Shown here: piece by piece, positions 1 through 64,000 of the stretch
Layout of the letters: each line of letters starts with the position of its first letter
How positions within the stretch are numbered: the stretch's first letter is position 1
Source of the DNA: a virus
Strand: one strand, 5' to 3'
DNA length: 64,000 nt
Virus record (IMG/VR): IMGVR_UViG_3300002835_006866
Coordinates: 31,852-95,851 of that record
Notes under the pieces: model-generated
The model's database searches: none
The model's input: the letters and a program-made list of their open reading frames with translations, nothing else
What the model was told of the DNA's origin: nothing
Program-made: the position numbers and the translations under genes

Positions 1-2
1 TA

Positions 3-395
3 AACGATTTAACTTACCGTGCTGTTAATGATGGTTATGTCGTTATCTTTGAAGGACACTTTAAACGAAATTATATTCATGTTCGTGACGTTTGTGAGGC
101 ATTTCTACATGCTATCTACCAGTTTGAAGAAATGAAAGGTAACGTATACAATGTTGGTCTTTCGTCTGCGAATGTTTCTAAGTTGGAGTTATGTGAAATA
201 ATTAAGAAACAACTACCAAACTTTACGATTGTAGAAGGCGATATCAAAAAGGATCCAGATCAAAGAAACTACATTGTATCTAATGCAAAATTAGAAGCAA
301 CTGGTTGGATGCCTTATTATACCATTGATAATGGTGTTGAAGAACTTATCAAAGGTTACACTTATCTCAAAAATAATATCTATGGTAATGTTTGA
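3..395 (+). CDS. NAD-dependent epimerase/dehydratase, C-terminal part (cut by window start)
   Basis: The frame is open from the first bases, so the gene begins upstream. The visible 130 residues look like the substrate-binding end of an extended short-chain dehydrogenase: an RNYIHVRDV block as in nucleotide-sugar epimerases, then NVGLSSANVSKLELCEII and a final DPDQRNYIVSNAKLEATGW segment. The Rossmann nucleotide-binding half and the YxxxK catalytic pair lie outside the window. It probably remodels an NDP-sugar, like the complete epimerase at 33894. It overlaps the next gene by one base (TGATG). Confidence 0.8.
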   Translation, partial: NDLTYRAVNDGYVVIFEGHFKRNYIHVRDVCEAFLHAIYQFEEMKGNVYNVGLSSANVSKLELCEIIKKQLPNFTIVEGDIKKDPDQRNYIVSNAKLEATGWMPYYTIDNGVEELIKGYTYLKNNIYGNV

Positions 396-796
396 TGGAG
401 TATAATGAAAAGAACTTAAATCTGGTATCGGGTATAATTATGAAACACCTGACGCCAGATTTACTTCCTAAAAAATGGATTGAAAGAAACAAAACCAACC
501 CAACATTTGGTCATTGTCACACGGCATCAGCCTGCTTACAGAAAATATTTGGTACTAAGAATTTAAAACTGTACCATGGATTGGATGAAGAAGGTATTTG
601 GCATTGGTGGGTGATTGACCTAAATCAAAAATTGATTGATCTTACCTCAGACCAATACTACTCGCTAAATAAAATACCACCATACAATGTTGGTAAAAAG
701 GCTTCAATGTTGGGGTTTGAATACAGGAAAAGGGTTTTAAGGTTATTGGATAAGGTTAAGGAAGAGTTGTCATTAAACGGGACACCGCCATCATAG
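395..796 (+). CDS. YunG-like conserved hypothetical protein
   Basis: 133 residues. The ATG at 395 overlaps the stop of the epimerase and is preferred over the TTG just before it. A GHCHTAS block, a GIWHWWVID block and a DLTSDQYY block resemble the YunG-type phage/bacterial family, in which a Cys, a His and an Asp/Gln are spaced as in cysteine-peptidase-like folds. No catalytic role is established by this reading. It sits between sugar genes and an oxygenase. Confidence 0.5.
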   Translation: MEYNEKNLNLVSGIIMKHLTPDLLPKKWIERNKTNPTFGHCHTASACLQKIFGTKNLKLYHGLDEEGIWHWWVIDLNQKLIDLTSDQYYSLNKIPPYNVGKKASMLGFEYRKRVLRLLDKVKEELSLNGTPPS

Positions 797-837
797 ATGT
801 TGTCAAGAGCAAAGTCAAGCAAATTTATAGGTAAAGA

Positions 838-1437
838 ATGAAACATAAAGATATTTTCCAAGAACAAGGATATGTGTTCGTCAAAAATTTTATTGATCCT
901 GCTGTAGCAGATTACCTTTTTGAGTATCTAAGGTTTTCTACACATGCTATTGTATTATCAGGACAAAGTAAAGTAGCAATACAGGGAGATGAACAAGTTC
1001 CCGGTTCTTATGGTTCCCGACATGGTGATATGGCTTTTGATTCTTTAATGAAGCATATGCGGCCAAGAATGGAAGAAGTTACGGGCCTAGAGTTGTATCC
1101 TACCTATACTTACACTCGACTATACAAACCAGGTAACGAGCTTAAAAAACATACTGATAGGCCATCATGTGAAATCTCCTGTACATTGAAGCTTGGTGAT
1201 ACAGGAGAATATAATTGGCCTATTTGGATGAAAGATGCCGAATATAAGCTTGACAAAGGCGATGCAGTAGTGTACCGTGGTTGTGATTTGGAACATTGGC
1301 GAGAGGTGTGTGAAGGACCTCCTGAATATAGAATGGGTCAAGTATTCATGCACTATGTCGATAAAAATGGACCATATCCTGATTACAAATATGATAGAAG
1401 AACAGCAATGGCAAAGTTATTTGAAAAAGACCTATGA
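838..1437 (+). CDS. 2-oxoglutarate/Fe(II)-dependent dioxygenase (first of three)
   Basis: 199 residues with a double-stranded beta-helix iron site: H105 and D107 in KHTDRP, H153 in LEHWRE, and R165 (EYR) as candidate 2-oxoglutarate anchor. The family hydroxylates protein side chains, nucleobases or small molecules using O2 and 2-oxoglutarate; the substrate cannot be told. The gene ends in an ATGA overlap with gp55, so both are probably on one transcript. Two unrelated-looking dioxygenases occur at 3063 and 22683. Confidence 0.8.
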   Translation: MKHKDIFQEQGYVFVKNFIDPAVADYLFEYLRFSTHAIVLSGQSKVAIQGDEQVPGSYGSRHGDMAFDSLMKHMRPRMEEVTGLELYPTYTYTRLYKPGNELKKHTDRPSCEISCTLKLGDTGEYNWPIWMKDAEYKLDKGDAVVYRGCDLEHWREVCEGPPEYRMGQVFMHYVDKNGPYPDYKYDRRTAMAKLFEKDL

Positions 1438-1973
1438 CCACTAAAAAAACAAAACACTATATCAACAACTCGGATTTTTTGGCAGCGTTGATTGAATACC
1501 AAAAACAATGTGACATTGCCAAAAAAGAAAAGAAAAACGATCCGCCTATACCGAATTATCTAGGTGAATGTTTCTTGAAAATTGCGGAACACTTATCAAG
1601 AAAACCAAACTTCATTTCTTATTCTTTCCGTGATGAGATGATTGCCGATGGTATAGAAAATTGTTTAATGTATTTTCGTAACTTTGACCCGGTAAAGAGT
1701 AACAATCCATTTGCATATTTTACTCAAATCATATATTATGCTTTCTTACGTCGAATTCAAAAAGAGAAAAAACAATTATATGTAAAGTATAAGGCAACTG
1801 AACAAATTGGTATTCTAGATGAGTTCGAAATGTTTGAAGATGCCGATGGACACCAAAAACAATTTCAACTCTATGATAACATATCGGAGTTTATTCAGAC
1901 GTTCGAGGAAAACAAACGTAAGAAAAAAGAAAACAAAACAAAAGGTCTAGAAAAATTTATTGATGAAATATGA
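1434..1973 (+). CDS. 55: gp55-like sigma factor for late transcription
   Basis: 179 residues, close in length to T4 gp55 (185). The N-terminal YINNSDFL..LIEYQKQ, the central RDEMIADGIENCLMYFRNFDP and the AYFTQIIYYAFLRRIQKEKKQ segment match the minimal sigma-2-like core of gp55. The C terminus ends in a hydrophobic LEKFIDEI tail, where T4 gp55 carries its clamp-binding epitope. It should direct host RNA polymerase to late promoters; candidate late promoters are seen at 27138, 36310, 42422, 53147, 57394 and 58934. Confidence 0.93.
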   Translation: MTTKKTKHYINNSDFLAALIEYQKQCDIAKKEKKNDPPIPNYLGECFLKIAEHLSRKPNFISYSFRDEMIADGIENCLMYFRNFDPVKSNNPFAYFTQIIYYAFLRRIQKEKKQLYVKYKATEQIGILDEFEMFEDADGHQKQFQLYDNISEFIQTFEENKRKKKENKTKGLEKFIDEI

Positions 1974-1992
1974 AAAAAGGCAATAAAATATT

Positions 1993-3066
1993 ATGAAATT
2001 ATGTGTTCTCGGAGACACCCATTTTGGAGCTCGAGGTGATTCTTTAGAATTTCACAAATACTTCCAAAAGTTTTATGATGAAGTATTTTTTCCATACCTT
2101 ATCGAAAATGATATCAACTGTGTGGTACAACTAGGCGATTTGTTTGATCGCCGAAAGTTTATCAATTTCAATACACTACATCTATGCCGTCAATACTTTT
2201 TTGACCGATGCCAGACTTTAGGTATTAAAGTACACACACTTCTTGGTAATCATGACATAGCATTTAAAAACACACTTGAGGTAAATTCAACAGGCTTGTT
2301 GTTGAACGAGTATGAAAATCTCGAATACTATGATGATTTTGATACATTAGAATTTGATGGTGTTTCTATTGATATTGTTCCTTGGATTTGTCCAGATAAT
2401 GAGAATGAAATTTTTGAAAAAATAAAAAACAGTAAATCACAAATTTGTTTTGGTCATTTTGAGATAGATGGTTTTGAAATGGATCGAGGCAATGTTCATC
2501 AAGGTGGCCTTGACAGGAAAGCATTATCAAAGTATGATGTGGTGTTAAGTGGACACTTTCACCATAAATCTTCATCAGATAATATTACCTATGTTGGTAC
2601 GCCATACGAAATGACATGGGCAGATTATAATGATCCAAAAGGATTTCATATCTTTGATACTGAAACAAGATCACTAGAATTCGTTGAAAACAAAAATCGA
2701 ATGTTTTACAAACTAAACTACAAAGATGGTTTAGAACATTTTTCTGAAAATTATAAATCATTCGATTATTCTATCTATGAAGGTTGTTACGTTAAAGTCA
2801 TAGTGATAGAGAAGATGAATCCTTTTTTATTTGATATTGTTATAGATAAGATTTATAAAGCAGGCGCTTGTGATGTTTCAATCGTCGAAGATTTTACCGA
2901 AGTAATTGCTGATGATGATAAAGACATTGTTGACCAAGCTGAAGATACAATGACAATCTTGTCCAAATATATTGACAATTTGCAGTTGCAAGTTGAATCG
3001 GATAAACTCAAGAATTTAATGAGAGAACTTTATGTGGAATCTCTCACGCTAGAAAAGGTAGAATGA
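1993..3066 (+). CDS. 47: gp47 recombination endonuclease subunit (Mre11/SbcD-like)
   Basis: 357 residues with the calcineurin-like phosphoesterase motifs in order: GDTHFGARGD (D8, H10), QLGDLFD (D49), LLGNHD (86-88), CFGHFE and SGHFHHKS. These coordinate two metal ions. With gp46 it resects DNA ends for recombination-dependent replication and host DNA degradation. The stop overlaps the start of the dioxygenase gene that separates it from gp46. Confidence 0.95.
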   Translation: MKLCVLGDTHFGARGDSLEFHKYFQKFYDEVFFPYLIENDINCVVQLGDLFDRRKFINFNTLHLCRQYFFDRCQTLGIKVHTLLGNHDIAFKNTLEVNSTGLLLNEYENLEYYDDFDTLEFDGVSIDIVPWICPDNENEIFEKIKNSKSQICFGHFEIDGFEMDRGNVHQGGLDRKALSKYDVVLSGHFHHKSSSDNITYVGTPYEMTWADYNDPKGFHIFDTETRSLEFVENKNRMFYKLNYKDGLEHFSENYKSFDYSIYEGCYVKVIVIEKMNPFLFDIVIDKIYKAGACDVSIVEDFTEVIADDDKDIVDQAEDTMTILSKYIDNLQLQVESDKLKNLMRELYVESLTLEKVE

Positions 3067-3695
3067 TGTACAAGACAATCTATAATAATCCTGATGAAAG
3101 ACGTAGAATTACTTACACTTGGTGTTATTGGGATAATGCTTTTACAAAAGAAGAATTGGACAAAATGTGCCAGTTTTTTACCTCAAACGGTGTTGAAAGG
3201 GGTACAACAGTAGGTGAACACACTAAACAATTGGTCAATGAAGATGTTCGTGTTTCAAATGTAAAGTTTTATAATTATGGTGAAAACACTGCTTGGATTT
3301 TTGAAAGAATTAATTGGGTCATCGAGAGTATCAATGAAAGATTCTTTAATTACAATCTAAACGGATATGAATCTTTTCAGTACACTGAATATGAAGGTGA
3401 TGAATTAGGTAAATACGATTTTCATCAAGATATGATTAATGGCAAAAACATGCCAGAAAATATGGATGAAACTAGAAAGTTATCCATGTCGCTGTTGTTA
3501 AACGAGCCTGGTGTAGACTTCGAGGGTGGAGAATTTCAAATAAATTCTGGCCAAGAATCTAATGCTGAAACTGTTGATTTGACCCGTGGTCGAATGATTT
3601 TCTTTCCTTCTTATGCCATACACAGAGTTGCTCCGGTGACAAAAGGCCGTAGAAAGTCTCTTGTTGTCTGGATTACTGGACCTAAATTTAAATAA
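3063..3695 (+). CDS. 2OG-Fe(II) dioxygenase, prolyl-4-hydroxylase-like (second of three)
   Basis: 210 residues. Iron ligands H121 and D123 (FHQDM) and H187 (AIHRV), with R196/R197 as 2-oxoglutarate anchor candidates. The GGEF and FFPS..HRV..V..G.R.S pattern is typical of the P4Hc/PKHD-type family that hydroxylates protein or peptide prolines. It is inserted between gp47 and gp46 with one- to four-base overlaps, so it is translated with the recombination nuclease. The substrate is unknown. Confidence 0.85.
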   Translation: MMYKTIYNNPDERRRITYTWCYWDNAFTKEELDKMCQFFTSNGVERGTTVGEHTKQLVNEDVRVSNVKFYNYGENTAWIFERINWVIESINERFFNYNLNGYESFQYTEYEGDELGKYDFHQDMINGKNMPENMDETRKLSMSLLLNEPGVDFEGGEFQINSGQESNAETVDLTRGRMIFFPSYAIHRVAPVTKGRRKSLVVWITGPKFK

Positions 3696-5401
3696 TGATT
3701 GTTTTTCGTAATGTAAGATGGCGAAATCTCTTAAGCACAGGCAATACGTTTACAGAGGTTAAGTTAAACGCCAACACAAACACACTTATTGTTGGAGAAA
3801 ATGGCTCAGGTAAAAGCACAATGCTAGACGCTTTGTGCTTTGGTTTATTTGGTAAAGCGTTTCGCAATATCAATAAACCTCAGCTTGTAAATTCAATTAA
3901 CGGTAAAGAATGTGTTGTAGAAGTGGAGTTTGATGTTGGTAATAAGTCATTCAAGATAATTCGTGGTATAAAACCAAGTGTATTTGAAATCTATCAGAAT
4001 GGCGAACTGTTAAATCAAGATGCAGCTTCTAGAGACTATCAAGAATACTTAGAAAAGTTTATTCTCAAGCTAAACTACAAGTCTTTTACACAGATTGTAA
4101 TTCTTGGTTCAGCATCTTTTACTCCTTTCATGCAGTTATCTGCTGCTGACCGTCGAGCCATTATTGAAGATTTGTTAGACATTCAAATCTTCTCAGTAAT
4201 GAATAGTTTGGTAAAGAGTAAACTATCATCAAACAAAGATGAAATGGTTCAAAAGAAAAATGAGATTGAACTACTTAAACAGAAATATGATCTGAAGAAA
4301 GAACATCTAGATAAACTCAATCAGAATAACGAAGAGAAGGTAAAAGAGTATGATGGTGAGATACAGAGTAATAGAGAAACCATTGGCACATTATCTGACG
4401 AGATTGACATATTGGTCGAACGACTGTCCAGTTTGGATGACACTGTTGCAAAAGCGCCTGAGATTGAGAACAAGATTGCTTCGTACAAGAAAGTTGAGTC
4501 TCAGATTGAAAGCAAGATATCCAAAGTTCGAAATGATACACAGTTCTATGAACACAATGCTGATTGTCCAACTTGTAGGCAAGCCATTACCGTGGAGTTT
4601 AAAGAAACACTATGCTCTGAACTCTCATCGAAAGAGCATGAACTCAATGAGGCTCTCAAAGAATTACAAGCTAAGATAACGGCACATGAATCAATACTGA
4701 AGGTTGTTCGTAATGATGAAAAAGAAAGATCGAATGTTCGTATTGAATTGGCCACAACACAAACACTTATAAAAGGCTATAACGAAAACATCATTCGCCT
4801 TGAAAAAGAAATCAAAAATTTACAAACAAATAATGACAGTGTAGACCAGAGTGAACTTGTAAATCTACAAAATGAAATTAAAGAAACGCAATCTGAATTA
4901 AGGCAGTTACTTACTGATAAAACATACTATGATGCTGCATCTTTGTTACTCAAAGATACTGGTATTAAAACTAAAATTATTAAACAGTATTTGCCAATTA
5001 TCAATAAATTGGTAAACAAATACCTATCGTCGTTAAACTTTTTTGTGAACTTTAATTTAGATGAATCTTTTAAAGAAACTATCAAGTCTCGCCATCGTGA
5101 CGATTTTAGTTATCACAATTTTTCAGAAGGTGAAAAACAAAGAATTGATATGGCATTGATGTTGACTTGGCGTGCTGTGGCTAAGTTAAAGAATTCCGCA
5201 AATACAAATTTGTTGATACTTGATGAAACATTTGATTCTAGTTTAGATGTTGGTGGCACAGAAGAGTTGATGAAGATTCTTCACATGCTAGAGGGTGTAA
5301 ATTTGTTTGTTATCAGCCACAAAGGTGATATCTTACAAGATAAATTTATCACAGCTATTCGTTTTGCAAAAGAAAAAAACTTCTCAAAGGTGATGAGATG
5401 A
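3695..5401 (+). CDS. 46: gp46 recombination endonuclease subunit (Rad50/SbcC-like ATPase)
   Basis: 568 residues. Walker A GENGSGKST near residue 35, a long coiled-coil centre interrupted by the zinc-hook CPTC (C291 and C294), an ABC signature FSEGEKQR, and Walker B LDETFD followed by an ISHKGD switch. This is the complete SMC-like architecture at T4 gp46 length. It works with gp47 in end resection. The coiled coil causes many spurious overlapping reading frames in 4300-4750, which are ignored. Confidence 0.95.
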   Translation: MIVFRNVRWRNLLSTGNTFTEVKLNANTNTLIVGENGSGKSTMLDALCFGLFGKAFRNINKPQLVNSINGKECVVEVEFDVGNKSFKIIRGIKPSVFEIYQNGELLNQDAASRDYQEYLEKFILKLNYKSFTQIVILGSASFTPFMQLSAADRRAIIEDLLDIQIFSVMNSLVKSKLSSNKDEMVQKKNEIELLKQKYDLKKEHLDKLNQNNEEKVKEYDGEIQSNRETIGTLSDEIDILVERLSSLDDTVAKAPEIENKIASYKKVESQIESKISKVRNDTQFYEHNADCPTCRQAITVEFKETLCSELSSKEHELNEALKELQAKITAHESILKVVRNDEKERSNVRIELATTQTLIKGYNENIIRLEKEIKNLQTNNDSVDQSELVNLQNEIKETQSELRQLLTDKTYYDAASLLLKDTGIKTKIIKQYLPIINKLVNKYLSSLNFFVNFNLDESFKETIKSRHRDDFSYHNFSEGEKQRIDMALMLTWRAVAKLKNSANTNLLILDETFDSSLDVGGTEELMKILHMLEGVNLFVISHKGDILQDKFITAIRFAKEKNFSKVMR

Positions 5402-5574
5402 AATTGATAAGTGAATATATGAGTGAGAATGGCGAAAGGACTGCCAAGGTCTATGTGAACGAAGAAGAAAAGAAATTCGTAGTTTCATTTAAAGATGTTT
5501 TTGGAGTACACTATACATCCAAATTTACTAAACTACAATCAGCAGAAGATTCTGCGGAGGATTATGTGCTATGA
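5398..5574 (+). CDS. small conserved-context protein, unknown
   Basis: 58 residues, filling the apparent gap between gp46 and the deformylase with ATGA overlaps on both sides. The sequence starts MKLISEYMSENGERTAKVYV and looks like a small beta-rich domain with two aromatic strands and an acidic C terminus. The exact ATGA junctions and normal codon use argue it is real. I do not recognise the family. Confidence 0.7.
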   Translation: MKLISEYMSENGERTAKVYVNEEEKKFVVSFKDVFGVHYTSKFTKLQSAEDSAEDYVL

Positions 5575-6161
5575 GTGATGATATTTTAAAGATTGATACA
5601 TCCGTCAACTTGGGAAAAACAGAAGTAATTGAACCTTTACCAGTATACGATGACAATTCTCCAATGTTAAGAATGGTAATGCCTGAGTATACAGACCCAT
5701 TACCTTCACCAGCAATGAACAAGTTGATTAAACAACTTCATTTAACTCGACAGAAGTATAAAGGCCTTGGTTTATCCGCTAATCAATGCGGCATAATGAA
5801 AAGAGTTTTTGTTATTGGTTATGAGGACATGGAACTTGCCTTTATTAATCCAAAGGTAATCAATATGTCGGATGATTTGAAAAAAGAACCTGAAGGTTGC
5901 CTCTCTTACCCAGGTTTATTTCTTAAAATAAGCAGGCCTAGTTGGATTGAAGTAGAGTTTATCAATCAAAATGGTGAAACAAAAACTACTACACTGAGTG
6001 GTCTAACTGCCAGATGTTTCTTACATGAATTAGATCACATGAACGGTATCAGATTTGTTGAACATGCAGGTTCATTAGCAATTAAAATGGCAAAGCAAAA
6101 ACAACAAAAGATGCTTAAAAAGATAAAGAGAGCTGTGAAAAATAATGAGTTATCGATTTGA
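5571..6161 (+). CDS. def: peptide deformylase
   Basis: 196 residues with all three family motifs: GLGLSANQ (65-72; the usual second Ala is Ser), EGCLS with metal ligand C110, and HELDH (152-156) with two His ligands and the catalytic Glu. It removes the N-formyl group from new proteins. Phage deformylases usually lack the long C-terminal helix; here a basic Lys-rich tail (AIKMAKQKQQKMLKKIK) is present instead. The last 17 bases overlap the next gene. Confidence 0.93.
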   Translation: MSDDILKIDTSVNLGKTEVIEPLPVYDDNSPMLRMVMPEYTDPLPSPAMNKLIKQLHLTRQKYKGLGLSANQCGIMKRVFVIGYEDMELAFINPKVINMSDDLKKEPEGCLSYPGLFLKISRPSWIEVEFINQNGETKTTTLSGLTARCFLHELDHMNGIRFVEHAGSLAIKMAKQKQQKMLKKIKRAVKNNELSI

Positions 6162-7422
6162 TCCAAAAGATGATGTAGAAACACAATGGGATAAATGGAG
6201 AGATTCCGGCATTGTGTATGAGAACATTGATGAGAGTGATCTTCGGGAGAGGGTCATTCGTGATTTGTCCTATGTTTCACAAATGGATGTTAAAGAGTAT
6301 ACTTTGTTCCAGAAATGGTGTGAAGTGCAAGATAGATATCCATCTATTGTGGTCAATGATTTGTGGGAAGGAGAGAAACGAGTCATCTCCGACCCGAATC
6401 AACAGAAGGCTATTGATGAAATCAAGAGCAACTTTTGGGTACAAAACGATGTTGATGATTACTTAAACATTGAGCCAGAACTCCTATATACAAATAAAGA
6501 AGATGATTTACCTGAGTTGTGGAATTGTATACGTACATTTTCTTCAACGATGAAAAACAATTCTAATATTGGTCGTAACTTAAATTTTGTTGTACGTGAT
6601 AAAGTAACTAAAAAGTATCTTGGTGTTACTTGCATCAGTTCAGACTTTCTTGATTTAACACCAAGAGATAACTTTATTGGCTGGGAAAGAGAAAAGAAAA
6701 CTCAGGGTGGTATGATTAATCATACAGCCATTGGTTCAACAATTGTTCCACTACAACCTCTCGGTTTTAATTATGTTGGTGGTAAATTGTTAGCACTTCT
6801 TTGCTTGTCAACACCAATTCAAGAATTATGGGAAAACTTATATGGTGATAAACTTGTTGGTATAACCACGACTTCTTTGTATGGTAAAACAAAGGCCGGT
6901 GGTCTGTCTCAATACGATAATCTAGATTTTTGGCAGCCAATGGGTTTTACTTCAGGCTCAGTTTCATTTGAACCTCTGGCAGAAACACGTTACATGATTC
7001 GTGAGTGGTTAAAAACAAATCACACCAGAAAATATTTTGAGTGGTATGTTGCAAAGAAACCATCTGGTCAACCACATAAACGTGACCATAAAAACAGATC
7101 GCTGTCTTTTGCATACAACAAACTTTCTGTACCAAAAGAATTGATTCGTTCCGAACATGCAAGAGGAATTTATTTTTCGCCATTGTATGATAAGACTTGT
7201 GAATTTCTTCGTGGCGAAAATGATGGCAGTAACATGGTAAAATTATTTGATACAAGTGTCGAGAATCTTACCAATGTTTGGAAACAAAAACATGCCAAAC
7301 CGAGAATCAAACAATTGGCAAAGAAAGGTAGAATATCTACCGAAAACCTTTTTTATGATGATCTTGCCGTCTTAACCTGGCAAGAAACAAAAGATAAATA
7401 TTTGCCTCAAGTGGGTCGATAA
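6145..7422 (+). CDS. DruA/Mom-like (DUF4338-type) protein, paralogue 1
   Basis: 425 residues. The core around residues 165-285 has NLNFVVRDK, a central FIGWEREK, STIVPLQPLGFNYVGGKLLALL and TTSLYGKT..SQYD..FWQPMGFT. This order resembles DUF4338/DruA proteins and the GNAT-like fold of phage Mu Mom. A paralogue at 26021 shares VPxQPxGFNYxGGKL and TTSLYG. The C terminus is basic and may bind nucleic acid. The family assignment is by pattern only. Possible roles are nucleic-acid modification or anti-defence, both inference. Confidence 0.5.
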   Translation: MSYRFDPKDDVETQWDKWRDSGIVYENIDESDLRERVIRDLSYVSQMDVKEYTLFQKWCEVQDRYPSIVVNDLWEGEKRVISDPNQQKAIDEIKSNFWVQNDVDDYLNIEPELLYTNKEDDLPELWNCIRTFSSTMKNNSNIGRNLNFVVRDKVTKKYLGVTCISSDFLDLTPRDNFIGWEREKKTQGGMINHTAIGSTIVPLQPLGFNYVGGKLLALLCLSTPIQELWENLYGDKLVGITTTSLYGKTKAGGLSQYDNLDFWQPMGFTSGSVSFEPLAETRYMIREWLKTNHTRKYFEWYVAKKPSGQPHKRDHKNRSLSFAYNKLSVPKELIRSEHARGIYFSPLYDKTCEFLRGENDGSNMVKLFDTSVENLTNVWKQKHAKPRIKQLAKKGRISTENLFYDDLAVLTWQETKDKYLPQVGR

Positions 7423-7424
7423 TC

Positions 7425-7433
7425 TGATATAAT
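7425..7433 (+). promoter_or_regulatory. extended -10 promoter
   Basis: TGATATAAT: an extended TGN followed by a perfect TATAAT at 7428-7433, just after the stop at 7422. Predicted start about 7440-7441, at the first base of the tRNA-like element. No good -35 is present at 17 bp; TTGCCT lies 20 bp upstream. Confidence 0.6.
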
Positions 7434-7440
7434 CTTTTCT

Positions 7441-7506
7441 AGTGCGGTGAGTCCGAGACAGCCTTCCCCCGAAGGTAGAGAGGTTTAACTCCTCTGAACC
7501 GCTCCA
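7441..7506 (+). ncRNA. tRNA-like structured RNA (degenerate tRNA or mimic)
   Basis: Starts at the predicted transcription start. The outer stem GCGGT (7444-7448) pairs with ACCGC (7498-7502). CCTTC/GAAGG (7462-7466/7471-7475) has a 4-nt loop. AGAGG/CCTCT (7479-7483/7491-7495) encloses TTTAACT, like a TpsiC arm of TTCGANT type. That arm is followed by exactly seven acceptor-strand bases, T and CCA (7503-7506), as in a tRNA. Two acceptor mismatches (7449-7450), no D arm and a 4-nt anticodon loop mean it cannot be a normal tRNA. Confidence 0.5.
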
Positions 7507-7509
7507 CCC

Positions 7510-7545
7510 TTATCAAAGTGATAACTGTTGCAAATACCGCAACAG
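7510..7545 (+). other. two adjacent hairpins upstream of the cobT-like promoter
   Basis: TTATCA-AAG-TGATAA (7510-7524) is followed directly by CTGTTGC-AAATACC-GCAACAG (7525-7545), both with perfect stems, ending one base before the next -35 box. Neither has a T-tract, so they are not ordinary terminators. They may cap or stabilise the 3' end of the small RNA, or bind a protein. Confidence 0.55.
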
Positions 7546-7546
7546 G

Positions 7547-7575
7547 TTGACAAACCTCCACTTTTGTGTTACCAT
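7547..7575 (+). promoter_or_regulatory. sigma70-type promoter of the cobT-like gene
   Basis: TTGACA at 7547-7552, a 17-bp spacer, and TACCAT at 7570-7575 with an extended TGT before it. Predicted start near 7582, about 21 bases before the ATG at 7603. Confidence 0.7.
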
Positions 7576-7598
7576 TAACCTATACTGACAAAGGTTAA
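7575..7598 (+). promoter_or_regulatory. leader hairpin covering the ribosome binding site
   Basis: TTAACCT (7575-7581) pairs with AGGTTAA (7592-7598), 10-nt loop. The AGG at 7592-7594 is the only Shine-Dalgarno candidate for the ATG at 7603, so the stem would occlude it. The 5' arm overlaps the predicted start site, so the hairpin forms only if transcription starts at or before about 7576 or by read-through from 7441. Confidence 0.4.
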
Positions 7599-7602
7599 CG
7601 AT

Positions 7603-9858
7603 ATGACAACTTTTACTGTTGAACAAAAGTCTCAGCTTGCTAAACTTATGGCAACTGAGAACCTTACGGTCGAACACCAAAAAATTCGAACTGCTATGTT
7701 CGATACAAAAAACCGTGTTCTCTACTTGCCAATTTGGCAAAATATGTCTGGCCACCTTTATGACCTTTTGACCGGTCATGAAGTTGGCCATGCTTTGTAC
7801 ACTCCTGCGGAAGGTTGGCATGATGTTGCTACCGACAAGTCTAAAGGCAAAGGATACAAATCATTCCTAAATGTTCTCGAAGATGCTCGAATCGAGAAAA
7901 AAGTAATTCGTAAATACCCCGGTCTTCGGCTTTCTTTCCGCAAAGCTTTCAATGACCTATTTGAGCGTGATTTCTTTGGCATTAAAGATCAAAACATTGA
8001 CAGCCTTTCCTTTATTGATCGATTGAATTTGTACACCAAGAGCCAATACTCTTTAGATATCGGTTTTACCGATGAAGAGCAATTGATGGTTCAAGAAGTA
8101 CAAGCTCTAGAAACTTGGGAAGATGTAGTAAAACTAGCCGATAAAATTTACCAATATTCTAAAGAAGAGCAATACCAACTGGAAACGATTCAAGATTTTT
8201 CCAATTCCAACGGCTCTTATGATGGTGAAGAAGAATTTGATTTCGATGATATTGAATCTGAAGAAGATGAAACCGATGGTGAACCAGATTCAACTTCTGA
8301 AGGTGGTGATAAAAACTCCAATCCGGAAAATTCTGAAAACTCCCAAGATGATTTCAATTCTGAAGGTGAAAAATCCAATGGATCAAATCTAGAATCTAGA
8401 AAAGAATCACAAAATTCTTTTGATAATGGCTTCGATGATTTTTCACCTGGATGCCAAACAGATGAACAGTATCGCAAGAATGAAGATAAACTTTTGGATG
8501 AAAAATGCAAACCTTACTTGTATTTGAATATGCCAACTCCGAATTTGGATGTCATTGTTACTCCTGCAAAGCGAGTACAACAACTTCTATCGGATAGTTT
8601 TGCTTCACAGATTGCTATAAATCGGTTCACGGCAAATGATGTAAACAAATTTGTTCAAGATTTCAAAACCAAAAACGAAAAGTATATCAACCTTTTGGTG
8701 AAAGAGTTTGAAATGCGTAAGGCTGCAAAAGCTTTTAGCAAATCAAAACAATCGGATACTGGTGATATTGATGTTTCCAAATTGTCTCTTTACAAGTTTG
8801 ATGATAATATTTTCCGTAAACTTACGATTGTGCCAAAAGGCAAATCGCATGGCATGATTCTTCTTTTGGATTATTCTGGTTCCATGTCACAAAACATGGC
8901 CGGCTCGATTGAACAAATTCTTGTTTTATCTTTGTTTTGCCGTAAAGTGAATATTCCTTTTCATGTTTATGCGTTTTCAAATTGCACAGCCACATGGTAT
9001 ATTGATAACGAAAAATCTTATGATGTAAGAAAGCCAGAATCTTTTAGTCAAAATCTAAATGAATTTGGTTCCTCTGATCTTATTCTTCGTGAATACTTGA
9101 ACTCAAATATGGGAAATGCTGAGTTTAACAAAGCATTGAAGAATATGATTTTGCTGAAAATGTCGTATGCTGGTCGTGGCACTCGGTATATTATGCGGCC
9201 ACAAAGTGAATCGTTATCAAATACACCAATGAATGAGGCGATCATAGCAATGAAACCTATTATGGAAAAATTCAAGAAAACCAATAACTTGGATATTACA
9301 AATTTGGTCATTGTTCATGACGGTGAATCTGATGATATCAATCGCTATCACAAAGAGCCCAATGAAGAAAATTCTGGGTATACTGGTTGGTACAATACTA
9401 CTTCACAAAACGTGATTATGCAGGATAAAAAAATAAAGTTTCAATCAAAAATTGAAACTAATTTGAATCAATCTCTTTTGAAGTGGTTTTCACAAACGAC
9501 TGGTTCTAAAATTTTTGGTTTCTTTATTGTTCCACCAACCAACATTAGTCGGGTATTGATGTCAAAATACTGTGATAAGAATGGTAATCATTTGCCTTAC
9601 AATGCCGATATGTGGGATATAAAGAAAGAATTAGCTAAAAAATTCAGAAAAGAAAAATACCTTCTTTCTAAGAACCCTGGATTTGATTCATTTTTCTTTA
9701 TAAATGGTGGTGATGATCTTTTGGCTGAAGATGAGGAACTTGAAATTGAAGGTAAAATAACTTCGGCTAAATTGAAAAATGCCTTCATGAAATATAATAA
9801 GAGCAAACAAATCAATCGAATTCTTGTTTCTAAATTCATTGAAGGTATTGCAACTTGA
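7603..9858 (+). CDS. CobT-like VWA-domain protein with HExGH motif
   Basis: 751 residues. An N-terminal metal-binding-like GHEVGH (H59, E60, H63), a very acidic low-complexity linker (about 205-290), then a C-terminal von Willebrand A domain with MIDAS motif D423-Y-S-G-S and later VIVHDGESDD. CobT is the VWA partner of AAA+ CobS in aerobic cobaltochelatase; MoxR-VWA pairs also act as metal-insertion or remodelling chaperones. The CobS-like partner is the next gene. No other cobalamin gene is visible, so the substrate is open. Confidence 0.8.
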   Translation: MTTFTVEQKSQLAKLMATENLTVEHQKIRTAMFDTKNRVLYLPIWQNMSGHLYDLLTGHEVGHALYTPAEGWHDVATDKSKGKGYKSFLNVLEDARIEKKVIRKYPGLRLSFRKAFNDLFERDFFGIKDQNIDSLSFIDRLNLYTKSQYSLDIGFTDEEQLMVQEVQALETWEDVVKLADKIYQYSKEEQYQLETIQDFSNSNGSYDGEEEFDFDDIESEEDETDGEPDSTSEGGDKNSNPENSENSQDDFNSEGEKSNGSNLESRKESQNSFDNGFDDFSPGCQTDEQYRKNEDKLLDEKCKPYLYLNMPTPNLDVIVTPAKRVQQLLSDSFASQIAINRFTANDVNKFVQDFKTKNEKYINLLVKEFEMRKAAKAFSKSKQSDTGDIDVSKLSLYKFDDNIFRKLTIVPKGKSHGMILLLDYSGSMSQNMAGSIEQILVLSLFCRKVNIPFHVYAFSNCTATWYIDNEKSYDVRKPESFSQNLNEFGSSDLILREYLNSNMGNAEFNKALKNMILLKMSYAGRGTRYIMRPQSESLSNTPMNEAIIAMKPIMEKFKKTNNLDITNLVIVHDGESDDINRYHKEPNEENSGYTGWYNTTSQNVIMQDKKIKFQSKIETNLNQSLLKWFSQTTGSKIFGFFIVPPTNISRVLMSKYCDKNGNHLPYNADMWDIKKELAKKFRKEKYLLSKNPGFDSFFFINGGDDLLAEDEELEIEGKITSAKLKNAFMKYNKSKQINRILVSKFIEGIAT

Positions 9859-9872
9859 TGTTGTTTATTGGC

Positions 9873-9901
9873 AACAGCCCTTGACAAAGGGCTGTTTTTT
9901 T
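9873..9901 (+). terminator. rho-independent terminator of the cobT-like gene
   Basis: A 10-bp perfect stem AACAGCCCTT/AAGGGCTGTT with a GACA loop (9883-9886) runs into seven Ts (9895-9901). The stem-loop also contains the -35 of the next promoter. Confidence 0.9.
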
Positions 9902-9909
9902 GATATAAT
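9881..9909 (+). promoter_or_regulatory. perfect consensus sigma70 promoter of the cobS-like gene
   Basis: TTGACA (9881-9886), 17-bp spacer, TATAAT (9904-9909), with TGA before the -10. The -35 lies in the apical part of the upstream terminator hairpin and the spacer contains its T-tract. Confidence 0.88.
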
Positions 9910-9921
9910 TGTTGTACAACA
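9910..9921. promoter_or_regulatory. palindrome at the transcription start (operator candidate)
   Basis: TGTTGTACAACA, a perfect 12-bp palindrome immediately after the -10 and spanning the predicted start near 9916. This is where a repressor would block initiation. No regulator is identified; the winged-helix protein at 11267 is one candidate. Confidence 0.45.
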
Positions 9922-9940
9922 TTGATATGGAGTTTACATT

Positions 9941-11113
9941 ATGACTAAGCGTGAAATGACCCGTCAAAAGTTTCTAGAAGCTCTCCAAGGTCTGGGTAAA
10001 GCCCAAGTGACTAAAACGGAGATTAAGCAAGTGTGTGAAACTTTGGGAATTTCTGGTGCTTCATGGTTTACTAAAGAAGAAACAAACAAAGTTTCCCGTG
10101 GCCTTTACCGAGTTCCTGCTGCCACTGTTGATACTGTTAATATGCAGGCTCAAGTTATTCCTATGACCAAAGCCATGGAAAAATCCACAAACAAAATCGT
10201 TAATGTTCAAACTGATTTGGACAGCGTTGATTTGATTCCTAAACAATACAAAAACTATGTTCCTTTTGGTGATTTTGAGGATATTGTTTCGATTGTTTCT
10301 TCGAAAAAGTTTTTCCCTGTTTTCGTTACTGGTCATTCTGGTAACGGTAAAACCATGAGCATCGAACAAGCCTGTGCAAAGGCAAAACGAAAATTCATTT
10401 GTATTTCGATGACACCTGAAACCGATGAAGGTGATCTTCTTGGTAATTATGTTCTGATTAATGGCAATATGGAATGGCGTGATGGTCCTGTGACCACTGC
10501 TGCTCGTCAAGGTGCTGTTCTGTGTATCGATGAGATTGACTATGGTGCTCAGAATCTATCTTGCCTTCAGCGTGTTCTAGAAGGTAAACCTTTCATGCTC
10601 AAAAAGAAAGGTGAACTGATTGTTCCTGCTGAAGGGTTCACTATCTTTGCTACCGCAAATACTAAAGGTAAAGGTTCTGATGACGGTCGTTATATGTTCA
10701 CCAATGTTCTGAACGAAGCATTTCTTGAGCGTTTTCTGAACACTTACGAACAGAAGTGGCCTCCTGTTAAAATCGAAAAGAAAATCATCGAAAAGGAACT
10801 ACAATCTGTTGGTCGTGAAGATGCCGATTTCTCTGATAAATTGGTATTGTGGGCTGATACAATTCGCCGAACTTTCGATGATGGTGGTTGTGATGAAGTG
10901 ATTTCTACTCGCCGTTTGGTGCATATCGTAAATACTTATGGTATTCACGGTGATAAAATGAAATCAATTTCGCTCTGCCTAAATCGCTTTGATGAAGATA
11001 CTAAGGCAAGTTTTCTCGATCTGTATAGCAAAATTGATGCCGGTGTTAATCCTGAAGAAATAACACCTGCTCCGGAAGTTTCAGCTCCTGTTGAACCAGA
11101 ACAACCTTTCTAA
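9941..11113 (+). CDS. cobS: CobS-like AAA+ ATPase (MoxR-type)
   Basis: 390 residues. An N-terminal helical region is followed by an AAA+ core: Walker A GHSGNGKT (131-138), Walker B VLCIDEID (D197), a sensor-1 ATANTKG stretch and a Pro-rich acidic C terminus. CobS-like genes are widespread in T4-like aquatic phages and carry this name, although cobalt chelation has not been the only role proposed. A VWA/CobT-like partner directly upstream suggests a two-protein ATPase machine. It has its own promoter and terminator, and a GGAG ribosome site before the ATG. Confidence 0.88.
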   Translation: MTKREMTRQKFLEALQGLGKAQVTKTEIKQVCETLGISGASWFTKEETNKVSRGLYRVPAATVDTVNMQAQVIPMTKAMEKSTNKIVNVQTDLDSVDLIPKQYKNYVPFGDFEDIVSIVSSKKFFPVFVTGHSGNGKTMSIEQACAKAKRKFICISMTPETDEGDLLGNYVLINGNMEWRDGPVTTAARQGAVLCIDEIDYGAQNLSCLQRVLEGKPFMLKKKGELIVPAEGFTIFATANTKGKGSDDGRYMFTNVLNEAFLERFLNTYEQKWPPVKIEKKIIEKELQSVGREDADFSDKLVLWADTIRRTFDDGGCDEVISTRRLVHIVNTYGIHGDKMKSISLCLNRFDEDTKASFLDLYSKIDAGVNPEEITPAPEVSAPVEPEQPF

Positions 11114-11121
11114 TCAATTTC

Positions 11122-11151
11122 AGCCCATCGGTTAAGATGGGCTATTTTTTT
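11122..11151 (+). terminator. rho-independent terminator after cobS
   Basis: AGCCCATC (11122-11129), loop GGTTAA, GATGGGCT (11136-11143), then A and seven Ts. Stem of 8 bp without mismatches. Confidence 0.9.
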
Positions 11152-11171
11152 ATCTTTTACCTGACTAACTG

Positions 11172-11200
11172 TTGACAAACAAAGAAGGTAAGTTTATAAT
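11172..11200 (+). promoter_or_regulatory. perfect consensus sigma70 promoter of the winged-helix gene
   Basis: TTGACA (11172-11177), 17-bp spacer, TATAAT (11195-11200). The promoter is flanked by inverted copies GTTGACA (11171-11177) and TGTCAAC (11201-11207), whose start points are 30 bp apart, about three helical turns. Confidence 0.88.
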
Positions 11201-11207
11201 TGTCAAC

Positions 11208-11249
11208 TTGAGAGAACGGTCTCCTCTCAACCGTTTTTAATGTGAGACC
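11208..11249 (+). promoter_or_regulatory. H-type pseudoknot-like 5' leader
   Basis: Stem 1 TTGAGAG (11208-11214) pairs with CTCTCAA (11224-11230). GGTCTC in its loop (11218-11223) pairs with GAGACC (11244-11249). Connectors are 3, 0 and 13 nt, which fits a coaxially stacked H-type pseudoknot. The predicted transcript starts at about 11207, directly before it, and the GGAG ribosome site follows 7 nt after it. An alternative stem AACGGT/ACCGTT (11215-11220/11230-11235), followed by three more Ts, competes with it. Confidence 0.5.
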
Positions 11250-11266
11250 AATTTATGGAGTTTGTT

Positions 11267-11557
11267 ATGCCTAACTATTCTAACATGTCTGCAAAAGAAA
11301 AAATCCTTGCTTATCTTTCGAAAGAAGATGGCTACAACACTTTGACCGTTGCACAAGCTCGTGCTCGCTTCAAAATCGATAATGTGACTGCCCGTATCGA
11401 TGAACTCCGCAAAGAGGGATATGCGATTTATACCAATCGTAAAACTCTCGCCGATGGCCGCAAGATTCAATACTACAAACTAGGCAAGCCAACTAAGAAA
11501 GTTGTCGCCGCTGGTGTAGAATATCTTCGTATGCAAGGTATCAATGCTTTTGCCTAA
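11267..11557 (+). CDS. small winged-helix DNA-binding protein
   Basis: 96 residues from the second in-frame ATG (11267), chosen because GGAG at 11257-11260 lies 6 nt upstream; the ATG at 11255 itself overlaps that site. Predicted fold: N-terminal helix (SAKEKILAYL), turn, a recognition helix around VTARIDELRKEGY and a wing with YTNRKTLADGRKIQYYKLG. Such winged helices often are transcription regulators. It has a private promoter, pseudoknot-like leader and terminator, consistent with high, tightly set expression and possible autoregulation. Confidence 0.75.
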   Translation: MPNYSNMSAKEKILAYLSKEDGYNTLTVAQARARFKIDNVTARIDELRKEGYAIYTNRKTLADGRKIQYYKLGKPTKKVVAAGVEYLRMQGINAFA

Positions 11558-11577
11558 TTTGGGCTAGAAAAAGCATC

Positions 11578-11619
11578 GAGGAAGTAATACATATAGGTGT
11601 TACTTCCTCTTTTTATTTT
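11578..11619 (+). terminator. rho-independent terminator after the winged-helix gene
   Basis: GAGGAAGTAA (11578-11587) pairs perfectly with TTACTTCCTC (11600-11609), followed by TTTTTATTTT. A second inverted repeat, ATGCTTTT (start near 11544) with AAAAGCAT, spans the stop codon just upstream. Confidence 0.88.
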
Positions 11620-11630
11620 ATGGGTGAATT

Positions 11631-12446
11631 ATGGAAATTGAAGTTAAGATTGATGATTTGAAGAAAAATAAAATATTTGTTGCTACGCCGATGTATGGCG
11701 GTATGTCACATGGACTGTATGTAAAGTCCTGCCTCGATTTACAAACAGTTATGACACAATACGGTGTAGAAACCAAATTTTCATTTCTGTTTAATGAATC
11801 ACTCATTACCAGAGCAAGAAATTATTTGGTAGACGAGTTTCTCCGCTCAGGTTACACACACTTACTTTTCATTGACTCGGATATTCATTACAATCCGCAA
11901 GATGTTTTAGCTCTGTTGGCATTAGATAAGGATGTTATTGGTGCTCCTTATCCAAAAAAATCTATTAACTGGGGTAATGTGGCTACAGCTGCACGAACAC
12001 ACCCAAATATGGAACCAAAAGAACTTGAAAACCTTGTTGGTGAATATGTATTCAATGTAGTGAAAGGCACACAACACTTTCAAGTTACCGAACCCTTAGA
12101 AGTGATGGAAATTGGAACAGGTTTCATGTTGGTAAAACGTAACGTGTTTGAAAGAATGGAAGTGGAATATCCAAACATTCGATACAAGCCAGATCATGTT
12201 GGTCAAGCCAACTTTGATGGATCACGTTACATTCATGCCTACTTTGATACAGTAATTGACCACAAAGATTCTATCACTGGTGGTGGATCAGAACGCTATC
12301 TATCAGAAGATTACATGTTCTGCCAAATGTGGCGTAAAATGGGCGGTAAAATCTATCTGTGTCCTTGGATGAGAACACAACATATTGGTACTTACGCTTT
12401 CACAGGTAATATGCCTGCTGTTGCTCAATTCACTGGAAGGCTGTAA
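11631..12446 (+). CDS. glycosyltransferase-like (GT-A fold) protein
   Basis: 271 residues. VATPMYGGMSHGLYVKSCLDL at the N terminus, then HLLFIDSDIHYNP with a DSD motif of the DxD type that binds metal and the sugar nucleotide, EIGTGFMLVKRNVFE as in family-2-like enzymes, and a late DYMFCQMWRKMGGKIY with an acidic catalytic-base candidate. Similar proteins are common in aquatic T4-like phages near gp45. Acceptor unknown; DNA, capsid or host glycan are possible. Confidence 0.7.
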   Translation: MEIEVKIDDLKKNKIFVATPMYGGMSHGLYVKSCLDLQTVMTQYGVETKFSFLFNESLITRARNYLVDEFLRSGYTHLLFIDSDIHYNPQDVLALLALDKDVIGAPYPKKSINWGNVATAARTHPNMEPKELENLVGEYVFNVVKGTQHFQVTEPLEVMEIGTGFMLVKRNVFERMEVEYPNIRYKPDHVGQANFDGSRYIHAYFDTVIDHKDSITGGGSERYLSEDYMFCQMWRKMGGKIYLCPWMRTQHIGTYAFTGNMPAVAQFTGRL

Positions 12447-12751
12447 TGCAAGAGCAAGGTCGTAAATTTGATGGAGGCAAACTAGAATATGGTTTGCTTC
12501 CACCTTTGGCTTTAAAAGCCACAGTTGATGTTCTTACCTTTGGTGCTCAAAAGTATGAACGTGATAATTGGAAAAAAGTTTCTGATTCCAAACGTAGATA
12601 CTTTGATGCCATGCAAAGACATATCTGGGCATGGAAAGAAGGTGAAGTAAATGATCCTGAATCTGGTCGCCATCACTTAGCTCATGCTATGTGTTGCCTC
12701 ATGTTTCTGTATGAACATGATATACTATATTCAGTAGATGACAATTCTTAA
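12446..12751 (+). CDS. dATP/dGTP diphosphohydrolase-type domain protein (DUF5664-like)
   Basis: 101 residues, read from a TAATG junction. The RKFDGGKLEYGLLPPLALKA start, FGAQKYERDNWK and RHIWAWKEGEVNDPESGRHHLAHAMCCLMFL match the small all-alpha DUF5664 family, related to MazG-type nucleotide pyrophosphohydrolases. The acidic and His residues in the last block likely bind metal. It may trim specific dNTPs during phage replication. Directly upstream of gp45. Confidence 0.7.
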   Translation: MQEQGRKFDGGKLEYGLLPPLALKATVDVLTFGAQKYERDNWKKVSDSKRRYFDAMQRHIWAWKEGEVNDPESGRHHLAHAMCCLMFLYEHDILYSVDDNS

Positions 12752-12765
12752 TTATGGAGTAAAAC

Positions 12766-13455
12766 ATGAAGTTATCAAATGATACCCTTTCTGTACTAAA
12801 AAACTTTGGTTCTATCAATCAAGGTTTGTTTTTCAAAAAAGGTAACACACTAAAGACAGTTTCTTCTCATAAAAATATTCTCGCTCAAGTGGATATTAAA
12901 GAAGATATTCCTACTGATTTTGGTGTTTATGACCTAAACAATTTTCTTTCTGTAGTTTCTCTACACAAAGATGACCCGTCTTTCGATTTCGACGACAAGC
13001 ATGTGGTGATCGTTGGTAATAAAGGTCGTAGTAAAATCAAATATCGTTTTTGTGATCCAAAAATGATTAACACACCACCCGAAAAAGATATTGCAATGCC
13101 AGAACCAGAAATCAAGTTCGAATTTTCTTCGGAAGATTTCGAATGGATTCTACGTGCTGCGTCTGTTCTATCTTCTCCTCATGTGGCTATTCAATCTGAT
13201 GGTGAAGAAGTTCATATCGTCACACTCGACCTTCAAAATGACTCTTCGCATACCGACTCTCTTAAACTAAATGTTAAGGGTGATGGTAACAAATACAAGA
13301 TGATTTTCAAAACAGAAAACATCACTAAAGTTATGCCCGGTTCTTATGATGTTTTTATTTCTTCAAAAGGAATCTCCCGTTGGAATAACAAAAACATCGC
13401 TCTAAAATACTGGATCACTACTGAATCTGGAAGCAAATTCGAAAGGTCTGAATAA
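12766..13455 (+). CDS. 45: gp45 sliding clamp
   Basis: 229 residues, the size of T4 gp45 (228). The MKLSNDTLSVLKNFGSINQG start and the YDLNNFLSVVSLH, SKIKYRFCDP and KYWITTE stretches match the phage clamp, a trimeric ring that holds the polymerase on DNA and also activates late transcription with gp55. GGAG precedes the ATG. Its end overlaps the next ATG (TAATG). Confidence 0.93.
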   Translation: MKLSNDTLSVLKNFGSINQGLFFKKGNTLKTVSSHKNILAQVDIKEDIPTDFGVYDLNNFLSVVSLHKDDPSFDFDDKHVVIVGNKGRSKIKYRFCDPKMINTPPEKDIAMPEPEIKFEFSSEDFEWILRAASVLSSPHVAIQSDGEEVHIVTLDLQNDSSHTDSLKLNVKGDGNKYKMIFKTENITKVMPGSYDVFISSKGISRWNNKNIALKYWITTESGSKFERSE

Positions 13456-13673
13456 TGGCTTTATATAACTTTACAAATGTTTTTGAAGGTAATGCATCAG
13501 ACACTATCGCTATCAACTCTGACTATGTTGTAGCCGTGTATGAAACATTGTATCCTAATCCTGATACAAATGAACTTGATGCTGTCACGAATATTTTTAC
13601 CTCAAATAGTATTACATACCAAGTTAGAGAGAATTACTTAACTGTAATTGCCACATTAAACTCTAACAACTGA
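13455..13673 (+). CDS. small protein of unknown function between gp45 and gp44
   Basis: 72 residues, starting one base inside the gp45 stop. Mostly beta-prone and acidic (NTN..DTIAINSDYVVAVYETL). No Cys, no basic patch. The position is interesting because it separates clamp from clamp loader, but I see no recognisable motif. Confidence 0.6.
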   Translation: MALYNFTNVFEGNASDTIAINSDYVVAVYETLYPNPDTNELDAVTNIFTSNSITYQVRENYLTVIATLNSNN

Positions 13674-13679
13674 TACAAT
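13648..13679 (+). promoter_or_regulatory. possible extended -10 promoter before gp44
   Basis: TGATACAAT with -10 TACAAT at 13674-13679 and TTGCCA at 13648-13653, spacer 20 bp. The same TTGCC-N20-(-10) layout is seen at 7402-7433 and 18648-18679. The spacing is not standard for sigma70, so this is a weak call. Confidence 0.35.
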
Positions 13680-13712
13680 TACACTTTATTATGATTTACG
13701 TGAGGACTAAAA

Positions 13713-14645
13713 ATGGAACATCTATTGTGGACAGAGAAGTATCGTCCCAAAACCATCGAAGATTGTATTCTCCCGGAACGGCTAAAGAAGCCGTTTCAGG
13801 AGTACGTCAATCAACAAAACATTCCAAATCTTCTCTTGAGTGGTGGAGCGGGCGTTGGGAAAACAACAGTAGCGAAAGCTCTGTGCAACGAGATCGGCTG
13901 CGACTACATCGTAATCAATGGTTCTGATGAAAGAAACATCGACACATTTCGTGTAACGATTAAGAACTATGCTTCATCTATGTCTTTGTCTGGTGGCCGC
14001 AAGGTCATCATCATTGATGAAGCTGATTATCTGAATCCAAATTCGACACAGCCTGCTCTTCGTAATGCTATAGAAGAGTTTGCAAGTAATTGCTCTTTCA
14101 TCTTTACTTGTAACTACAAGAATCGAATCATTGAGCCGTTGCATAGTCGCTGTGCTGTCGTTGAATTCAATTTGAAGAATGGTGAGAAGGCTAAGATGGC
14201 TTCTCTCTTTTTCATGAGAATTCAATCGATTTTGCAAAGTGAAAAAGTCGAGTATGATGACAAGGTCCTGGCTGAGCTCATCAAGAAACACTTTCCAGAC
14301 TTTCGCCGTATCATCAATGAGCTGCAGCGTTACTCTCAGTTTGGTAAGATCGATACTGGTATCCTGTCGCAGATTGGTGATATAACCCTTACTGAGCTGA
14401 TTGGCTACCTGAAGTCGAAAGACTTTTCTAATGTCCGGAAGTGGGTGGCCAGCCATGACATTGATCCTGCCACCATGTACAGGAAGATTTACGATTCGCT
14501 AAATGAGTTGCTAAAGCCGCAATCCGTTCCGCAGGCCATAATTATTTTAGCGGATTATCAGTATAAAGCGGCATTTGTCGCTGACCAGGAGATAAATACT
14601 TTGGCTATGCTCACGGAAATCATGGTCGATTGCGAGTTTTTATGA
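13713..14645 (+). CDS. 44: gp44 clamp-loader ATPase subunit
   Basis: 310 residues. WTEKYRPKTIEDCILPERLKKPF, Walker A SGGAGVGKTT, Walker B VIIIDEADYL and the SRC motif (LHSRCAV) of RFC/gp44 proteins are all present. It forms the 4:1 gp44/gp62 complex that opens and loads gp45. Codon use looks more GC-rich than in the neighbours, hinting at replacement from another phage lineage (visual impression only). Confidence 0.93.
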   Translation: MEHLLWTEKYRPKTIEDCILPERLKKPFQEYVNQQNIPNLLLSGGAGVGKTTVAKALCNEIGCDYIVINGSDERNIDTFRVTIKNYASSMSLSGGRKVIIIDEADYLNPNSTQPALRNAIEEFASNCSFIFTCNYKNRIIEPLHSRCAVVEFNLKNGEKAKMASLFFMRIQSILQSEKVEYDDKVLAELIKKHFPDFRRIINELQRYSQFGKIDTGILSQIGDITLTELIGYLKSKDFSNVRKWVASHDIDPATMYRKIYDSLNELLKPQSVPQAIIILADYQYKAAFVADQEINTLAMLTEIMVDCEFL

Positions 14646-15121
14646 GTTTACACAGAAGCGATATCACAATTGAAGAAGGTTTAAAAGTATTTGACGAACC
14701 TGCTAAAAGACTTGCTAAGTTGGTGATTCCAAAAATCATTGACTCGATAGTTGAAGTTCAAGAGCACCCAAACAAATACAGTATAGATTTGATTGGATAT
14801 CAAAGTGAAGATTCTCCTGTGGCCTACATTGAGGTTGAAACTTCCCACTCTTGGAAAACTGTAAATTTCCCTTGGAAAAGACTATCGTATCTTGAAGAGA
14901 GAAAGGGTCGATACCTCTACAAAGAAGAGTATCTTAATTTGAATATGTACTTTGTAATGTTCAATAAAGATTTTACAAGTTTTGCCATCACAGACAGAAA
15001 TTCTATATTAAAATCTCCTGTGGAATCACATGTCAGAACTTGGAGAGGAAAAGAGCCAGAGAAGTTTAGAATGATTGACCGAAAAGACTTCGATGTTTAT
15101 ATCGTGAAAGATTTGTTGTGA
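14642..15121 (+). CDS. unknown protein, possible PD-(D/E)XK-like fold
   Basis: 159 residues from the ATG at 14642, which overlaps the gp44 stop (ATGA); a TTG 12 bases earlier is less likely. The stretch YSIDLIGYQ..VAYIEVETS resembles the D...ExE core of PD-(D/E)XK nucleases, followed by a WKR/LEERKGRYL segment. The third catalytic Lys is not in the usual place. It takes the position that gp62 has in T4. Confidence 0.5.
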   Translation: MSLHRSDITIEEGLKVFDEPAKRLAKLVIPKIIDSIVEVQEHPNKYSIDLIGYQSEDSPVAYIEVETSHSWKTVNFPWKRLSYLEERKGRYLYKEEYLNLNMYFVMFNKDFTSFAITDRNSILKSPVESHVRTWRGKEPEKFRMIDRKDFDVYIVKDLL

Positions 15122-15405
15122 AGGGAGAAACCAATGCTATTTTCCAATGGATACGTGATGACTTTGATTCCCATCCTGCCCGTTTTGTCATTGAGCTTTT
15201 GGCTTGGGGCATTAGCATTGGGTGTAGCCTTACTATGGCGATCACAGTCCCTAATCCTCCACTCCTCACTCTTTACCCTGCTTGGATTACTGGCTGCATC
15301 ATGTATTCTTGGGCTGCTTATTCTAGGAAATCGTTTGGCATGCTGGCTAACTATTTGCTCATAACTGCAATAGATACATTTGGACTGATTAGGATGTTGA
15401 CATGA
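15118..15405 (+). CDS. small inner-membrane protein
   Basis: 95 residues with a GTG start in a GTGA overlap. Three predicted membrane segments (about 22-42, 48-67 and 72-92). An alternative reading frame at 15134-15364 is also hydrophobic, which is expected because a T-rich membrane gene gives hydrophobic codons in two frames. The longer frame ends exactly at the gp62 start (ATGA). Function unknown. Confidence 0.6.
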   Translation: MKGETNAIFQWIRDDFDSHPARFVIELLAWGISIGCSLTMAITVPNPPLLTLYPAWITGCIMYSWAAYSRKSFGMLANYLLITAIDTFGLIRMLT

Positions 15406-15785
15406 ACCCTTTTGATTATGTAAATGCTATATTAAAGAGTAAAGAAAAACTAATTGTTGATGATATAACTGAGAAAGGATACGAACCATTTCTAGTAAAC
15501 CGATCTTTGTCTTATCATAAAGACTGTGTGTTCTATGCAAATGAGATGAATCGGAGGCACCATTTAGATAAAAAATTACAAAATGATTTCCTTCTAAATA
15601 CCATCAGGTCCCAGAAAAGGACTTTTGCTAAGTGGGTTAAGCGTGAAAAAAGTGAAGATATAGAATGTGTTAAATTAGTCTATGGTTTCTCTGACTCAAA
15701 ATCCCGTGAGGCATTACGCCTACTTAGCAATGAACAAATCCAACAACTAAAAGAACAAACCGAGATCGGTGGATTAAGGAAATGA
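15402..15785 (+). CDS. 62: gp62 clamp-loader small subunit
   Basis: 127 residues, shorter than T4 gp62 (187) but like the aquatic phage forms. MNPFDYVNAI start, FLVNRSLSYHKDCVFYANEMNRRHHLDKKLQNDF core and KRTFAKWVKREKSEDIE are characteristic. It joins gp44 in the clamp loader. Separated from gp44 by two extra genes. Confidence 0.85.
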   Translation: MNPFDYVNAILKSKEKLIVDDITEKGYEPFLVNRSLSYHKDCVFYANEMNRRHHLDKKLQNDFLLNTIRSQKRTFAKWVKREKSEDIECVKLVYGFSDSKSREALRLLSNEQIQQLKEQTEIGGLRK

Positions 15786-15786
15786 T

Positions 15787-16191
15787 ATGGTTGATTTATC
15801 CAAGTTTGTTGAGGTGAAACTCAACGAACAGGACGATTTTCTAAAGGTAAGAGAAACTTTGACTAGGATTGGAGTATCATCCAGAAAAGAAAAAGTCCTG
15901 TATCAGTCTTGCCACATTTTACATAAACAAGGCAAGTATTACATTGTACATTTTAAAGAGTTATTTGCATTAGATGGTAAACCCTCAAATCTCTCTGAAA
16001 ATGATATACAAAGAAGAAATGCAATTGCTAATTTGCTAGAAGAGTGGGGTTTAGTTAAAATTATGAACCGATCTATTTTAGAAAATAATATAGCACCACT
16101 GCATCAAATTAAAATTATCTCTTTTAAAGAGAAAGATCAGTGGGAACTGATAACAAAATATAATATAGGCAAAAAATCACAAGATTACTAA
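15787..16191 (+). CDS. regA: RegA translational repressor
   Basis: 134 residues. FLKVRETLTRIGVSSRKEKVLYQSCHIL, GKYYIVHFKELFALDGK and NAIANLLEEWGLVKI align almost residue by residue with T4 RegA, which binds mRNA start regions and represses early genes. Placed right after gp62 as in T4. Confidence 0.95.
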   Translation: MVDLSKFVEVKLNEQDDFLKVRETLTRIGVSSRKEKVLYQSCHILHKQGKYYIVHFKELFALDGKPSNLSENDIQRRNAIANLLEEWGLVKIMNRSILENNIAPLHQIKIISFKEKDQWELITKYNIGKKSQDY

Positions 16192-16205
16192 TATGGTGAT
16201 TAATT

Positions 16206-16388
16206 ATGACAAAAGTGAAAAACAAATCTATCAAGTTAGTGAATAAATATACTAAAGAAGAAGTGTACACAAGAGACTATGATAATGTGGTTAAAGACGG
16301 CAACAACGAGTTTATTCGTGTTTTCGAATCACATAATCCTAACCGAACTTTTCTTGTCAACCGACAGGCTTTTGTGGTTGTCAAGTAA
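16206..16388 (+). CDS. small basic protein, unknown
   Basis: 60 residues, Lys- and Asn-rich, with YTRDYDNVVKDGNNEFIRVFESHNPNR. The YxRDYDN motif reappears in the small protein at 18705 (YYRDYDNMVE). Followed by its own hairpin terminator. Unknown function. Confidence 0.6.
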   Translation: MTKVKNKSIKLVNKYTKEEVYTRDYDNVVKDGNNEFIRVFESHNPNRTFLVNRQAFVVVK

Positions 16389-16390
16389 GT

Positions 16391-16415
16391 AGTGGCGCCT
16401 AATGGGCCACTTTAT
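16391..16415 (+). terminator. hairpin terminator
   Basis: AGTGGC (16391-16396) pairs with GCCACT (16406-16411), loop GCCTAATGG, then a short T-rich TTTATT. The loop decamer GCCTAATGGG recurs in another hairpin at 58952-58961. Confidence 0.6.
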
Positions 16416-16441
16416 TAACTTGCTTAAAAAAAGGAGAAAAT

Positions 16442-16921
16442 ATGACTATTACTGGTCGATTTGGTCCAATGGTTCTTAATCAGACATTGGGTTTTGAAAA
16501 TTTTATTCGTGACGTTGAAGCAATTCTAAATGATTCTAGACCAACAAACAATTTTCCACCACATAACATCATCAAAGCAGATGAAAACAAATATGTGGTA
16601 GAACTTGCTGTTGCTGGTTTTAGTAAAGACGAAATTGATATCGAAGTGCAGGATAATACTTTGACTATCAAAGGTGATAAGAAAGTCGGTACACCCGATG
16701 TTCAATACCTACACCGTGGAATTGGCACACGATCTTTTACTAAAGCAATCACAATCGCTGACACCATTGAAGTAAAAGGTGCAGAGTTCAAAGATGGTAT
16801 TCTACGCATTGGACTTGAGAACATCATTCCAGAGCATAAGAAACCACGTAAGATTGAAATTGGCAATGAACTAAAGACGTTTGAACCTCAACTTCTACAA
16901 GAAGAAAAACAAACGGCTTAA
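16442..16921 (+). CDS. hsp20: Hsp20 small heat-shock protein
   Basis: 159 residues. N-terminal arm with NQTLGFENF, then an alpha-crystallin domain (about 35-140): KYVVELAVAGFSKDEIDIEVQDNTL, RGIGTRSFTKAI and the A..DGILRIGLEN end, with a short C-terminal tail. An ATP-independent holdase; a frequent core gene in aquatic T4-like phages. Strong AAAGGAG site. Confidence 0.93.
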   Translation: MTITGRFGPMVLNQTLGFENFIRDVEAILNDSRPTNNFPPHNIIKADENKYVVELAVAGFSKDEIDIEVQDNTLTIKGDKKVGTPDVQYLHRGIGTRSFTKAITIADTIEVKGAEFKDGILRIGLENIIPEHKKPRKIEIGNELKTFEPQLLQEEKQTA

Positions 16922-16926
16922 TTTCT

Positions 16927-16942
16927 TGGGGCTTCGGCCTCA
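16927..16942 (+). terminator. UUCG tetraloop hairpin after hsp20
   Basis: GGGGC-TTCG-GCCTC (16928-16941) with one G-U pair, closing C(UUCG)G tetraloop. Only a weak T-tract follows, so it may be an mRNA-stabilising 3' end rather than a strong terminator. Confidence 0.55.
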
Positions 16943-16950
16943 TCTATATT

Positions 16951-17784
16951 ATGAACACACCAATAACAATGCTGGTTCATACTCATAAAGAGTACGCTTT
17001 CAATTTTGATTCGAAGTGGGTTAAGTATTTCTACGCCGCATCTTCCGATCCAAATGAATGGCATCCTTCTGTTGGTAATTTTACCAATGTGTACGAAGGA
17101 GAAAACACCATTAAGAAATTTTACAAGTATTATTCACACATAAGTGAATTAGAATTTCTTAAAGCTATGGGTCAACAATCAACAGAATATTATGCTGCTA
17201 ATCACATAGATTCTGATTACATTGGATGTGGTTCATATAGAAGATATTTGGCAGTTGAGAATGGTGTTGGTTATACAGGAGAAAAATTAGAAGTTCCTGC
17301 TAATGAAGATTCATGCAGGTTTTTAACTTCTGATTCTCAGATGAATCGTGCTCTAGATTATCTACAATCTGCTGATGTAGTTTGTAGTAGATTTAGAATG
17401 ATGCACAATTCAATTGAAAGACAATATTTGGAATCACAACTTCCAGAATATTGGTTTCTTTTCAAACAAGGTATAGAAACTCTTTTTCCTGAATACAAAC
17501 GACATATGATTTGGTTCACAGATTATAGTATCTGTAACTATGAATGTGTTTATGTAATGCCAAAATCATGGTTCAAGAAAATGTTTGGTGAATATTTTGC
17601 CATCATGGAATATATTTGGCAAAATTGCGAAGAAGTATATCCGGATAAAAACAAGAGGAGTTGGCACTGCTCTGAACCTTTTCCATGGAGATATCCTGGA
17701 TTTCTAAATGAAAGGTTCGTTCCGTTCTTTATGTACGCTAATGGGCTAAGGAAAATCGAAGTTCCTTTAGCGTTTTTATCATGA
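16951..17784 (+). CDS. glycosyltransferase-like protein (DUF4422-type)
   Basis: 277 residues. The N-terminal ITMLVHTHKEY and the DYIGCGSYRRYLAV block resemble DUF4422 glycosyltransferases, whose typical signature is IGxxHYRRY. The middle is rich in aromatic residues. It starts only 30 bases after hsp20 and ends in an overlap with the dCMP deaminase. Target glycan unknown. Confidence 0.5.
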   Translation: MNTPITMLVHTHKEYAFNFDSKWVKYFYAASSDPNEWHPSVGNFTNVYEGENTIKKFYKYYSHISELEFLKAMGQQSTEYYAANHIDSDYIGCGSYRRYLAVENGVGYTGEKLEVPANEDSCRFLTSDSQMNRALDYLQSADVVCSRFRMMHNSIERQYLESQLPEYWFLFKQGIETLFPEYKRHMIWFTDYSICNYECVYVMPKSWFKKMFGEYFAIMEYIWQNCEEVYPDKNKRSWHCSEPFPWRYPGFLNERFVPFFMYANGLRKIEVPLAFLS

Positions 17785-18197
17785 AAGAAAAATATCTTGA
17801 ATCTTATATGGGTGTGGCTGAAATCTTTGCTAGACAGTCATCGGCAAAGAGATTGCAAGTTGGTGCCATTGTAGTCAAAGATGATCGTATCATTAGTATA
17901 GGTTACAATGGAATGCCATCAGGTTGGGATAATGTGTGTGAAAATATTAATGAAGATGGTACGTTAAAAACAAAACCAGAGGTGCTTCATGCTGAAATGA
18001 ATGCTATAGCCAAATTAGCAAGAAGTAACGAATCTGGTTTAAACTCCACTATGTTCATCACACATGCACCATGCATTGAGTGTGCTAAATTGATATATCA
18101 ATCTGGCATTAAAAAAGTTTTTTATAAAAATGAATACAGATCACAAGATGGTATAGATTTTCTTAAAAAATGTAATATCGATATTAATAAACTATAA
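17781..18197 (+). CDS. cd: deoxycytidylate (dCMP) deaminase
   Basis: 138 residues. Zinc-site motifs HAEMNAI (H70, E72) and PCIEC (C98, C101), with the N-terminal SSAKRLQVGAIVVKD..IISIGYNGMPSG typical of phage dCMP deaminases. It makes dUMP for ThyX (48129). ATGA-type overlap with the upstream gene. Confidence 0.92.
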   Translation: MKEKYLESYMGVAEIFARQSSAKRLQVGAIVVKDDRIISIGYNGMPSGWDNVCENINEDGTLKTKPEVLHAEMNAIAKLARSNESGLNSTMFITHAPCIECAKLIYQSGIKKVFYKNEYRSQDGIDFLKKCNIDINKL

Positions 18198-18206
18198 GGA
18201 GAAGTT

Positions 18207-18647
18207 ATGTCGCAGGTAAAAGGTACTAAAACTGAATTGAATTTGAAAGAAGCATTTGCTGGTGAATCGCAGGCGAATCGTCGTTATTTGTATTTCGCTA
18301 ACATGTGTGATATTGCTGGCGCTCAAGAAGTAGCAGCTGTTTTCCGCCATACTGCTGAGGGAGAAACAGGTCATGCTCACGGTCATATGGAATACTTGAT
18401 CGAAGGCGGTGCTGGTGATCCTGCAACAGGAATGCCTGCAAAGAGCATTGTTCAGGCTCTCGAATCATCCATCGAAGGTGAAACTCATGAATATACCGAC
18501 ATGTATCCAGGTATGGCTAAAACTGCTCGTGAAGAAGGCTTCGAAGAAATTGCCGATTGGTTTGAAACTCTAGCAAAAGCAGAACGCAGCCATGCAGGTA
18601 AGTTTAAGAAAACTCTTGAGGCATACAAACAAGAAATTGGTGCTTAA
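18207..18647 (+). CDS. rubrerythrin-like diiron protein
   Basis: 146 residues. The erythrin four-helix bundle has GESQANRRY (E20), EGETGH (E53, H56), EGETHEY and KAERSH (E126, H129), the two ExxH pairs that hold two irons. The C-terminal rubredoxin domain is absent. The family reduces peroxide or stores iron. Its Ala/Gly-rich codon choice looks bacterial. An unusual auxiliary gene for a T4-like phage. Confidence 0.88.
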
Positions 18648-18673
18648 TTGCCACTTTTTTGAATTGTATATTG

Positions 18674-18679
18674 TATAAT
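18674..18679 (+). promoter_or_regulatory. possible -10 element
   Basis: TATAAT at 18674-18679 upstream of the gene at 18705, with TTGCCA at 18648-18653 (20-bp spacer). No extended TGN. Weak. Confidence 0.35.
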
Positions 18680-18704
18680 ATTATTTTTATTGTTAAGGAA
18701 AAAT

Positions 18705-18929
18705 ATGAACATTCGTGAACTAGCAAAAAAACTTGCTATCGATAACAAAATGATTCATGCTGAAAAGTATGATTTATATTATCGTGATTATGATAACATG
18801 GTAGAAGTTTTGGGTTGGGTTCAAGACCCTTTGATTAATGCTTCTGATTTCAATGGAAGAGAAATGCTCATTCCAAATCGGTGGGTTACATTGGGAGTTC
18901 TAGATGCTAATATGGGAGTCAATGTATGA
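18705..18929 (+). CDS. small protein, unknown
   Basis: 74 residues from the ATG with AAGGA 5 nt upstream; an earlier TTG at 18690 is not supported. Contains YYRDYDNMVEVLGW, like the small protein at 16206. Unknown function. Overlaps the next start. Confidence 0.6.
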   Translation: MNIRELAKKLAIDNKMIHAEKYDLYYRDYDNMVEVLGWVQDPLINASDFNGREMLIPNRWVTLGVLDANMGVNV

Positions 18930-19225
18930 CCGTTAAATTAATTACACTTAAAACTAACCACACTCTCATCGGAGAAATTGTTGATGAAGGTAATGTTGGT
19001 GTAAAAATAAAACAACCAGTTCAAGTTGTTGTTCAGCCAACAAAAGATGGCCCAATGATGGGTTTTGTTCCGTTTGTTGACTTTAGTGAGGACTTTAAAA
19101 CTGGATTTGTAATTAATAATAACGACATTTTATTTACAAGTTCGCCTGTAAGAGAACTCGAAAATCAGTATAATAAGATGTTCGGTTCTGGTATCGAAAT
19201 CGCTTCTTCAATTCCTAAATTATAA
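18926..19225 (+). CDS. conserved phage protein, possible Sm-like beta barrel
   Basis: 99 residues. VKLITLKTNHTLIGEIVDE...VKIKQPVQVVVQ has the strand pattern of an LSM/Sm fold (short strands with a G-E-V turn), followed by GFVPFVDF and NNNDILFTSSPV. It lies directly before DNA polymerase. RNA binding is an inference from strand pattern only. Confidence 0.5.
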   Translation: MTVKLITLKTNHTLIGEIVDEGNVGVKIKQPVQVVVQPTKDGPMMGFVPFVDFSEDFKTGFVINNNDILFTSSPVRELENQYNKMFGSGIEIASSIPKL

Positions 19226-19228
19226 TGA

Positions 19229-21781
19229 ATGACAAATAATTATTATACAAATGTTTCATGCCTCGGAAGTAATATTCTCTTCCGAGGTGTTAAAGACGGC
19301 CGGCGTGTTAAGTATAAAGTTGCTTACACGCCGACTTTGTTTTTGAAATCAAATAAACCTAGCAAGTATAAATCTCTTGATGGTTTGAGTTTAGAGACAA
19401 TAAAGTTTCAGACCATTCGTGAATCGAGAGACTTTGTTCGTCAGTATAATGACGTTGAAGGATTTAAAATCTTTGGTAATGACCGTTATGAATACGCTTT
19501 CATTGCTGATACATTCAAAGGTGACATTAATTGGAACTTTGATGATCTTTCTATTGCTATAATCGATATTGAAGTTGGATCAGAAAATGGTTTTCCTGAC
19601 CCATACAAAGTCACAGAGCCTATCACTGCCATTGGAATAAAATATATTAATGGAAAAATGATTGTCTATGGTTGTGGTGACTATGACAATCAACGTGATG
19701 ATGTTACCTACATCAAGTGTAAGAGTGAAATCGACCTGTGTAAAAAATTCATCGATGATTGGCAACAAAACTGTCCTGATGCAATCAGTGGATGGAATAT
19801 TCGTTTCTTTGATATTCCATATCTGGTCAATCGAATCAATAACCTTTTGGGTGAAGAAGAAGTAAAGAAACTTTCACCATGGGGTATCATAAACACAAAA
19901 AAGATTACAAAGATTAATCGTGACCTTGATGTTTATGATTTACTTGGTGTTCCAACACTAGATTATATCGAACTGTATAGATGGTACGCTCCGGCTGGTA
20001 AGTCACAAGAATCTTATCGGCTAGATCACATCGCCAGCGTTGAACTGAATGAGAACAAACTTTCATATGACGAATATGAAAACTTACATTCATTATATCG
20101 TTTAAACTTTCAAAAGTTTATTGATTATAACATTAAAGACGTTGAGCTTGTACTGAAGTTGGAAGAAAAACTTAAATTGATTGAATTGGGTTTGACTTTG
20201 GCTTACGATACAAAAACAAACTATGAGGACATTTTCGCACAAACGAGAATGTGGGATTCTTTGATCTATAATTATCTTTTAGACAAAGATATCATTGTTC
20301 CACCAAAAACGGTAAAAAATAAGAGTTCGGCTTTTGAGGGTGCTTATGTGAAAGAACCCCAAGTCGGTGTTCATGAATATGTTGCTTCATTTGACTTGAA
20401 CTCTCTCTATCCACACTTGATGATGATGTACAACATTTCACCAGAAACTCTTATTGATACAGAGGATTACACGGATGAAATGCGTGATATTCTTTCAGCA
20501 GGCGTAAATGTCGAGAAACTATTAATGAGACAGGTTGACACTTCAAAACTCATTGATGCTACAATTACACCAAACGGTCAACTTTTTAGAACTGACTTTC
20601 AAGGTTTTCTTCCTAAGATGTTGGAAGAAATGTATGAAGGTCGTAAAAAATTTAAGAAGATGATGTTGCAGGCGAAACAAGAATATGAAAAAGAAAATGA
20701 CGATGAAAAGAAATATGAAATCGAAAAAAGAATTGCACGATATGATAATCTTCAACTAGCGAAGAAAGTCTCCCTCAATTCTGCTTACGGTGCTCTTGGT
20801 AGTCAATACTTCCGTTTTTATGATTTGAGAATGGCACTTGGCGTTACTACAGCGGGCCAATTATCCATTCGTTGGATTGAAAATAAACTAAATGAATATT
20901 TAAATAAGTTATTAAGTACAAATAATGAAGATTACGTTATCGCCTCAGACACAGATTCGATTTATCTTAATCTTGGTCCGCTTGTTAAAAAGGTGTATGT
21001 TGCGGGAGAAAAAGTTCCTTCATCTAGAATCAAGATCATCGAGTTCATGGATAAAGTCTGCGAGCAGAAGATACAACCGTTCATTGATGAAAGTTACAAG
21101 GATCTTGCTACGTATGTTCGTGCATACGCCCAAAAAATGCAAATGAAACGTGAAGCATTATCTGATCGTGGCATTTGGACTGCAAAGAAAAGATATATTC
21201 TAAACGTACACAACAATGAAGGTGTTCAATATAAAGAACCTCAAATGAAAGTTATGGGTATGGAGATGGTTAAATCTTCAACGCCTGCTGCTATTCGGGA
21301 AAAAATGAAACAGGCTATTCACATTATGTTGAATGGTAAAGAAGGTGATATTCATGACTTCATTGAAGAATTTAGAGAGAAGTTTAAACAATTGCCTCCT
21401 GAAGAAGTATCTTTTCCCAGAGGATTGAATGGTTTGAAAGATTATTCTGATACCGCTACTCTATATAAAAAAGGGACACCGATTCATGTCAAGGGTGCTT
21501 TACTATACAACAATCGGTTGGAATCTTTGAAGTTAGATAAAAAATATCCAAGGATTCAAGAAGGTGAGAAAATTAAATTTACTTACCTAAAACAACCGAA
21601 TCCTTTAAAAGATATGGTCATTTCTTATCCAACGAGATTGCCACCAGAGTTTGGTCTCCATGATTTTGTTGATTATGATACGCAGTTTGAAAAGTCATTT
21701 TTGGAACCAATTAAAGTGATTCTCGACTGTATGGGATGGACAACAGAAAAAACCAATTCATTAGACAGCTTTTTCTCATGA
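19229..21781 (+). CDS. 43: gp43 DNA polymerase (family B)
   Basis: 850 residues. 3'-5' exonuclease DIE (D113, E115) and a second exo motif GWNIRFFDIPYL; polymerase motif A SFDLNSLYP (D389), motif B KKVSLNSAYGALGS and motif C ASDTDS (D574, D576), then the KKRYILNVHN thumb motif. It ends in NSLDSFFS, in the position of the C-terminal clamp-binding peptide of T4/RB69 gp43. No intein or intron interrupts it. Confidence 0.96.
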   Translation: MTNNYYTNVSCLGSNILFRGVKDGRRVKYKVAYTPTLFLKSNKPSKYKSLDGLSLETIKFQTIRESRDFVRQYNDVEGFKIFGNDRYEYAFIADTFKGDINWNFDDLSIAIIDIEVGSENGFPDPYKVTEPITAIGIKYINGKMIVYGCGDYDNQRDDVTYIKCKSEIDLCKKFIDDWQQNCPDAISGWNIRFFDIPYLVNRINNLLGEEEVKKLSPWGIINTKKITKINRDLDVYDLLGVPTLDYIELYRWYAPAGKSQESYRLDHIASVELNENKLSYDEYENLHSLYRLNFQKFIDYNIKDVELVLKLEEKLKLIELGLTLAYDTKTNYEDIFAQTRMWDSLIYNYLLDKDIIVPPKTVKNKSSAFEGAYVKEPQVGVHEYVASFDLNSLYPHLMMMYNISPETLIDTEDYTDEMRDILSAGVNVEKLLMRQVDTSKLIDATITPNGQLFRTDFQGFLPKMLEEMYEGRKKFKKMMLQAKQEYEKENDDEKKYEIEKRIARYDNLQLAKKVSLNSAYGALGSQYFRFYDLRMALGVTTAGQLSIRWIENKLNEYLNKLLSTNNEDYVIASDTDSIYLNLGPLVKKVYVAGEKVPSSRIKIIEFMDKVCEQKIQPFIDESYKDLATYVRAYAQKMQMKREALSDRGIWTAKKRYILNVHNNEGVQYKEPQMKVMGMEMVKSSTPAAIREKMKQAIHIMLNGKEGDIHDFIEEFREKFKQLPPEEVSFPRGLNGLKDYSDTATLYKKGTPIHVKGALLYNNRLESLKLDKKYPRIQEGEKIKFTYLKQPNPLKDMVISYPTRLPPEFGLHDFVDYDTQFEKSFLEPIKVILDCMGWTTEKTNSLDSFFS

Positions 21782-22686
21782 CACAATTTATATTACCTTT
21801 TTTGACCGCCATTGCTCTTTCGGGCGTGGCGGCTTATTATTCGGTAATAGGACTTGCACAGATATTTCCTGGATCTTATTGGCCGGTTATAATCATGGGC
21901 ACAGTTTTAGAAATAGCAAAATTGGTGACAGTATCATGGTTACATAATCATTGGAAAGAAACATTCTCTGCACTCAAGTTTTATTTTTTGATTGCAGTGA
22001 TATTGCTTATGGCAATTACTTCAATGGGTATTTTTGGTTACCTATCAAAGGCCCATATTGAACACTCATCAAACATATCACCTTTAGCCGCAAAGGTAGA
22101 AATTTATGACAAAAAGATTGAAGCACTCCAAGCGACCATTGAGAGGAATGACAAGAACCTTAGTCAGTATGATGCATCTGTCGATGAAATTATGGGCAGG
22201 TCGAAAGACGAAAGGGGCGCCGAGAGGGCATCACAGATACGCAAGGCCCAACAGAAAGACCGTGAGAGAATCGCTTCTGAAAATGCAAGGCTTCAAAAAG
22301 AAATACAAAACCTCACGGAAGAAAAACTCCCTTTATCCTTGGAAGTTAAGAAGGCTGAATCAGATTTGGGACCTATCAAATACGTGGCAGAAGTAGTATA
22401 TGGTACACAAGACCGTGATTTGATTGATAAAGCAGTTCGACTGGTAATTTTTATTATTATTATCGTGTTTGATCCACTTGCTGTTTTGCTGTTAGTAGCA
22501 TCAAATCAAACTTATAGAAAATATGCAGCTGATAAAGTGGACATTTTACCAGAAATTAAGGCAAGAAAGAGGAAAAAGATTGACAAACAGCCCGCTAATA
22601 GTTTAGACTCTTTTTTTGTTGATACAGAACACGAAGTAATACACAAATCAAAAATTGCCAATTTTGAGGATGATTCAAAACCATGA
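21778..22686 (+). CDS. inner-membrane coiled-coil protein with clamp-binding-like tail
   Basis: 302 residues from the ATG overlapping the gp43 stop; an ATG at 21736 inside gp43 is possible but unlikely. Membrane segments near residues 2-24, 32-50 and 63-84, a long charged coiled coil (about 100-210), a fourth membrane segment (VIFIIIIVFDPLAVLLLV), and a basic tail (KARKRKKIDK) followed by NSLDSFF, identical in seven residues to the end of gp43. This suggests tethering of gp45 or the replisome to the membrane. Function otherwise unknown. Confidence 0.75.
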   Translation: MTQFILPFLTAIALSGVAAYYSVIGLAQIFPGSYWPVIIMGTVLEIAKLVTVSWLHNHWKETFSALKFYFLIAVILLMAITSMGIFGYLSKAHIEHSSNISPLAAKVEIYDKKIEALQATIERNDKNLSQYDASVDEIMGRSKDERGAERASQIRKAQQKDRERIASENARLQKEIQNLTEEKLPLSLEVKKAESDLGPIKYVAEVVYGTQDRDLIDKAVRLVIFIIIIVFDPLAVLLLVASNQTYRKYAADKVDILPEIKARKRKKIDKQPANSLDSFFVDTEHEVIHKSKIANFEDDSKP

Positions 22687-23297
22687 GGGAAGTAATTGAA
22701 CTTTTTCCTGTTCCTCTGTATAGAAATAATATTTTCGTTGATGAGGACACAAGACGCTTTGTAATGAACTGTAAATACGTAAGAAACGATAATGGTTTGT
22801 TCACTGATGCCAAACTTCTCGATCTTCCAGAACTTTCTGATCTCAAACACCTGATTCTCAGAGAAGTTGAATATTATGTATATGATTATTTGAAAGTTGT
22901 AAAAAATGTTGAGGTATACATTACATCATCATGGGCAGTAAAACACCAGAGAGGTGATTGGGCACAACCACATCACCATAGTAATAGTATTTTCAGTGGT
23001 GTTTTATATGTTAATGTCGATGAAAAAAGTGGTAACATAAAGTTTGTTCGTGATTCTAGGGCATATAATGTTTGGCCAATTTCTGTTTGTCCTGATGTTG
23101 AGGAAGAAAACAGAATTAGTTCTGTTGATTGGGTTGTAACGCCAAAAATAAATGACATACTAATTTTTCCATCTCATCTAACACACGAAGTTTCGAGAAA
23201 TATTTCAGGTATCGAAAGATGTGTTATCGCCTTTAATATTTTCTTTAAAGGAACTCTTGGTGATACGGAAACTTTACTGATTCTAAACGGAGAATAA
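22683..23297 (+). CDS. 2OG-Fe(II) dioxygenase-like protein (third of three)
   Basis: 204 residues. LFPVPLYRNNIF start, HQRGDWAQPHHHSNS (H97-H99), FPSHLTHEV (H165, H168) and ISGIERCVIAFN (R179) match the putative 2OG-Fe(II) oxygenase family often found in cyanophages (TIGR02466-like). Here the HxD pair is replaced by a His-rich PHHHSNS, also usual in that family. ATGA-type overlap with the membrane gene; next to uvsX. Confidence 0.78.
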   Translation: MREVIELFPVPLYRNNIFVDEDTRRFVMNCKYVRNDNGLFTDAKLLDLPELSDLKHLILREVEYYVYDYLKVVKNVEVYITSSWAVKHQRGDWAQPHHHSNSIFSGVLYVNVDEKSGNIKFVRDSRAYNVWPISVCPDVEEENRISSVDWVVTPKINDILIFPSHLTHEVSRNISGIERCVIAFNIFFKGTLGDTETLLILNGE

Positions 23298-23298
23298 A

Positions 23299-24360
23299 AT
23301 GAGTTTACTTGAAAAGATTAAAAAGAATTCTACAATCAAAGATAGTTCTATTCTATCTAAATCAAAGTTGTTTACAGAAAAAGATATGATTCCAACTGCC
23401 ATTCCTATGGTGAATGTTGCTTTGTCAGGAAGATTGGATGGTGGTCTTACTCCTGGTTTAACAATGTGGGCAGGTCCCTCTAAACACTTTAAGACAGCCT
23501 TCTCTTTGTTGATGGCTAAGTCCTATATGGACAAGTATGATGAATCTGTTTTGTTGTTTTATGATTCCGAATTTGGAACTCCACAGTCATACTTTGATAC
23601 CTTTGGTATTGACACTGACAGAGTGATTCATTCACCAATTACTGATATTGAACAATTAAAGTTTGATATTATGGCTCAGTTGGAAAATATCAATCGAGGT
23701 GATCGTGTTATCATTGTCATTGATTCGATTGGTAATCTCGCATCAAAGAAAGAAGTTGAAGATGCTCTTGAACAGAAGTCTGTTGCTGATATGTCACGAG
23801 CAAAACAAGTAAAAAGTTTATTCCGCATGATTACACCACATTTAAATCTAAAAGATATTCCTATGGTTGTGGTGAATCACACTTATAAAGAAATCGGAAT
23901 GTTTCCTAAAGATATCGTTGGTGGTGGAACAGGTTCTTACTATTCTGCTGACAATATCTTCATTTTAGGTCGTCAACAAGAAAAAGAAGGATCAGAAATT
24001 GTTGGATACAATTTCATCATTAACGTAGAGAAATCAAGATATGTTCGAGAAAAATCTAAAATACCTGTTACTGTATCTTTTGATGGTGGTATTAACAAGT
24101 GGTCTGGCCTTATGGATATCGCTCTCGAAGGCAATTTTGTAACCAAACCAAGTAATGGTTGGTATGCTAAAGTTGACCAGGAGACTGGTGAAGTCTTAGA
24201 TAAGAAACGCTTTGCTGATACACAAACAGAAGAATTTTGGAGAGATATTTTAGAAAATAATTCATTCAAAGACTATGTGAAGAAAAGATATGAAATCACT
24301 TATAGCAGTATTATGGGACAAGATGACATTTTGGAAGAAGTCGAAGAAAATGAAGCTTGA
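23299..24360 (+). CDS. uvsX: UvsX RecA-like recombinase
   Basis: 353 residues. MWAGPSKHFKTAF is the phage-type Walker A (lacking the last Gly of RecA), VLLFYDSEFG follows, VIIVIDSIG is Walker B, and a DIVGGGTGSYYSADNIF L2-like loop is present. The acidic C terminus (LEEVEENE) is typical of strand-exchange proteins. It works with gp46/gp47, gp41 and gp43 in recombination-driven replication. Confidence 0.94.
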   Translation: MSLLEKIKKNSTIKDSSILSKSKLFTEKDMIPTAIPMVNVALSGRLDGGLTPGLTMWAGPSKHFKTAFSLLMAKSYMDKYDESVLLFYDSEFGTPQSYFDTFGIDTDRVIHSPITDIEQLKFDIMAQLENINRGDRVIIVIDSIGNLASKKEVEDALEQKSVADMSRAKQVKSLFRMITPHLNLKDIPMVVVNHTYKEIGMFPKDIVGGGTGSYYSADNIFILGRQQEKEGSEIVGYNFIINVEKSRYVREKSKIPVTVSFDGGINKWSGLMDIALEGNFVTKPSNGWYAKVDQETGEVLDKKRFADTQTEEFWRDILENNSFKDYVKKRYEITYSSIMGQDDILEEVEENEA

Positions 24361-24667
24361 AGAAGATATTGATTATAAATTCATAAACTTCAGTCATACC
24401 GAAGTTATTGGTATAGAGTTGTTAATGGAAGAATATCAAGGTACAATGTACCATTACCATAAAGTTGGTGCAGTTGAAGATGAAGGTGTAGCTAAACTTA
24501 GATTCAGTTATGTCATCATCACTCCTGGAAAACATGAGATGCAGGCCTTGTTAGAAGATGAAAATTTTCATACAATAATGGGGGATATTCTCAGTAAAAT
24601 TATTTTGGATTATAAACAACATGAATCGACTGGAACAAACGATACTGAAGAATTTGATATACAATGA
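24350..24667 (+). CDS. conserved phage protein between uvsX and gp41
   Basis: 105 residues from the ATG at 24350, which lies within the uvsX end; an upstream start in the track frame at 24290 is unlikely. MKLEEDIDYKFINFSHTEVIGIELL, then YHYHKVGAVEDEGVAKLRFSYVII, alpha/beta. The 3' end overlaps gp41 by 47 bases, a strong coupling. Unknown function; a replisome-associated role is only inferred from place. Confidence 0.7.
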   Translation: MKLEEDIDYKFINFSHTEVIGIELLMEEYQGTMYHYHKVGAVEDEGVAKLRFSYVIITPGKHEMQALLEDENFHTIMGDILSKIILDYKQHESTGTNDTEEFDIQ

Positions 24668-26024
24668 GGCCTATACCAGAAAAGTATTACCATTCATAAG
24701 ATCAGATTATTTTTCAGACAACACAGAAAAAATTGTATTCAAAGAAGTTTTTGATTTTGTAAACAAGTATAAAAATCTTCCAACATACGAATCCCTTGTA
24801 ATCAATTTTACCGAAAGTAAAACTCTTACTGGCGACCAGGTCAAAGGATCAATAGACTTACTAAAAGAACTCCACTCTAATCGAGAAGAAAAAGTCGAAG
24901 AAAAATGGCTTATTGAACAAACTGAAAAATTTTGTCAAGATAAAGCCATTTACAATGCTATCATGGAATCTGTCCAGATTCTTGATGATAGAAACAAAGG
25001 TAAAACAAAAGGAGAAATTCCAAAACTTCTGAGTGATGCCCTTGGCGTTTCTTTTGACCAACACATCGGTCATGATTACATGAATGACTACGATTCACGA
25101 TATGATTTTTATCATAAAGTAGAAGCTAAAGTTCCATTCGATCTCGATATATTCAATAAAATTACAAAGGGTGGCTTACCGGTCAAAACTTTGAACATTG
25201 CTTTGGCTGGCACAGGCGTTGGTAAATCTTTATTCATGTGTCATGTGGCCGCATCTTGTTTATCTCAGGGTAAAAATGTTTTATATATTACTCTTGAAAT
25301 GGCCGAAGAAAGAATTGCTGAAAGAATTGATGCAAATCTTTTAAATATTGATTTGAATGAACTGAGAACAATCAGTAAAACAGACTACGACAAAAAGTTT
25401 CAAGTATTAAGAAACAAGGCAAATGGCAAATTAATCATCAAAGAATATCCAACTGCTTCTGCCTCTGCTCTACATTTCAGGGCTTTGCTTAATGAATTGG
25501 CTCTGAAAAAGAATTTTACTCCAGAAATTATCTTCATTGATTATTTGAACATCTGTTCATCTTCTAGAATAAAACCTGGCGGAAGTGTAAACTCTTACAC
25601 ATATGTAAAATCTATTGCTGAAGAGCTTCGTGGCTTGGCAGTTGAATTCAATGTGCCAATTGTATCTGCAACACAAACCACAAGAAGTGGTTTTACAAAC
25701 TCTGATCCAGGTCTTGAAGATACTTCAGAATCTTTTGGTTTGCCTGCAACTGCTGACTTTATGTTTGCTTTGATTACAAATGAAGAGTTGCAACAATTGA
25801 ATCAAATTATGGTAAAACAATTGAAAAATCGTTATTCTGACCCAAATGATTATAAAAGATTTGTTGTGGGGGTTGACAGGGCTAAAATGAGACTGTATGA
25901 TACGGAGCCTGATGCACAAAATGGAATTACAGATTCGGGGCAACCTGATGATACGCCTCCGTTGAATACATTTGGTAATCGTGAACGTAAATTTAATAAA
26001 AATTTTGGTGGTCTAAAAGTATGA
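24621..26024 (+). CDS. 41: gp41 replicative DNA helicase (DnaB-like)
   Basis: 467 residues. N-terminal domain MNRLEQTILKNLIYNEAYTRKVLPFI; RecA-like core with Walker A AGTGVGKS (from G197), VLYITLEMAEERIAERI, Walker B IIFIDYLNIC and the QTTRSGF sensor stretch. A disordered acidic tail follows. It is the hexameric helicase working with primase gp61 (47107). Confidence 0.94.
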   Translation: MNRLEQTILKNLIYNEAYTRKVLPFIRSDYFSDNTEKIVFKEVFDFVNKYKNLPTYESLVINFTESKTLTGDQVKGSIDLLKELHSNREEKVEEKWLIEQTEKFCQDKAIYNAIMESVQILDDRNKGKTKGEIPKLLSDALGVSFDQHIGHDYMNDYDSRYDFYHKVEAKVPFDLDIFNKITKGGLPVKTLNIALAGTGVGKSLFMCHVAASCLSQGKNVLYITLEMAEERIAERIDANLLNIDLNELRTISKTDYDKKFQVLRNKANGKLIIKEYPTASASALHFRALLNELALKKNFTPEIIFIDYLNICSSSRIKPGGSVNSYTYVKSIAEELRGLAVEFNVPIVSATQTTRSGFTNSDPGLEDTSESFGLPATADFMFALITNEELQQLNQIMVKQLKNRYSDPNDYKRFVVGVDRAKMRLYDTEPDAQNGITDSGQPDDTPPLNTFGNRERKFNKNFGGLKV

Positions 26025-27136
26025 GTTTGACTAAGGAACAGGCAGTTTACTGTGCAAATGTTTTTTCAAACTATTTCGATAAGTTTTCGAGAATAGATGA
26101 GTACATGAGAGAACAGAAAAAGGCTTCTATGGCAGAGAGGCCTTTTGTTTTGCCTGGTATGGGACCAGAAGAAGATTTGTTTTCCGATTTTTCTGTTTCG
26201 CCAGAGAAAATGAATTTCGAAATTGTAGAACTGCCTCAAGAGAGATGGGACATTTATTTGAATATGATTTCTTCACATTCAAACATGACCAATATTCCCG
26301 GTCGATCCCTCAGATTGGCAGTCTTAGAAACTACAACGAACAAGTGGTGTGGTTTTATTCGTCTTGGTTCTCCTGTAATTAACTGTAAACCAAGAAATGA
26401 GATGTTGGGTCAAGTGTTCACACAAGTCGATGGTGGTGCTCAAAGATTCAATCAATGTGCTATGATGGGTTTTGTGATTGTACCCGCACAGCCTTTTGGA
26501 TTTAATTATCTTGGTGGTAAATTGATGGCATCTATTTGCACGACACATGAAGTTCGTGAAATGCTAAATAAAAAATACAATATGACCACATGTTTGTTTG
26601 AAACGACTAGTCTGTATGGTTCTACTAAGGCCGTATCACAGTATGATGGCATGAAACCTTATATTCGTTATAAAGGTTTGACCGACAGTGATTTTCTTCC
26701 CATGTTACATGGTAAAACTTATACAGACCTAAAAGAGTATATTGAAAATATAATTGGTGAGCCATTGGCACCAGAAAGTGCCTCTAGTAGAAAACTGAAA
26801 ATATCTAATGCAATCGTTTCACATATCAATGTTGCTCTGAAGGGAACACCAGAGGGTGCTAAGTTTAAACAGACGATTGAAAATGCCAAAAATCTAAACG
26901 AACAAAAGAGATATTATGTTTCAGATTATGGATTCAGTAACATGATTGACTTTGTGAATGGTAAATCGAATACCTTGACTAAAGGTGAAAACTATGATAA
27001 ATTCTATCTGAAGAATGTGATTGAATGGTGGAGAAAAAAGGCCACGACAAGATACGAAAATCTCAAAACGGAGAATCGTCTGAGAAATGATATTGAAGTC
27101 TGGACTGGCGACACTGAACTAGACATTATACGATAG
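26021..27136 (+). CDS. DruA/Mom-like (DUF4338-type) protein, paralogue 2
   Basis: 371 residues. Shares with the protein at 6145 the VPAQPFGFNYLGGKLMASI and FETTSLYGSTK..SQYDGM blocks in the same order, but lacks the IGWEREK box (MLGQVFTQ occupies that place). The overlap with gp41 is ATGA-like. The C terminus is different and basic. Two diverged copies placed by replication genes suggest a DNA-related role; this is inference. Confidence 0.5.
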   Translation: MSLTKEQAVYCANVFSNYFDKFSRIDEYMREQKKASMAERPFVLPGMGPEEDLFSDFSVSPEKMNFEIVELPQERWDIYLNMISSHSNMTNIPGRSLRLAVLETTTNKWCGFIRLGSPVINCKPRNEMLGQVFTQVDGGAQRFNQCAMMGFVIVPAQPFGFNYLGGKLMASICTTHEVREMLNKKYNMTTCLFETTSLYGSTKAVSQYDGMKPYIRYKGLTDSDFLPMLHGKTYTDLKEYIENIIGEPLAPESASSRKLKISNAIVSHINVALKGTPEGAKFKQTIENAKNLNEQKRYYVSDYGFSNMIDFVNGKSNTLTKGENYDKFYLKNVIEWWRKKATTRYENLKTENRLRNDIEVWTGDTELDIIR

Positions 27137-27137
27137 G

Positions 27138-27145
27138 CATAAATA
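27138..27145 (+). promoter_or_regulatory. late-type promoter (CATAAATA)
   Basis: CATAAATAC, one base from the T4 late consensus TATAAATA, in the 32-bp gap between two genes and 24 nt before the ATG at 27169. Expected to be read by host polymerase with gp55. Confidence 0.5.
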
Positions 27146-27168
27146 CATAAAACTCTTTAGGAGACTTC

Positions 27169-27897
27169 ATGAGTGTTGCTTCAGATAAATTCGAACAAGA
27201 TGTAGCAAAGTCTATCAATAAACTTCCGGGAATAAAAGCCACTAGGCCAAAAGTAAGTACAGAATACTCGGATGTAAAAGTTGAATATAAAAACATAAAA
27301 ACTTGGGTGGAAGTTAAAATGTCACATACTGACAATCTTTCTAACCCAAGAGTTTATTATGAGGGTGGTAAATGGAAAACTACGTATAAAACACCCACAG
27401 CCAAAGCTGCTGTAGATATCTTAAATAAGTCTGCACAGGCCAAGGCCTTTATAAAAGCTATTTCTAAATTTTCTGGCATTCCGGAAAAACAGATAAAAAT
27501 TCCAACTACAAAATCCGGACTCAAAGAGCCTGGTGCTGTACCACTTCATGTTATGAAGTCTTATTTTGATCAGCCAAGTATTAACCGTTATATTGCTAAT
27601 GATGAAAATAGAGACTTAGGACAATTGGTGACGGAGCATTACACAGAAGGTAAAGCTGAGCCTGCATACTACATGCAAGCAGGAGATGATTTCTATTTAA
27701 TCTCAAAAACAAATCCTCTGAAGTTAACGGGTGTTCCTCTTTTAAGTGGTTCTGGTGATTTTAAAGTTCGTGTAGCGACCCGCTCTGAGTTTTATGAAGT
27801 TCAAGCAGAAATTAAAATTAAAAAAATGCCAAACAGTAAATACTCTGTAGCACCAGGCACAAAGAAAACAAATCCATTCATGAACATGAAAAAATGA
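27169..27897 (+). CDS. PD-(D/E)XK-type nuclease-like protein
   Basis: 242 residues. FEQDVAKSIN, then YSDVKVEYKNIKTWVEVKMS gives D...(14)...ExK, the core of PD-(D/E)XK nucleases, followed by a long basic Lys/Ala-rich stretch and an SGSGDFKVRV strand. Candidate roles are DNA repair, packaging or recombination. The catalytic core is visible, the specificity is not. Confidence 0.6.
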   Translation: MSVASDKFEQDVAKSINKLPGIKATRPKVSTEYSDVKVEYKNIKTWVEVKMSHTDNLSNPRVYYEGGKWKTTYKTPTAKAAVDILNKSAQAKAFIKAISKFSGIPEKQIKIPTTKSGLKEPGAVPLHVMKSYFDQPSINRYIANDENRDLGQLVTEHYTEGKAEPAYYMQAGDDFYLISKTNPLKLTGVPLLSGSGDFKVRVATRSEFYEVQAEIKIKKMPNSKYSVAPGTKKTNPFMNMKK

Positions 27898-29123
27898 AAT
27901 TCACAGAATTTTTAAAAGAAGGAAAAGAAGGTAAAAACCTGCATCTGGAACATCTCGAAGATGAGGTTCTCAATGGCGGTGTTGTTGGTGCCAGAAGTGC
28001 TATAAACTTTCTACAATCTCTACGTGACATGTTAGCAGGAAAATCCTCAACTAAAATAAATGTCACAACAAAATGGGATGGATCACCAGCCATATTTGCA
28101 GGAGTTAATCCCGAAAATGGTAAATTTTTTGTTGGCACAAAAGGTGTGTTTGCTAAAAACGCCAAACTAAACTACACTGAAGAAGATATCGATAACAACC
28201 ATCCTGCTGAAGGATTGAATCATAAACTCAAAGTTGCTTTAAGATATTTACCCAAACTAGGAATAAAAGGTGTTCTTCAAGGTGATATGCTTTTCACCAA
28301 AGGTGACATAAAGAAACAAAATATTGATGGCATGCAATATGCTATTTTTCAGCCAAATACAATTGTTTATGCAGTACCTTTCGATTCACCTTTGGCTTTT
28401 AAAATGATGACAGCACAATTAGGAGTTGTCTTTCATACTTCATACACTGGTAAAACCATGGAAGATATGAAGGCATCTTTTAACATTGATATTGGTCATC
28501 TAACGCATACAAAAGATGTTTGGTTCAGAGATGCTACATTTACTGATGCATCTGGTATGGCATCTTTTACCGAAAAAGAAACTGAAGATTTAACAAAAAT
28601 ATTATCTTCAGCAGGCAAAACATTTAACACAATAAATTCTTTGACATTAAATCGAATTGCTACAAGTGATGTGTTTAAAAATTACATCAAAACATTTAAT
28701 AATGCAAAGATAAGAGCCGGTTCACAAATCAAAGACCCGAGAGCTCATACTTTAGAGTTAATTCGTTATGTAGAAGATAAATTAAACAAAGAAGTTTTAT
28801 CTGCAAAAAAAGAAGATACACGAAAGAAAAGAATCAAAGAAAAAACGGATGTCATGAGATTTTTCAGAGGTTCTGCTTCCGATTTAATTCAGATATTTAC
28901 ACTAATGAATCTTTTAGTTGACTCTAAAAATAGAATCATTAAAAAACTTCAAGAGATGAAACAAGTAACACACACTTTCTTGAGAACAGAAAATGGTTTT
29001 AAAGTAACCGATCCAGAAGGATTTGTTGCTGTATCAACAATAACTGGTGGTGCTGTTAAACTTGTCGATAGACTAGAGTTTAGTCAGGCCAATTTTAATG
29101 CAGCAAAGGCATGGGACAAATAA
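27894..29123 (+). CDS. ligase-like nucleotidyltransferase (DUF6267-like) with capsid-targeting-like N terminus
   Basis: 409 residues. K60-W-D-G has the KxDG form of motif I of DNA/RNA ligases and capping enzymes, with FVGTKG after it; GVLQGDMLF (about 126-134) could be motif III, EGFVAV (E375) motif IV and GAVKLVDR (K389) motif V. Usual order, with a large helical insert. The first residues MKFTEFLKEG resemble the T4 capsid-targeting peptide. Likely activity is AMP transfer or nucleic-acid end joining; untested. Confidence 0.55.
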   Translation: MKFTEFLKEGKEGKNLHLEHLEDEVLNGGVVGARSAINFLQSLRDMLAGKSSTKINVTTKWDGSPAIFAGVNPENGKFFVGTKGVFAKNAKLNYTEEDIDNNHPAEGLNHKLKVALRYLPKLGIKGVLQGDMLFTKGDIKKQNIDGMQYAIFQPNTIVYAVPFDSPLAFKMMTAQLGVVFHTSYTGKTMEDMKASFNIDIGHLTHTKDVWFRDATFTDASGMASFTEKETEDLTKILSSAGKTFNTINSLTLNRIATSDVFKNYIKTFNNAKIRAGSQIKDPRAHTLELIRYVEDKLNKEVLSAKKEDTRKKRIKEKTDVMRFFRGSASDLIQIFTLMNLLVDSKNRIIKKLQEMKQVTHTFLRTENGFKVTDPEGFVAVSTITGGAVKLVDRLEFSQANFNAAKAWDK

Positions 29124-29402
29124 ATGGAAAAGAAATTTGATCTAACGGCCATCTTGGCTGAATACGACGAAGATGATTTTGGTTTTACCGCCATCGACGA
29201 AGAAGAGTATACTTCAGTAATTGCGGAAAAAGAAGAGACTGTGGAAGAATACAAAGAAAGACTAGTACAAGTTGAAAAACTTATTCTTCCGTTTTTAACC
29301 AAACTTCTCAAAACTGCGGATCAGCCAATCATCAAATGGCCAAACAGAAGGCCAATTCTTGAAGCACAGATTCAGAAGATTCTAAATTTGACAAGAGGTT
29401 AA
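29124..29402 (+). CDS. conserved phage protein with C-terminal helical WPNR domain
   Basis: 92 residues. Acidic N terminus ([10 protein letters not shown]), then a coiled-coil helix [22 protein letters not shown] and an [18 protein letters not shown] end. The latter pattern is common in small proteins of T4-like cyanophages. Unknown function; possibly oligomeric. Confidence 0.65.
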
Positions 29403-29404
29403 AA

Positions 29405-29728
29405 TTGGTAGAAATAACTTCTGGTGCTGCGAAAAAAATTAAATCTGTAATCGACGAAGAAAATCCAGATTTAAAGTTAAGAATATTTGTTCAGGGTGGA
29501 GGCTGCTCAGGATTTCAGTATGGGTTTTCAATAGAAGAATTACCCCCAGAACATGATGACTTTGTATTTGAAAAAGATGGTGTTGGTGTTATCATAGATA
29601 GTATGAGTATGCAGTATTTGAATGAAGCTGTAATCGATTATGAAGAAACGCTTATGGGATCCAATTTTAGTATTAAAAATCCTAACGTAACCGCAACTTG
29701 TGGTTGTGGTTCTTCATTTACAATCTAA
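29405..29728 (+). CDS. A-type iron-sulfur carrier (IscA/ErpA/HesB-like)
   Basis: 107 residues with a TTG start at 29405 (GAGG 6 nt upstream) that restores the family's usual (M)VEIT..AA.KI beginning. [17 protein letters not shown] holds the first Cys, and the C-terminal TCGCGSSF the CxCGxSF pair. These bind or deliver Fe-S clusters. A rare but known auxiliary gene in aquatic T4-like phages; candidate clients include gp61-linked or host enzymes. Confidence 0.88.
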
Positions 29729-29729
29729 C

Positions 29730-29900
29730 ATGATAAGAATACCTAGACCCAAAAAAGAAATTAGGCAAAATATAAAGCCTGATATTCTACCAAAATCTGG
29801 TGCAGGCCAATGGGGCACCAAAGAATTGGCAGACACTTATAGAAAAGATACACCTGGACAAAGTATAACTAAATTCAAAGACTACAAGACAACTAAGTAA
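29730..29900 (+). CDS. small basic Pro-rich protein, unknown
   Basis: 56 residues from the ATG at 29730, following the Fe-S carrier by two bases. IPRPKKEIRQNIKPDILPKSG then GTKELADTYRKDTPGQ. Basic and probably extended. Such short C-terminal DTYxKDTPGQ motifs recur in T4-like phage proteins, function unknown. Confidence 0.55.
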   Translation: MIRIPRPKKEIRQNIKPDILPKSGAGQWGTKELADTYRKDTPGQSITKFKDYKTTK

Positions 29901-29917
29901 TATAATGGAGATTTGTT

Positions 29918-30751
29918 ATGAAAGATTTGATTATTGGTGCCAGTACCAATTACGATTGGCCTAAACTAAAATACTGGATAAACTCCATCAACCAATCTGG
30001 TTTTGATGGCGATAAAGTTCTTATTCTGATGAACTGTGATGCTGACACAGTGAAAAAGGTCAGCGAAGCAGGATTTAAAATCATCGGTTTCAATCAAGAC
30101 AACGAAGGCAATCTTCGTTACGAATCAAAAATTCCTGTTCATGTTGAAAGATTTGGCCACATTTATGAGTATCTAAGAAATAATGACTATCGTTATGTGA
30201 TAACAACGGATGTTAAAGATGTTATCTTTCAACAAAATCCAATTGATTGGTTAGAAGCCAATCTCATTTCAAAACATTTAGTTTTTTCATCTGAAAGTAT
30301 GCTTTACAAGGATGAACCATGGGGTAATCAGAATCTATATGAGACATACGGTGATTATATACACAGTATTTTTAAGCATAATGAAATTTTTAATGTTGGC
30401 GTTCTTGCTGGTCACGGCTTTGCGATACGTGATTTAGCAATAAACATTTTCTCTACTGCCATAAACAGACCTATACCAATTTGTGACCAATCTACATTTA
30501 ACTTTTTAATCTCAATGCATCCATATAAAACGACCAGTCAATATTGTAGGTCAGAAGATGGTTGGGCATGCCAATTAGGTACAACAGTAGATCCATCAAA
30601 AGTAGAAAGTTTTAGGCCTTTCTTGTTGGAAGAATCGCCTATATTAAAGGATGACATTGTAACTACATCAAAAGGAAATCCTTACTACATTGTTCACCAG
30701 TACGATAGGGTTCCAGAATGGCGTAAAATTATTGAGGCGAAATATGGCTAA
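29918..30751 (+). CDS. glycosyltransferase-like protein
   Basis: 277 residues. N-terminal Rossmann-like strand IIGASTNYDWPKLKYWINSI, KVLILMNCD, and YRYVITTDVKDVIFQ, where the Asp pair is placed as a DxD motif; CDQSTFNFLI follows. This resembles bacterial and phage GT-A enzymes acting on surface sugars. First gene of the glycan island, with GGAG site and a TATAAT at 29901-29906 that lacks a -35. Confidence 0.6.
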   Translation: MKDLIIGASTNYDWPKLKYWINSINQSGFDGDKVLILMNCDADTVKKVSEAGFKIIGFNQDNEGNLRYESKIPVHVERFGHIYEYLRNNDYRYVITTDVKDVIFQQNPIDWLEANLISKHLVFSSESMLYKDEPWGNQNLYETYGDYIHSIFKHNEIFNVGVLAGHGFAIRDLAINIFSTAINRPIPICDQSTFNFLISMHPYKTTSQYCRSEDGWACQLGTTVDPSKVESFRPFLLEESPILKDDIVTTSKGNPYYIVHQYDRVPEWRKIIEAKYG

Positions 30752-31454
30752 TGCACTTGTTATATCAGGACATCTAAGAACTTTCAGAAACATCTGTGAA
30801 GAATTGAAACATTTCATTTCTTTAAATGAACTCGATGTTTATATGTACGTTTGGGATGAAGGCAATCAAGAAGATATTGATTATGCGGTAAAATATTTAA
30901 ATCCAGTAAAATGGGCTGCAGAAAGAAATGAAATCTATGCACAGGAATTTTTAGATGCGGAATCTAGAATCTCTGAAAAAAATCCAAAAGATTTAATTAC
31001 TCCAGATAGGAATCATGTTACTCTATCAATGCATTTTGCTCGCAGAAAAGCATTTGAGTTGATCGATAAAGAATATGATAATGTAGTTTTTACCAGATTT
31101 GATACGCATTTGTATCCTTTTAAAGTGAGAAATATGGTAGAAACTTATCCTGATGTTGTGGTCACACCTACAAATGAACAGTACGGAATGGTTTCGGATA
31201 TTTTTGCCATTATTCCTTGGAAATATGCCAATAACTACTTCTTTTATCCGAGAGCAGAAAAGATACTTTCTACAAGATTCAGTAAAAAGTATAAAGAATG
31301 GCTCTCAGTAAAGTTTTGGTGGGAAAATGGTCAAAGAGATATAAAACTACATGATGAGAATCGATATTGTCCTCATATGCTGTGTATGAGAAATTACTTT
31401 GAAACAGATACGCCATACATAGTTGTAGATTTACCAGTCATGATTAAAAGGTGA
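30744..31454 (+). CDS. glycan-synthesis protein (phage/virus glycosyltransferase-like family), copy 1
   Basis: 236 residues from the ATG at 30744. ALVISGHLRTFRNICEEL start, VYMYVWD, and DNVVFTRFDTHLYP. The same layout (S-G-x-x-R, V-W-D, R-x-D) occurs in the next gene, so the two are diverged relatives. The family is seen in capsule and virion glycosylation loci. Overlaps its upstream neighbour by 8 bases. Confidence 0.6.
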   Translation: MANALVISGHLRTFRNICEELKHFISLNELDVYMYVWDEGNQEDIDYAVKYLNPVKWAAERNEIYAQEFLDAESRISEKNPKDLITPDRNHVTLSMHFARRKAFELIDKEYDNVVFTRFDTHLYPFKVRNMVETYPDVVVTPTNEQYGMVSDIFAIIPWKYANNYFFYPRAEKILSTRFSKKYKEWLSVKFWWENGQRDIKLHDENRYCPHMLCMRNYFETDTPYIVVDLPVMIKR

Positions 31455-31457
31455 AAA

Positions 31458-32159
31458 ATGAAAATTGCATTATGTCTATCTGGGCAAGCCAGATGCTTTG
31501 ACAAAGTATATGAATACGTAAAGAAAAACCTTTTAGATAAACACGATATCACTGTTTTTTGCCACGTATGGGATTTCTCTGGTGTTGAAAAGTTAAAAGA
31601 ACTTTACAAGCCACAAAACATAATTGTGGAACCACCTATTACGCCAGACTTATCAAAGTACACTAGAGTTCCACCACCACAACCAAACTGGAAAGTTAAA
31701 GATCCAGCTCTTTCAACTTATGCTCAATTTTATTCGCTGAATATGGCAAATAAATTGAAGATGCAATATGAGAAAGAAAATAAAATGGTGTTTGATTGGG
31801 TCATTCGTTCGAGATATGACTTTACTTTGAATGTAGAAATTCTTTTTGAAGAATTAGACAATCAAAAACTTTACATACCGAATTGTAGAAGAACACCAGG
31901 TCGAGATTTTGGAAATGACCAGTTTGCTTTTTCTTCTTCAAGAAACATGGACAAATACTGTAATGTTTTTAACCGCATCGATGAGTTTTATGATTTAGGT
32001 ACAACGATGATCGGTGAAGAGATGATGAGCATGAATTGGAAAACAACTGGCCTTGTTGGTGAGAACTTAGTTTATTGTGATATGAATCATCCTTTTCCAC
32101 CAGGTCCACACAATGGAACTTGGCACTCACTAATGAGAGATGATTTTGAAAAGTGGTAA
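31458..32159 (+). CDS. glycan-synthesis protein, copy 2
   Basis: 233 residues. ALCLSGQARCFDKVYEYV, FCHVWDFSG and FDWVIRSRYDFTLN parallel the preceding protein, with RSRYD as its DxD-like site. It ends with HNGTWHSLMRDDFEKW. Likely same pathway with a different acceptor. GTG start of the next gene overlaps its stop. Confidence 0.6.
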   Translation: MKIALCLSGQARCFDKVYEYVKKNLLDKHDITVFCHVWDFSGVEKLKELYKPQNIIVEPPITPDLSKYTRVPPPQPNWKVKDPALSTYAQFYSLNMANKLKMQYEKENKMVFDWVIRSRYDFTLNVEILFEELDNQKLYIPNCRRTPGRDFGNDQFAFSSSRNMDKYCNVFNRIDEFYDLGTTMIGEEMMSMNWKTTGLVGENLVYCDMNHPFPPGPHNGTWHSLMRDDFEKW

Positions 32160-32896
32160 AATTAGTCAAAGAATTAAAGGGATACTCAGAGTCTAGTGTT
32201 CACTTGATGTACGATGAAAAGTTTTTTGTCAGAAAAACGGGAGATATTCATCGTAATATAGAAAGATATGATTCATTAACAAACATAGGTTTGTCTCTAC
32301 CAAAAATCTACAATGTTTTTGGTAGTTATTATGATATGGAATACATCTCTTGTTTGGAGATGAAAAAATATCTGTCTATAAATCCAACAACGAACATAGT
32401 AAACTTTTTAAAAGAAACGATAGACAAACTCAAAGAAAAATCAATAGAGAAAGATTACACCGAAACATACGAAAAAAAACTTTCGTCTTTTGATTTTTCG
32501 AAATATGATTTGCCATTTACCTGTGAACAGTTAATCGATAAACTACCTAAAACTTTACCTTGGACTGAATACCATGGTGATCTTACATTGGAAAATGTAC
32601 TATACGACACCAATAATTCAAGGTTTGTTTTGATTGACCCCTTGACAACCGAGTACGATTCGTATATATTTGACTTAGCGAAAATAAGACAAGACTTGGT
32701 ATGTAAGTGGTTCATTCGAAATGATTCGGTATTCTTAGATTCTAAGTTACAATCGATCTATGATAATCTAAAATCATATGAGTATTTTGAAAATAATTAC
32801 CTATTAATACTAATGTTGATGAGAGTATTGCCTTATACTAAAAACGAAAAAGATAAAGATTACTTGATGAACGGGGTGAAAAAGTTATGGAAATAA
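32153..32896 (+). CDS. aminoglycoside/choline-kinase-like phosphotransferase
   Basis: 247 residues with a GTG start. The catalytic loop HGDLTLEN (H-G-D...N) and metal-binding FVLIDPL are those of the APH/choline kinase family; the N-terminal lobe has FFVRKTGD with the ATP-binding Lys candidate. In a sugar cluster the likely substrate is a sugar or choline-like group. It overlaps the nucleotidyltransferase gene, which could use its product. Confidence 0.75.
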   Translation: MVKLVKELKGYSESSVHLMYDEKFFVRKTGDIHRNIERYDSLTNIGLSLPKIYNVFGSYYDMEYISCLEMKKYLSINPTTNIVNFLKETIDKLKEKSIEKDYTETYEKKLSSFDFSKYDLPFTCEQLIDKLPKTLPWTEYHGDLTLENVLYDTNNSRFVLIDPLTTEYDSYIFDLAKIRQDLVCKWFIRNDSVFLDSKLQSIYDNLKSYEYFENNYLLILMLMRVLPYTKNEKDKDYLMNGVKKLWK

Positions 32897-33897
32897 TTAT
32901 GCCATGTGCAGGACTATCTACAAGATTTCCTAATCTGAGGCCAAAATATCTTCTTACAGATTACAATAGAAGATTGATGATTGAGAGTGCAGCAAAAAAC
33001 TTTATTGGAAAATATCCTGTTACAATCATCATTCTAAGAGAGCATGATGAGAAGTTTAGTGCTGTGCAAAAGTTAAGAGAAGCTTTTGGTGATGAAGTAC
33101 GAATAGCCGTTTTGGAAAAACCAACTTCTGGCCCAGCAGACACAGCTTATCAAGCATTGAAGGTCATGGGAATAAATGATTCAATTCTTATAAAAGATTG
33201 TGATGGGTTTTATGATTCCGACCTTGTAGAAGGTAATGCCGTCTATGTGTCAAAACTATCTAAAAATCCAGATATTCGTAATGCGCCTGCCAAAAGTTAC
33301 ACCATCACAAATGAACAAGGTTTAATCACAACTGTCGTGGAGAAACAAATCGTAAGTGATAGTTTTTGTGTTGGTGGTTATCAATTCGAAAGTGCTGACG
33401 AATATATCAAGGCATTTGAAGAGTTACAGAAAAAAGATTCTGAGATTTTTGTTTCAAATATCATTGACTACATGATTTCTAATGGCAAAGTTTTTGTCGA
33501 AAAAGATGTTGAGAATTTTGTCGATGTTGGTACCGCAGAAGATTGGTTTAAGTTCAATGATAAACCAACATACTTTTGTGATATAGATGGTACATTAGTT
33601 TTAAGTAAGACGTTTCATGATGAACCTTATGAGCCTCTGATGAATAATGTGAAGGCTCTACTGAAAGAACAAGAACGTGGTTGTATGTTTGTTTTCTGCA
33701 CCGCTAGAAATAACAAATATGAAGCATATACGAGACAAACATTAGATGAACTTGGATTTAAGAATTACGTTTTGGTCATGGAAACTAACCATGCACGCCG
33801 AGTGTTAATCAATGACTTTGCAAGCTCAAATCCATATCCTTCTGCTGTTGCAATTAACCTTCGTAGAGATGAAGATAATCTAGAGGAAATGTTATGA
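32887..33897 (+). CDS. bifunctional sugar nucleotidyltransferase-HAD phosphatase
   Basis: 336 residues, two domains. 1-220: NTP-transferase with IIMPCAGLSTRFPNLRPKYLL (G-x-G-T-R-like loop with signature Lys), a KDCDGFYD metal site and a VVEKQIVSDSFCVGGYQF acceptor region. 225-336: HAD hydrolase with CDIDGTLV (D232, D234), FVFCTARNN and a late INDFASSNPYP. Suggests one enzyme that removes a phosphate and one that activates the sugar. The fusion order resembles bacterial capsule enzymes. Confidence 0.82.
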   Translation: MEIIMPCAGLSTRFPNLRPKYLLTDYNRRLMIESAAKNFIGKYPVTIIILREHDEKFSAVQKLREAFGDEVRIAVLEKPTSGPADTAYQALKVMGINDSILIKDCDGFYDSDLVEGNAVYVSKLSKNPDIRNAPAKSYTITNEQGLITTVVEKQIVSDSFCVGGYQFESADEYIKAFEELQKKDSEIFVSNIIDYMISNGKVFVEKDVENFVDVGTAEDWFKFNDKPTYFCDIDGTLVLSKTFHDEPYEPLMNNVKALLKEQERGCMFVFCTARNNKYEAYTRQTLDELGFKNYVLVMETNHARRVLINDFASSNPYPSAVAINLRRDEDNLEEML

Positions 33898-34916
33898 ACA
33901 TTATGATTACTGGTGGTGCCGGTGGTATAGGTTCTACTTTAGCTTTAATGTTGAAGAAAAAAGGTTACGATATTATTGTTGTCGATAATTTCAACAATGG
34001 CTATCCAGAAAATCTAAAACAAAATGGTGAATATTTTTGTGAAGTTTTAAACTTAGACATTCGAGAAACAAATCGACTAAAAGAAGCATTAGATTTTTAT
34101 AAGACTGATGCTATTGTACATTTAGCTGCCATAACATCTTTACCTCAATGTGAATCGGATCCGGTTGAATGTATAGATGTAAATGTTGCTGGTACTGCTT
34201 CAGTTTTAAATGCTGCAAGACTCTCAAAAGGCCAAAGAGTTATTGCAGCGAGCACTTCAGCAATATATGAATGTAATGAAAAATCTGAAGCACCCTTTAC
34301 AGAGAACTTAAAAGTAAATCCTAGACTGTTTTATCCCTTATCTAAGAAATTGATGGAAGAAGTAATAAAGTCCTTCATTGATAACTATGGTATGGATATC
34401 GTTACTCTCAGATTCTTTAATGTGTTTGGCCCAAGGCAAGACATTCATAGATCATCACCACCTCTAATAAATTATATTGTTAGGGAATACTATAATAAAA
34501 GACCAATGACATTTTACTCCAATGGCCTGCAACAAAGAGACTATGTTCATGTTGATGATGTTGTTGACCTGATAGAGAGATGTTTAGATAAAAACAACGA
34601 TAGACTGCCCGGTGCAGTGATGAATGTTTGCACCAAAACTTTAACATCCGTTCGAGATGTTATTCAGTGTGCTGAAAAGGCTTTTGAAACGAAGTTAGAT
34701 TATAGATTTGAAAAACCTAAAAAGTTTTGGAGTGGATATCCTGAACTGTATCAAGGAGTGCCTTTATCAGAAAAGACCATTGAACGGGAGGTAAATAAAT
34801 TTGCTCTGGGTTCTTTCTGTAACGCCTTTTTGATAACGGGATGGAGACCTAATCAAAACATTGAAAAGTTAATGATTGAAACTATGAGACAAAATTATGA
34901 GCTTATTGCCAAATAA
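33894..34916 (+). CDS. NAD-dependent nucleotide-sugar epimerase
   Basis: 340 residues. Rossmann GGAGGIGS (7-14), acidic VVDNFNNGY, HLAAITS, AASTSAIYE, and the YPLSK catalytic Tyr/Lys. Substrate side RFFNVFGPRQD and QQRDYVHVDDV. UDP-glucose-4-epimerase-like. Begins inside the stop of the fusion gene, so expressed with it. Confidence 0.9.
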   Translation: MNIMITGGAGGIGSTLALMLKKKGYDIIVVDNFNNGYPENLKQNGEYFCEVLNLDIRETNRLKEALDFYKTDAIVHLAAITSLPQCESDPVECIDVNVAGTASVLNAARLSKGQRVIAASTSAIYECNEKSEAPFTENLKVNPRLFYPLSKKLMEEVIKSFIDNYGMDIVTLRFFNVFGPRQDIHRSSPPLINYIVREYYNKRPMTFYSNGLQQRDYVHVDDVVDLIERCLDKNNDRLPGAVMNVCTKTLTSVRDVIQCAEKAFETKLDYRFEKPKKFWSGYPELYQGVPLSEKTIEREVNKFALGSFCNAFLITGWRPNQNIEKLMIETMRQNYELIAK

Positions 34917-35616
34917 AAATTTAATACTACTTACCTCCGCATTGGTTCCAAACAATCAAGGCGCTGTTTCGCCAGAAGAAAGATTCAAACAAACCCTTGA
35001 GTCTATAAAATCTTTACGTAAACATTTCCCAAATGATTACATATTTTTTACAGATGGATCTTCGAATCAAATACCACAAGAATGGTTACAACAACTCCAT
35101 GATTTAAAAACTCTAGATGTTATAGCCGTTTGGAATTTTGATTCTGATATTCAGGCCTTATCTTCAGCTGGCAGAAAGAGTGAGACAGAGATAGTTCTTT
35201 TACTTAAATCGATTTCATCTTTATTACAAAATCCAGATTTGCAAAAGATGATGTATTCTGTAAAAAGAATTTATAAGTTTTCAGCCAGAACTTTTTTGAA
35301 TGATGATTTCGATCCGAAGGAACATGACCACTATGGTAAATACGTTTTTAAGAAAAAAATTGGTTCATGGATGATACCCACAAAACAAGCAGTCACAACA
35401 GACCATTTGTTTATTACAAGAATGTATTCGATGTGTCCATCTTTAATTCCAGATTACTGTCAGACACTTATAAAATGCTTTGAAACGGTGAACAAACATG
35501 GAATTGACACCGAGCATGCTCATCATCAACATATAGATAAGAAGTATCTTTTAGAATTAGAAAAACTACACTGTGAAGGCATTGTGGCCGGATCTGGTGC
35601 AACAGAAACTTACTGA
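34897..35616 (+). CDS. unknown protein of the glycan island
   Basis: 239 residues. NLILLTSALVPNNQGAVSPEERFKQTLESIKSLRKHFPNDYIFFTDGSS has the strand-helix-strand-Asp pattern of a glycosyltransferase N terminus; later IYKFSARTFLNDDFDP and TTDHLFITRMYS, the latter with an acidic residue before a large helix. Overlaps the epimerase by 20 bases. Possibly a glycosyltransferase; not certain. Confidence 0.45.
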   Translation: MSLLPNKNLILLTSALVPNNQGAVSPEERFKQTLESIKSLRKHFPNDYIFFTDGSSNQIPQEWLQQLHDLKTLDVIAVWNFDSDIQALSSAGRKSETEIVLLLKSISSLLQNPDLQKMMYSVKRIYKFSARTFLNDDFDPKEHDHYGKYVFKKKIGSWMIPTKQAVTTDHLFITRMYSMCPSLIPDYCQTLIKCFETVNKHGIDTEHAHHQHIDKKYLLELEKLHCEGIVAGSGATETY

Positions 35617-35623
35617 GGTGAAA

Positions 35624-36307
35624 ATGGATCTATGGAATTATTTTGAAAATAACACTGGTAAAAAAATTACCAAGTGGACACATTACTTTTGGGTTTATGA
35701 GAAACACTTTTCTTCTTTGAGGGATAAACCAATTAAATTACTTGAAATTGGTATTTTAAATGGTGGATCTCTACAGATGTGGAAAGAATACTTTCATCCA
35801 GATAGTTTGATCGTTGGCATTGATTTAAATCCAAGTTGTAAAAATCACGAAGATGTTGAGAACAATGTTCATGTCAGAATTGGTAATCAAGCCGATGAGA
35901 ATTTCTTACAAACTTTAGTGGATGAATTTGGAGAATTTGATTTAGTCATTGACGATGGCAGCCATCACGTTGACCATGTGAACAGAACATTCCAATTCTT
36001 GTTTCCAAAAATCTCAGAAAATGGAACATACTTCATTGAAGATACTCATGCAGCATATTGGGGTTCTCATGGTGGTGATAAAAATCATCCACAATCAATC
36101 AACAATATTTCAAAAGAAATGGTCGATAAGATAAATGCGGATCATTGTCCGGCTCAAGTAGAACCTGACTGGTTTACACGAAATCTAAAGTGTATGACTG
36201 TCTATGATAGTATTGTGGTTTTTGATCGAGGCAATGTGGGAGTCAAGAAACCAATGGAAATTGGTGGGCAAAAATCAGAAGGAGTATTGATTATCAAGAC
36301 CAGTTAA
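35624..36307 (+). CDS. SAM-dependent methyltransferase (CmcI/FkbM-like)
   Basis: 227 residues from the ATG with GAGG 5-6 nt upstream; a start at 35573 in the track frame lacks such a site. IKLLEIGILNGGSLQMW (motif I), IVGIDLN (acidic end of strand 2), DLVIDDGSHHVDH and GTYFIEDTHAAYWG are shared with the cephalosporin-hydroxylase-like methyltransferases found in sugar clusters. Last gene before the late promoter at 36310. Confidence 0.82.
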   Translation: MDLWNYFENNTGKKITKWTHYFWVYEKHFSSLRDKPIKLLEIGILNGGSLQMWKEYFHPDSLIVGIDLNPSCKNHEDVENNVHVRIGNQADENFLQTLVDEFGEFDLVIDDGSHHVDHVNRTFQFLFPKISENGTYFIEDTHAAYWGSHGGDKNHPQSINNISKEMVDKINADHCPAQVEPDWFTRNLKCMTVYDSIVVFDRGNVGVKKPMEIGGQKSEGVLIIKTS

Positions 36308-36309
36308 AT

Positions 36310-36317
36310 ACTAAATA
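36310..36317 (+). promoter_or_regulatory. late-type promoter (ACTAAATA)
   Basis: TACTAAATACC in the 41-bp gap before the 864-residue gene. Matches the other late-type sites in this window (CTAAATA core). The ATG lies about 31 nt downstream. Confidence 0.55.
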
Positions 36318-36348
36318 CCTCATTATAAACTGCTGCAGAGGCGGAAAA

Positions 36349-38943
36349 ATGAGGTTTACAGAATTTCTTACTGAGAAAGCGGAAAATCATGCGGTCATGG
36401 CTTTTGGCCGTATGAACCCACCAACGACTGGACATGAGGTTCTAGTCAATAAAGTAAAAGATGTAGCTAAAAGCGTAGGTGGTTCTCACCACGTTATCTT
36501 ATCCCATAGCCAAGACACCGAGAAAAATCCTCTGTCCTCGGAACAGAAGGTCAAACACGCCAAAAGATTTTTCCCTGGCACCAATATTTCAACCGCAAGT
36601 AAAGAGAAACCGACTTTCTTGCATCATGCCTCAGAACTGTACAAAAAAGGTGTTACACACCTACACATGGTCGCTGGTTCTGATAGAGTTGAAGAATATA
36701 AAAAGACCCTCCACAAATACAACGGTGTAAAGGATGCTCATGGCCATTTCAATTTCAAACACATAGAAGTTCATTCAGCAGGCGAACGTGATCCTGATGC
36801 CGAAGGCACCACAGGAATGTCTGCATCTAAAATGAGAGGACATGCAACTTCTGGTAATTTTAAAGAATTCAAAAAAGGCATTCCAAAACATGTTGCTGAC
36901 CATCATGCTAAAGAACTATACAACGATGTTCGTAAGGGTATGAGTATAAAAGAATTTATAGAAATTAATGAAAGTTTCGTTGAATTATTAAACGAAGGTG
37001 TTCATGATGAATCCATTTTTAAGGCAGTTTTTTTAGCCGGTGGACCAGGTTCAGGTAAAGACTATGTTCTCAGTAATACTTTAGATGGCCATGGTCTAAC
37101 AGAAATTAATTCGGATAAAGCTCTTGAATATTTGATGGACAAAGAGGGTCTGGATAAAATGATGCCAGCCTCCGAAACAGAGAAGAGAGATTTAGTTCGT
37201 GGTCGTGCAAAAAATATTACTGAACTCCGTCAAAGACTAGCACTTCTAGGTAGAAACGGTCTTATCATCAACGGCACAGGTGATGACGTAGAGAAAACAA
37301 AAAAAATTAAAGATGAGTTGGAAAAACTTGGTTATGATACTTCTATGTTATTAGTAAACACAAGAGATGAGATATCTGCAGCAAGAAATATTGAACGTGG
37401 CCAAAGAGGTGGTAGAACTGTACCAGAAACCATACGTAAAGAAAAATGGGACAATGTTCAAAATGCTCGCACAGAATATGCTAAGACGTTTGGTAATAAC
37501 TACATGGAGTTTGATAACTCTGAAGATTTAAGAAGTGCTGATCCAGAAATTGTCAGAGAAAAGAAACAAGAATTACTTCAACTGTTTAAACAGGTAAAAG
37601 AATTTACTGCGGCACCACCACAATCACCAGAAGCACAATTCTGGGTTGCAAATGAGATGGACAAAAAAGACACTTTAGAAATACCAAAGGATGGTGCTGA
37701 AAAAGTTCCACACTCAGATGCCGGTGCAGCAGAAGAAGCGAGAAAACTAGGATTGCAATACTATGGATTTGGTCGATATGGTAAAGATGGTGAAGTAACT
37801 CATCGATCAGTACATGGATCTTTAGTCATGGTCACAAAACAAGAACCTAAGCAACCAAAACTTCCAACTCCAGGTTCATCACCAATCTCTGAAGATTTGC
37901 GTAATTGGTTTGATCCGAAACATCCAAAAGGTGGTTGGAAACGTATCAATAGCAAAGGTGAAGCAATTGGTCCGTGTGCTAGAGAACCCGGTGAAGCAAA
38001 ACCAAAGTGTATGTCAAACGAGAAAAGAGCTAAATTAAGTAAGAAAGAAAGAGCGTCGGCTGTTGCTGCTAAGCGCCGCCATGATCCTGTTGCAGATAGA
38101 TCGGGTAAAGGTGGTAAACCTGTAAATGTTTCCAATTTTGGAAAAGGTAAATTGTCTGAATCAATTACTGTTTCCATAACAGGAGATACTGTAGAAGAAG
38201 TCAAAGATTTTTTCAATAACTTTAATTCACCAGTAGAGACAACGGAACAATACGCTCTTTCAGATTCTAGAAACGATCTAATAACTCTTGGTAAATCTAT
38301 GCAGCCATTTGGTGAAAAAATGGAAAATACCACAATTACAAATGACATGATTACAAATATTCAAGAAGAAAAGAAACATAATTTGTTAAAGGATAAAAAC
38401 GGAACTGTTAGAGTTTTTATGTTAAGGGCAGCAGCTGCAAAAGAAGCTCACACAAAACAAGGGACAGTTCTAAAACACAAAAACGGTTATGTTGTTAAAC
38501 TAAAAGAGGAAAAGGAAAATGTTGAAGCTTCTAAAAGAACTATTGGGGATTGGATCGAAGAGTCCAGAAAAACATGGACTGGAAGGAGCGACCCGAGCAC
38601 CGAACGAGGACTTCTCTCAGAGAGTGGAACAATACTCGCCACCGAAAGTGGAGAAACCAGTTCAGGAGATTCAAGAAGAAAAATCTCCATCTCCGAAATC
38701 AGGTCGAAGCAGAAAGAAAAAATAGTTGAATCAATTGATAAGAACATTGAACCAGGTCTTTCTATGGCAACATCGGGTGAAAATTTAGGAAGATCGGCTA
38801 CAAAAGTAAAATCACTAAAGAAGCCTTTAGAAGAATTAACTGGTGACGAAACAACCTATAGTATTGGCGCCCAAAAAGAAGATGAATTAAAGAAAAAAGG
38901 CATTGATTTAAAAACATTTAAATCTAAAAAGTTTATAGGATAA
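36349..38943 (+). CDS. multidomain protein: NMN/cytidylyl-transferase-like plus P-loop kinase, capsid-targeting-like N terminus
   Basis: 864 residues. 1-9 MRFTEFLTE, like a T4 capsid-targeting peptide. 16-165 nucleotidyltransferase with GRMNPPTTGH (20-29) and SASKMR (158-163), the HxGH and ISSTxxR signatures. 225-390 P-loop domain with GGPGSGKD (231-238), zeta-toxin/AAA33-like. 520-580 Cys-containing basic DUF6321-like region (GWKRINSKG..C543..C554). INE-S209 and LNE-G217 between the first two domains fit prohead-protease sites. A small overlapping frame is at 38519. Confidence 0.72.
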   Translation: MRFTEFLTEKAENHAVMAFGRMNPPTTGHEVLVNKVKDVAKSVGGSHHVILSHSQDTEKNPLSSEQKVKHAKRFFPGTNISTASKEKPTFLHHASELYKKGVTHLHMVAGSDRVEEYKKTLHKYNGVKDAHGHFNFKHIEVHSAGERDPDAEGTTGMSASKMRGHATSGNFKEFKKGIPKHVADHHAKELYNDVRKGMSIKEFIEINESFVELLNEGVHDESIFKAVFLAGGPGSGKDYVLSNTLDGHGLTEINSDKALEYLMDKEGLDKMMPASETEKRDLVRGRAKNITELRQRLALLGRNGLIINGTGDDVEKTKKIKDELEKLGYDTSMLLVNTRDEISAARNIERGQRGGRTVPETIRKEKWDNVQNARTEYAKTFGNNYMEFDNSEDLRSADPEIVREKKQELLQLFKQVKEFTAAPPQSPEAQFWVANEMDKKDTLEIPKDGAEKVPHSDAGAAEEARKLGLQYYGFGRYGKDGEVTHRSVHGSLVMVTKQEPKQPKLPTPGSSPISEDLRNWFDPKHPKGGWKRINSKGEAIGPCAREPGEAKPKCMSNEKRAKLSKKERASAVAAKRRHDPVADRSGKGGKPVNVSNFGKGKLSESITVSITGDTVEEVKDFFNNFNSPVETTEQYALSDSRNDLITLGKSMQPFGEKMENTTITNDMITNIQEEKKHNLLKDKNGTVRVFMLRAAAAKEAHTKQGTVLKHKNGYVVKLKEEKENVEASKRTIGDWIEESRKTWTGRSDPSTERGLLSESGTILATESGETSSGDSRRKISISEIRSKQKEKIVESIDKNIEPGLSMATSGENLGRSATKVKSLKKPLEELTGDETTYSIGAQKEDELKKKGIDLKTFKSKKFIG
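38519..38725 (+). CDS. possible overlapping gene inside the 864-residue gene
   Basis: 68 residues in the second frame, starting MLKLLKELLGIGSKSPEKHG and ending with a basic SGRSRKKK. AAAGGA lies 5 nt before the ATG. The host frame here is an atypical Ser/Thr-rich stretch, and the DNA is visibly more GC-rich than around it, as expected if the second frame is coding. Could instead be a neutral inserted segment. Confidence 0.4.
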   Translation: MLKLLKELLGIGSKSPEKHGLEGATRAPNEDFSQRVEQYSPPKVEKPVQEIQEEKSPSPKSGRSRKKK

Positions 38944-38945
38944 AA

Positions 38946-39335
38946 ATGAAAACATTTAAACAACATTTAGATGAGAGATGCTGGCCAGGATACAAAGAAA
39001 CGCCAGGTAAAAAAGCATATTCAAAAGGCTCTTGTGTAAAAGAAGAAGTTGAACTTGATGAAGTTGCAGCGTGGCAACGTAAAGAAGGTAAATCTGAATC
39101 GGGTGGATTGAATCGTAAAGGTATTGAATCATATCGCCGTGAAAATCCTGGTTCAAAGTTATCAATGGCTGTTACAACAAAGCCATCAAAGTTGAAGCCT
39201 GGTTCTAAAGCAGCAAATCGTCGTAAGTCATTTTGTGCCAGAATGGGTGGCATGAAACGCAGACTCACATCAGCAAAGACGGCACGTGATCCAGATTCAC
39301 GTATTAATAAAGCATTGAGAAAGTGGAACTGCTAA
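38946..39335 (+). CDS. basic Cys-containing DUF6321-like protein with capsid-targeting-like N terminus
   Basis: 129 residues. MKTFKQHLDE start parallels the T4 capsid-targeting form; CWPGYKE..KGSC and FCARMGG..RRLTSAKT..KALRKWNC give paired Cys with many Arg/Lys, a DNA-binding-like composition. Contains the EEVELDE linker (about residue 33). Similar modules occur as C-terminal parts of larger aquatic-phage proteins, including the preceding gene. Confidence 0.65.
   Translation: MKTFKQHLDERCWPGYKETPGKKAYSKGSCVKEEVELDEVAAWQRKEGKSESGGLNRKGIESYRRENPGSKLSMAVTTKPSKLKPGSKAANRRKSFCARMGGMKRRLTSAKTARDPDSRINKALRKWNC
39042..39061 (+). repeat. dispersed 20-bp repeat encoding EEVELDE
   Basis: The segment at 39042-39061 recurs exactly at 41353-41372 and with one change at 40900-40919, each time coding E-E-V-E-L-D-E. 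All three are in different genes of the virion-protein block. Confidence 0.85.
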
Positions 39336-40649
39336 ATGGCACAATTTAGGACCGATTTAAACAAGATAGATTCAGGACAAGTATTCACTCGTTATGAAGT
39401 GAATATGATGTCTGATCGTCTATCACCATCTGGCACATTGACAGATGCGTTCGGTCGCTTACGTGTCACTCAACCATTCACGCTTTTTGATAGTTCACAT
39501 AGATTTAATGATAACGGTTTATGGGTAACATCAAACACAGCAAGTAATAGTTCACATACATTCGTAGAAAATCAAAGTACAGTTGACATGACTGTTGGCA
39601 CGACAGCAAATGCTGAAGTCATTCGTGAAACAACAAAAGTGTTTTCATACCAACCAGGTAAATCATTGTTGGTTATGAATACATTTGCAATGAACACACC
39701 AAAAGCAAATGTCCGTCAAAGAGTTGGATATTTTGGTCAAAGTAATGGCATTTACTTAGAGAATGATGGTAATACAAATTATCTTATAGTGAGAACAAAC
39801 ACTTCAAGCACAGTTACAGAGACAAGAGTAGCACAATCAAATTGGAACGTTGATAAGTTTGATGGTACAGGTTACTCATCACAAATTGGCGGACCAGAAC
39901 ACGCAGGCGGATTAGATGTAAGCAAAACAAATATTTTTTGGATGGATGTTGAATGGTTAGGTGTTGGTGACGTTCGTTGCGGTTTTGTCGTAGATGGAAA
40001 ATTGATACCGGCACACACATTTCATCACGATAATAGAAACACTGTGCCTTACATGACAACGGCATCATTACCGTTAAGATTAGAGATAAAAAATACTGGA
40101 ATAACTGCAAGCAATTCAACACTAAGTCAGATTTGCTCTACTGTAATTTCTGAGGGTGGTTATGAATTGTACGGTTCACAGCAAGCAGTGGGTACAACAA
40201 TTACTGCGCCAGTAGACTTACCAACAGCAGGAACATATTATCCAGTTGTTTCAATACGATTAAAATCGAATCGTTTAGATGCGATTGTTATTCTAACCGC
40301 ACTATCAATTTTAGGTATAACGAATAATGCATATTACAACTGGCAAGTAAGATCAAATGCAAACACATCGGGTGGTGGAACATGGGTAAGTGCTGGAACT
40401 GATTCTGCTGTAGAATACAAACTTGACGGTGGATCAGTTACGGGTGGTAGAATATTAGCATCTGGATTTACGGGTGCAACCACTCAAAGTATATCACCGG
40501 TTGATATTCTCAAAGAAGCATTATTCAAGTTTCAATTAGAAAGAAATAGTTTTGCAAACACAGCATATGAACTAACATTAGTCGCTTCGGCAAGTACCAA
40601 CGGTGCCGACATGTATGGTTCGATGGACTGGGAAGAAGTCACAAGATAA
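39336..40649 (+). CDS. virion structural protein (probable)
   Basis: 437 residues, Ser/Thr/Asn-rich, beta-prone, no enzyme motifs. SPSGTLTDAFGRLRVTQPFTLFDSSHRFNDNGLW and later GTYYPVVSIRLKSNRLDAIVI fit a group of large aquatic T4-like phage structural proteins. Its composition and its placement after the late promoter support a virion role; position in the particle unknown. Confidence 0.6.
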   Translation: MAQFRTDLNKIDSGQVFTRYEVNMMSDRLSPSGTLTDAFGRLRVTQPFTLFDSSHRFNDNGLWVTSNTASNSSHTFVENQSTVDMTVGTTANAEVIRETTKVFSYQPGKSLLVMNTFAMNTPKANVRQRVGYFGQSNGIYLENDGNTNYLIVRTNTSSTVTETRVAQSNWNVDKFDGTGYSSQIGGPEHAGGLDVSKTNIFWMDVEWLGVGDVRCGFVVDGKLIPAHTFHHDNRNTVPYMTTASLPLRLEIKNTGITASNSTLSQICSTVISEGGYELYGSQQAVGTTITAPVDLPTAGTYYPVVSIRLKSNRLDAIVILTALSILGITNNAYYNWQVRSNANTSGGGTWVSAGTDSAVEYKLDGGSVTGGRILASGFTGATTQSISPVDILKEALFKFQLERNSFANTAYELTLVASASTNGADMYGSMDWEEVTR

Positions 40650-40671
40650 CAAAAACTAATAGGAGAGTAAC

Positions 40672-41520
40672 ATGTCAATTTTCAATGACAAAGCACTGAA
40701 AGGTGTAGCAGAAGCAGCAGCAAAAATCATGCAACAAGAAGAACTAAAAGGCAATCAACACAAGATTGATGCCAATAAAAATGGTAAGATTGATTCACAC
40801 GACTTCAAACTCCTTCGTGCTAAAAAAGGTATGAAAGAGGAAGTGAAAGATGAATATGCACGTAAAGTGGACAAATATTTGAAAAAGAAATACAACAAAG
40901 AAGAAGTAGAACTTGATGAAGCATTTCCAACTGTTGCTGATGCAGCAAAAAGAATGAAAGATGCTGAGTCAAGCAAATTCGAAAAACAAAAATCTTCAAA
41001 AGGTACAATTTATACTAAGAAACATACTGAAAAGGATGCCGAGTATGAAGCACCAAAACCAGCTGGCCGCAAAAGGATGATTGGAAAAGGCTCTGATAAT
41101 CCAGACCACATGAAAAAAATGAAGATGACTGAAATGTTGGAAGCTTACCAAGAAGGTGGTCTGAAAGCACTTAACTCTATGTTGGTTGTTGAAGAACCAG
41201 ACAATGAGCAATTTACAAAAGAGTTTGAAGATCAGAAGGCTTCAATGGAAGGCAAGAAAAAACAGCCATCTGTTGCTGCAGCAGCAACTAAGGGCGTAAA
41301 AGAAATGCCTGAAGAAACTGATGTTGATCCGGATGATTTTATTTCAGAAACCGAAGAAGTTGAACTTGATGAGCGTACATTGACAAAGGGTGAAGCAGAA
41401 ACAAAAGAAAAGTATGTAAAAGGTATGAAGAAAGGACTATCAGGTTTCAAAGCTCGTTATGGTGAACGTGCTAAGTCGGTTATGTATGCCACAGCTACCA
41501 AAATGGCTAAAAAGGATTAA
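40672..41520 (+). CDS. EF-hand-containing modular virion-associated protein
   Basis: 282 residues. An EF-hand loop D33-A-N35-K-N37-G-K39-I-D41-S-H-D44 has all six calcium-binding positions. Two EEVELDE linkers follow (near residues 77-83 and 227-233) and the rest is Lys/Glu-rich and helical. GGAGAG ribosome site. Calcium binding is inferred from the loop; the L-D-E endings are candidate prohead-protease sites. Confidence 0.65.
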   Translation: MSIFNDKALKGVAEAAAKIMQQEELKGNQHKIDANKNGKIDSHDFKLLRAKKGMKEEVKDEYARKVDKYLKKKYNKEEVELDEAFPTVADAAKRMKDAESSKFEKQKSSKGTIYTKKHTEKDAEYEAPKPAGRKRMIGKGSDNPDHMKKMKMTEMLEAYQEGGLKALNSMLVVEEPDNEQFTKEFEDQKASMEGKKKQPSVAAAATKGVKEMPEETDVDPDDFISETEEVELDERTLTKGEAETKEKYVKGMKKGLSGFKARYGERAKSVMYATATKMAKKD

Positions 41521-41522
41521 TT

Positions 41523-42410
41523 ATGCCTAATTTAAGATTTAGAAAGCTACGTGAAGGTGTAGCTGAAAAATTGCATAGTAAACAGCAAGAACTTCGTAAG
41601 AAGAGTGGCTTACCTCATCCCGATTACTATAAAGAGTTGGGTAAATCTTACGATATTAAAGATGACAGTGAACGTATGGCGCATCAATCTTCTCTGAAGA
41701 AGAAGTATAGTGTCAAAGAAGAAGTGGAACATTTGGAAGAAAAGAATGTTCCAACTTCTCCAGAAAAATGGGCAAGAGCCAAAGCACAAGCAAAGGCTAA
41801 GTTTGATGTTTACCCTAGTGCTTATGCGAACGGTTGGGCTGCAAAGAAATACAAAGAAATGGGTGGTGGTTGGAAATCTGTGAGCGAACAGAAAGATGAA
41901 GGTGAATACGATTATGAAGGAGACATGGCAAAAACTCAACTGAAAACTATCATTCGAAATGCACAAGAATTACATGATATGTTAGAAGATGATGAGAACA
42001 TGCCAGAATGGGTACAATCTAAAATTACCTTAGCAAAAGATTATATTGTAGTCGCTTCCAATTATATGCAAAGTGTTATGGAAGAATCTGTTGACCGTTA
42101 TGGTTCTGCAGCATCTGAAACATATCAGACCAAGCCAAATAAAGAGCCAATGAAGAAGTATGGCGACACAAAAGAAAAAATTGACGAGCAACACCGTGAT
42201 AAAGGCAGATTTAGACCTGTCATCCCTCATATGGTAAAGGCCTCTCATGTGGCATCACCAAGAGATAGACAATATAAAGTTGATGAAGAAAACGGTCAAT
42301 CTGTAAAAGCGCAGATTGTTAAGAACGCTGCAAAGAAAAAGAAAGAAGAACCTTCAGACAAGTTTCAAGCAGATCCAGTTTTATCAACAACTATAACAAA
42401 AAATTATTAA
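41523..42410 (+). CDS. modular protein with DUF5872-like domain
   Basis: 295 residues. N-terminal RFRKLREGVAEKLHSKQQELRKKSGLPHPDYYKELG, then VPTSPEKWARAKAQAKAKFDVYPSAYANGWAAKKYK (76-111), the DUF5872-like module, then an acidic EGDMAKTQLKTIIRNAQELHDMLEDDENMPEWVQSKITLAKDYI helical module. Lys-rich tail. Same modular style as the previous gene; a virion-internal or core protein is plausible. Confidence 0.6.
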   Translation: MPNLRFRKLREGVAEKLHSKQQELRKKSGLPHPDYYKELGKSYDIKDDSERMAHQSSLKKKYSVKEEVEHLEEKNVPTSPEKWARAKAQAKAKFDVYPSAYANGWAAKKYKEMGGGWKSVSEQKDEGEYDYEGDMAKTQLKTIIRNAQELHDMLEDDENMPEWVQSKITLAKDYIVVASNYMQSVMEESVDRYGSAASETYQTKPNKEPMKKYGDTKEKIDEQHRDKGRFRPVIPHMVKASHVASPRDRQYKVDEENGQSVKAQIVKNAAKKKKEEPSDKFQADPVLSTTITKNY

Positions 42411-42421
42411 AGTGTTTGAGG

Positions 42422-42429
42422 TATAAATA
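42422..42429 (+). promoter_or_regulatory. late promoter, exact T4 consensus TATAAATA
   Basis: TATAAATAC, identical to the T4 late -10, 36 nt before the ATG at 42465 of a virion-type gene. The clearest late promoter in the window. Confidence 0.8.
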
Positions 42430-42464
42430 CATTATCAAACAAATACAGATTAGGAGAAAAAAAC

Positions 42465-43034
42465 ATGTCACTATGGGGTAACTTAGACGCTGCTAACAAT
42501 GCGCCAAAACAAGGTGATACTACTGGATACGGTGGAAACACCGGCTCAGTGACACCAAATACACAGGTATACTTTGCCAACAATCAGGTGGGAGCTTACA
42601 TCGACAAAGCTGCTATCGGAATGTTTGGTGTAGATACAACTGAACAAGGCGTTTCTAGAACAGCTTCATCAAAAACAAGAGCTCAGCATGCCGGCTGGGT
42701 AATCAGAAAAGCAGGAACAGGCCCTGTTGTTACTATCACTGCTAACAGTGGAGCAACAGGAGTAAACAGTTCTGTTGTATTCTCTGGTGGTGGTACAAGC
42801 AATACACCAGCAACAGCAACTGTAGCTGTAAACTCCACATTCCACATTGTCAGTGTTACAGTGACAGGTGGTGGTGTTTACGAATCTACACCAACAGCTA
42901 GACCTAATACAGGTAATGCAGTTTTCACAGTAACAATGGGTGGTCGTGCTAACCGTGTTATGACTGAAACTGTTGTTGCTATGGGTTCTATGAGAGGTGA
43001 TGGTTCGGATGACGCTTACTTCCCTGACGCTTAA
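42465..43034 (+). CDS. probable virion surface/structural protein
   Basis: 189 residues. MSLWGNLDAANNAPKQ start, then a Thr/Gly/Val-rich beta region (VVTITANSGATGVNSSVVFSGG...VTVTGGGVYES). No Cys. The start resembles abundant small virion proteins of aquatic T4-like phages. Strong AGGAG site and perfect late promoter suggest high late expression. Confidence 0.65.
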   Translation: MSLWGNLDAANNAPKQGDTTGYGGNTGSVTPNTQVYFANNQVGAYIDKAAIGMFGVDTTEQGVSRTASSKTRAQHAGWVIRKAGTGPVVTITANSGATGVNSSVVFSGGGTSNTPATATVAVNSTFHIVSVTVTGGGVYESTPTARPNTGNAVFTVTMGGRANRVMTETVVAMGSMRGDGSDDAYFPDA

Positions 43035-43036
43035 TA

Positions 43037-43417
43037 ATGAATCTTAGAGACTATTTAAAAATGACTGGAGATAAAGTGGAAATGGAAACAGTTCCAACTC
43101 CGTCTATTTCTGAAGTAAATTTGGAAAACTTAAATAGTCGCCTATACTATGAGATGGATGAACCTTATTTGTCTCCCGAATCTGGCATACAGAGGATTCG
43201 TAGAGTGCTGCATTTATACGGACTTGATTTTCCAGCACTCTACGACCTTGAATCAGAAGGCGATGAATTGGCTGTAGATTTAACTGATAAATGGAGAATT
43301 TACATTCTATATTATTTAAAAGAAGATGCTGTTTATGAATTTTTTGCGGAAGTAGGTGATGAAAATAGGATGAATGAACTCCTTTCTGACGTAGAGGAAG
43401 AAACCGAAGAAATATAA
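43037..43417 (+). CDS. conserved phage protein, unknown
   Basis: 126 residues, strongly acidic. YYEMDEPYLSPESGIQRIRRVLHLYGLDFPALYDLE is a block seen in T4-like aquatic phages. Late-gene position. Unknown function, perhaps a chaperone-like assembly factor. Confidence 0.65.
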   Translation: MNLRDYLKMTGDKVEMETVPTPSISEVNLENLNSRLYYEMDEPYLSPESGIQRIRRVLHLYGLDFPALYDLESEGDELAVDLTDKWRIYILYYLKEDAVYEFFAEVGDENRMNELLSDVEEETEEI

Positions 43418-43809
43418 TGCTTTTTGATGATTTAAATAATGAGAATGTAATGATGTATGCAATTAAGGCCTATGAAAAACCTAATTGTATCATGAGTGAA
43501 TTCAAAGATGATATGAAACGATTTAATTATCTGAAGAGATTATTTCGTAGATATCGTAAGTTGAACGAATTGAGGGAACAATTGGTATTGAATCACCTAA
43601 TTGTTCTTTACAATGTTTTCGGTCCAGAAGTCGCTTCTAGACTCCTATTCTTCAAAATGTCCAAGGAAGATTATTCTGCCTTAAAGACCTATTTGTTATT
43701 TCTGAGTTGTATGCCCGAAAAAATTAAAAGTATAAAAGGACATGATATAGTTTCGTCAACGATACCTGTTGATATGAGAATAGCAGAGGCTTTAAGAAAC
43801 ATTAAATGA
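43417..43809 (+). CDS. conserved phage protein, unknown (DUF7207-like)
   Basis: 130 residues, mostly helical, with basic RFNYLKRLFRRYRKL in the middle and VLYNVFGPEVASRLLFFKM. Overlaps the upstream stop (TAATG). A core gene in many cyanomyoviruses, no known function. Confidence 0.65.
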   Translation: MLFDDLNNENVMMYAIKAYEKPNCIMSEFKDDMKRFNYLKRLFRRYRKLNELREQLVLNHLIVLYNVFGPEVASRLLFFKMSKEDYSALKTYLLFLSCMPEKIKSIKGHDIVSSTIPVDMRIAEALRNIK

Positions 43810-43834
43810 GTTGTACCATAGAAAGTTAAGGCAG

Positions 43835-44026
43835 ATGGAAAACAAAACAAAGTCAAAACCAGTCATTGAAAGTGATGGTATGGTAGGTGGTTCTCCAGTA
43901 AACAATGTTTCTGGTGGGCAAATTGCAGGTCTTGGCGTTGGTCCACAAGGTGAACCTGGTGTCAAGAAACGCAAGACAGCAACATTCATTTCATTCATAA
44001 AGAGAAAATCAAATGTGGCTTCTTAG
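43835..44026 (+). CDS. small Gly-rich conserved protein
   Basis: 63 residues from the ATG at 43835 (a TTG at 43811 is less likely). GMVGGSPVNNVSGGQIAGLGVGPQGEPGVKKRK is a low-complexity Gly-turn block common in T4-like aquatic phages, followed by a basic end. Overlaps the spanin gene by 14 bases. Confidence 0.6.
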   Translation: MENKTKSKPVIESDGMVGGSPVNNVSGGQIAGLGVGPQGEPGVKKRKTATFISFIKRKSNVAS

Positions 44027-44528
44027 TTTTCTACCTACAGGGTTTTTAGAATTCATTATTAATGCTACACTAATCGGTAGTGTTATTGGTATTGTACTGG
44101 GTTTCTTTGGGAGCAAGATACCAGTTATCAGTTCTTACCTAACTCCCATCAAATATATTTCTATTGCTTTATTCTGCGTAGGGTTATACTTGAAAGGTGG
44201 CCTTGACGTAGAAGAAGAGTGGCGCCAAAGAGTAGAAGAAATGCAAGCCAAGGTAAAAAAGGCTGAAGAGCAAGCACAATTGGCCAACAAAGAGATAGAA
44301 GCAAAAACACTTGAGAAAACAAAACTCATTCGTGAAAAAGGCAAGACAAGAGTTGAATATATCAATCGTCTTGTTGAAGGTAGAACTGTAGAGATTGTCA
44401 AAGATATGACTGCTGAAGAAAGAGCAGTTTTTGAAGCAAAACAAAAAGAACTATTAGATTCAATCAAGAATTGTCCAGTACCAAAAATTATCGTAGAAGA
44501 ACATAACAAAGCGGCTGAGTTAAAATGA
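44013..44528 (+). CDS. inner-membrane spanin-like protein (Rz-like)
   Basis: 171 residues. Two N-terminal membrane segments (about 9-33 and 42-60), then a long coiled coil (70-155) in the periplasm. Paired in an ATGA-type overlap with a small lipoprotein, the standard i-spanin/o-spanin arrangement, though Rz usually has one membrane segment. Confidence 0.65.
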   Translation: MWLLSFLPTGFLEFIINATLIGSVIGIVLGFFGSKIPVISSYLTPIKYISIALFCVGLYLKGGLDVEEEWRQRVEEMQAKVKKAEEQAQLANKEIEAKTLEKTKLIREKGKTRVEYINRLVEGRTVEIVKDMTAEERAVFEAKQKELLDSIKNCPVPKIIVEEHNKAAELK

Positions 44529-44791
44529 AACTATTTGCAATTCTATCATTAGCTTTACTTACGGGTTGTTCAACACTTGTACCAGTAACAGCAAAGTTTC
44601 CAGATGCACCTAAATCATTGACTGAAAAATGTCCACCTTTGAATAAGATTGAATCAGATTCAGTTTCAATTGTAGATTTACATAAAACTGTAGTTGAAAA
44701 CTATACTTTATATCATGAGTGTGCTGTGAAAGTTGAACAGTGGAATGATTGGCATGTAAAACAAAAAAAGATATTTGAGTCTGTAAAATAA
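44525..44791 (+). CDS. outer-membrane spanin-like lipoprotein (Rz1-like)
   Basis: 88 residues with a lipoprotein signal, lipobox LTGC at C15, then an extended Pro-containing region and a helical end. Anchored in the outer membrane, it would bridge to the coiled-coil protein upstream at lysis. Two further Cys (CPP, HECA) may crosslink. Confidence 0.7.
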   Translation: MKLFAILSLALLTGCSTLVPVTAKFPDAPKSLTEKCPPLNKIESDSVSIVDLHKTVVENYTLYHECAVKVEQWNDWHVKQKKIFESVK

Positions 44792-44800
44792 GGAGAGAAC

Positions 44801-44917
44801 ATGCTAGAAACTCTATTTTGGATTTTAGTTGGTGCCTTCATAGGATGGAATTTTCCTCAACCACAATATGCTAAAGATATTCAAACAAAAATAAAATCGT
44901 TATTTGTAAAGGAATAA
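44801..44917 (+). CDS. tiny membrane protein of the lysis region
   Basis: 38 residues: MLETLFWILVGAFIGWNFPQ then PQYAKDIQTKIKSLF. One membrane helix and a basic amphipathic helix. AGGAGAG site before the ATG. The GAFIGWNxPQP pattern is widespread in T4-like aquatic phages. Could be a holin accessory; not established. Confidence 0.7.
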   Translation: MLETLFWILVGAFIGWNFPQPQYAKDIQTKIKSLFVKE

Positions 44918-44918
44918 T

Positions 44919-45536
44919 ATGGAATTGACAAAAGAACAACTAAAAGAATTACTTCCAAAGAATCCTTACATTGACCAGTGGCACAAAGCACTGAGTCAAT
45001 TGTTGCCCGATTATGAAATCAATACACCACAACGCATTGCGGCATTTATTGCTCAGTGCGCCCATGAGTCTGGTGGTTTTGTTTTTCTGACAGAGAATCT
45101 AAACTACAAAGCAGAGAGTCTTTTGAAAGTATTTCCAAAATACTTCAAAGATATGGCTACTGCAAAGGCTTACGAAAAGAAACCAGAAAAGATTGCAAAC
45201 AAAATCTATGCCGACCGAATGGGTAATGGTAATGAAGCATCGGGCGATGGTTGGAAATACCGTGGTCGTGGTCTGATTCAATTGACCGGCAAAACGAACT
45301 ATACATGGTTTGCAGCATCACTTGAGATTACACCAGAAGAAGCAGCCGAATATACACAAACATTTGAGGGTGCAGCACAATCAGCATGTTGGTTCTGGGA
45401 AACAAACAAACTGAATGTTGAAGCCGATAAAGGCGACATCAAAACAATGACACGCAAGATCAATGGTGGTTTCATTGGGCTAGAAGATCGTATCAAACAT
45501 TACGAGCATGCTCTTCATGTGTTAGGAGTTCACTGA
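44919..45536 (+). CDS. endolysin, glycoside hydrolase family 19-like
   Basis: 205 residues. CAHESGGF with catalytic E50, YKAESLLKVFPKYF, GDGWKYRGRGLIQLTGKTNY and CWFWETNKLN are the lytic GH19 pattern of phage muralytic enzymes. No signal peptide, so it needs a holin. Between spanin and a lipoprotein. Confidence 0.92.
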   Translation: MELTKEQLKELLPKNPYIDQWHKALSQLLPDYEINTPQRIAAFIAQCAHESGGFVFLTENLNYKAESLLKVFPKYFKDMATAKAYEKKPEKIANKIYADRMGNGNEASGDGWKYRGRGLIQLTGKTNYTWFAASLEITPEEAAEYTQTFEGAAQSACWFWETNKLNVEADKGDIKTMTRKINGGFIGLEDRIKHYEHALHVLGVH

Positions 45537-45757
45537 TGAAATATTTTGTACTTCTATTGTTTCCATTGTTGGTAGCATGTGAAGAACGATTTCGTTATCC
45601 TTGCCAAGACCCAGAAAATTGGGACACACAACAATGTAAAAAACCATTTTGCAGTGCAAACGGAACTTGCCCTGAAGATTTGACACATTACGAAAAAAAT
45701 AAAGTTGGTCAGCCTAATGGCATGATACCGGCACCTATCAGAGGAGAATGTAGATGA
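45536..45757 (+). CDS. small Cys-rich lipoprotein
   Basis: 73 residues. Signal and lipobox LLVAC (C15), then CQDPENWDTQQCKKPFCSANGTCPEDL with five Cys that could pair in the periplasm. Conserved in cyanomyovirus-type lysis regions. Possibly superinfection exclusion or spanin-related; unknown. Confidence 0.7.
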   Translation: MKYFVLLLFPLLVACEERFRYPCQDPENWDTQQCKKPFCSANGTCPEDLTHYEKNKVGQPNGMIPAPIRGECR

Positions 45758-46227
45758 TTAGAGAATTATGGTCAGGAGAAAGATATACAACTGAAGAGTT
45801 GAATGCTCGTTTGAAGTTTTTTATTGGTATTGTTTTGGGTCTGACACTTTTTGGTATCGTGTTCGTTGTTCTCTATAGTCTTATTTTTGTTACTCAGCCA
45901 ATGAATGGCATGAGTCCAGTAGACAATAAGTTTTTTGAATTGATTATTCCTATTGCTACATTCTTGACAGGTACATTGTCGGGTATTATGTTGGCGGGTG
46001 ATGATAAAGAGTTGAGAGCAAAAGCACTTGAGTCTGCTACAAAGCCTTATGTGCCACCTCCACCGCCACCATCATCACCAATGAACTCATTTGGTTCAAT
46101 GGGTATGGCAGGTATGGGAGCAATGAGTATGCCAATGGCTGATCCGTTTGCATCATTTGCTGCTTCAGAGTTTTCTGGTTTTGGTGGTAAACCAGCACCA
46201 TCACAACCACCGCATCCAGAACTATAA
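45754..46227 (+). CDS. two-helix membrane protein with Pro-rich tail (holin candidate)
   Basis: 157 residues. Membrane segments near 23-48 and 66-85, charged linker, then a PPPPPP and Met/Gly/Ser-rich low-complexity C terminus. Topology and place by the endolysin fit a holin, but the long disordered tail is unusual. Overlaps its neighbours. Confidence 0.5.
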   Translation: MIRELWSGERYTTEELNARLKFFIGIVLGLTLFGIVFVVLYSLIFVTQPMNGMSPVDNKFFELIIPIATFLTGTLSGIMLAGDDKELRAKALESATKPYVPPPPPPSSPMNSFGSMGMAGMGAMSMPMADPFASFAASEFSGFGGKPAPSQPPHPEL

Positions 46228-46455
46228 ATGAAAGCATGGTTTCTCAGTTTATTAGCTGATGGCCATAATGGCAGTGTCAGTAGTAAGAGAGCAATAACAC
46301 TGTTTGCTTTCTTACTTTGTGCTGCCTCTTTTATCGGTGAACTTTTTTGGAATACTAAAGTTACGTCACAAACTTTCGATTCTATGATGTATATCGTTAT
46401 TGCAGGCCTAGGTTTTACCGCATCTGAAAAATTTACTAAAAAGGAAGAAAAATGA
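46228..46455 (+). CDS. two-helix membrane protein (holin-like candidate)
   Basis: 75 residues with SKRAITLFAFLLCAASFIGELFW and MMYIVIAGLGFTASEKF, two membrane segments, basic C terminus. The arrangement resembles small phage holins of the DGHNGSVSSKR-starting family in myoviruses. A good holin candidate with the protein at 45754. Confidence 0.55.
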   Translation: MKAWFLSLLADGHNGSVSSKRAITLFAFLLCAASFIGELFWNTKVTSQTFDSMMYIVIAGLGFTASEKFTKKEEK

Positions 46456-46631
46456 ATTATTTACTAGCAATGATGATCGGCGTATTAGCACTAACAAGTG
46501 TTTGGGCTGCCGAGGAAAAAAAGGTTTGTGTTAAAGAGTTTGATAACAAAACTAAAAAAGAAAAGGAAGTTTGCAAGACGATCAAAGTGCATAAGAAACT
46601 AGAAGGCACAAAGATTCCTGAGAAGAAATAA
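46452..46631 (+). CDS. small secreted protein
   Basis: 59 residues with an ATG overlapping the previous stop. A cleavable signal peptide (MNYLLAMMIGVLALTSVWA) then a Lys-rich EEKKVCVKEFDNKTKKEKEVC with two Cys. Ends overlapping the next ATG. Probably periplasmic. Function unknown. Confidence 0.7.
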   Translation: MNYLLAMMIGVLALTSVWAAEEKKVCVKEFDNKTKKEKEVCKTIKVHKKLEGTKIPEKK

Positions 46632-47068
46632 TGGCAATAGAAATAAAAGAAGTAGAATTGAAGGTTGACGTTGGTGTCCTGAAAACCCAAGTAGCAACAT
46701 TAACTCAACTATGTGACAAAATGGATAAAGTTATCGAGAAACTTGTCGATAACCAGGATCGTATCGTCAACCAAATCTACAACGACATGAACGACCGAGA
46801 AAAAAGCACCAATTCGGATATAAAAGAGATTCACTCCAGAATTACCACAATTAGCCGTGAGCTATCTGATAAGGTAGAGCTGACTGAGCGTAGAATTATG
46901 GATGAAATAAAATCATTACGTGACCATATCACCGAACACAATAGAAAAGAGGATGATGAACTTAAAAAGTTATCCCAATGGAGATGGATGGTTGCCGGGG
47001 GTGTCGTTGTTTTTGCCTGGTTAGTGTCCAATGTTAACCTAGGATTCTTAGGCAAATTTTTTGGATAA
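46631..47068 (+). CDS. coiled-coil tail-anchored membrane protein
   Basis: 145 residues. A heptad-rich helix from about 5 to 108, then WRWMVAGGVVVFAWLVSNVNLGFL, a single C-terminal membrane segment. Similar proteins sit in lysis/structural regions of T4-like phages. Role uncertain: fibre-like trimer, or membrane-bound lysis factor. Confidence 0.6.
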   Translation: MAIEIKEVELKVDVGVLKTQVATLTQLCDKMDKVIEKLVDNQDRIVNQIYNDMNDREKSTNSDIKEIHSRITTISRELSDKVELTERRIMDEIKSLRDHITEHNRKEDDELKKLSQWRWMVAGGVVVFAWLVSNVNLGFLGKFFG

Positions 47069-47069
47069 T

Positions 47070-47098
47070 TTGACATGAACATCAATGTGTGTTATAGT
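47070..47098 (+). promoter_or_regulatory. sigma70-type promoter of the primase gene
   Basis: TTGACA (47070-47075), 17-bp spacer, TATAGT (47093-47098). The predicted start (about 47105) is only two bases before the ATG at 47107. Confidence 0.75.
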
Positions 47099-47106
47099 AT
47101 GCAACT

Positions 47107-48132
47107 ATGTTACACATTGACTCTAAATACATAAAACTAGTATCCGCTCGCCTTAGAAACTTTAAGCAAAAGGATGCAAATCTCTGGAATTTCTCTTGCC
47201 CAATTTGTGGCGATAGCCAAAAGAACAAATTAAAGGCAAGAGGATATGTCTATAAAAAAGGCAATGGTCTTTATTACCGATGCCATAACTGTGGGGTAGG
47301 AACAAATCTTGCGAATCTCATCAAACATGTCGACCCAGCTGTATATCGAGAATATACACTTGAAAAATATAAATCGGGACATACAGGAGAACGATATGCA
47401 CCAGAAGCGTTTGATGTCCCGACGACAAGATTTGGAAAGATTGATCGAGCAAAGAGTTTCGATCATGCAGAATGGGTCGAAAAACTCCCAAGTGGACATT
47501 TTTGTCTAGAATATGTAACGAAGAGGAAAATTCCTTCTCGTTTTTACGATAGACTTTTATTCACCTCGACTTATAAGAAGTTTTGTGATAGCCTCATACC
47601 AAATCATGGCAAAAAAATTATTGACGATGCTCGTCTAATAATTCCCTTCTATGATGAACACAATGAACTTATTGCTGTTTCTGGCCGTGCATTAGAATCC
47701 TCAGAAGAAAAAATACGATACGTAACCTTACGTACCAATGATAGTAATCACAAACTTATCTTTGGTATGGAAAGATTGGACCTAAATCAACCCGTAAAAA
47801 TTGTTGAAGGTCCTATAGATAGCTTATTCTTGAAAAATTGTGTTGCATCATGTGATTCTAATCTCTCTGTGACAGCAAAAAATATTTCATGTGAAAGAAA
47901 ACTTTTAATCTTTGATAATGAGCCTAGAAATAAAGAAATCGTGAAATTGATGCAAGATGCAATCAATTTAGACCACAATGTAGTAATTTGGCCTGATAAA
48001 ATTGCAGCTAAAGATATTAATGAGATGGTCATGAGTGGTATTTCACCGGACGAAATAGAAAATATTATAAGTAGTAACACCTTTAAAGGTCTTGAAGCAC
48101 AAACTAAATTTATATTCTGGAAAAAATTATGA
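47107..48132 (+). CDS. 61: gp61 DNA primase
   Basis: 341 residues, like T4 gp61 (342). N-terminal zinc site C31-x2-C34 and C59-x2-C62 (CPIC, CHNC), GDSQKNKLKARGYVYKKG between them, and a TOPRIM core with IVEGPIDSLFLK and LLIFDNEPRN. It makes RNA primers with gp41. No Shine-Dalgarno is visible. Confidence 0.92.
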   Translation: MLHIDSKYIKLVSARLRNFKQKDANLWNFSCPICGDSQKNKLKARGYVYKKGNGLYYRCHNCGVGTNLANLIKHVDPAVYREYTLEKYKSGHTGERYAPEAFDVPTTRFGKIDRAKSFDHAEWVEKLPSGHFCLEYVTKRKIPSRFYDRLLFTSTYKKFCDSLIPNHGKKIIDDARLIIPFYDEHNELIAVSGRALESSEEKIRYVTLRTNDSNHKLIFGMERLDLNQPVKIVEGPIDSLFLKNCVASCDSNLSVTAKNISCERKLLIFDNEPRNKEIVKLMQDAINLDHNVVIWPDKIAAKDINEMVMSGISPDEIENIISSNTFKGLEAQTKFIFWKKL

Positions 48133-48806
48133 AAGTGTACTTGATTAGTTATTCGCAAATACCAAGAACATTAGGTGGTGGCATTGAAAAGGATTTACAA
48201 GAGTTAATATCTTTCTGTGCTAGAGTGTCAAACCCTAGCAATCAAATGAACACGGAAACAAGTGAGAAGTTAATTCGTTATTTGATTAAAAATCAGCACT
48301 GGTCGCCTCTGGAAATGGTGAGTATGTGTTTAGAAATTGAAACGACCCGTGACATTGCTCGACAGATATTGAGGCATCGATCTTTTTCTTTTCAGGAGTT
48401 TAGTCAACGCTATGCTGACCCAACTGCTGAATTGGATGATACATTTGTTTATCGTGAAGCAAGACTACAAGATACGAAGAATCGTCAGAACAGTATTGAA
48501 ATAGATGATGATTATTTACAAGAAAGATGGGAAGAAGAACAAGCTTCGGTTCTTCTAAGGGTTAAACAAGCCTATAAATGGGCTATTGATAATGGTATCG
48601 CCAAAGAACAAGCCAGAGCAGTTTTACCTGAAGGCTTGACCAAATCACGTTTGTACATGAATGGAACCTTGCGTAGTTGGATCCACTACATACAACTCCG
48701 TTCCGCAAACGGCACACAGAAAGAACACATGGAAGTTGCACGTAAATGTGCAGAAGTAATCGCCAAAGTATTTCCTATGGCGAACGAATTTGTAGAAAAT
48801 CAATAA
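48129..48806 (+). CDS. thyX: flavin-dependent thymidylate synthase ThyX
   Basis: 225 residues. The ThyX signature RHRSFSFQEFSQRY is complete, with HWSPLEM upstream, and LPEGLTKSRLYMNGTLRSWIHYIQLR near the end. Converts dUMP to dTMP with FAD and methylene-folate, downstream of dCMP deaminase. Start overlaps the gp61 stop. Confidence 0.95.
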   Translation: MKVYLISYSQIPRTLGGGIEKDLQELISFCARVSNPSNQMNTETSEKLIRYLIKNQHWSPLEMVSMCLEIETTRDIARQILRHRSFSFQEFSQRYADPTAELDDTFVYREARLQDTKNRQNSIEIDDDYLQERWEEEQASVLLRVKQAYKWAIDNGIAKEQARAVLPEGLTKSRLYMNGTLRSWIHYIQLRSANGTQKEHMEVARKCAEVIAKVFPMANEFVENQ

Positions 48807-48825
48807 TAAAACTGGAGCAGAATTA

Positions 48826-50622
48826 ATGGAAGATATCGTAAACGGAATTGTAGTAGATTATTCGAGAGATAGTTTATTCGATGAACTTGGAATTAAAAGA
48901 TTAAAAGAGAGTTATATGAGAGAGACTGAAGTTTCTCCTCAAGAAAGGTTTGCATATGTTTCAAAAGCTTTTAGCTCTGATATTGAACACGCTCAACGCC
49001 TGTATAACTATAGTTCTAAGCATTGGCTTTCTTATTCTACTCCTATTCTTAGTTTTGGCCGCAGTAAGCGTGGTCTTCCTATCTCTTGTTTTCTCCCTTA
49101 TCTTGATGATAGTGCGGAAGGTTTGGTCGATACTTTGTCGGAAGTAAACTGGTTATCAATGTTAGGAGGCGGCGTTGGAATTGGATTGGGTATTCGTTCT
49201 GCTGATGATAAGTCCGTTGGCATTATGCCTCACTTACGTACTTACGATGCTTCATCATTGGCCTACAGACAAGGCCGAACACGCCGTGGCTCTTATGCTA
49301 CCTACCTTGACATATCTCATCCTGATATTCTTTTATTTTTGGAAATGAGAAAGCCCACGGGTGACCCCAATCTTCGTTGTTTGAATTTACATCACGGAAT
49401 TAATATCACAGATAAATTCATGCAATTAATTCAAACTTGCATGGAAGATTCAAATGCTAATGATGATTGGGAACTGATTGATCCACATAACGATGAAGTT
49501 CGTGAAGTGGTTTCTGCTAAAGAACTATGGCAAAGAATTCTTGACATTCGTATGCAAACTGGCGAACCATACATTCATTTTATCGATACAAGTAATCGTA
49601 TGATGCCAGAGTTTCAAAAGAAAAAAGGTCTGAGCATCAAGCAATCAAATCTGTGCAGTGAGATTATTTTACCTACAGATAAAGAGCGAACCGCAGTTTG
49701 CTGTCTTTCGTCTGTAAATTTGGAGTATTATGATGAGTGGAAAGATAATGAACTTTTTCTTCGGGACGTGGCCGAGATGCTGGATAATGTACTTCAGCAC
49801 TTTATTGACAACGCTCCTGATTACATTTCTAGAGCCAGGTACTCTGCTCAGCAAGAGCGCAGCATCGGTGTGGGGGCTCTTGGTTTTCATGCTTATCTAC
49901 AAAAACATAACATACCGTTTGAGTCGGCGTTAGCAACGGGTGTAAACAACAAGATGTTCAAAAATATCAGAGAGAAATTAAATGAAGCGAATGTTAAACT
50001 TGGCAGTGAACGAGGCGAAGCACCGGATGCTAAGGGCACCGGTTTACGCTTCAGCCATCTTATGGCCATTGCTCCTAATGCTTCTAGCAGCATTATCATG
50101 GGCAACACTAGCCCTTCTGTTGAGCCTTATCGTGCAAATGCCTATCGCCAAGATACTCTTTCTGGAGCACACTTAAACAAAAATAAATATCTTGATAAAA
50201 TTATTCAGGAGAAATGTGATGCAGGCAAATCACTGGATTACCAAGAAGTCTGGTCAAGTATCATTGCAAACGATGGTTCCGTTCAGCATTTGGAATTCTT
50301 GGATGAATGGACAAAAAATGTGTTCAAAACTAGTATGGAGATTGACCAACGATGGGTTGTGGACCACGCCGCTAACAGACAAAGTTACATTGACCAGGCG
50401 CAATCCATTAACCTCTTTTTTAGACCTGATGTAAATATCAAATACCTACATGCCGTTCATTTTCAAGCTTGGAAACAAGGTCTTAAAACGCTTTACTATT
50501 GCCGCTCAGAGAAACTGGCGAAAGCGGATAAAGTTTCGAAAAGAATCGAAAGAAAAGTAATCGAAGAAATTGACCTGAAAGCCTTAGCAACCGAAGAAGT
50601 TTGTTTAGCCTGCGAAGGTTAA
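48826..50622 (+). CDS. nrdA: ribonucleotide reductase alpha subunit (class I, NrdA-like, short form)
   Basis: 598 residues. No N-terminal ATP cone, so allosteric activity control is probably lost. GGGVGIGLG and RQGRTRRGSYATYLDISHPDI; radical site SNLCSEI with catalytic Cys and Glu; redox partner Cys in VCCLSS; IAPNASSSIIMGN and the C-terminal CLACEG pair that thioredoxin reduces. The short length is typical for aquatic phages, not a truncation. Confidence 0.93.
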   Translation: MEDIVNGIVVDYSRDSLFDELGIKRLKESYMRETEVSPQERFAYVSKAFSSDIEHAQRLYNYSSKHWLSYSTPILSFGRSKRGLPISCFLPYLDDSAEGLVDTLSEVNWLSMLGGGVGIGLGIRSADDKSVGIMPHLRTYDASSLAYRQGRTRRGSYATYLDISHPDILLFLEMRKPTGDPNLRCLNLHHGINITDKFMQLIQTCMEDSNANDDWELIDPHNDEVREVVSAKELWQRILDIRMQTGEPYIHFIDTSNRMMPEFQKKKGLSIKQSNLCSEIILPTDKERTAVCCLSSVNLEYYDEWKDNELFLRDVAEMLDNVLQHFIDNAPDYISRARYSAQQERSIGVGALGFHAYLQKHNIPFESALATGVNNKMFKNIREKLNEANVKLGSERGEAPDAKGTGLRFSHLMAIAPNASSSIIMGNTSPSVEPYRANAYRQDTLSGAHLNKNKYLDKIIQEKCDAGKSLDYQEVWSSIIANDGSVQHLEFLDEWTKNVFKTSMEIDQRWVVDHAANRQSYIDQAQSINLFFRPDVNIKYLHAVHFQAWKQGLKTLYYCRSEKLAKADKVSKRIERKVIEEIDLKALATEEVCLACEG

Positions 50623-50623
50623 A

Positions 50624-51262
50624 ATGCCCACCATTGCTCTATTTGTTCAACATCCTAGATGTTCAGTTCAATCGTGCAATGGTATAATCAAAGCACTTGG
50701 CTCAGATTACACCTATAAATTATTTACTAAACATGAAATCGAAAACGACTTTTTTAATTCTGTCGACCTCGTATGTTTTCCTGGCGGGGTCGGTGATGTT
50801 GATTCTTATGACACATATTTCAAGTCTCATGGGCGTCTTATCACCGACTACATCAAAAATGGTGGAAGATATCTTGGTATCTGTATGGGTGCCTATTGGG
50901 CTGGGCCTGATTATTTTAATCTTCTGTACGGAGCAAACGCCGTCCAATACATCAAACGACCGAATACTTGCACAAGGCGATCATACTCCAAAGCAATTGA
51001 ATGTGACTGGAATGGCGTACCAGACAGATTCTTCTTTTATGATGGAACTGCATTTGTCGGAAATCCAGAATACTACGATGTTGTCGCCAGATACTCGAAT
51101 GGTGATGCAGCAGCGATCATTCAAGGTAGAATAGGATTAATAGGTCCACATTTAGAAGCGGAAGAATTTTGGTACAACAAACCTTATCTACACAGACATT
51201 GGCATGAAGGCCGGCATCATGTTATGTTAAAAGAATTCGTGAACAAACTAATGGAAAAATAA
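50624..51262 (+). CDS. class I glutamine-amidotransferase-like protein (BPL-N-like)
   Basis: 212 residues. VCFPGGVGD, GRYLGICMGAYWAG with nucleophile C87, and IGPHLEAEEFW, where His/Glu complete a triad. Similar to the N-terminal domain of eukaryotic biotin-protein ligase. It lies between NrdA and NrdB and may act on a small amide; no synthase partner is seen. A second hydrophobic frame across 50697-51134 is a shadow. Confidence 0.75.
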   Translation: MPTIALFVQHPRCSVQSCNGIIKALGSDYTYKLFTKHEIENDFFNSVDLVCFPGGVGDVDSYDTYFKSHGRLITDYIKNGGRYLGICMGAYWAGPDYFNLLYGANAVQYIKRPNTCTRRSYSKAIECDWNGVPDRFFFYDGTAFVGNPEYYDVVARYSNGDAAAIIQGRIGLIGPHLEAEEFWYNKPYLHRHWHEGRHHVMLKEFVNKLMEK

Positions 51263-51901
51263 ATGGCACATTTAGTTGCAAACATACCACCAGTACACTG
51301 TTATATACGCAAAGAGTTTCTTTATGATTTTGAGAAAGGTCATGGAGATTATGAGCCTTGTATATGGGTGACACTTAAAAGCATCCGTGGTCAAGCATTT
51401 AGAATAGAGGCATACTTACCAAACTATGGCGCAATTTATGACAAACTACCTCTCCATGCGTTTGTATCACGCTCAGAGAATCTTGACCCTAAGAAGTTTT
51501 TACCTCTAGATACGTTACAGATTTGGGATTGTTTCAGTTATGACTTTACTGTAATACAAAAAGCCTTTCTGAGAAATCTAACAGCAAAGTTTTATGCTAA
51601 AGATAAACAGTTCTATCAAGGCAATTACTTGTTTACGGTAGACCATTCAGCGCCAGATTTGAATATTATTGATACAAGTTATGCTGAATGGCCAGAAGAT
51701 CATAAAAGTTTCAATTTCATTGAACTAGATAACGGTCAATTTGCTGCACAGCCAAATAATCGTTGCCTGTTTTTAGATGCAGCAAGTAATCCTAAACAAT
51801 TGAAGTTTCCAGACTTTAAAGTTTGCACAAAGAAATATGTTGTAGAACAAAATCCAAAATGGGCATTAGGCGACACAAATACCGTCATGTATGAGGAATG
51901 A
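51263..51901 (+). CDS. conserved phage protein, unknown
   Basis: 212 residues. MAHLVANIPPVHCYIRKEFLYDF start, EPCIWVTLKSIRGQAFRIEAYLPNYGAIYDKLPLHAF and FTVIQKAFLRN. Alpha/beta, no recognisable catalytic motif. The start is conserved in cyanomyovirus-type nrd clusters. Its frequent place beside nrd genes hints at a nucleotide or late structural role. Confidence 0.65.
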   Translation: MAHLVANIPPVHCYIRKEFLYDFEKGHGDYEPCIWVTLKSIRGQAFRIEAYLPNYGAIYDKLPLHAFVSRSENLDPKKFLPLDTLQIWDCFSYDFTVIQKAFLRNLTAKFYAKDKQFYQGNYLFTVDHSAPDLNIIDTSYAEWPEDHKSFNFIELDNGQFAAQPNNRCLFLDAASNPKQLKFPDFKVCTKKYVVEQNPKWALGDTNTVMYEE

Positions 51902-51902
51902 T

Positions 51903-52160
51903 ATGAAAAAAATTATTAGATTCACCGCAGACTGGTGCGGACCTTGTAAAAGTATGGCCGCAAACTTAGGCCAAACCGATACAAGTGGCGTATCGATTGA
52001 AGTGATTGATATCGATAAAAATCCAGATATTGCCATGGAATACGGAATAAGAAATATTCCCACTTTAGTAATGGTAGATGAATCAAACAATGTAATTAAA
52101 AGAAAAACTGGTGTAATGACACCAACACAAATAAAGGAATGGATAAACGGAGATGACTAA
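51903..52160 (+). CDS. trx: thioredoxin
   Basis: 85 residues from the second ATG (51903), chosen because AGGA lies about 5 nt upstream. WCGPCKS is the active site, with IDKNPDIAMEYGIRNIPTLVMV and the cis-Pro. It probably re-reduces the NrdA C-terminal CxxC. Shorter than host thioredoxin (about 108), like T4-phage type. Confidence 0.92.
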   Translation: MKKIIRFTADWCGPCKSMAANLGQTDTSGVSIEVIDIDKNPDIAMEYGIRNIPTLVMVDESNNVIKRKTGVMTPTQIKEWINGDD

Positions 52161-53145
52161 AAAAACCGCTAGCAAACTAACAGATGAAAGATCATCGTAT
52201 AAACCTTTTCACTATCCTTGGGCCTATGAATCTTGGTTGAAACATGAACAAAGTCACTGGCTTCACACGGAAGTTCCTATGGCTGAAGATGTAAAAGATT
52301 GGAAAAATAAATTAACGACAGAAGAAAAACAATTTCTTACTCATATTTTCCGTTTCTTTACACAAGGTGATATCGATGTTGCTGGTGGTTATGTCAAAAA
52401 CTATTTACCATATTTTCCACAACCAGAAGTTCGTATGATGCTTCTAGGCTTTGCTGCTCGTGAAGCATTACACATTGCTGCTTACTCACACCTTATTGAA
52501 ACATTGGGTCTGCCTGATGCAATGTATAATCAATTCTTAGAATATCAGGCGATGAGAGACAAACATGATTACGTACTTGATCTTAGCGCACAGAATGGCG
52601 ATGTTGCTTCTACTGCTACTCATATTGCAGTATTCTCTGCTTTCACCGAAGGGATGCAATTATTCAGTTCCTTTATCATGTTACTTAACTTCCCTAGGCA
52701 TGGGAAAATGAAAGGTATGGGCCAAATTGTTACTTGGTCTATCGTTGATGAAACACAGCATGCTGAATCAATGATTAAATTATTCAGAACCTACATAGAG
52801 GAAAATAAAGAAATTTGGAACGATGAATTAAAATCTAGAATTTATACCATTGCTGAGAAAATGGTTGAACTTGAAGATAAATTCATCGATTTAGCATTCC
52901 AAATGGGTTCTATGGAGAATCTAGATGCAGAAGATGTTAAGCGTTATATTCGCTATATTGCTGACCGCCGTCTTATTTCTCTTGGTCTTAAAGGGATTTT
53001 CAAGGTAAAGAAAAATCCTTTACCGTGGGTTGAGGAGATGATTAATGCTCCAACTCATACGAATTTCTTTGAGAACAGAGCTACAGATTATGCCAAAGGT
53101 GCATTGACTGGTAATTGGGAAGAAGTTTGGGGTAAAGCAGCGTAA
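52153..53145 (+). CDS. nrdB: ribonucleotide reductase beta subunit (NrdB)
   Basis: 330 residues. Iron ligands REALH (E104, H107) and DETQH (ExxH), with Y111 four residues after H107, where the radical tyrosine of class Ia sits. The FTQGDIDVAGGY helix supplies another acidic ligand. Overlaps the thioredoxin gene by 8 bases, so NrdA-Trx-NrdB is one unit. Confidence 0.94.
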   Translation: MTKKTASKLTDERSSYKPFHYPWAYESWLKHEQSHWLHTEVPMAEDVKDWKNKLTTEEKQFLTHIFRFFTQGDIDVAGGYVKNYLPYFPQPEVRMMLLGFAAREALHIAAYSHLIETLGLPDAMYNQFLEYQAMRDKHDYVLDLSAQNGDVASTATHIAVFSAFTEGMQLFSSFIMLLNFPRHGKMKGMGQIVTWSIVDETQHAESMIKLFRTYIEENKEIWNDELKSRIYTIAEKMVELEDKFIDLAFQMGSMENLDAEDVKRYIRYIADRRLISLGLKGIFKVKKNPLPWVEEMINAPTHTNFFENRATDYAKGALTGNWEEVWGKAA

Positions 53146-53146
53146 T

Positions 53147-53154
53147 ACTAAATA
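53147..53154 (+). promoter_or_regulatory. late-type promoter (ACTAAATA)
   Basis: TACTAAATATA, starting immediately after the nrdB stop, heading the phosphate cassette. Consistent with late expression of pstS. Confidence 0.5.
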
Positions 53155-53202
53155 TAAAGTCTGATTATCTTCGATGGTCGGACTATTAAAAAAAATTCCA
53201 AA

Positions 53203-53220
53203 TTGTGACGGTTCCGTTAC
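53203..53220. promoter_or_regulatory. Pho-box-like site upstream of pstS
   Basis: An imperfect palindrome GTGACGG-TT-CCGTTAC (53205-53220). Read on the - strand it gives TGTAAC..CGTCAC with an 11-bp step, like two PhoB half-sites of the CTGTCAT type; on the + strand the match is weaker. The orientation is opposite to the usual one. A TAGAAT (53223-53228) follows. Confidence 0.35.
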
Positions 53221-53258
53221 ACTAGAATAATTTTAGTAGTCTAACCATAGGAGATAAC

Positions 53259-54284
53259 ATGAAGAAGTTTTTAGCATCTATTCTATTAGCAGTATCTTCA
53301 GTCGTATCAGCAGCAGAATTCACTGGCGCTGGTGCGACTTTTCCATTTCCAATCTATGCAAAGTGGGCTGAAGCATATAAAGCACAAACTGGCATTGGTC
53401 TAAATTATCAATCAATTGGTAGTGGCGGTGGTATTCGTCAAATCAAGGCAAAAACAGTTGACTTTGGTGCAAGTGATATGCCACTCAAGAAAGAAGAATT
53501 GGATAAAGAAGGTCTTGTTCAATTTCCAGCAATCATTGGTGGTGTTGTACCAGTATTCAATCTTGATGGTATTGCTCCAGGACAATTGAAACTGACACCA
53601 GAAATTATTGCAAACATTCATCTTGGTAAGATTACAAAGTGGAATGACAAAGCACTTACTGATTTGAATCCTGGTTTGAATCTTCCTGCCATGAACATCA
53701 CTGTAGTTCATCGTGCAGATGGTTCGGGTACTACATTCATCTGGACAAATTTCTTGGGCAAAGCAAATGCTGAGTTTGCGAAAACTGTTGGTGAAGGCAC
53801 AGCAGTAAAATGGCCAACTGGTGTAGGCGGCAAAGGTAATGAAGGCGTTGCAGCCAATGTTCAACGTGTCAAAGGTGCATTTGGTTATGTTGAGTATGCA
53901 TATGCTAAAAAGAATAAAATTGCATTTGCTTCGTTGAAGAATCGTGATGGTGTTTTTGTATTGCCTGATGATTCCACATTCAAAGCAGCAGCAACAAACG
54001 CCGATTGGAACAATGCACCAGGAATGTATTTGTTGCTTACATGGCAGACAGGTAAAGATGCATGGCCAGCAACAGGTGCAAGTTTTATTCTGATGCACAA
54101 ACAACAAGCAGATACATTAACAGGTCGTGCAGTTCTCAAATTCTTTGACTGGTCATACAAGAATGGTGGCCAAATGTCAACAGAATTGGAATATGTTCAT
54201 ATGCCTGCCGATGTAATCAAGTTAGTACAAGAAAATTGGAAGAAAGACTTCCGTGGACCAGATAACAACCCAATTTGGAAATAA
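53259..54284 (+). CDS. pstS: PstS phosphate-binding periplasmic protein
   Basis: 341 residues. Signal peptide (about 1-18, ending VSA-AEF), then GAGATFPFPIYAKWAEAY, YQSIGSGGGIRQI (phosphate loop), DFGASDMPL and VVHRADGSGTTFIWTNFL. These are the PstS phosphate contacts. It would feed the host's inner-membrane PstCAB transporter during infection. Strong AGGAG site; first gene of the phosphate cassette. Confidence 0.94.
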   Translation: MKKFLASILLAVSSVVSAAEFTGAGATFPFPIYAKWAEAYKAQTGIGLNYQSIGSGGGIRQIKAKTVDFGASDMPLKKEELDKEGLVQFPAIIGGVVPVFNLDGIAPGQLKLTPEIIANIHLGKITKWNDKALTDLNPGLNLPAMNITVVHRADGSGTTFIWTNFLGKANAEFAKTVGEGTAVKWPTGVGGKGNEGVAANVQRVKGAFGYVEYAYAKKNKIAFASLKNRDGVFVLPDDSTFKAAATNADWNNAPGMYLLLTWQTGKDAWPATGASFILMHKQQADTLTGRAVLKFFDWSYKNGGQMSTELEYVHMPADVIKLVQENWKKDFRGPDNNPIWK

Positions 54285-54293
54285 GGATATATC

Positions 54294-55700
54294 GTGAAAT
54301 TATTAAAAAAACTTTCTATTGTAGTTGCTTTAGCAGCAGTGATTCCAGCATATGCTGATGAGTATAAAGACACACTGAATATTCTGAGAGAGAAGAATGT
54401 AATCACTCAACAAGAATATGAAGATAAACTCAAAGCATATGAAGAAAAAGAAGAAAACAAAAAGTTTGCTGAAAGAAGAATCGACAAAGACGTTAGCGAT
54501 TCAGTCAAGTATAGACAAGCAAGAGCAAACGATGGAGCAGTCACAGAAAACGGACTTGGACTCAAATCCAAAGATGGTAACACGACTGCCCAATTTACAG
54601 GTCGATTACATATGGACTATCGACACTACACACCAGATTACGGTGTCGGTCAAACCACGGATTCGTATCAGAACCTAGCAGAAGTTCGCCGTGCTAGATT
54701 TGGTGTGCGTGGTCAGTTCAATAAAGACTTCAAGTATCAATTGCTTGCAAACTTTGGTAATGATGTTGGTGCTTCATCAAGTTCGAGTACAATGGATGAG
54801 ATGTGGGTAAACTATGCCGCTAATCCTGAAATGCAATTTCAGTTTGGACTATTCAAAATGCCATTCAGTCTTGAACAAATGACCAGTTCAAACAATATTG
54901 ATTTCATGGAGCGTAGTTTGATTGGGCAGAATGACAGTGAATTGATTCCTGCAAAAGAAACTGGCTTTATGTTGCATGGTGTTCCTGTGTCGGGTCTAAC
55001 TTATCAATTGGCAGTTAGCCGTGGTCGTGGTAACAAAGATGCTATCAATGATAACTTTGATTACATTGGTCGTGTTACCACCAATCTAGCTGAACTTGCT
55101 GGTAATAAAGAAGTTGTTGCTCACTTGGGTGCGGCTTATAGCATTGGTACAATCAAGAGTGGTGTAACGCCATCAAGTGGTCGCACTGAAGCAAGGACAC
55201 AGAGCAGTTGGTTTGTTGGTCCTGCATTGAGTGGTTCTACTGAAAGAACACGTGCAGGTCTTGAAGCAGCATTGGCATACAAAGGTGCAAAAGTACAAGG
55301 TGAATACTTTGATTTTACATATGATCCTACGACAGGTAATGACCAAAAAATCAAAGGTTACTATGTACAAGCACTTTATAATATTACAGGTGAAAATCAT
55401 GCCTACAAAGATGGTGCGTTCAACTGGATCAAACCAAATAATCCTGTAGGTAAAGGTGGCAACGGTGCATGGCAAATTGGAGTTCGTGCCAGTGAGTTTG
55501 ATGCCAGCAATATCACAGTTGTAGCTGGTAAAACAAATCGTGCAGTTGCTATGACATATGGATTGACATGGTTTGTAAACGACAATCTTAGATTCATGAT
55601 AAATTATGTTGACACTAAATTTGATGCACTAGTCGGTAGTTCAGGCGCACGTGTAAATGGCGACAAAGCAGTATTGTTTAGAAGTCAACTAAGTTTCTAA
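54294..55700 (+). CDS. phosphate-selective porin, OprO/OprP-like
   Basis: 468 residues with a GTG start and AAGGA. Signal peptide ending AYA-DEY, a short periplasmic coiled coil (about 22-60), then a beta-barrel with TAQFTGRLHMDYRHYTPDY, FGLFKMPFSLEQMTSS, ETGFMLHG and a C-terminal LFRSQLSF, i.e. final aromatic Phe as required for outer-membrane insertion. Ten bases after pstS, so co-expressed. Phage-borne outer-membrane porins are very uncommon. Confidence 0.88.
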   Translation: MKLLKKLSIVVALAAVIPAYADEYKDTLNILREKNVITQQEYEDKLKAYEEKEENKKFAERRIDKDVSDSVKYRQARANDGAVTENGLGLKSKDGNTTAQFTGRLHMDYRHYTPDYGVGQTTDSYQNLAEVRRARFGVRGQFNKDFKYQLLANFGNDVGASSSSSTMDEMWVNYAANPEMQFQFGLFKMPFSLEQMTSSNNIDFMERSLIGQNDSELIPAKETGFMLHGVPVSGLTYQLAVSRGRGNKDAINDNFDYIGRVTTNLAELAGNKEVVAHLGAAYSIGTIKSGVTPSSGRTEARTQSSWFVGPALSGSTERTRAGLEAALAYKGAKVQGEYFDFTYDPTTGNDQKIKGYYVQALYNITGENHAYKDGAFNWIKPNNPVGKGGNGAWQIGVRASEFDASNITVVAGKTNRAVAMTYGLTWFVNDNLRFMINYVDTKFDALVGSSGARVNGDKAVLFRSQLSF

Positions 55701-55761
55701 GTAACCCTTAAAAATCGGTCACAATAATCAGGTGACTCTGGAGCCCGTAACCAGAACCCTT

Positions 55762-56592
55762 ATGGACAAAACATATCGCAGTATCTTTATTTCAGACGTT
55801 CACCTTGGCACAAAAGATTGCAAGGCTGAAGCTCTTAATAATTTTCTCAAACACAATACTTGTGATACATTGTATCTCGTTGGTGATATCATTGATGGTT
55901 GGAAAATAAAACAAAACAAGTGGCGTTGGAAACAAAGCCACACAAATGTCGTTCGTCGTGTTTTAGGTCATGCTAAAAAGGGAACACGTGTAGTATACGT
56001 TTTAGGTAATCATGACGAATTTCTCCGACCATTTCTTCAATACAATCTAAGTTTTGGTATGTTAGAAATGGTTAATCAATGTGAGCATATCGGTGCTGAT
56101 GGTAAACATTATTTGGTGATTCATGGAGATTTGTTTGATGGTATCACAAGATTAGCACCATGGCTATCATTTTTAGGAGACAGAGCGTATGATTGCATCT
56201 TATCAGTTAATAATAAATTTAATTGGATCTTACATAGAATTGGTATTGGTTATTTTAGCCTTAGTCGTTTTCTCAAGCACAGGGTAAAAAAAGCCGTAGA
56301 TTTTATCTTTCAATTTGAAAAAAATCTAGCAGGTTATTGCAAGAAAAAAGGATACGATGGCGTGATCTGTGGTCACATACATCATGCAGAAATTAAAGAA
56401 ATAGATGGTGTAACTTATATGAATGATGGTGATTGGGTTGAATCGTTGACAGCATTAGTTGAGCATCATGATGGTCGATGGGAAATAGTAACATGGACAC
56501 AGGAGAGCGACAATGTGGTTGATGATATTGATAGCGGTGCACCTAAACGATCCAAAGGACATACCAGGAAAAATAACTCTGGAATATCCTGA
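55762..56592 (+). CDS. LpxH-like metallophosphoesterase
   Basis: 276 residues from the ATG at 55762, which matches the usual family start YRSIFISDVHLG; a GTG at 55732 is possible. SDVHLG, LVGDIIDGW, LGNHDEF, VIHGDLFD and CGHIHHAEI are the metal motifs in order. Homologues include UDP-2,3-diacylglucosamine hydrolases of lipid A synthesis and related enzymes. In this cassette it may release phosphate or alter lipid A; substrate unproven. Confidence 0.82.
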   Translation: MDKTYRSIFISDVHLGTKDCKAEALNNFLKHNTCDTLYLVGDIIDGWKIKQNKWRWKQSHTNVVRRVLGHAKKGTRVVYVLGNHDEFLRPFLQYNLSFGMLEMVNQCEHIGADGKHYLVIHGDLFDGITRLAPWLSFLGDRAYDCILSVNNKFNWILHRIGIGYFSLSRFLKHRVKKAVDFIFQFEKNLAGYCKKKGYDGVICGHIHHAEIKEIDGVTYMNDGDWVESLTALVEHHDGRWEIVTWTQESDNVVDDIDSGAPKRSKGHTRKNNSGIS

Positions 56593-56679
56593 TCAAATTA
56601 CCTGCGAGAAAAGTTTACAAAGCATGAATTACTGGTTGAAGTTTGATTCATTCAAAATAGAAGGAAAGTGTGTGAAAAA

Positions 56680-57393
56680 ATGATAGGACTTAGCGATAAA
56701 ATCACGATTGTAATACCCTGCAAGAATGAAGAAGAGTATATCCCTCATTTACTCACATCACTCAAACTACAAAAAATCGGCAAAACTAGAATCATTATTG
56801 CCGATTGTTCTACAGACAATACCCGACAAGTTATAAAAGATAATAGTGAATCTTTGAATATCGAAATCATTGAGGGTGGTCCCGTATCAATTGCTAGAAA
56901 TAATGGTGCTAAATTAGTTACCACTCCTTATATTTTGTTTATAGATGCCGACGTTCGTTTTCAAGATAAGTATGTGATTCGAGATGCTGTTGATGAATTA
57001 GAATTCAACGATTTGGATTTGGTTGGTGCTAAAATATACTGTTATGATAAGGACTTGAGAGCAAGTTTTGGATTTATGATGTTTAACTTTATAAACAATA
57101 TTCTCAAAAGATATAGTCCATTTGCCGTAGGTGCATTTATGCTAACACGAAGAGATAAGTTTGAAGAATATGGTGGTTTTCCTGAGAACTATACCACCTC
57201 AGAAGATTTCTTTCTCTCAAGAATGTACAGTCCCGAAAAGTTCGAGATTATCAACCACTACTTTGGACAAGATTCCCGCAGATTCAAAAAGATGGGTTAC
57301 TTTGGCATGGCAGCATATCTCATCAAAAACTTCATAAATCGTAATAACAAAGAATACTGGGATAGATTAGACGGGACCAAATACTGGAACTAG
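56680..57393 (+). CDS. family 2 glycosyltransferase
   Basis: 237 residues from the ATG at 56680; GTG at 56668 is an alternative. TIVIPCKNEEEYIPHLLTSL, DCSTDNT, and ILFIDADVRF with the DxD metal site, then GGFPENYTTSEDFFLS with the catalytic base (ED). A 19-codon reading frame, 56624-56683, ends in an ATGA overlap with this start and could couple it. Acceptor unknown. Confidence 0.88.
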   Translation: MIGLSDKITIVIPCKNEEEYIPHLLTSLKLQKIGKTRIIIADCSTDNTRQVIKDNSESLNIEIIEGGPVSIARNNGAKLVTTPYILFIDADVRFQDKYVIRDAVDELEFNDLDLVGAKIYCYDKDLRASFGFMMFNFINNILKRYSPFAVGAFMLTRRDKFEEYGGFPENYTTSEDFFLSRMYSPEKFEIINHYFGQDSRRFKKMGYFGMAAYLIKNFINRNNKEYWDRLDGTKYWN

Positions 57394-57401
57394 TCTAAAT
57401 A
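57394..57401 (+). promoter_or_regulatory. late-type promoter (TCTAAATA)
   Basis: GTCTAAATAGA immediately after the glycosyltransferase stop, 31 nt before the secreted-protein ATG at 57432. Confidence 0.5.
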
Positions 57402-57431
57402 GATGTTTACGCCTAACATAGGGGGGGCATT

Positions 57432-57887
57432 ATGAAACATCTATTTTCTTTTATCATGGCATTATTCCTCATCTCTTCCTCTTATGCCAGCCAGAAAGAA
57501 TACACGCTGAATATTACCAAAGATGATGTAATTATTCATAATCAAAACGACTGGCATTTCGTAGTCAAGTCCGATGACTATGATATATACATTGAGAAAG
57601 GTATGCTAGGCACAAAAGGTGAAGTGGTTAGTTTTCATGCTTTTGTCCCATATCACGTTCCAGAGAAAATGTACGGCACAGATGTTCCTGTGAAAGCATT
57701 ATATGTTTACGGTTCACTACACTGCGGTAAACAAAAATTGATGTTGCTCATGGACATGTATGTTGATGAGACTAATAAAATAATTTTTAGGAATACCTAC
57801 GAAGTCAATACACATGTTGTTCCTCTGAATGTGCCAAATACCACACGTTTCGACATACTCAATTTGGTGTGTAAAGAATCTGTATAA
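57432..57887 (+). CDS. secreted protein of unknown function
   Basis: 151 residues. Signal peptide (1-19, ...SSSYA-SQK), then a beta-rich domain with NITKDDVIIHNQNDWHFVV and Cys residues near 98 and 148. Seven consecutive Gs (57421-57427) directly before CATT-ATG form an unusually strong ribosome site. Probably periplasmic. Unknown family. Confidence 0.65.
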   Translation: MKHLFSFIMALFLISSSYASQKEYTLNITKDDVIIHNQNDWHFVVKSDDYDIYIEKGMLGTKGEVVSFHAFVPYHVPEKMYGTDVPVKALYVYGSLHCGKQKLMLLMDMYVDETNKIIFRNTYEVNTHVVPLNVPNTTRFDILNLVCKESV

Positions 57888-57906
57888 TAACTCGAAAGGA
57901 ATTAAA

Positions 57907-58371
57907 ATGAATGTAAAAAAATATTATATCATGCTTGCCGCTATGGCAGCATTTTTGATGTATTTTCCTTTGGTCAATATGGCCTTGGCTAAAACACCAC
58001 AAGGTGTCATGTATGATGCTCAAATTCTCCGTGTAAGTGATGGTGACACGGTAGTTGTTTCTGCACCATTTTTACCACCACCATTAAAACAAGAGCTTGC
58101 TGTTCGTGTATATGGTGTTGATACTCCAGAAAAAGGCCATCGTGCTCAGTGCCCACAAGAAAATGAAAGAGGGCTACTCGCATCTAAATTTACCACTAAT
58201 GCTGTCGCTAAATCAACTAAAAGACAATTCGTTCTATATGGTTGGGACAAGTTTGGTGGTCGGGTTTTAGGAGATATTATTCTAGATGGCCAAAGTCTAC
58301 GAGCCATGTTGATTCAAAATGGTTTCGCTCGTGAATACTATGGTGAAGCAAAGCAGTCATGGTGTAACTAA
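57907..58371 (+). CDS. secreted thermonuclease-like (SNase) protein
   Basis: 154 residues from the ATG at 57907. Signal peptide or anchor (residues 1-28), then RVSDGDTVVV, VRVYGVDTPEKG with the catalytic Arg/Asp/Glu set, ERGLLASKF and YGWDKFGGRVLGDI with the second Arg. An OB-fold endonuclease of SNase type. Exported, so it would act on DNA or RNA in the periplasm or after lysis. Confidence 0.88.
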   Translation: MNVKKYYIMLAAMAAFLMYFPLVNMALAKTPQGVMYDAQILRVSDGDTVVVSAPFLPPPLKQELAVRVYGVDTPEKGHRAQCPQENERGLLASKFTTNAVAKSTKRQFVLYGWDKFGGRVLGDIILDGQSLRAMLIQNGFAREYYGEAKQSWCN

Positions 58372-58520
58372 TGGCTACCATACACCATTTATGTGATGAA
58401 TGTGGATCAGAATTTACAATTAAATACAATGAAGATGTATGCGAAAGTGATCCAATTCATTGTCCGTTTTGCAGCGCCTACATATTAGAATCCGAAGAAT
58501 ATGATGATGAAGATGATTAA
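58371..58520 (+). CDS. small zinc-ribbon protein
   Basis: 49 residues starting one base inside the previous stop. CDEC near the start and CPFC later make a four-Cys zinc ribbon; the tail is acidic (ESEEYDDEDD). Such proteins are common companions of T4-like accessory genes. Possibly RNA-polymerase- or nucleic-acid-binding. Confidence 0.7.
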   Translation: MATIHHLCDECGSEFTIKYNEDVCESDPIHCPFCSAYILESEEYDDEDD

Positions 58521-58522
58521 TT

Positions 58523-58942
58523 ATGACATGGTATTATGACGGTGTGCCGTTTGAAGAAAGCGGCACACATTTTGGTTTTGTTTATTTGATAGAAAACCTT
58601 ATCACAGGTAGAAAATATATTGGACGCAAATACTTTAGTAAAGCTGGCACAAAGCAGGTCAACGGCAAGAAAAGAAAAATACGAAAAGTTTCTGACTGGG
58701 AAACCTATTGGGGTTCCAACGAAACACTCAAAAGAGAAGTGGCCGAACTAGGCGAACATAACTTCCGCAGAACAATTCTCCACCTCTGTAAAACCAAATC
58801 TGAATGCTCTTATTTTGAATTAAGAGAACAAATGGACCGAAGGGTTCTAGAATCTGATATGTGGTACAATGATTGGGTCTCGGCGAAGATAAGAAAAGAT
58901 CACCTAAAAACTATTGTGCAAAGCAACAAAACTACTAAATAG
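58523..58942 (+). CDS. GIY-YIG-like endonuclease family protein
   Basis: 139 residues. FGFVYLIENLITGRKYIGRKYF is the GIY-YIG core (VYL...YIG), then WETYWGSNETLKREV and FRRTILHLCKTKSECSYFELREQM with the Glu used for metal. It is the single-domain phage type, widespread in T4-like phages. It is not inside a host gene, so it is not clearly a homing nuclease. Confidence 0.78.
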   Translation: MTWYYDGVPFEESGTHFGFVYLIENLITGRKYIGRKYFSKAGTKQVNGKKRKIRKVSDWETYWGSNETLKREVAELGEHNFRRTILHLCKTKSECSYFELREQMDRRVLESDMWYNDWVSAKIRKDHLKTIVQSNKTTK

Positions 58943-58967
58943 AAGGACAGTGCCTAATGGGGCTGTC
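58934..58967 (+). promoter_or_regulatory. late-type promoter (ACTAAATA) followed by a hairpin
   Basis: CTACTAAATAGA at 58932-58943 overlaps the stop of the previous gene. Directly after it GACAG (58946-58950) pairs with CTGTC (58963-58967) around GCCTAATGGG, the decamer also found in the hairpin at 16391. The transcript would carry this hairpin at its 5' end. Confidence 0.45.
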
Positions 58968-58986
58968 TAACCTACAGGAGAAAATT

Positions 58987-59214
58987 ATGTTTCAAGATAT
59001 GTACAAAAACTACCTTATGACACCAGATGCTTTCATCGATGTCCTACAAAACACGAAGAAAAACATTTCAAATGAAATCTTCACCGATAAAACTCTAAGC
59101 AAAATTGCTTCAGACTTCATCGATGCACAAACCACTTTTGCAAAATCAATGGTTAAAATCAATACTACCTTAGCAAAACATGCTATCGAAAGTGTTTCAC
59201 CAAAATCCAATTAA
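58987..59214 (+). CDS. small helical protein, unknown (phasin-like composition)
   Basis: 75 residues from the ATG at 58987 with AGGAG 6-7 nt upstream; the ATG at 58957 lies in the hairpin and is less likely. Nearly all helix, amphipathic, with Lys/Thr/Ala (FAKSMVKINTTLAKHAIESV). Composition recalls phasins or small surface proteins. Function unknown. Confidence 0.6.
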   Translation: MFQDMYKNYLMTPDAFIDVLQNTKKNISNEIFTDKTLSKIASDFIDAQTTFAKSMVKINTTLAKHAIESVSPKSN

Positions 59215-59219
59215 TCATA

Positions 59220-59249
59220 CATATGCCTTGGAGGGATCTGAGGCATATG
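59220..59249 (+). promoter_or_regulatory. start-codon-sequestering hairpin
   Basis: CATATGCCT (59220-59228) pairs perfectly with AGGCATATG (59241-59249), 12-nt loop containing GGAGGG. The ATG of the next gene (59247-59249) is the end of the 3' arm, so folding would hide the start while exposing the ribosome site. Confidence 0.6.
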
Positions 59250-59501
59250 AAAAAACCAATATCAAAAGCCGTGTCTAAAGAATATTTAAATGCGGCATCA
59301 AAAATTCAATCGTGGAATCCAATCGAAAGAAATGGTTGGCTTGTAAAGTTTTCCATATTCAATAACGACCACATTTTAATATTCTTTGTTTCAACCTATA
59401 CTGGGCAAACAATTATACGCCAATTTGAATCTGAAATAGAGGCCATCAATTTCATTAATCATGTTGTAGAATTGAACCCACAATATGCTCAGCACATATA
59501 A
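59247..59501 (+). CDS. small protein, unknown
   Basis: 84 residues. AVSKEYLNAASKIQSWNPIERNGWLVKF then strands (HILIFFVSTYTG) and a helix. The other ATG at 59223 would add eight residues; both are in the hairpin. Unknown fold. Confidence 0.55.
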   Translation: MKKPISKAVSKEYLNAASKIQSWNPIERNGWLVKFSIFNNDHILIFFVSTYTGQTIIRQFESEIEAINFINHVVELNPQYAQHI

Positions 59502-59649
59502 TCCATTTCAGCCAATTATAGATAATTTTAAAAATTATCCCAATAAAGTGGAAAAAGAGTTTCAGCTGAACACCCTGTACTATAAAGAAACAAAAGAGCC
59601 TTTTATCAAAGGCATTTTGGGCCATCAGATATATAAGCCAAACAATTAA
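59485..59649 (+). CDS. small protein, unknown
   Basis: 54 residues: MLSTYNPFQPIIDNFKNYPN and then KVEKEFQLNTLYYKETKEPF. Overlaps the previous gene by 17 bases and ends just before an AAGGAG site for the next. Unknown. Confidence 0.55.
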   Translation: MLSTYNPFQPIIDNFKNYPNKVEKEFQLNTLYYKETKEPFIKGILGHQIYKPNN

Positions 59650-59660
59650 AGGAGTTTATT

Positions 59661-60080
59661 ATGCGAGTGGGATTTACTTGTTCATGTTTTGATTTACTTC
59701 ATGCCGGCCATGTTCTAATGCTCAAAGAAGCAAAAGACCAATGTGATTATCTTATTGTGGGATTACAAACCGATCCAACAATAGATAGAACAACCAAAAA
59801 TAAACCAATTCAAAGTGTGACCGAAAGGTTCATTCAATTATCTGCCGTAAAATATGTTGATGAAATTGTGGTTTACGAGTCAGAGGACGATTTACTCCAA
59901 ATACTCAAAGCCTATAATATAGATGTTAGAATTATCGGCGAAGAGTACAAAGATAAGTTTTTCACGGGTAATGATTTGCCAATGGAAATACACTTCAATA
60001 AAAGAACCCACAAGTTTTCATCTACCGAATTGAGAAACAGGATCGTGAGTGCATATGAGACTGAGATTTACAAAAAATGA
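59661..60080 (+). CDS. cytidylyltransferase-like (TagD/RibF-type) protein
   Basis: 139 residues. FDLLHAGHVLML with HxGH, and KFSSTELRNR with the ISSTxxR-like C-terminal signature. Length and motifs are those of glycerol-3-phosphate cytidylyltransferases. Likely makes a CDP-alcohol or sugar precursor. A second HxGH-type enzyme is part of the 864-residue protein. Confidence 0.85.
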   Translation: MRVGFTCSCFDLLHAGHVLMLKEAKDQCDYLIVGLQTDPTIDRTTKNKPIQSVTERFIQLSAVKYVDEIVVYESEDDLLQILKAYNIDVRIIGEEYKDKFFTGNDLPMEIHFNKRTHKFSSTELRNRIVSAYETEIYKK

Positions 60081-60213
60081 ATTAAAAGATGCTAAACTAC
60101 TAGCGGAAGAACTATCCACTTATGGACACCCTGAACCATTGTGTGAGCGGGCGGCAATATTAATAATGAAAATGGTAGAAGAATTAGAAAAAGAAAATTA
60201 TGAACAAGTTTGA
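60055..60213 (+). CDS. small helical protein
   Basis: 52 residues: MRLRFTKNELKDAKLLAEEL then YGHPEPLCERAAILIMKMV. Starts 26 bases before the end of the previous gene. Looks like two helices; unknown function. Confidence 0.55.
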   Translation: MRLRFTKNELKDAKLLAEELSTYGHPEPLCERAAILIMKMVEELEKENYEQV

Positions 60214-60310
60214 TTGGTTTTTATGCGGCTTCATTGCCGCATATTTGATTTTGGCTATAGTAAAATTAAACATTATTGGAAACATTATGCAAATGTTTAA
60301 GGATTGGTGA
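60200..60310 (+). CDS. tiny single-span membrane protein
   Basis: 36 residues with FLCGFIAAYLILAIV as a membrane helix. Overlaps both neighbours (its TGA shares a base with the next ATG). Unknown. Confidence 0.5.
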   Translation: MNKFDWFLCGFIAAYLILAIVKLNIIGNIMQMFKDW

Positions 60311-60714
60311 TGAGTGAATTGAAAAGTGTAGATGTTTTGATTGATGATGTAAAGAAAGATTATCCTCCAGTGGTTGACCATGCCTCAGTGATGCGTTGGA
60401 ATTCTGGTGTTGGCAACAGTGTACGTGGTGTCGGCAGTATTAATGGCAATGTGACAAATGCTTCACTTGATTTAATCAAAGGCCAAATGGTCACGGCTCA
60501 AATGTCTATTGATGCCAATGAAGCCATACAAATGGATGACATTGAACTGAAAAATCGATTGATTACAAAATTAGTAAGAGAATTGATGAATGGCCATTAT
60601 ATTGAATTCACCAAACAGCAAGATTACGCTAGTATGGAAACAACCATTCGTGCTAGAATATTTGTAACACCCGATGAGCAAGTGCGGTTGCTTCGAATGA
60701 ATCAAAAGGGCTGA
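60310..60714 (+). CDS. conserved-looking protein, unknown
   Basis: 134 residues from the ATG overlapping the previous stop. Helical C-terminal half (LKNRLITKLVRELMNGHYIEFTK) ends in TTIRARIFVTPDEQVRLL. Its HASVMRWNSGVGN block suggests a specific family, but I cannot name it. Confidence 0.6.
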   Translation: MSELKSVDVLIDDVKKDYPPVVDHASVMRWNSGVGNSVRGVGSINGNVTNASLDLIKGQMVTAQMSIDANEAIQMDDIELKNRLITKLVRELMNGHYIEFTKQQDYASMETTIRARIFVTPDEQVRLLRMNQKG

Positions 60715-60716
60715 TA

Positions 60717-60932
60717 ATGAGCGATACTGAATTCAAAGATATGGTCTTTGATATTGATGAGGCCTTGGCCACAATTGCAATGAAATATGAAATGCACCCA
60801 TTGACCATGTCAGCCTACGTTTTAGCCCGCCTTGTTGTGGCAAATGAGTTTGTTGGTAGCCAAAAAGAATTTTCATTGGTTCTCGATAAAGCAAAAGATA
60901 CGATACAAAAAAACGCTCAGCCACTACACTAA
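60717..60932 (+). CDS. small helical protein
   Basis: 71 residues with a TAATG-type junction to the preceding gene. MSDTEFKDMVFDIDEALATIAMKYEMHP, helical, acidic. Unknown. Confidence 0.55.
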   Translation: MSDTEFKDMVFDIDEALATIAMKYEMHPLTMSAYVLARLVVANEFVGSQKEFSLVLDKAKDTIQKNAQPLH

Positions 60933-60949
60933 AAGGTTAAATAATAGGT

Positions 60950-61213
60950 ATGAATAACCTATTAAAGTTTTTACCCCAGATACTAGAATCATTACCAATG
61001 GTTGCAAAGTATCTGAAATACCTTCCAATCTTAATGGTTCTGGCGGTCATAGGCTATGCTGTATACTATTTCGCCACCTCTTACCGTGATCCATATAAAT
61101 GTGTAGATAATGAGGTTTACCAGCAAATAAGAATTGATTCTGGCGTTTATGTTTTCAAGGGTGGTTATTGTGTCGATGAAAAGATACAGATTGGATCACC
61201 TAAGGAAAAATAA
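60950..61213 (+). CDS. single-span membrane protein
   Basis: 87 residues. Membrane segment IVMLAVIGYAVYYFATS-like at about 25-44, then a short Cys-containing domain (CVDNEVYQQ..GGYCVDE). Unknown. Confidence 0.55.
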   Translation: MNNLLKFLPQILESLPMVAKYLKYLPILMVLAVIGYAVYYFATSYRDPYKCVDNEVYQQIRIDSGVYVFKGGYCVDEKIQIGSPKEK

Positions 61214-61428
61214 TGTCCGATGATAACGAAGATGTAAAGTCACAGCTAAGTAAATACAAACCTAAGAAAAAAAAGATGGCCGTTCCAAAAGAGTTTTTGG
61301 AGGGTGCCAATAGTTATGATGATAAACTAAACTTGGTCAAGATACTAAGTGAGCGTGAAAAGAATCGAGTGGTGTTAATTGTTCGATCAATGCTCAAAGA
61401 TGCCGTAAAAAAGAAGGATAGAGTATGA
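61213..61428 (+). CDS. small basic helical protein
   Basis: 71 residues, acidic first 10, then KYKPKKKKMAVPKEF and a helix with LVKILSEREKNRVVLIVRSML. Overlaps neighbours by 1-4 bases. Fliming the middle, it recalls small flagellar-type or adaptor helices but no assignment is made. Confidence 0.5.
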   Translation: MSDDNEDVKSQLSKYKPKKKKMAVPKEFLEGANSYDDKLNLVKILSEREKNRVVLIVRSMLKDAVKKKDRV

Positions 61429-61655
61429 TGCACATTAATTTTTTGTTCTGGTGGGCAACCATGACCTTTGCCATATCAAGAGGTGATATACTTGGCATTT
61501 GCCTCGCTGGCTTTGGTTTTATGTTTATAATGGTTCTAATTGAGGAATATGAATATGTTCGAGATGAGACTACTAGCAAAATCAGACGGGAAGGCAGTCT
61601 TGCAGTACCGAGTAAAAGAAGATCCAGATCCGGTGAACAACGGCCTCTATTTTAA
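61425..61655 (+). CDS. small membrane protein
   Basis: 76 residues. Two hydrophobic stretches (FLFWWATMTFAISRG, ILGICLAGFGFMFIMVLI) and a basic Arg/Ser-rich tail. Overlaps the next gene by 101 bases in another frame; overlapping reading frames make one of the two C-terminal ends uncertain. Confidence 0.5.
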   Translation: MMHINFLFWWATMTFAISRGDILGICLAGFGFMFIMVLIEEYEYVRDETTSKIRREGSLAVPSKRRSRSGEQRPLF

Positions 61656-61713
61656 ACACCTAGTTTGGTCAGAGTGGAAAAATGTACCCGTTTGCCATGA
61701 GGACAAACAATGA
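61555..61713 (+). CDS. small protein overlapping the previous gene
   Basis: 52 residues: MFEMRLLAKSDGKAVLQYRV then KEDPDPVNNGLYFKHLVWSEW. The overlap and the fit of the next ATG support it. Unknown. Confidence 0.5.
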   Translation: MFEMRLLAKSDGKAVLQYRVKEDPDPVNNGLYFKHLVWSEWKNVPVCHEDKQ

Positions 61714-61871
61714 CCTGGGCTCTAGTTTTTTGGCTCAGTGTGCCAACCAATTTTGTCATACACACCAATTTCTCTACTGAAAAAGAATGTATCGCCGAAC
61801 AGGAGAAATGGACCAAACGATTTAATCATGTGAAATCACAATTAATTGCTGAATGTAGAAAATATGAATGA
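61710..61871 (+). CDS. small protein with hydrophobic N terminus
   Basis: 53 residues: TWALVFWLSVPTNFVIHTNF followed by a Glu/Lys helix and Cys pair. ATGA overlap with the previous stop. Possibly exported. Unknown. Confidence 0.5.
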   Translation: MTWALVFWLSVPTNFVIHTNFSTEKECIAEQEKWTKRFNHVKSQLIAECRKYE

Positions 61872-62109
61872 ATACAAGTGGGAACGATTTGGCGAAAAAC
61901 ACTATTATCATAATGTAGCCACAGGCAGAATCGTAGGTGCCGTAAGCAAGATAGCACTCCAAGAAGTATGGATATCCCTAGTCTACATTGGCGAATACAG
62001 TTTTACCGTTCAAGATGAAAAACACCTAGGGCAATACATTTCACTTGATTTTGCCAAAGAAGCCACACAAAGATTTTGGGACATTCAGAATAGGACATTG
62101 TTAGAATGA
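61864..62109 (+). CDS. small protein, unknown
   Basis: 81 residues from the ATG at 61864. EYKWERFGEKHYYHNVATGRIVGAVSKI looks like a WW-like or small beta unit (repeated aromatic strands), then a helix. The stop overlaps the next ATG. Common in phages as an uncharacterised family. Confidence 0.55.
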   Translation: MNEYKWERFGEKHYYHNVATGRIVGAVSKIALQEVWISLVYIGEYSFTVQDEKHLGQYISLDFAKEATQRFWDIQNRTLLE

Positions 62110-62363
62110 ACGAACAAATTAAAGCTCTGATGATTAAACATGGCCTCCACCAATATATCAGTGAGGATTGCCAACACCGTATGGAAATGCTGGCCGAGTT
62201 ACTCATCCAAGAATGTATAAACTGCTGTGGTGCTCAGGCCGATAAAAAGAATATACGCCAACGATTTGGATTACCTATAGAGAGCAATATAAAGTATCCA
62301 AGTGTAGAACCACAAGGACACCATACACAATATGGCCGAAGGTATGATAAACCTAGTGTGTGA
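62106..62363 (+). CDS. small Cys-containing helical protein
   Basis: 85 residues. N-terminal helices with LIQECINCCGAQADKK and a basic His/Arg-rich tail. Frequent in T4-like phages of this type; function unknown. After it 50 bases contain three short GTGG-type repeats only. Confidence 0.5.
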   Translation: MNEQIKALMIKHGLHQYISEDCQHRMEMLAELLIQECINCCGAQADKKNIRQRFGLPIESNIKYPSVEPQGHHTQYGRRYDKPSV

Positions 62364-62415
62364 AATAGTGGAGAAAAGTGGTAAAAAGTGGTAGTAACCG
62401 AATGGGAGTATAAGA

Positions 62416-62736
62416 TTGCCAGGAGTGTATAGGGAGAAGGATTGTCCGGCCTGCGGTGGAAAACACCGGAAAAAGGGCTTATATTGCTCCCAGGCATGCT
62501 CAAATACCTCCAGGACTTATACCAACGAAACAAAAAACAAAATCTCCAGAGGACTCAGAGAATACTATAAAACACCCGAAGGTATTGCCCTGGCCACTGT
62601 GAATAATCGCCGAGTAAATGCCGATAAGCGAGGCGAAGAGCCACCAGTAACAATAGACCAATTCGCCGTCGATATACCCGAATTACCTCCCGACCTATAC
62701 GATTATACTAATTACGATAAGGCCGAGGACTGGTGA
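62416..62736 (+). CDS. zinc-finger/NUMOD3-like protein
   Basis: 106 residues with a TTG start (GGGAG 8 nt upstream). CPACGG..YCSQAC forms a zinc finger; NKISRGLREYYKTPEGIA resembles the NUMOD3 DNA-binding helix of homing nucleases. The nuclease domain itself is absent. Acidic Pro-rich C terminus. Confidence 0.65.
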   Translation: MPGVYREKDCPACGGKHRKKGLYCSQACSNTSRTYTNETKNKISRGLREYYKTPEGIALATVNNRRVNADKRGEEPPVTIDQFAVDIPELPPDLYDYTNYDKAEDW

Positions 62737-62812
62737 TCCACCCTCCCTCTTCCGCCCTCCATTCTATACTAAAACCCAAGGCCTGTCTGTAGTTTTTATA
62801 CAACAGCGGGCC

Positions 62813-62840
62813 TTGACTTTTACCGCATTTTCTGTATAAT
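62813..62840 (+). promoter_or_regulatory. sigma70-type promoter
   Basis: TTGACT (62813-62818), 16-bp spacer, TATAAT (62835-62840). The -35 follows an imperfect long inverted repeat (AAGGCC at about 62778, GGCCTT at 62809-62814). The 134-bp gap from 62737 holds this and a pyrimidine-rich stretch. Confidence 0.8.
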
Positions 62841-62870
62841 GGAACCATAGAAAATTATCAGGAGGACAAG

Positions 62871-63056
62871 ATGTTTACAAAAGAACAACTAGAGGCGGCT
62901 TACAAAGATTTTAAGAATGTGGCTGTTATCGAACCTGCAAAACCTCGCAAGGGAGAGAAAACTTTCAATCTTGATAAGGCTCTCTATAATCGGCCTGAAC
63001 GGCGTGGTACTGTGCGAGGTCGAGGTTATGTAAGCCCTGGTGAGCGAACCACATAA
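62871..63056 (+). CDS. small basic protein
   Basis: 61 residues with AGGAGG 5 nt before the ATG. FTKEQLEAAYKDFKNVAVIEPAKPRKGEKTF then an Arg/Gly end (RGTVRGRG). Own promoter suggests early expression of a nucleic-acid-binding or host take-over protein; inference. Confidence 0.6.
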   Translation: MFTKEQLEAAYKDFKNVAVIEPAKPRKGEKTFNLDKALYNRPERRGTVRGRGYVSPGERTT

Positions 63057-63059
63057 CGC

Positions 63060-63087
63060 TTGACATTCCTGCCTATTTGTGTATAAT
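63060..63087 (+). promoter_or_regulatory. sigma70-type promoter
   Basis: TTGACA (63060-63065), 16-bp spacer, TATAAT (63082-63087), placed immediately after the previous stop. Confidence 0.85.
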
Positions 63088-63121
63088 TGGTTTTGTGATG
63101 AATTGATGAGGAGTTAATAAA

Positions 63122-63427
63122 ATGTTTACTTTTGCTTGTGCTTCTGTTGAGGGTCTGACCCTTGCTCAAAAACGTGAAACTGTCAAGGCTCTCCGTGAGT
63201 CCATTAAGGCTGATATGGCTAATCGAAAATTGTCGAAGGCTCTAACGAAGGAGCTAAAGGCTAAGGCTCGAGTGGAGAAAGCGGCTGCTCGTGAGGTCAA
63301 AAAAGCAGAGCGAATCGCTAAGATGGAAGCGAAACTTGCGGCTCTAAAGGCACCGAAGGTTGGTGCTGCGGCTCGAAAGGCTGCACGTAAGGCAGGTCCT
63401 GTTACTGTGATGGCCCTGGGAGCCTAA
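63122..63427 (+). CDS. Lys/Ala-rich histone-H1-like small protein
   Basis: 101 residues. A short structured-looking start (FTFACASVEGLTLAQKRE) then a long helix almost entirely of Lys, Ala, Glu, Arg (KALTKELKAKARVEKAAAREVKKAER) and an APKVGAAARKAARKAGP tail like histone-H1 or bacterial H1-like proteins. May compact DNA or bind RNA. Own promoter. Confidence 0.6.
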   Translation: MFTFACASVEGLTLAQKRETVKALRESIKADMANRKLSKALTKELKAKARVEKAAAREVKKAERIAKMEAKLAALKAPKVGAAARKAARKAGPVTVMALGA

Positions 63428-63428
63428 T

Positions 63429-63746
63429 ATGAAACTGCTAATCACTACTCAAATTTGGGAGAATTACGCCTGGCGGGAAGATGGCACCATTGGTACTGGA
63501 GCTGATGCGTACTGGAAACCAAAGGGCGGTGGTGATTATGTGGTAAAGAATTTTAAGGACTTCGATAAGACCACAGGGGTTGTCGTGGCGCTCCGTAGTC
63601 AGATTGAAATTGATAACGATTACTTCCGTGAGCATATCCTTGACTGGGAGGTGGTGCCTGATGATTACTTGACCGAGTTTGAGCGATCCCAGCTAGAATT
63701 CGATGGCCAGATCCTGTACCCTGCTCGGGAGTTATCACTTTCATAA
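63429..63746 (+). CDS. conserved phage protein, unknown
   Basis: 105 residues. MKLLITTQIWENYAW, YWKPKGGGDYVVKNF, then an acidic helix. The TTQ-ENY-YWKPKGG pattern is a widespread phage and bacterial small protein. Two bases after the previous stop, so co-transcribed with it. Function unknown. Confidence 0.65.
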   Translation: MKLLITTQIWENYAWREDGTIGTGADAYWKPKGGGDYVVKNFKDFDKTTGVVVALRSQIEIDNDYFREHILDWEVVPDDYLTEFERSQLEFDGQILYPARELSLS

Positions 63747-63759
63747 CAAAAAATATCGC

Positions 63760-63788
63760 TTGACAAAACCCTCCCTTTCTGCCATAAT
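63760..63788 (+). promoter_or_regulatory. sigma70-type promoter
   Basis: TTGACA (63760-63765), 17-bp spacer, CATAAT (63783-63788), directly after the previous stop. Confidence 0.8.
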
Positions 63789-63819
63789 GGCACCGTGATG
63801 AGATGATTTGGAGATTGAG

Positions 63820-63900
63820 ATGATTGCGATTTTGATACTATTTGCGGGTTTGATAATCTGGGGCTACCTGGCTCACGGTTCTGTTACTACTTTGGGGTGA
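63820..63900 (+). CDS. tiny membrane peptide
   Basis: 26 residues: MIAILILFAGLIIWGYLAHG plus a short end. GGAGA before the ATG and a private promoter argue it is real. One membrane helix. Unknown. Confidence 0.5.
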   Translation: MIAILILFAGLIIWGYLAHGSVTTLG

Positions 63901-63901
63901 T

Positions 63902-63994
63902 ATGATGGAAACAATTGATATTATTTTCAGTGCCCTGGCCATTCTAAGTGGCCTTTACATTGTGTATGATGCTTATCTGGATAGGAGTGTATAA
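63902..63994 (+). CDS. tiny membrane peptide
   Basis: 30 residues with IDIIFSALAILSGLYIVYDA as a membrane helix. It ends TAATG, where a further reading frame begins at 63994 and leaves the window. Unknown. Confidence 0.5.
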   Translation: MMETIDIIFSALAILSGLYIVYDAYLDRSV

Positions 63995-64000
63995 TGTACG

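Follow-up and report, generated by a model that had tools for sequence, protein, structure and literature searches.

A predicted cleavable internal head protein joining a nucleotidyltransferase to a zeta-like kinase in a T4-like phage

Internal head proteins and related multidomain systems

The first 10 residues of the T4 internal head protein IPIII are enough for packaging; residues 4 and 7 chiefly serve targeting, residues 8 and 10 control processing, and cleavage by gp21 follows L/I-x-E (PMC9026906). T4 trims its internal proteins at the ends, and its core proteins undergo many cuts, mostly to clear them from the head (PMC9026906). The phage protein analysed here, referred to as the composite protein, resembles T4 IPI-III, Alt and gp21 in its N-terminal aromatic-x-x-aromatic-(L/I)-x-E, its L/I-x-E sites and an accompanying Peptidase_S77 gene. 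As with T4 internal head proteins, homologues of one of its domains, the nucleotidyltransferase, are found in virions. It is unlike them in that the tag recurs inside the chain, before a kinase and another module, implying several released proteins.

The 'cytidyltransferase/NMNAT' virion proteins of cyanophages (T4-GC190, PHROG 395/3041) belong to the same nucleotidyltransferase family, identity to isolates being mostly ~36–44%. They share the N-terminal tag and have been detected in virions, but lack the fused zeta-like kinase. NadR likewise places a nucleotidyltransferase of the HxGH superfamily before a P-loop kinase, although both of its domains are from other families and a cleavable joint is predicted in the composite protein only. 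The kinase resembles Zeta toxin and PezT in its Pfam Zeta_toxin match above cut-off, best fold match, Walker A and GTG motif, and is set apart from them by its phage head context. Polyvalent proteins also carry many domains in one delivered chain intended for proteolytic separation (Iyer 2017, PMC5512222), and their domains include zeta-like kinases (PMC5512222). They bring their own peptidase domains, whereas the head protease would cut the composite protein; Pfam, PHROGs and NCBIfam scans found no polyvalent-protein peptidase or hallmark domain (ART, ParB, MuF and others) in it.

The window, the whole stretch of 64,000 nucleotides that was analysed, spans bases 31852–95851 of a 95.9-kb IMG/VR virus record from an uncultured T4-like (Kyanoviridae-like) aquatic phage. 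T4-type head genes on this record encode a portal, core proteins, a Peptidase_S77 protease and a Gp23 capsid protein (475 bits). Named carriers of related genes are HTVC008M, Melnitz and cyanophages, with the classification Kyanoviridae. The 864-aa ORF of the composite protein is intact (Table 1). Homologues of the composite protein are present in 531 phage records, almost all of them matched via the nucleotidyltransferase; a kinase search matched no more than 8 records, drawn from three kinds of phage. Among viral contigs, a whole-protein search gave 25 loci, 23 of which have the fusion. As the homologues share kinship, such counts are of non-independent events, and independence is supplied by differing contexts. 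UniProt already holds an uncultured-phage protein, annotated as a cytidyltransferase, with the same kinase fold; the composite protein has no match among PADLOC defence families. It is probably a cleavable internal head protein of separate enzymes, packed in the head and injected.

Table 1. Positions of the composite protein, its domains, motifs and predicted cleavage sites, and two tagged neighbours in the window (↓, predicted cut).
Feature	Residues	Position	Strand	Basis
Composite protein: nucleotidyltransferase, zeta-like kinase and C-terminal modules	864 aa	36349..38943	+	Profile matches; viral-contig homologues
N-terminal tag MRFTEFLTE; predicted gp21 cut after aa 9	1–9	36349..36375	+	Motif model, conservation, T4 spacing
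Nucleotidyltransferase domain, TxGH family	14–202	36388..36954	+	PHROG profiles, alignment, AlphaFold model, fold search
Motif GRMNPPTTGH	20–29	36406..36435	+	N23, P24, T26, G28, H29 invariant in 64 sequences
Motif GMSASKMR	156–163	36814..36837	+	G156, S158, K161, R163 invariant (alignment of 64 sequences)
INE, first joint of the original prediction	206–208	36964..36972	+	Conservation absent in homologues
Embedded tag FVELLNE; predicted cut LNE↓G after base 36996	210–216	36976..36996	+	Conservation, motif model
Zeta-toxin/AAA_33-like P-loop kinase domain	217–440	36997..37668	+	Pfam, alignment, model, fold search
Walker A GGPGSGK	231–237	37039..37059	+	Invariant in 56 sequences
KLGLQYYGFGRYG..THRSVHG module	460–495	37726..37833	+	Alignment; by inspection
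ISE↓D, predicted site preceding DLRNWF module	513–515	37885..37893	+	Conservation
DLRNWF..CAREPGEAKPKCM module, end = LSE↓S	516–604	37894..38160	+	phrog_727/3477, alignment
C-terminal region, variable, no assigned function	605–864	38161..38940	+	Alignment of homologues
DUF6321, next gene, tag-like start MKTFKQHLDE↓R		38946..39335	+	ORF list, Pfam, motif scan
DUF6267 gene, perfect tag MKFTEFLKE↓G		27894..29123	+	Motif scan, profiles

Nucleotidyltransferase and kinase domains

Residues 9–202 match the PHROG 'cytidyltransferase' profiles phrog_3041 (E 4.7e-68) and phrog_395 (E 2.6e-42), and Pfam CTP_transf_like scores 15.8 bits on the domain, under its cut-off of 21. The AlphaFold model, with a mean pLDDT of 91.5, has a nucleotidyltransferase fold. 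The original prediction had described HxGH and ISSTxxR motifs; the nucleotidyltransferase itself stands, with the motifs corrected to GRMNPPTTGH (TxGH) and GMSASKMR. The model lies closest to NadD (E 1.3e-5) and NadM (1.6e-4), which are NaMN and NMN adenylyltransferases, followed by FAD synthetase and TmcAL, at TM-scores of only ~0.5. Searching PDB sequences with the nucleotidyltransferase profile gave CoaD as the best match, a weak one (E 0.0085); a single-sequence PDB search returned noise only, and an NCBIfam scan made no specific assignment. The domain most likely adenylylates a small molecule, for which an NMN-type substrate is the best single guess, if a tentative one. A second, ordinary HxGH nucleotidyltransferase, heptose adenylyltransferase-like and without a tag, is encoded at 59661–60080 (+; Pfam 64.5 bits).

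The CoaD match, together with the appearance of dephospho-CoA kinase among the fold matches of the kinase, would fit a CoA-synthase-like pair of phosphopantetheine adenylyltransferase and dephospho-CoA kinase. Such a pair is very improbable, given that the scores are weak, that TIGR01510 is far under its cut-off in relatives and that NadD and NadM folds fit better.

In the kinase, residues 225–373 score above the Pfam cut-offs for both Zeta_toxin (PF06414; 45.5 bits versus 22.3) and AAA_33 (28.1 versus 27), bearing out the zeta-toxin-like P-loop domain that had been proposed. The model (mean pLDDT 89.2) is closest to zeta toxin (2e-7), adenylate kinase and bacterial polynucleotide kinase; matches by sequence and fold are to these three and not to ribosylnicotinamide kinase. 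The domain is predicted to phosphorylate a metabolite or nucleotide. Zeta toxin being the top fold match, and Zeta_toxin and AAA_33 the only families above Pfam cut-offs, the freed kinase might act as an injected zeta-type toxin, phosphorylating a UDP-amino sugar and blocking cell-wall synthesis; zeta-like kinases are known in phage MuF fusions (PMC5512222). However, polynucleotide and adenylate kinases fit almost equally well, and a toxin role appears improbable.

The kinase fits also touch on nucleic-acid repair. Bacterial polynucleotide kinases are the best folds after normalisation to the target (TMt 0.72–0.73), T4 Pnk matches the kinase at E 2.6e-5, and the HTVC008M kinase matches seryl-tRNA(Sec) kinase at E 2.5e-10, under cut-off. 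One locus (L114) has a domain with a weak likeness to Tpt1 (E 0.016) fused ahead of the kinase, with 252 aa upstream of the P-loop. The tagged DUF6267 protein, whose family is joined to the nucleotidyltransferase in phrog_455, contains TKWDGSP, similar to the KxDGxP motif of nucleotidyl-transferring ligases. A polynucleotide or tRNA kinase could then work in a repair set with the nucleotidyltransferase and with DUF6267 as an injected, ligase-like protein. This arrangement is doubtful: every match is under the family cut-off, the ligase-like reading of DUF6267 hangs on one motif, and the usual substrates of HxGH nucleotidyltransferases are small molecules.

A likeness to NadR had been proposed at the outset, whereby an uncut bifunctional NAD enzyme would phosphorylate nicotinamide riboside, adenylylate NMN and restore NAD+ against NAD-depleting defences. 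The likeness holds for the order of nucleotidyltransferase and P-loop kinase but not for the families. The window protein has no NadR/NadM family match (TIGR01526, PRK08099), and membership of NadR was rejected on profiles, as homologues reach ~18 bits against a NadR cut-off of 341 bits. In fold searches, NadD and NadM proved to be the nearest solved folds of the nucleotidyltransferase; NadR was absent from the best 50 fold matches of the kinase and from its listed sequence matches, in which zeta, adenylate and polynucleotide kinases are nearest. TxGH and GMSASKMR stand in place of the NadR/NadM motifs, and the conserved cleavable joint speaks against a functional fusion. A search for NadV (PF04095) found no match in 9 of 10 records, some complete ones among them (record G000 is a fragment); NadR does not require NadV. 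Gene arrangement offers this reading some encouragement, since 12 loci have a stand-alone kinase gene directly upstream of that for the nucleotidyltransferase, and the kinase is also fused to a second HxGH nucleotidyltransferase family, one copy of which (L076) has archaeal NMNAT as its best specific match (E 6e-8, far under cut-off). Taken over both domains, the NadR idea is weakly supported and improbable.

Packaging tag and predicted joints

The N-terminal tag of the composite protein is hydrophobic-x-E in all 37 homologues compared and is modelled as a flexible segment (pLDDT ~65). Aromatic-x-x-aromatic-(L/I)-x-E opens the nucleotidyltransferase proteins of many contigs, and the spacing of the tag is identical to that of the T4 IPIII capsid-targeting sequence, MKTYQEFIAE; targeting and processing in T4 map to these same positions. 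The gp21-type protease on the window's record matches Peptidase_S77 (PF03420) at 127.3 bits, and a gp21-type protease is present in 9 of the 10 records carrying these genes. The phage's own capsid protein has LNE↓T where a head-protease site is expected; major capsid protein sites in other genomes were not recovered, the loci being too short or the pattern unmatched. Domains, conserved joints, tag pattern and a protease gene in the same genome can all be read directly from the sequence.

Mass spectrometry has detected homologues of the nucleotidyltransferase in virions of S-SM1 (T4-GC190; PMC3037559), S-SCSM1 (PMC9602691) and S-CREM2 (PMC10665884), and the last paper also cites S-SZBM1 and S-CBWM1; these published detections cover unfused homologues only. 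The cyanophage homologues carry a published annotation as NMNAT virion proteins (PMC9602691). The authors of these studies cautioned that virion detection may reflect carry-over (PMC9602691, PMC10665884). Three of the virion homologues begin with perfect tags (MKSFLQFLKE↓A in S-SCSM1, MKNFSSFLTE↓A in S-CREM2 and MRFRQFIIE↓A in S-SZBM1), and a packaging tag argues against carry-over as the source of the virion nucleotidyltransferases. Few S-SCSM1 ORFs (4 of 309) carry the strict tag, and across the proteome of this phage the tag was not associated with virion detection (1/48 versus 3/261, Fisher p 0.49). The homologues of HTVC008M and S-PM2 are without a clear tag.

Two protease-pattern joints had been proposed between the nucleotidyltransferase and the kinase. 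Both are present there, and their fates differ: INE↓S was rejected, as the homologue alignment shows no conservation of it, and L-x-E↓GVHD was kept. In 38 fused homologues the LNE↓G joint (aa 214–216) is invariably hydrophobic-x-E followed by Gly at P1′, with Leu (35) or Ile (3) at P3 and P2 free to vary. A conserved hydrophobic P3 and upstream Phe with a variable P2 is the pattern expected of a protease site. Furthermore, the joint segment is modelled as flexible, at low confidence (pLDDT 62–68), beside confident domains.

A position-specific motif model, trained on the N-termini of unfused nucleotidyltransferases only, ranked aa 9 (FTEFLTE↓K) first among 830 alignment columns, with a column mean of 11.4, and aa 216 (FVELLNE↓G) second, at 6.5. 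For the window protein alone, motif matches were not significantly above shuffles (p about 0.08–0.11), and the case for the joints therefore rests on their conservation in homologues and in different contexts. Folded domains contain (L/I)xE triplets as well; a conserved LxE lies at aa 252 within the kinase, so the triplet by itself proves nothing.

LxE↓G might instead be a structural lead-in of the kinase, the protein being an ordinary multidomain chain that is never cut. All nine kinases in the alignment keep E-G-x-x-D unchanged, regardless of the upstream partner; it could serve folding, which would suit a lead-in as does the presence of LxE in folded parts. This is nevertheless unlikely, as the protease-like P3, Phe and P2 pattern, the flexibility of the segment and the recurrence of the same rule at the N-terminus and before the unrelated DLRxWF module all point the other way. 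A proteolytic joint at LNE↓G is a well supported prediction on this conservation.

The DLRxWF module is directly preceded by Glu in 62 of 62 occurrences and by hydrophobic-x-E in 59 of these. The Glu rule spans N-terminal (e.g. MKSFKQFVNE↓DLRKWF), internal and window-fusion occurrences. Some homologues lack the DLRNWF module, and most retain the LxE↓S-type end (LxE↓S or IKE↓S). The original prediction is extended by the N-terminal tag and by two sites flanking the DLRNWF module, ISE↓D (aa 515) before it as the third and LSE↓S (aa 604) after it as the fourth. A point against the internal-head-protein reading is that P1′ is not uniform across site classes: Q/A/N/K for the tag, G for the joint and D ahead of DLRxWF. 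In the S-MbCM6 nucleotidyltransferase protein, a stretch that by inspection resembles the THRSVHG module, AEKLGLKHVGYGNY..THRSVDG, directly follows the N-terminal tag.

The neighbouring DUF6321 gene product is probably the same type of protein as the composite protein. EEVELDE or EEVEHLEE is repeated between segments of the proteins at 38946–39335, 40672–41520 and 41523–42410 (+), and may mark head-protease joints. Core-region proteins of the same phage (L036:5181–5858 and 5855–6286) contain VELNE↓AP and GEVNE↓AR, which may be additional gp21 sites. Products of the upstream gene run at 29918–36307 (+) include a fused nucleotidyl transferase-HAD protein, an epimerase-like protein and a methyltransferase, and the run is perhaps glycan-related; the gene at 26021–27136 (+), beside a replicative helicase, encodes a Druantia DruA-like domain (39 bits in Pfam, E 5e-10 in PADLOC).

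Module exchange and proposed delivery

The kinase was found in 78 distinct contexts, 32 of which are stand-alone starts with tag and joint site; the others are fused or run off the contig end. Stand-alone kinases begin at the joint site, as in MKTFAELQE↓GVYD, the form in which Melnitz carries the kinase alone, MLKFSQFLNE↓GIND and MKSFEQILSE↓GLYD. HTVC008M encodes the kinase separately, in a gene upstream of that for the nucleotidyltransferase, and in Atu_ph07 the kinase lies behind another domain, with the joint VTE↓GVND. A duplicated domain ahead of that kinase (L030:4254–6590) resembles, by eye, Alt-type ADP-ribosyltransferases. In six contigs (L040, L041, L042, L052, L055 and L071) the partner ahead of the kinase and its joint is a different nucleotidyltransferase, bearing GGGFQPFHAGH, and in L076 the kinase follows an HxGH nucleotidyltransferase with PGRFQIFHKGH; in these fusions one enzyme has been swapped for a distant relative.

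For the preferred reading, an internal head protein, the following sequence of events is proposed. The MRFTEFLTE tag would take the protein into the prohead core, as T4 IPIII capsid-targeting sequences do. The phage's gp21-type protease would then cleave behind the LxE Glu, both in the tag and at LNE↓G, with further gp21-type cuts probable at ISE↓D and LSE↓S on either side of the DLRNWF module. The freed enzymes would stay in the head alongside the DNA and enter the host upon infection. Here we infer cleavage of the composite protein, from site conservation, as well as its injection and all substrates.

Cyanophage virion-borne 'NMNAT', T4 capsid-targeting sequences and multidomain injected proteins are already known. 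What is new is the repetition of tag and site within one chain, ahead of two independent modules; the literature search found no paper tying such tags to cyanophage virion enzymes. A wider proposal, evenly poised between right and wrong, is that aquatic T4-like phages make cleavable polyproteins of head-packed enzymes. The modules (nucleotidyltransferase, kinase, DLRxWF and others), each with its own capsid-targeting and gp21 site, would be shuffled between genes, and the head protease would process an injected effector set.

If true, a T4-type packaging tag would explain the recurrent 'NMNAT/cytidyltransferase' of cyanophage virions and answer the carry-over doubt of the authors who reported it. 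It would also provide a sequence rule for spotting injected proteins in abundant aquatic phages, and would suggest that a head maturation protease can also release several effector enzymes from one chain.
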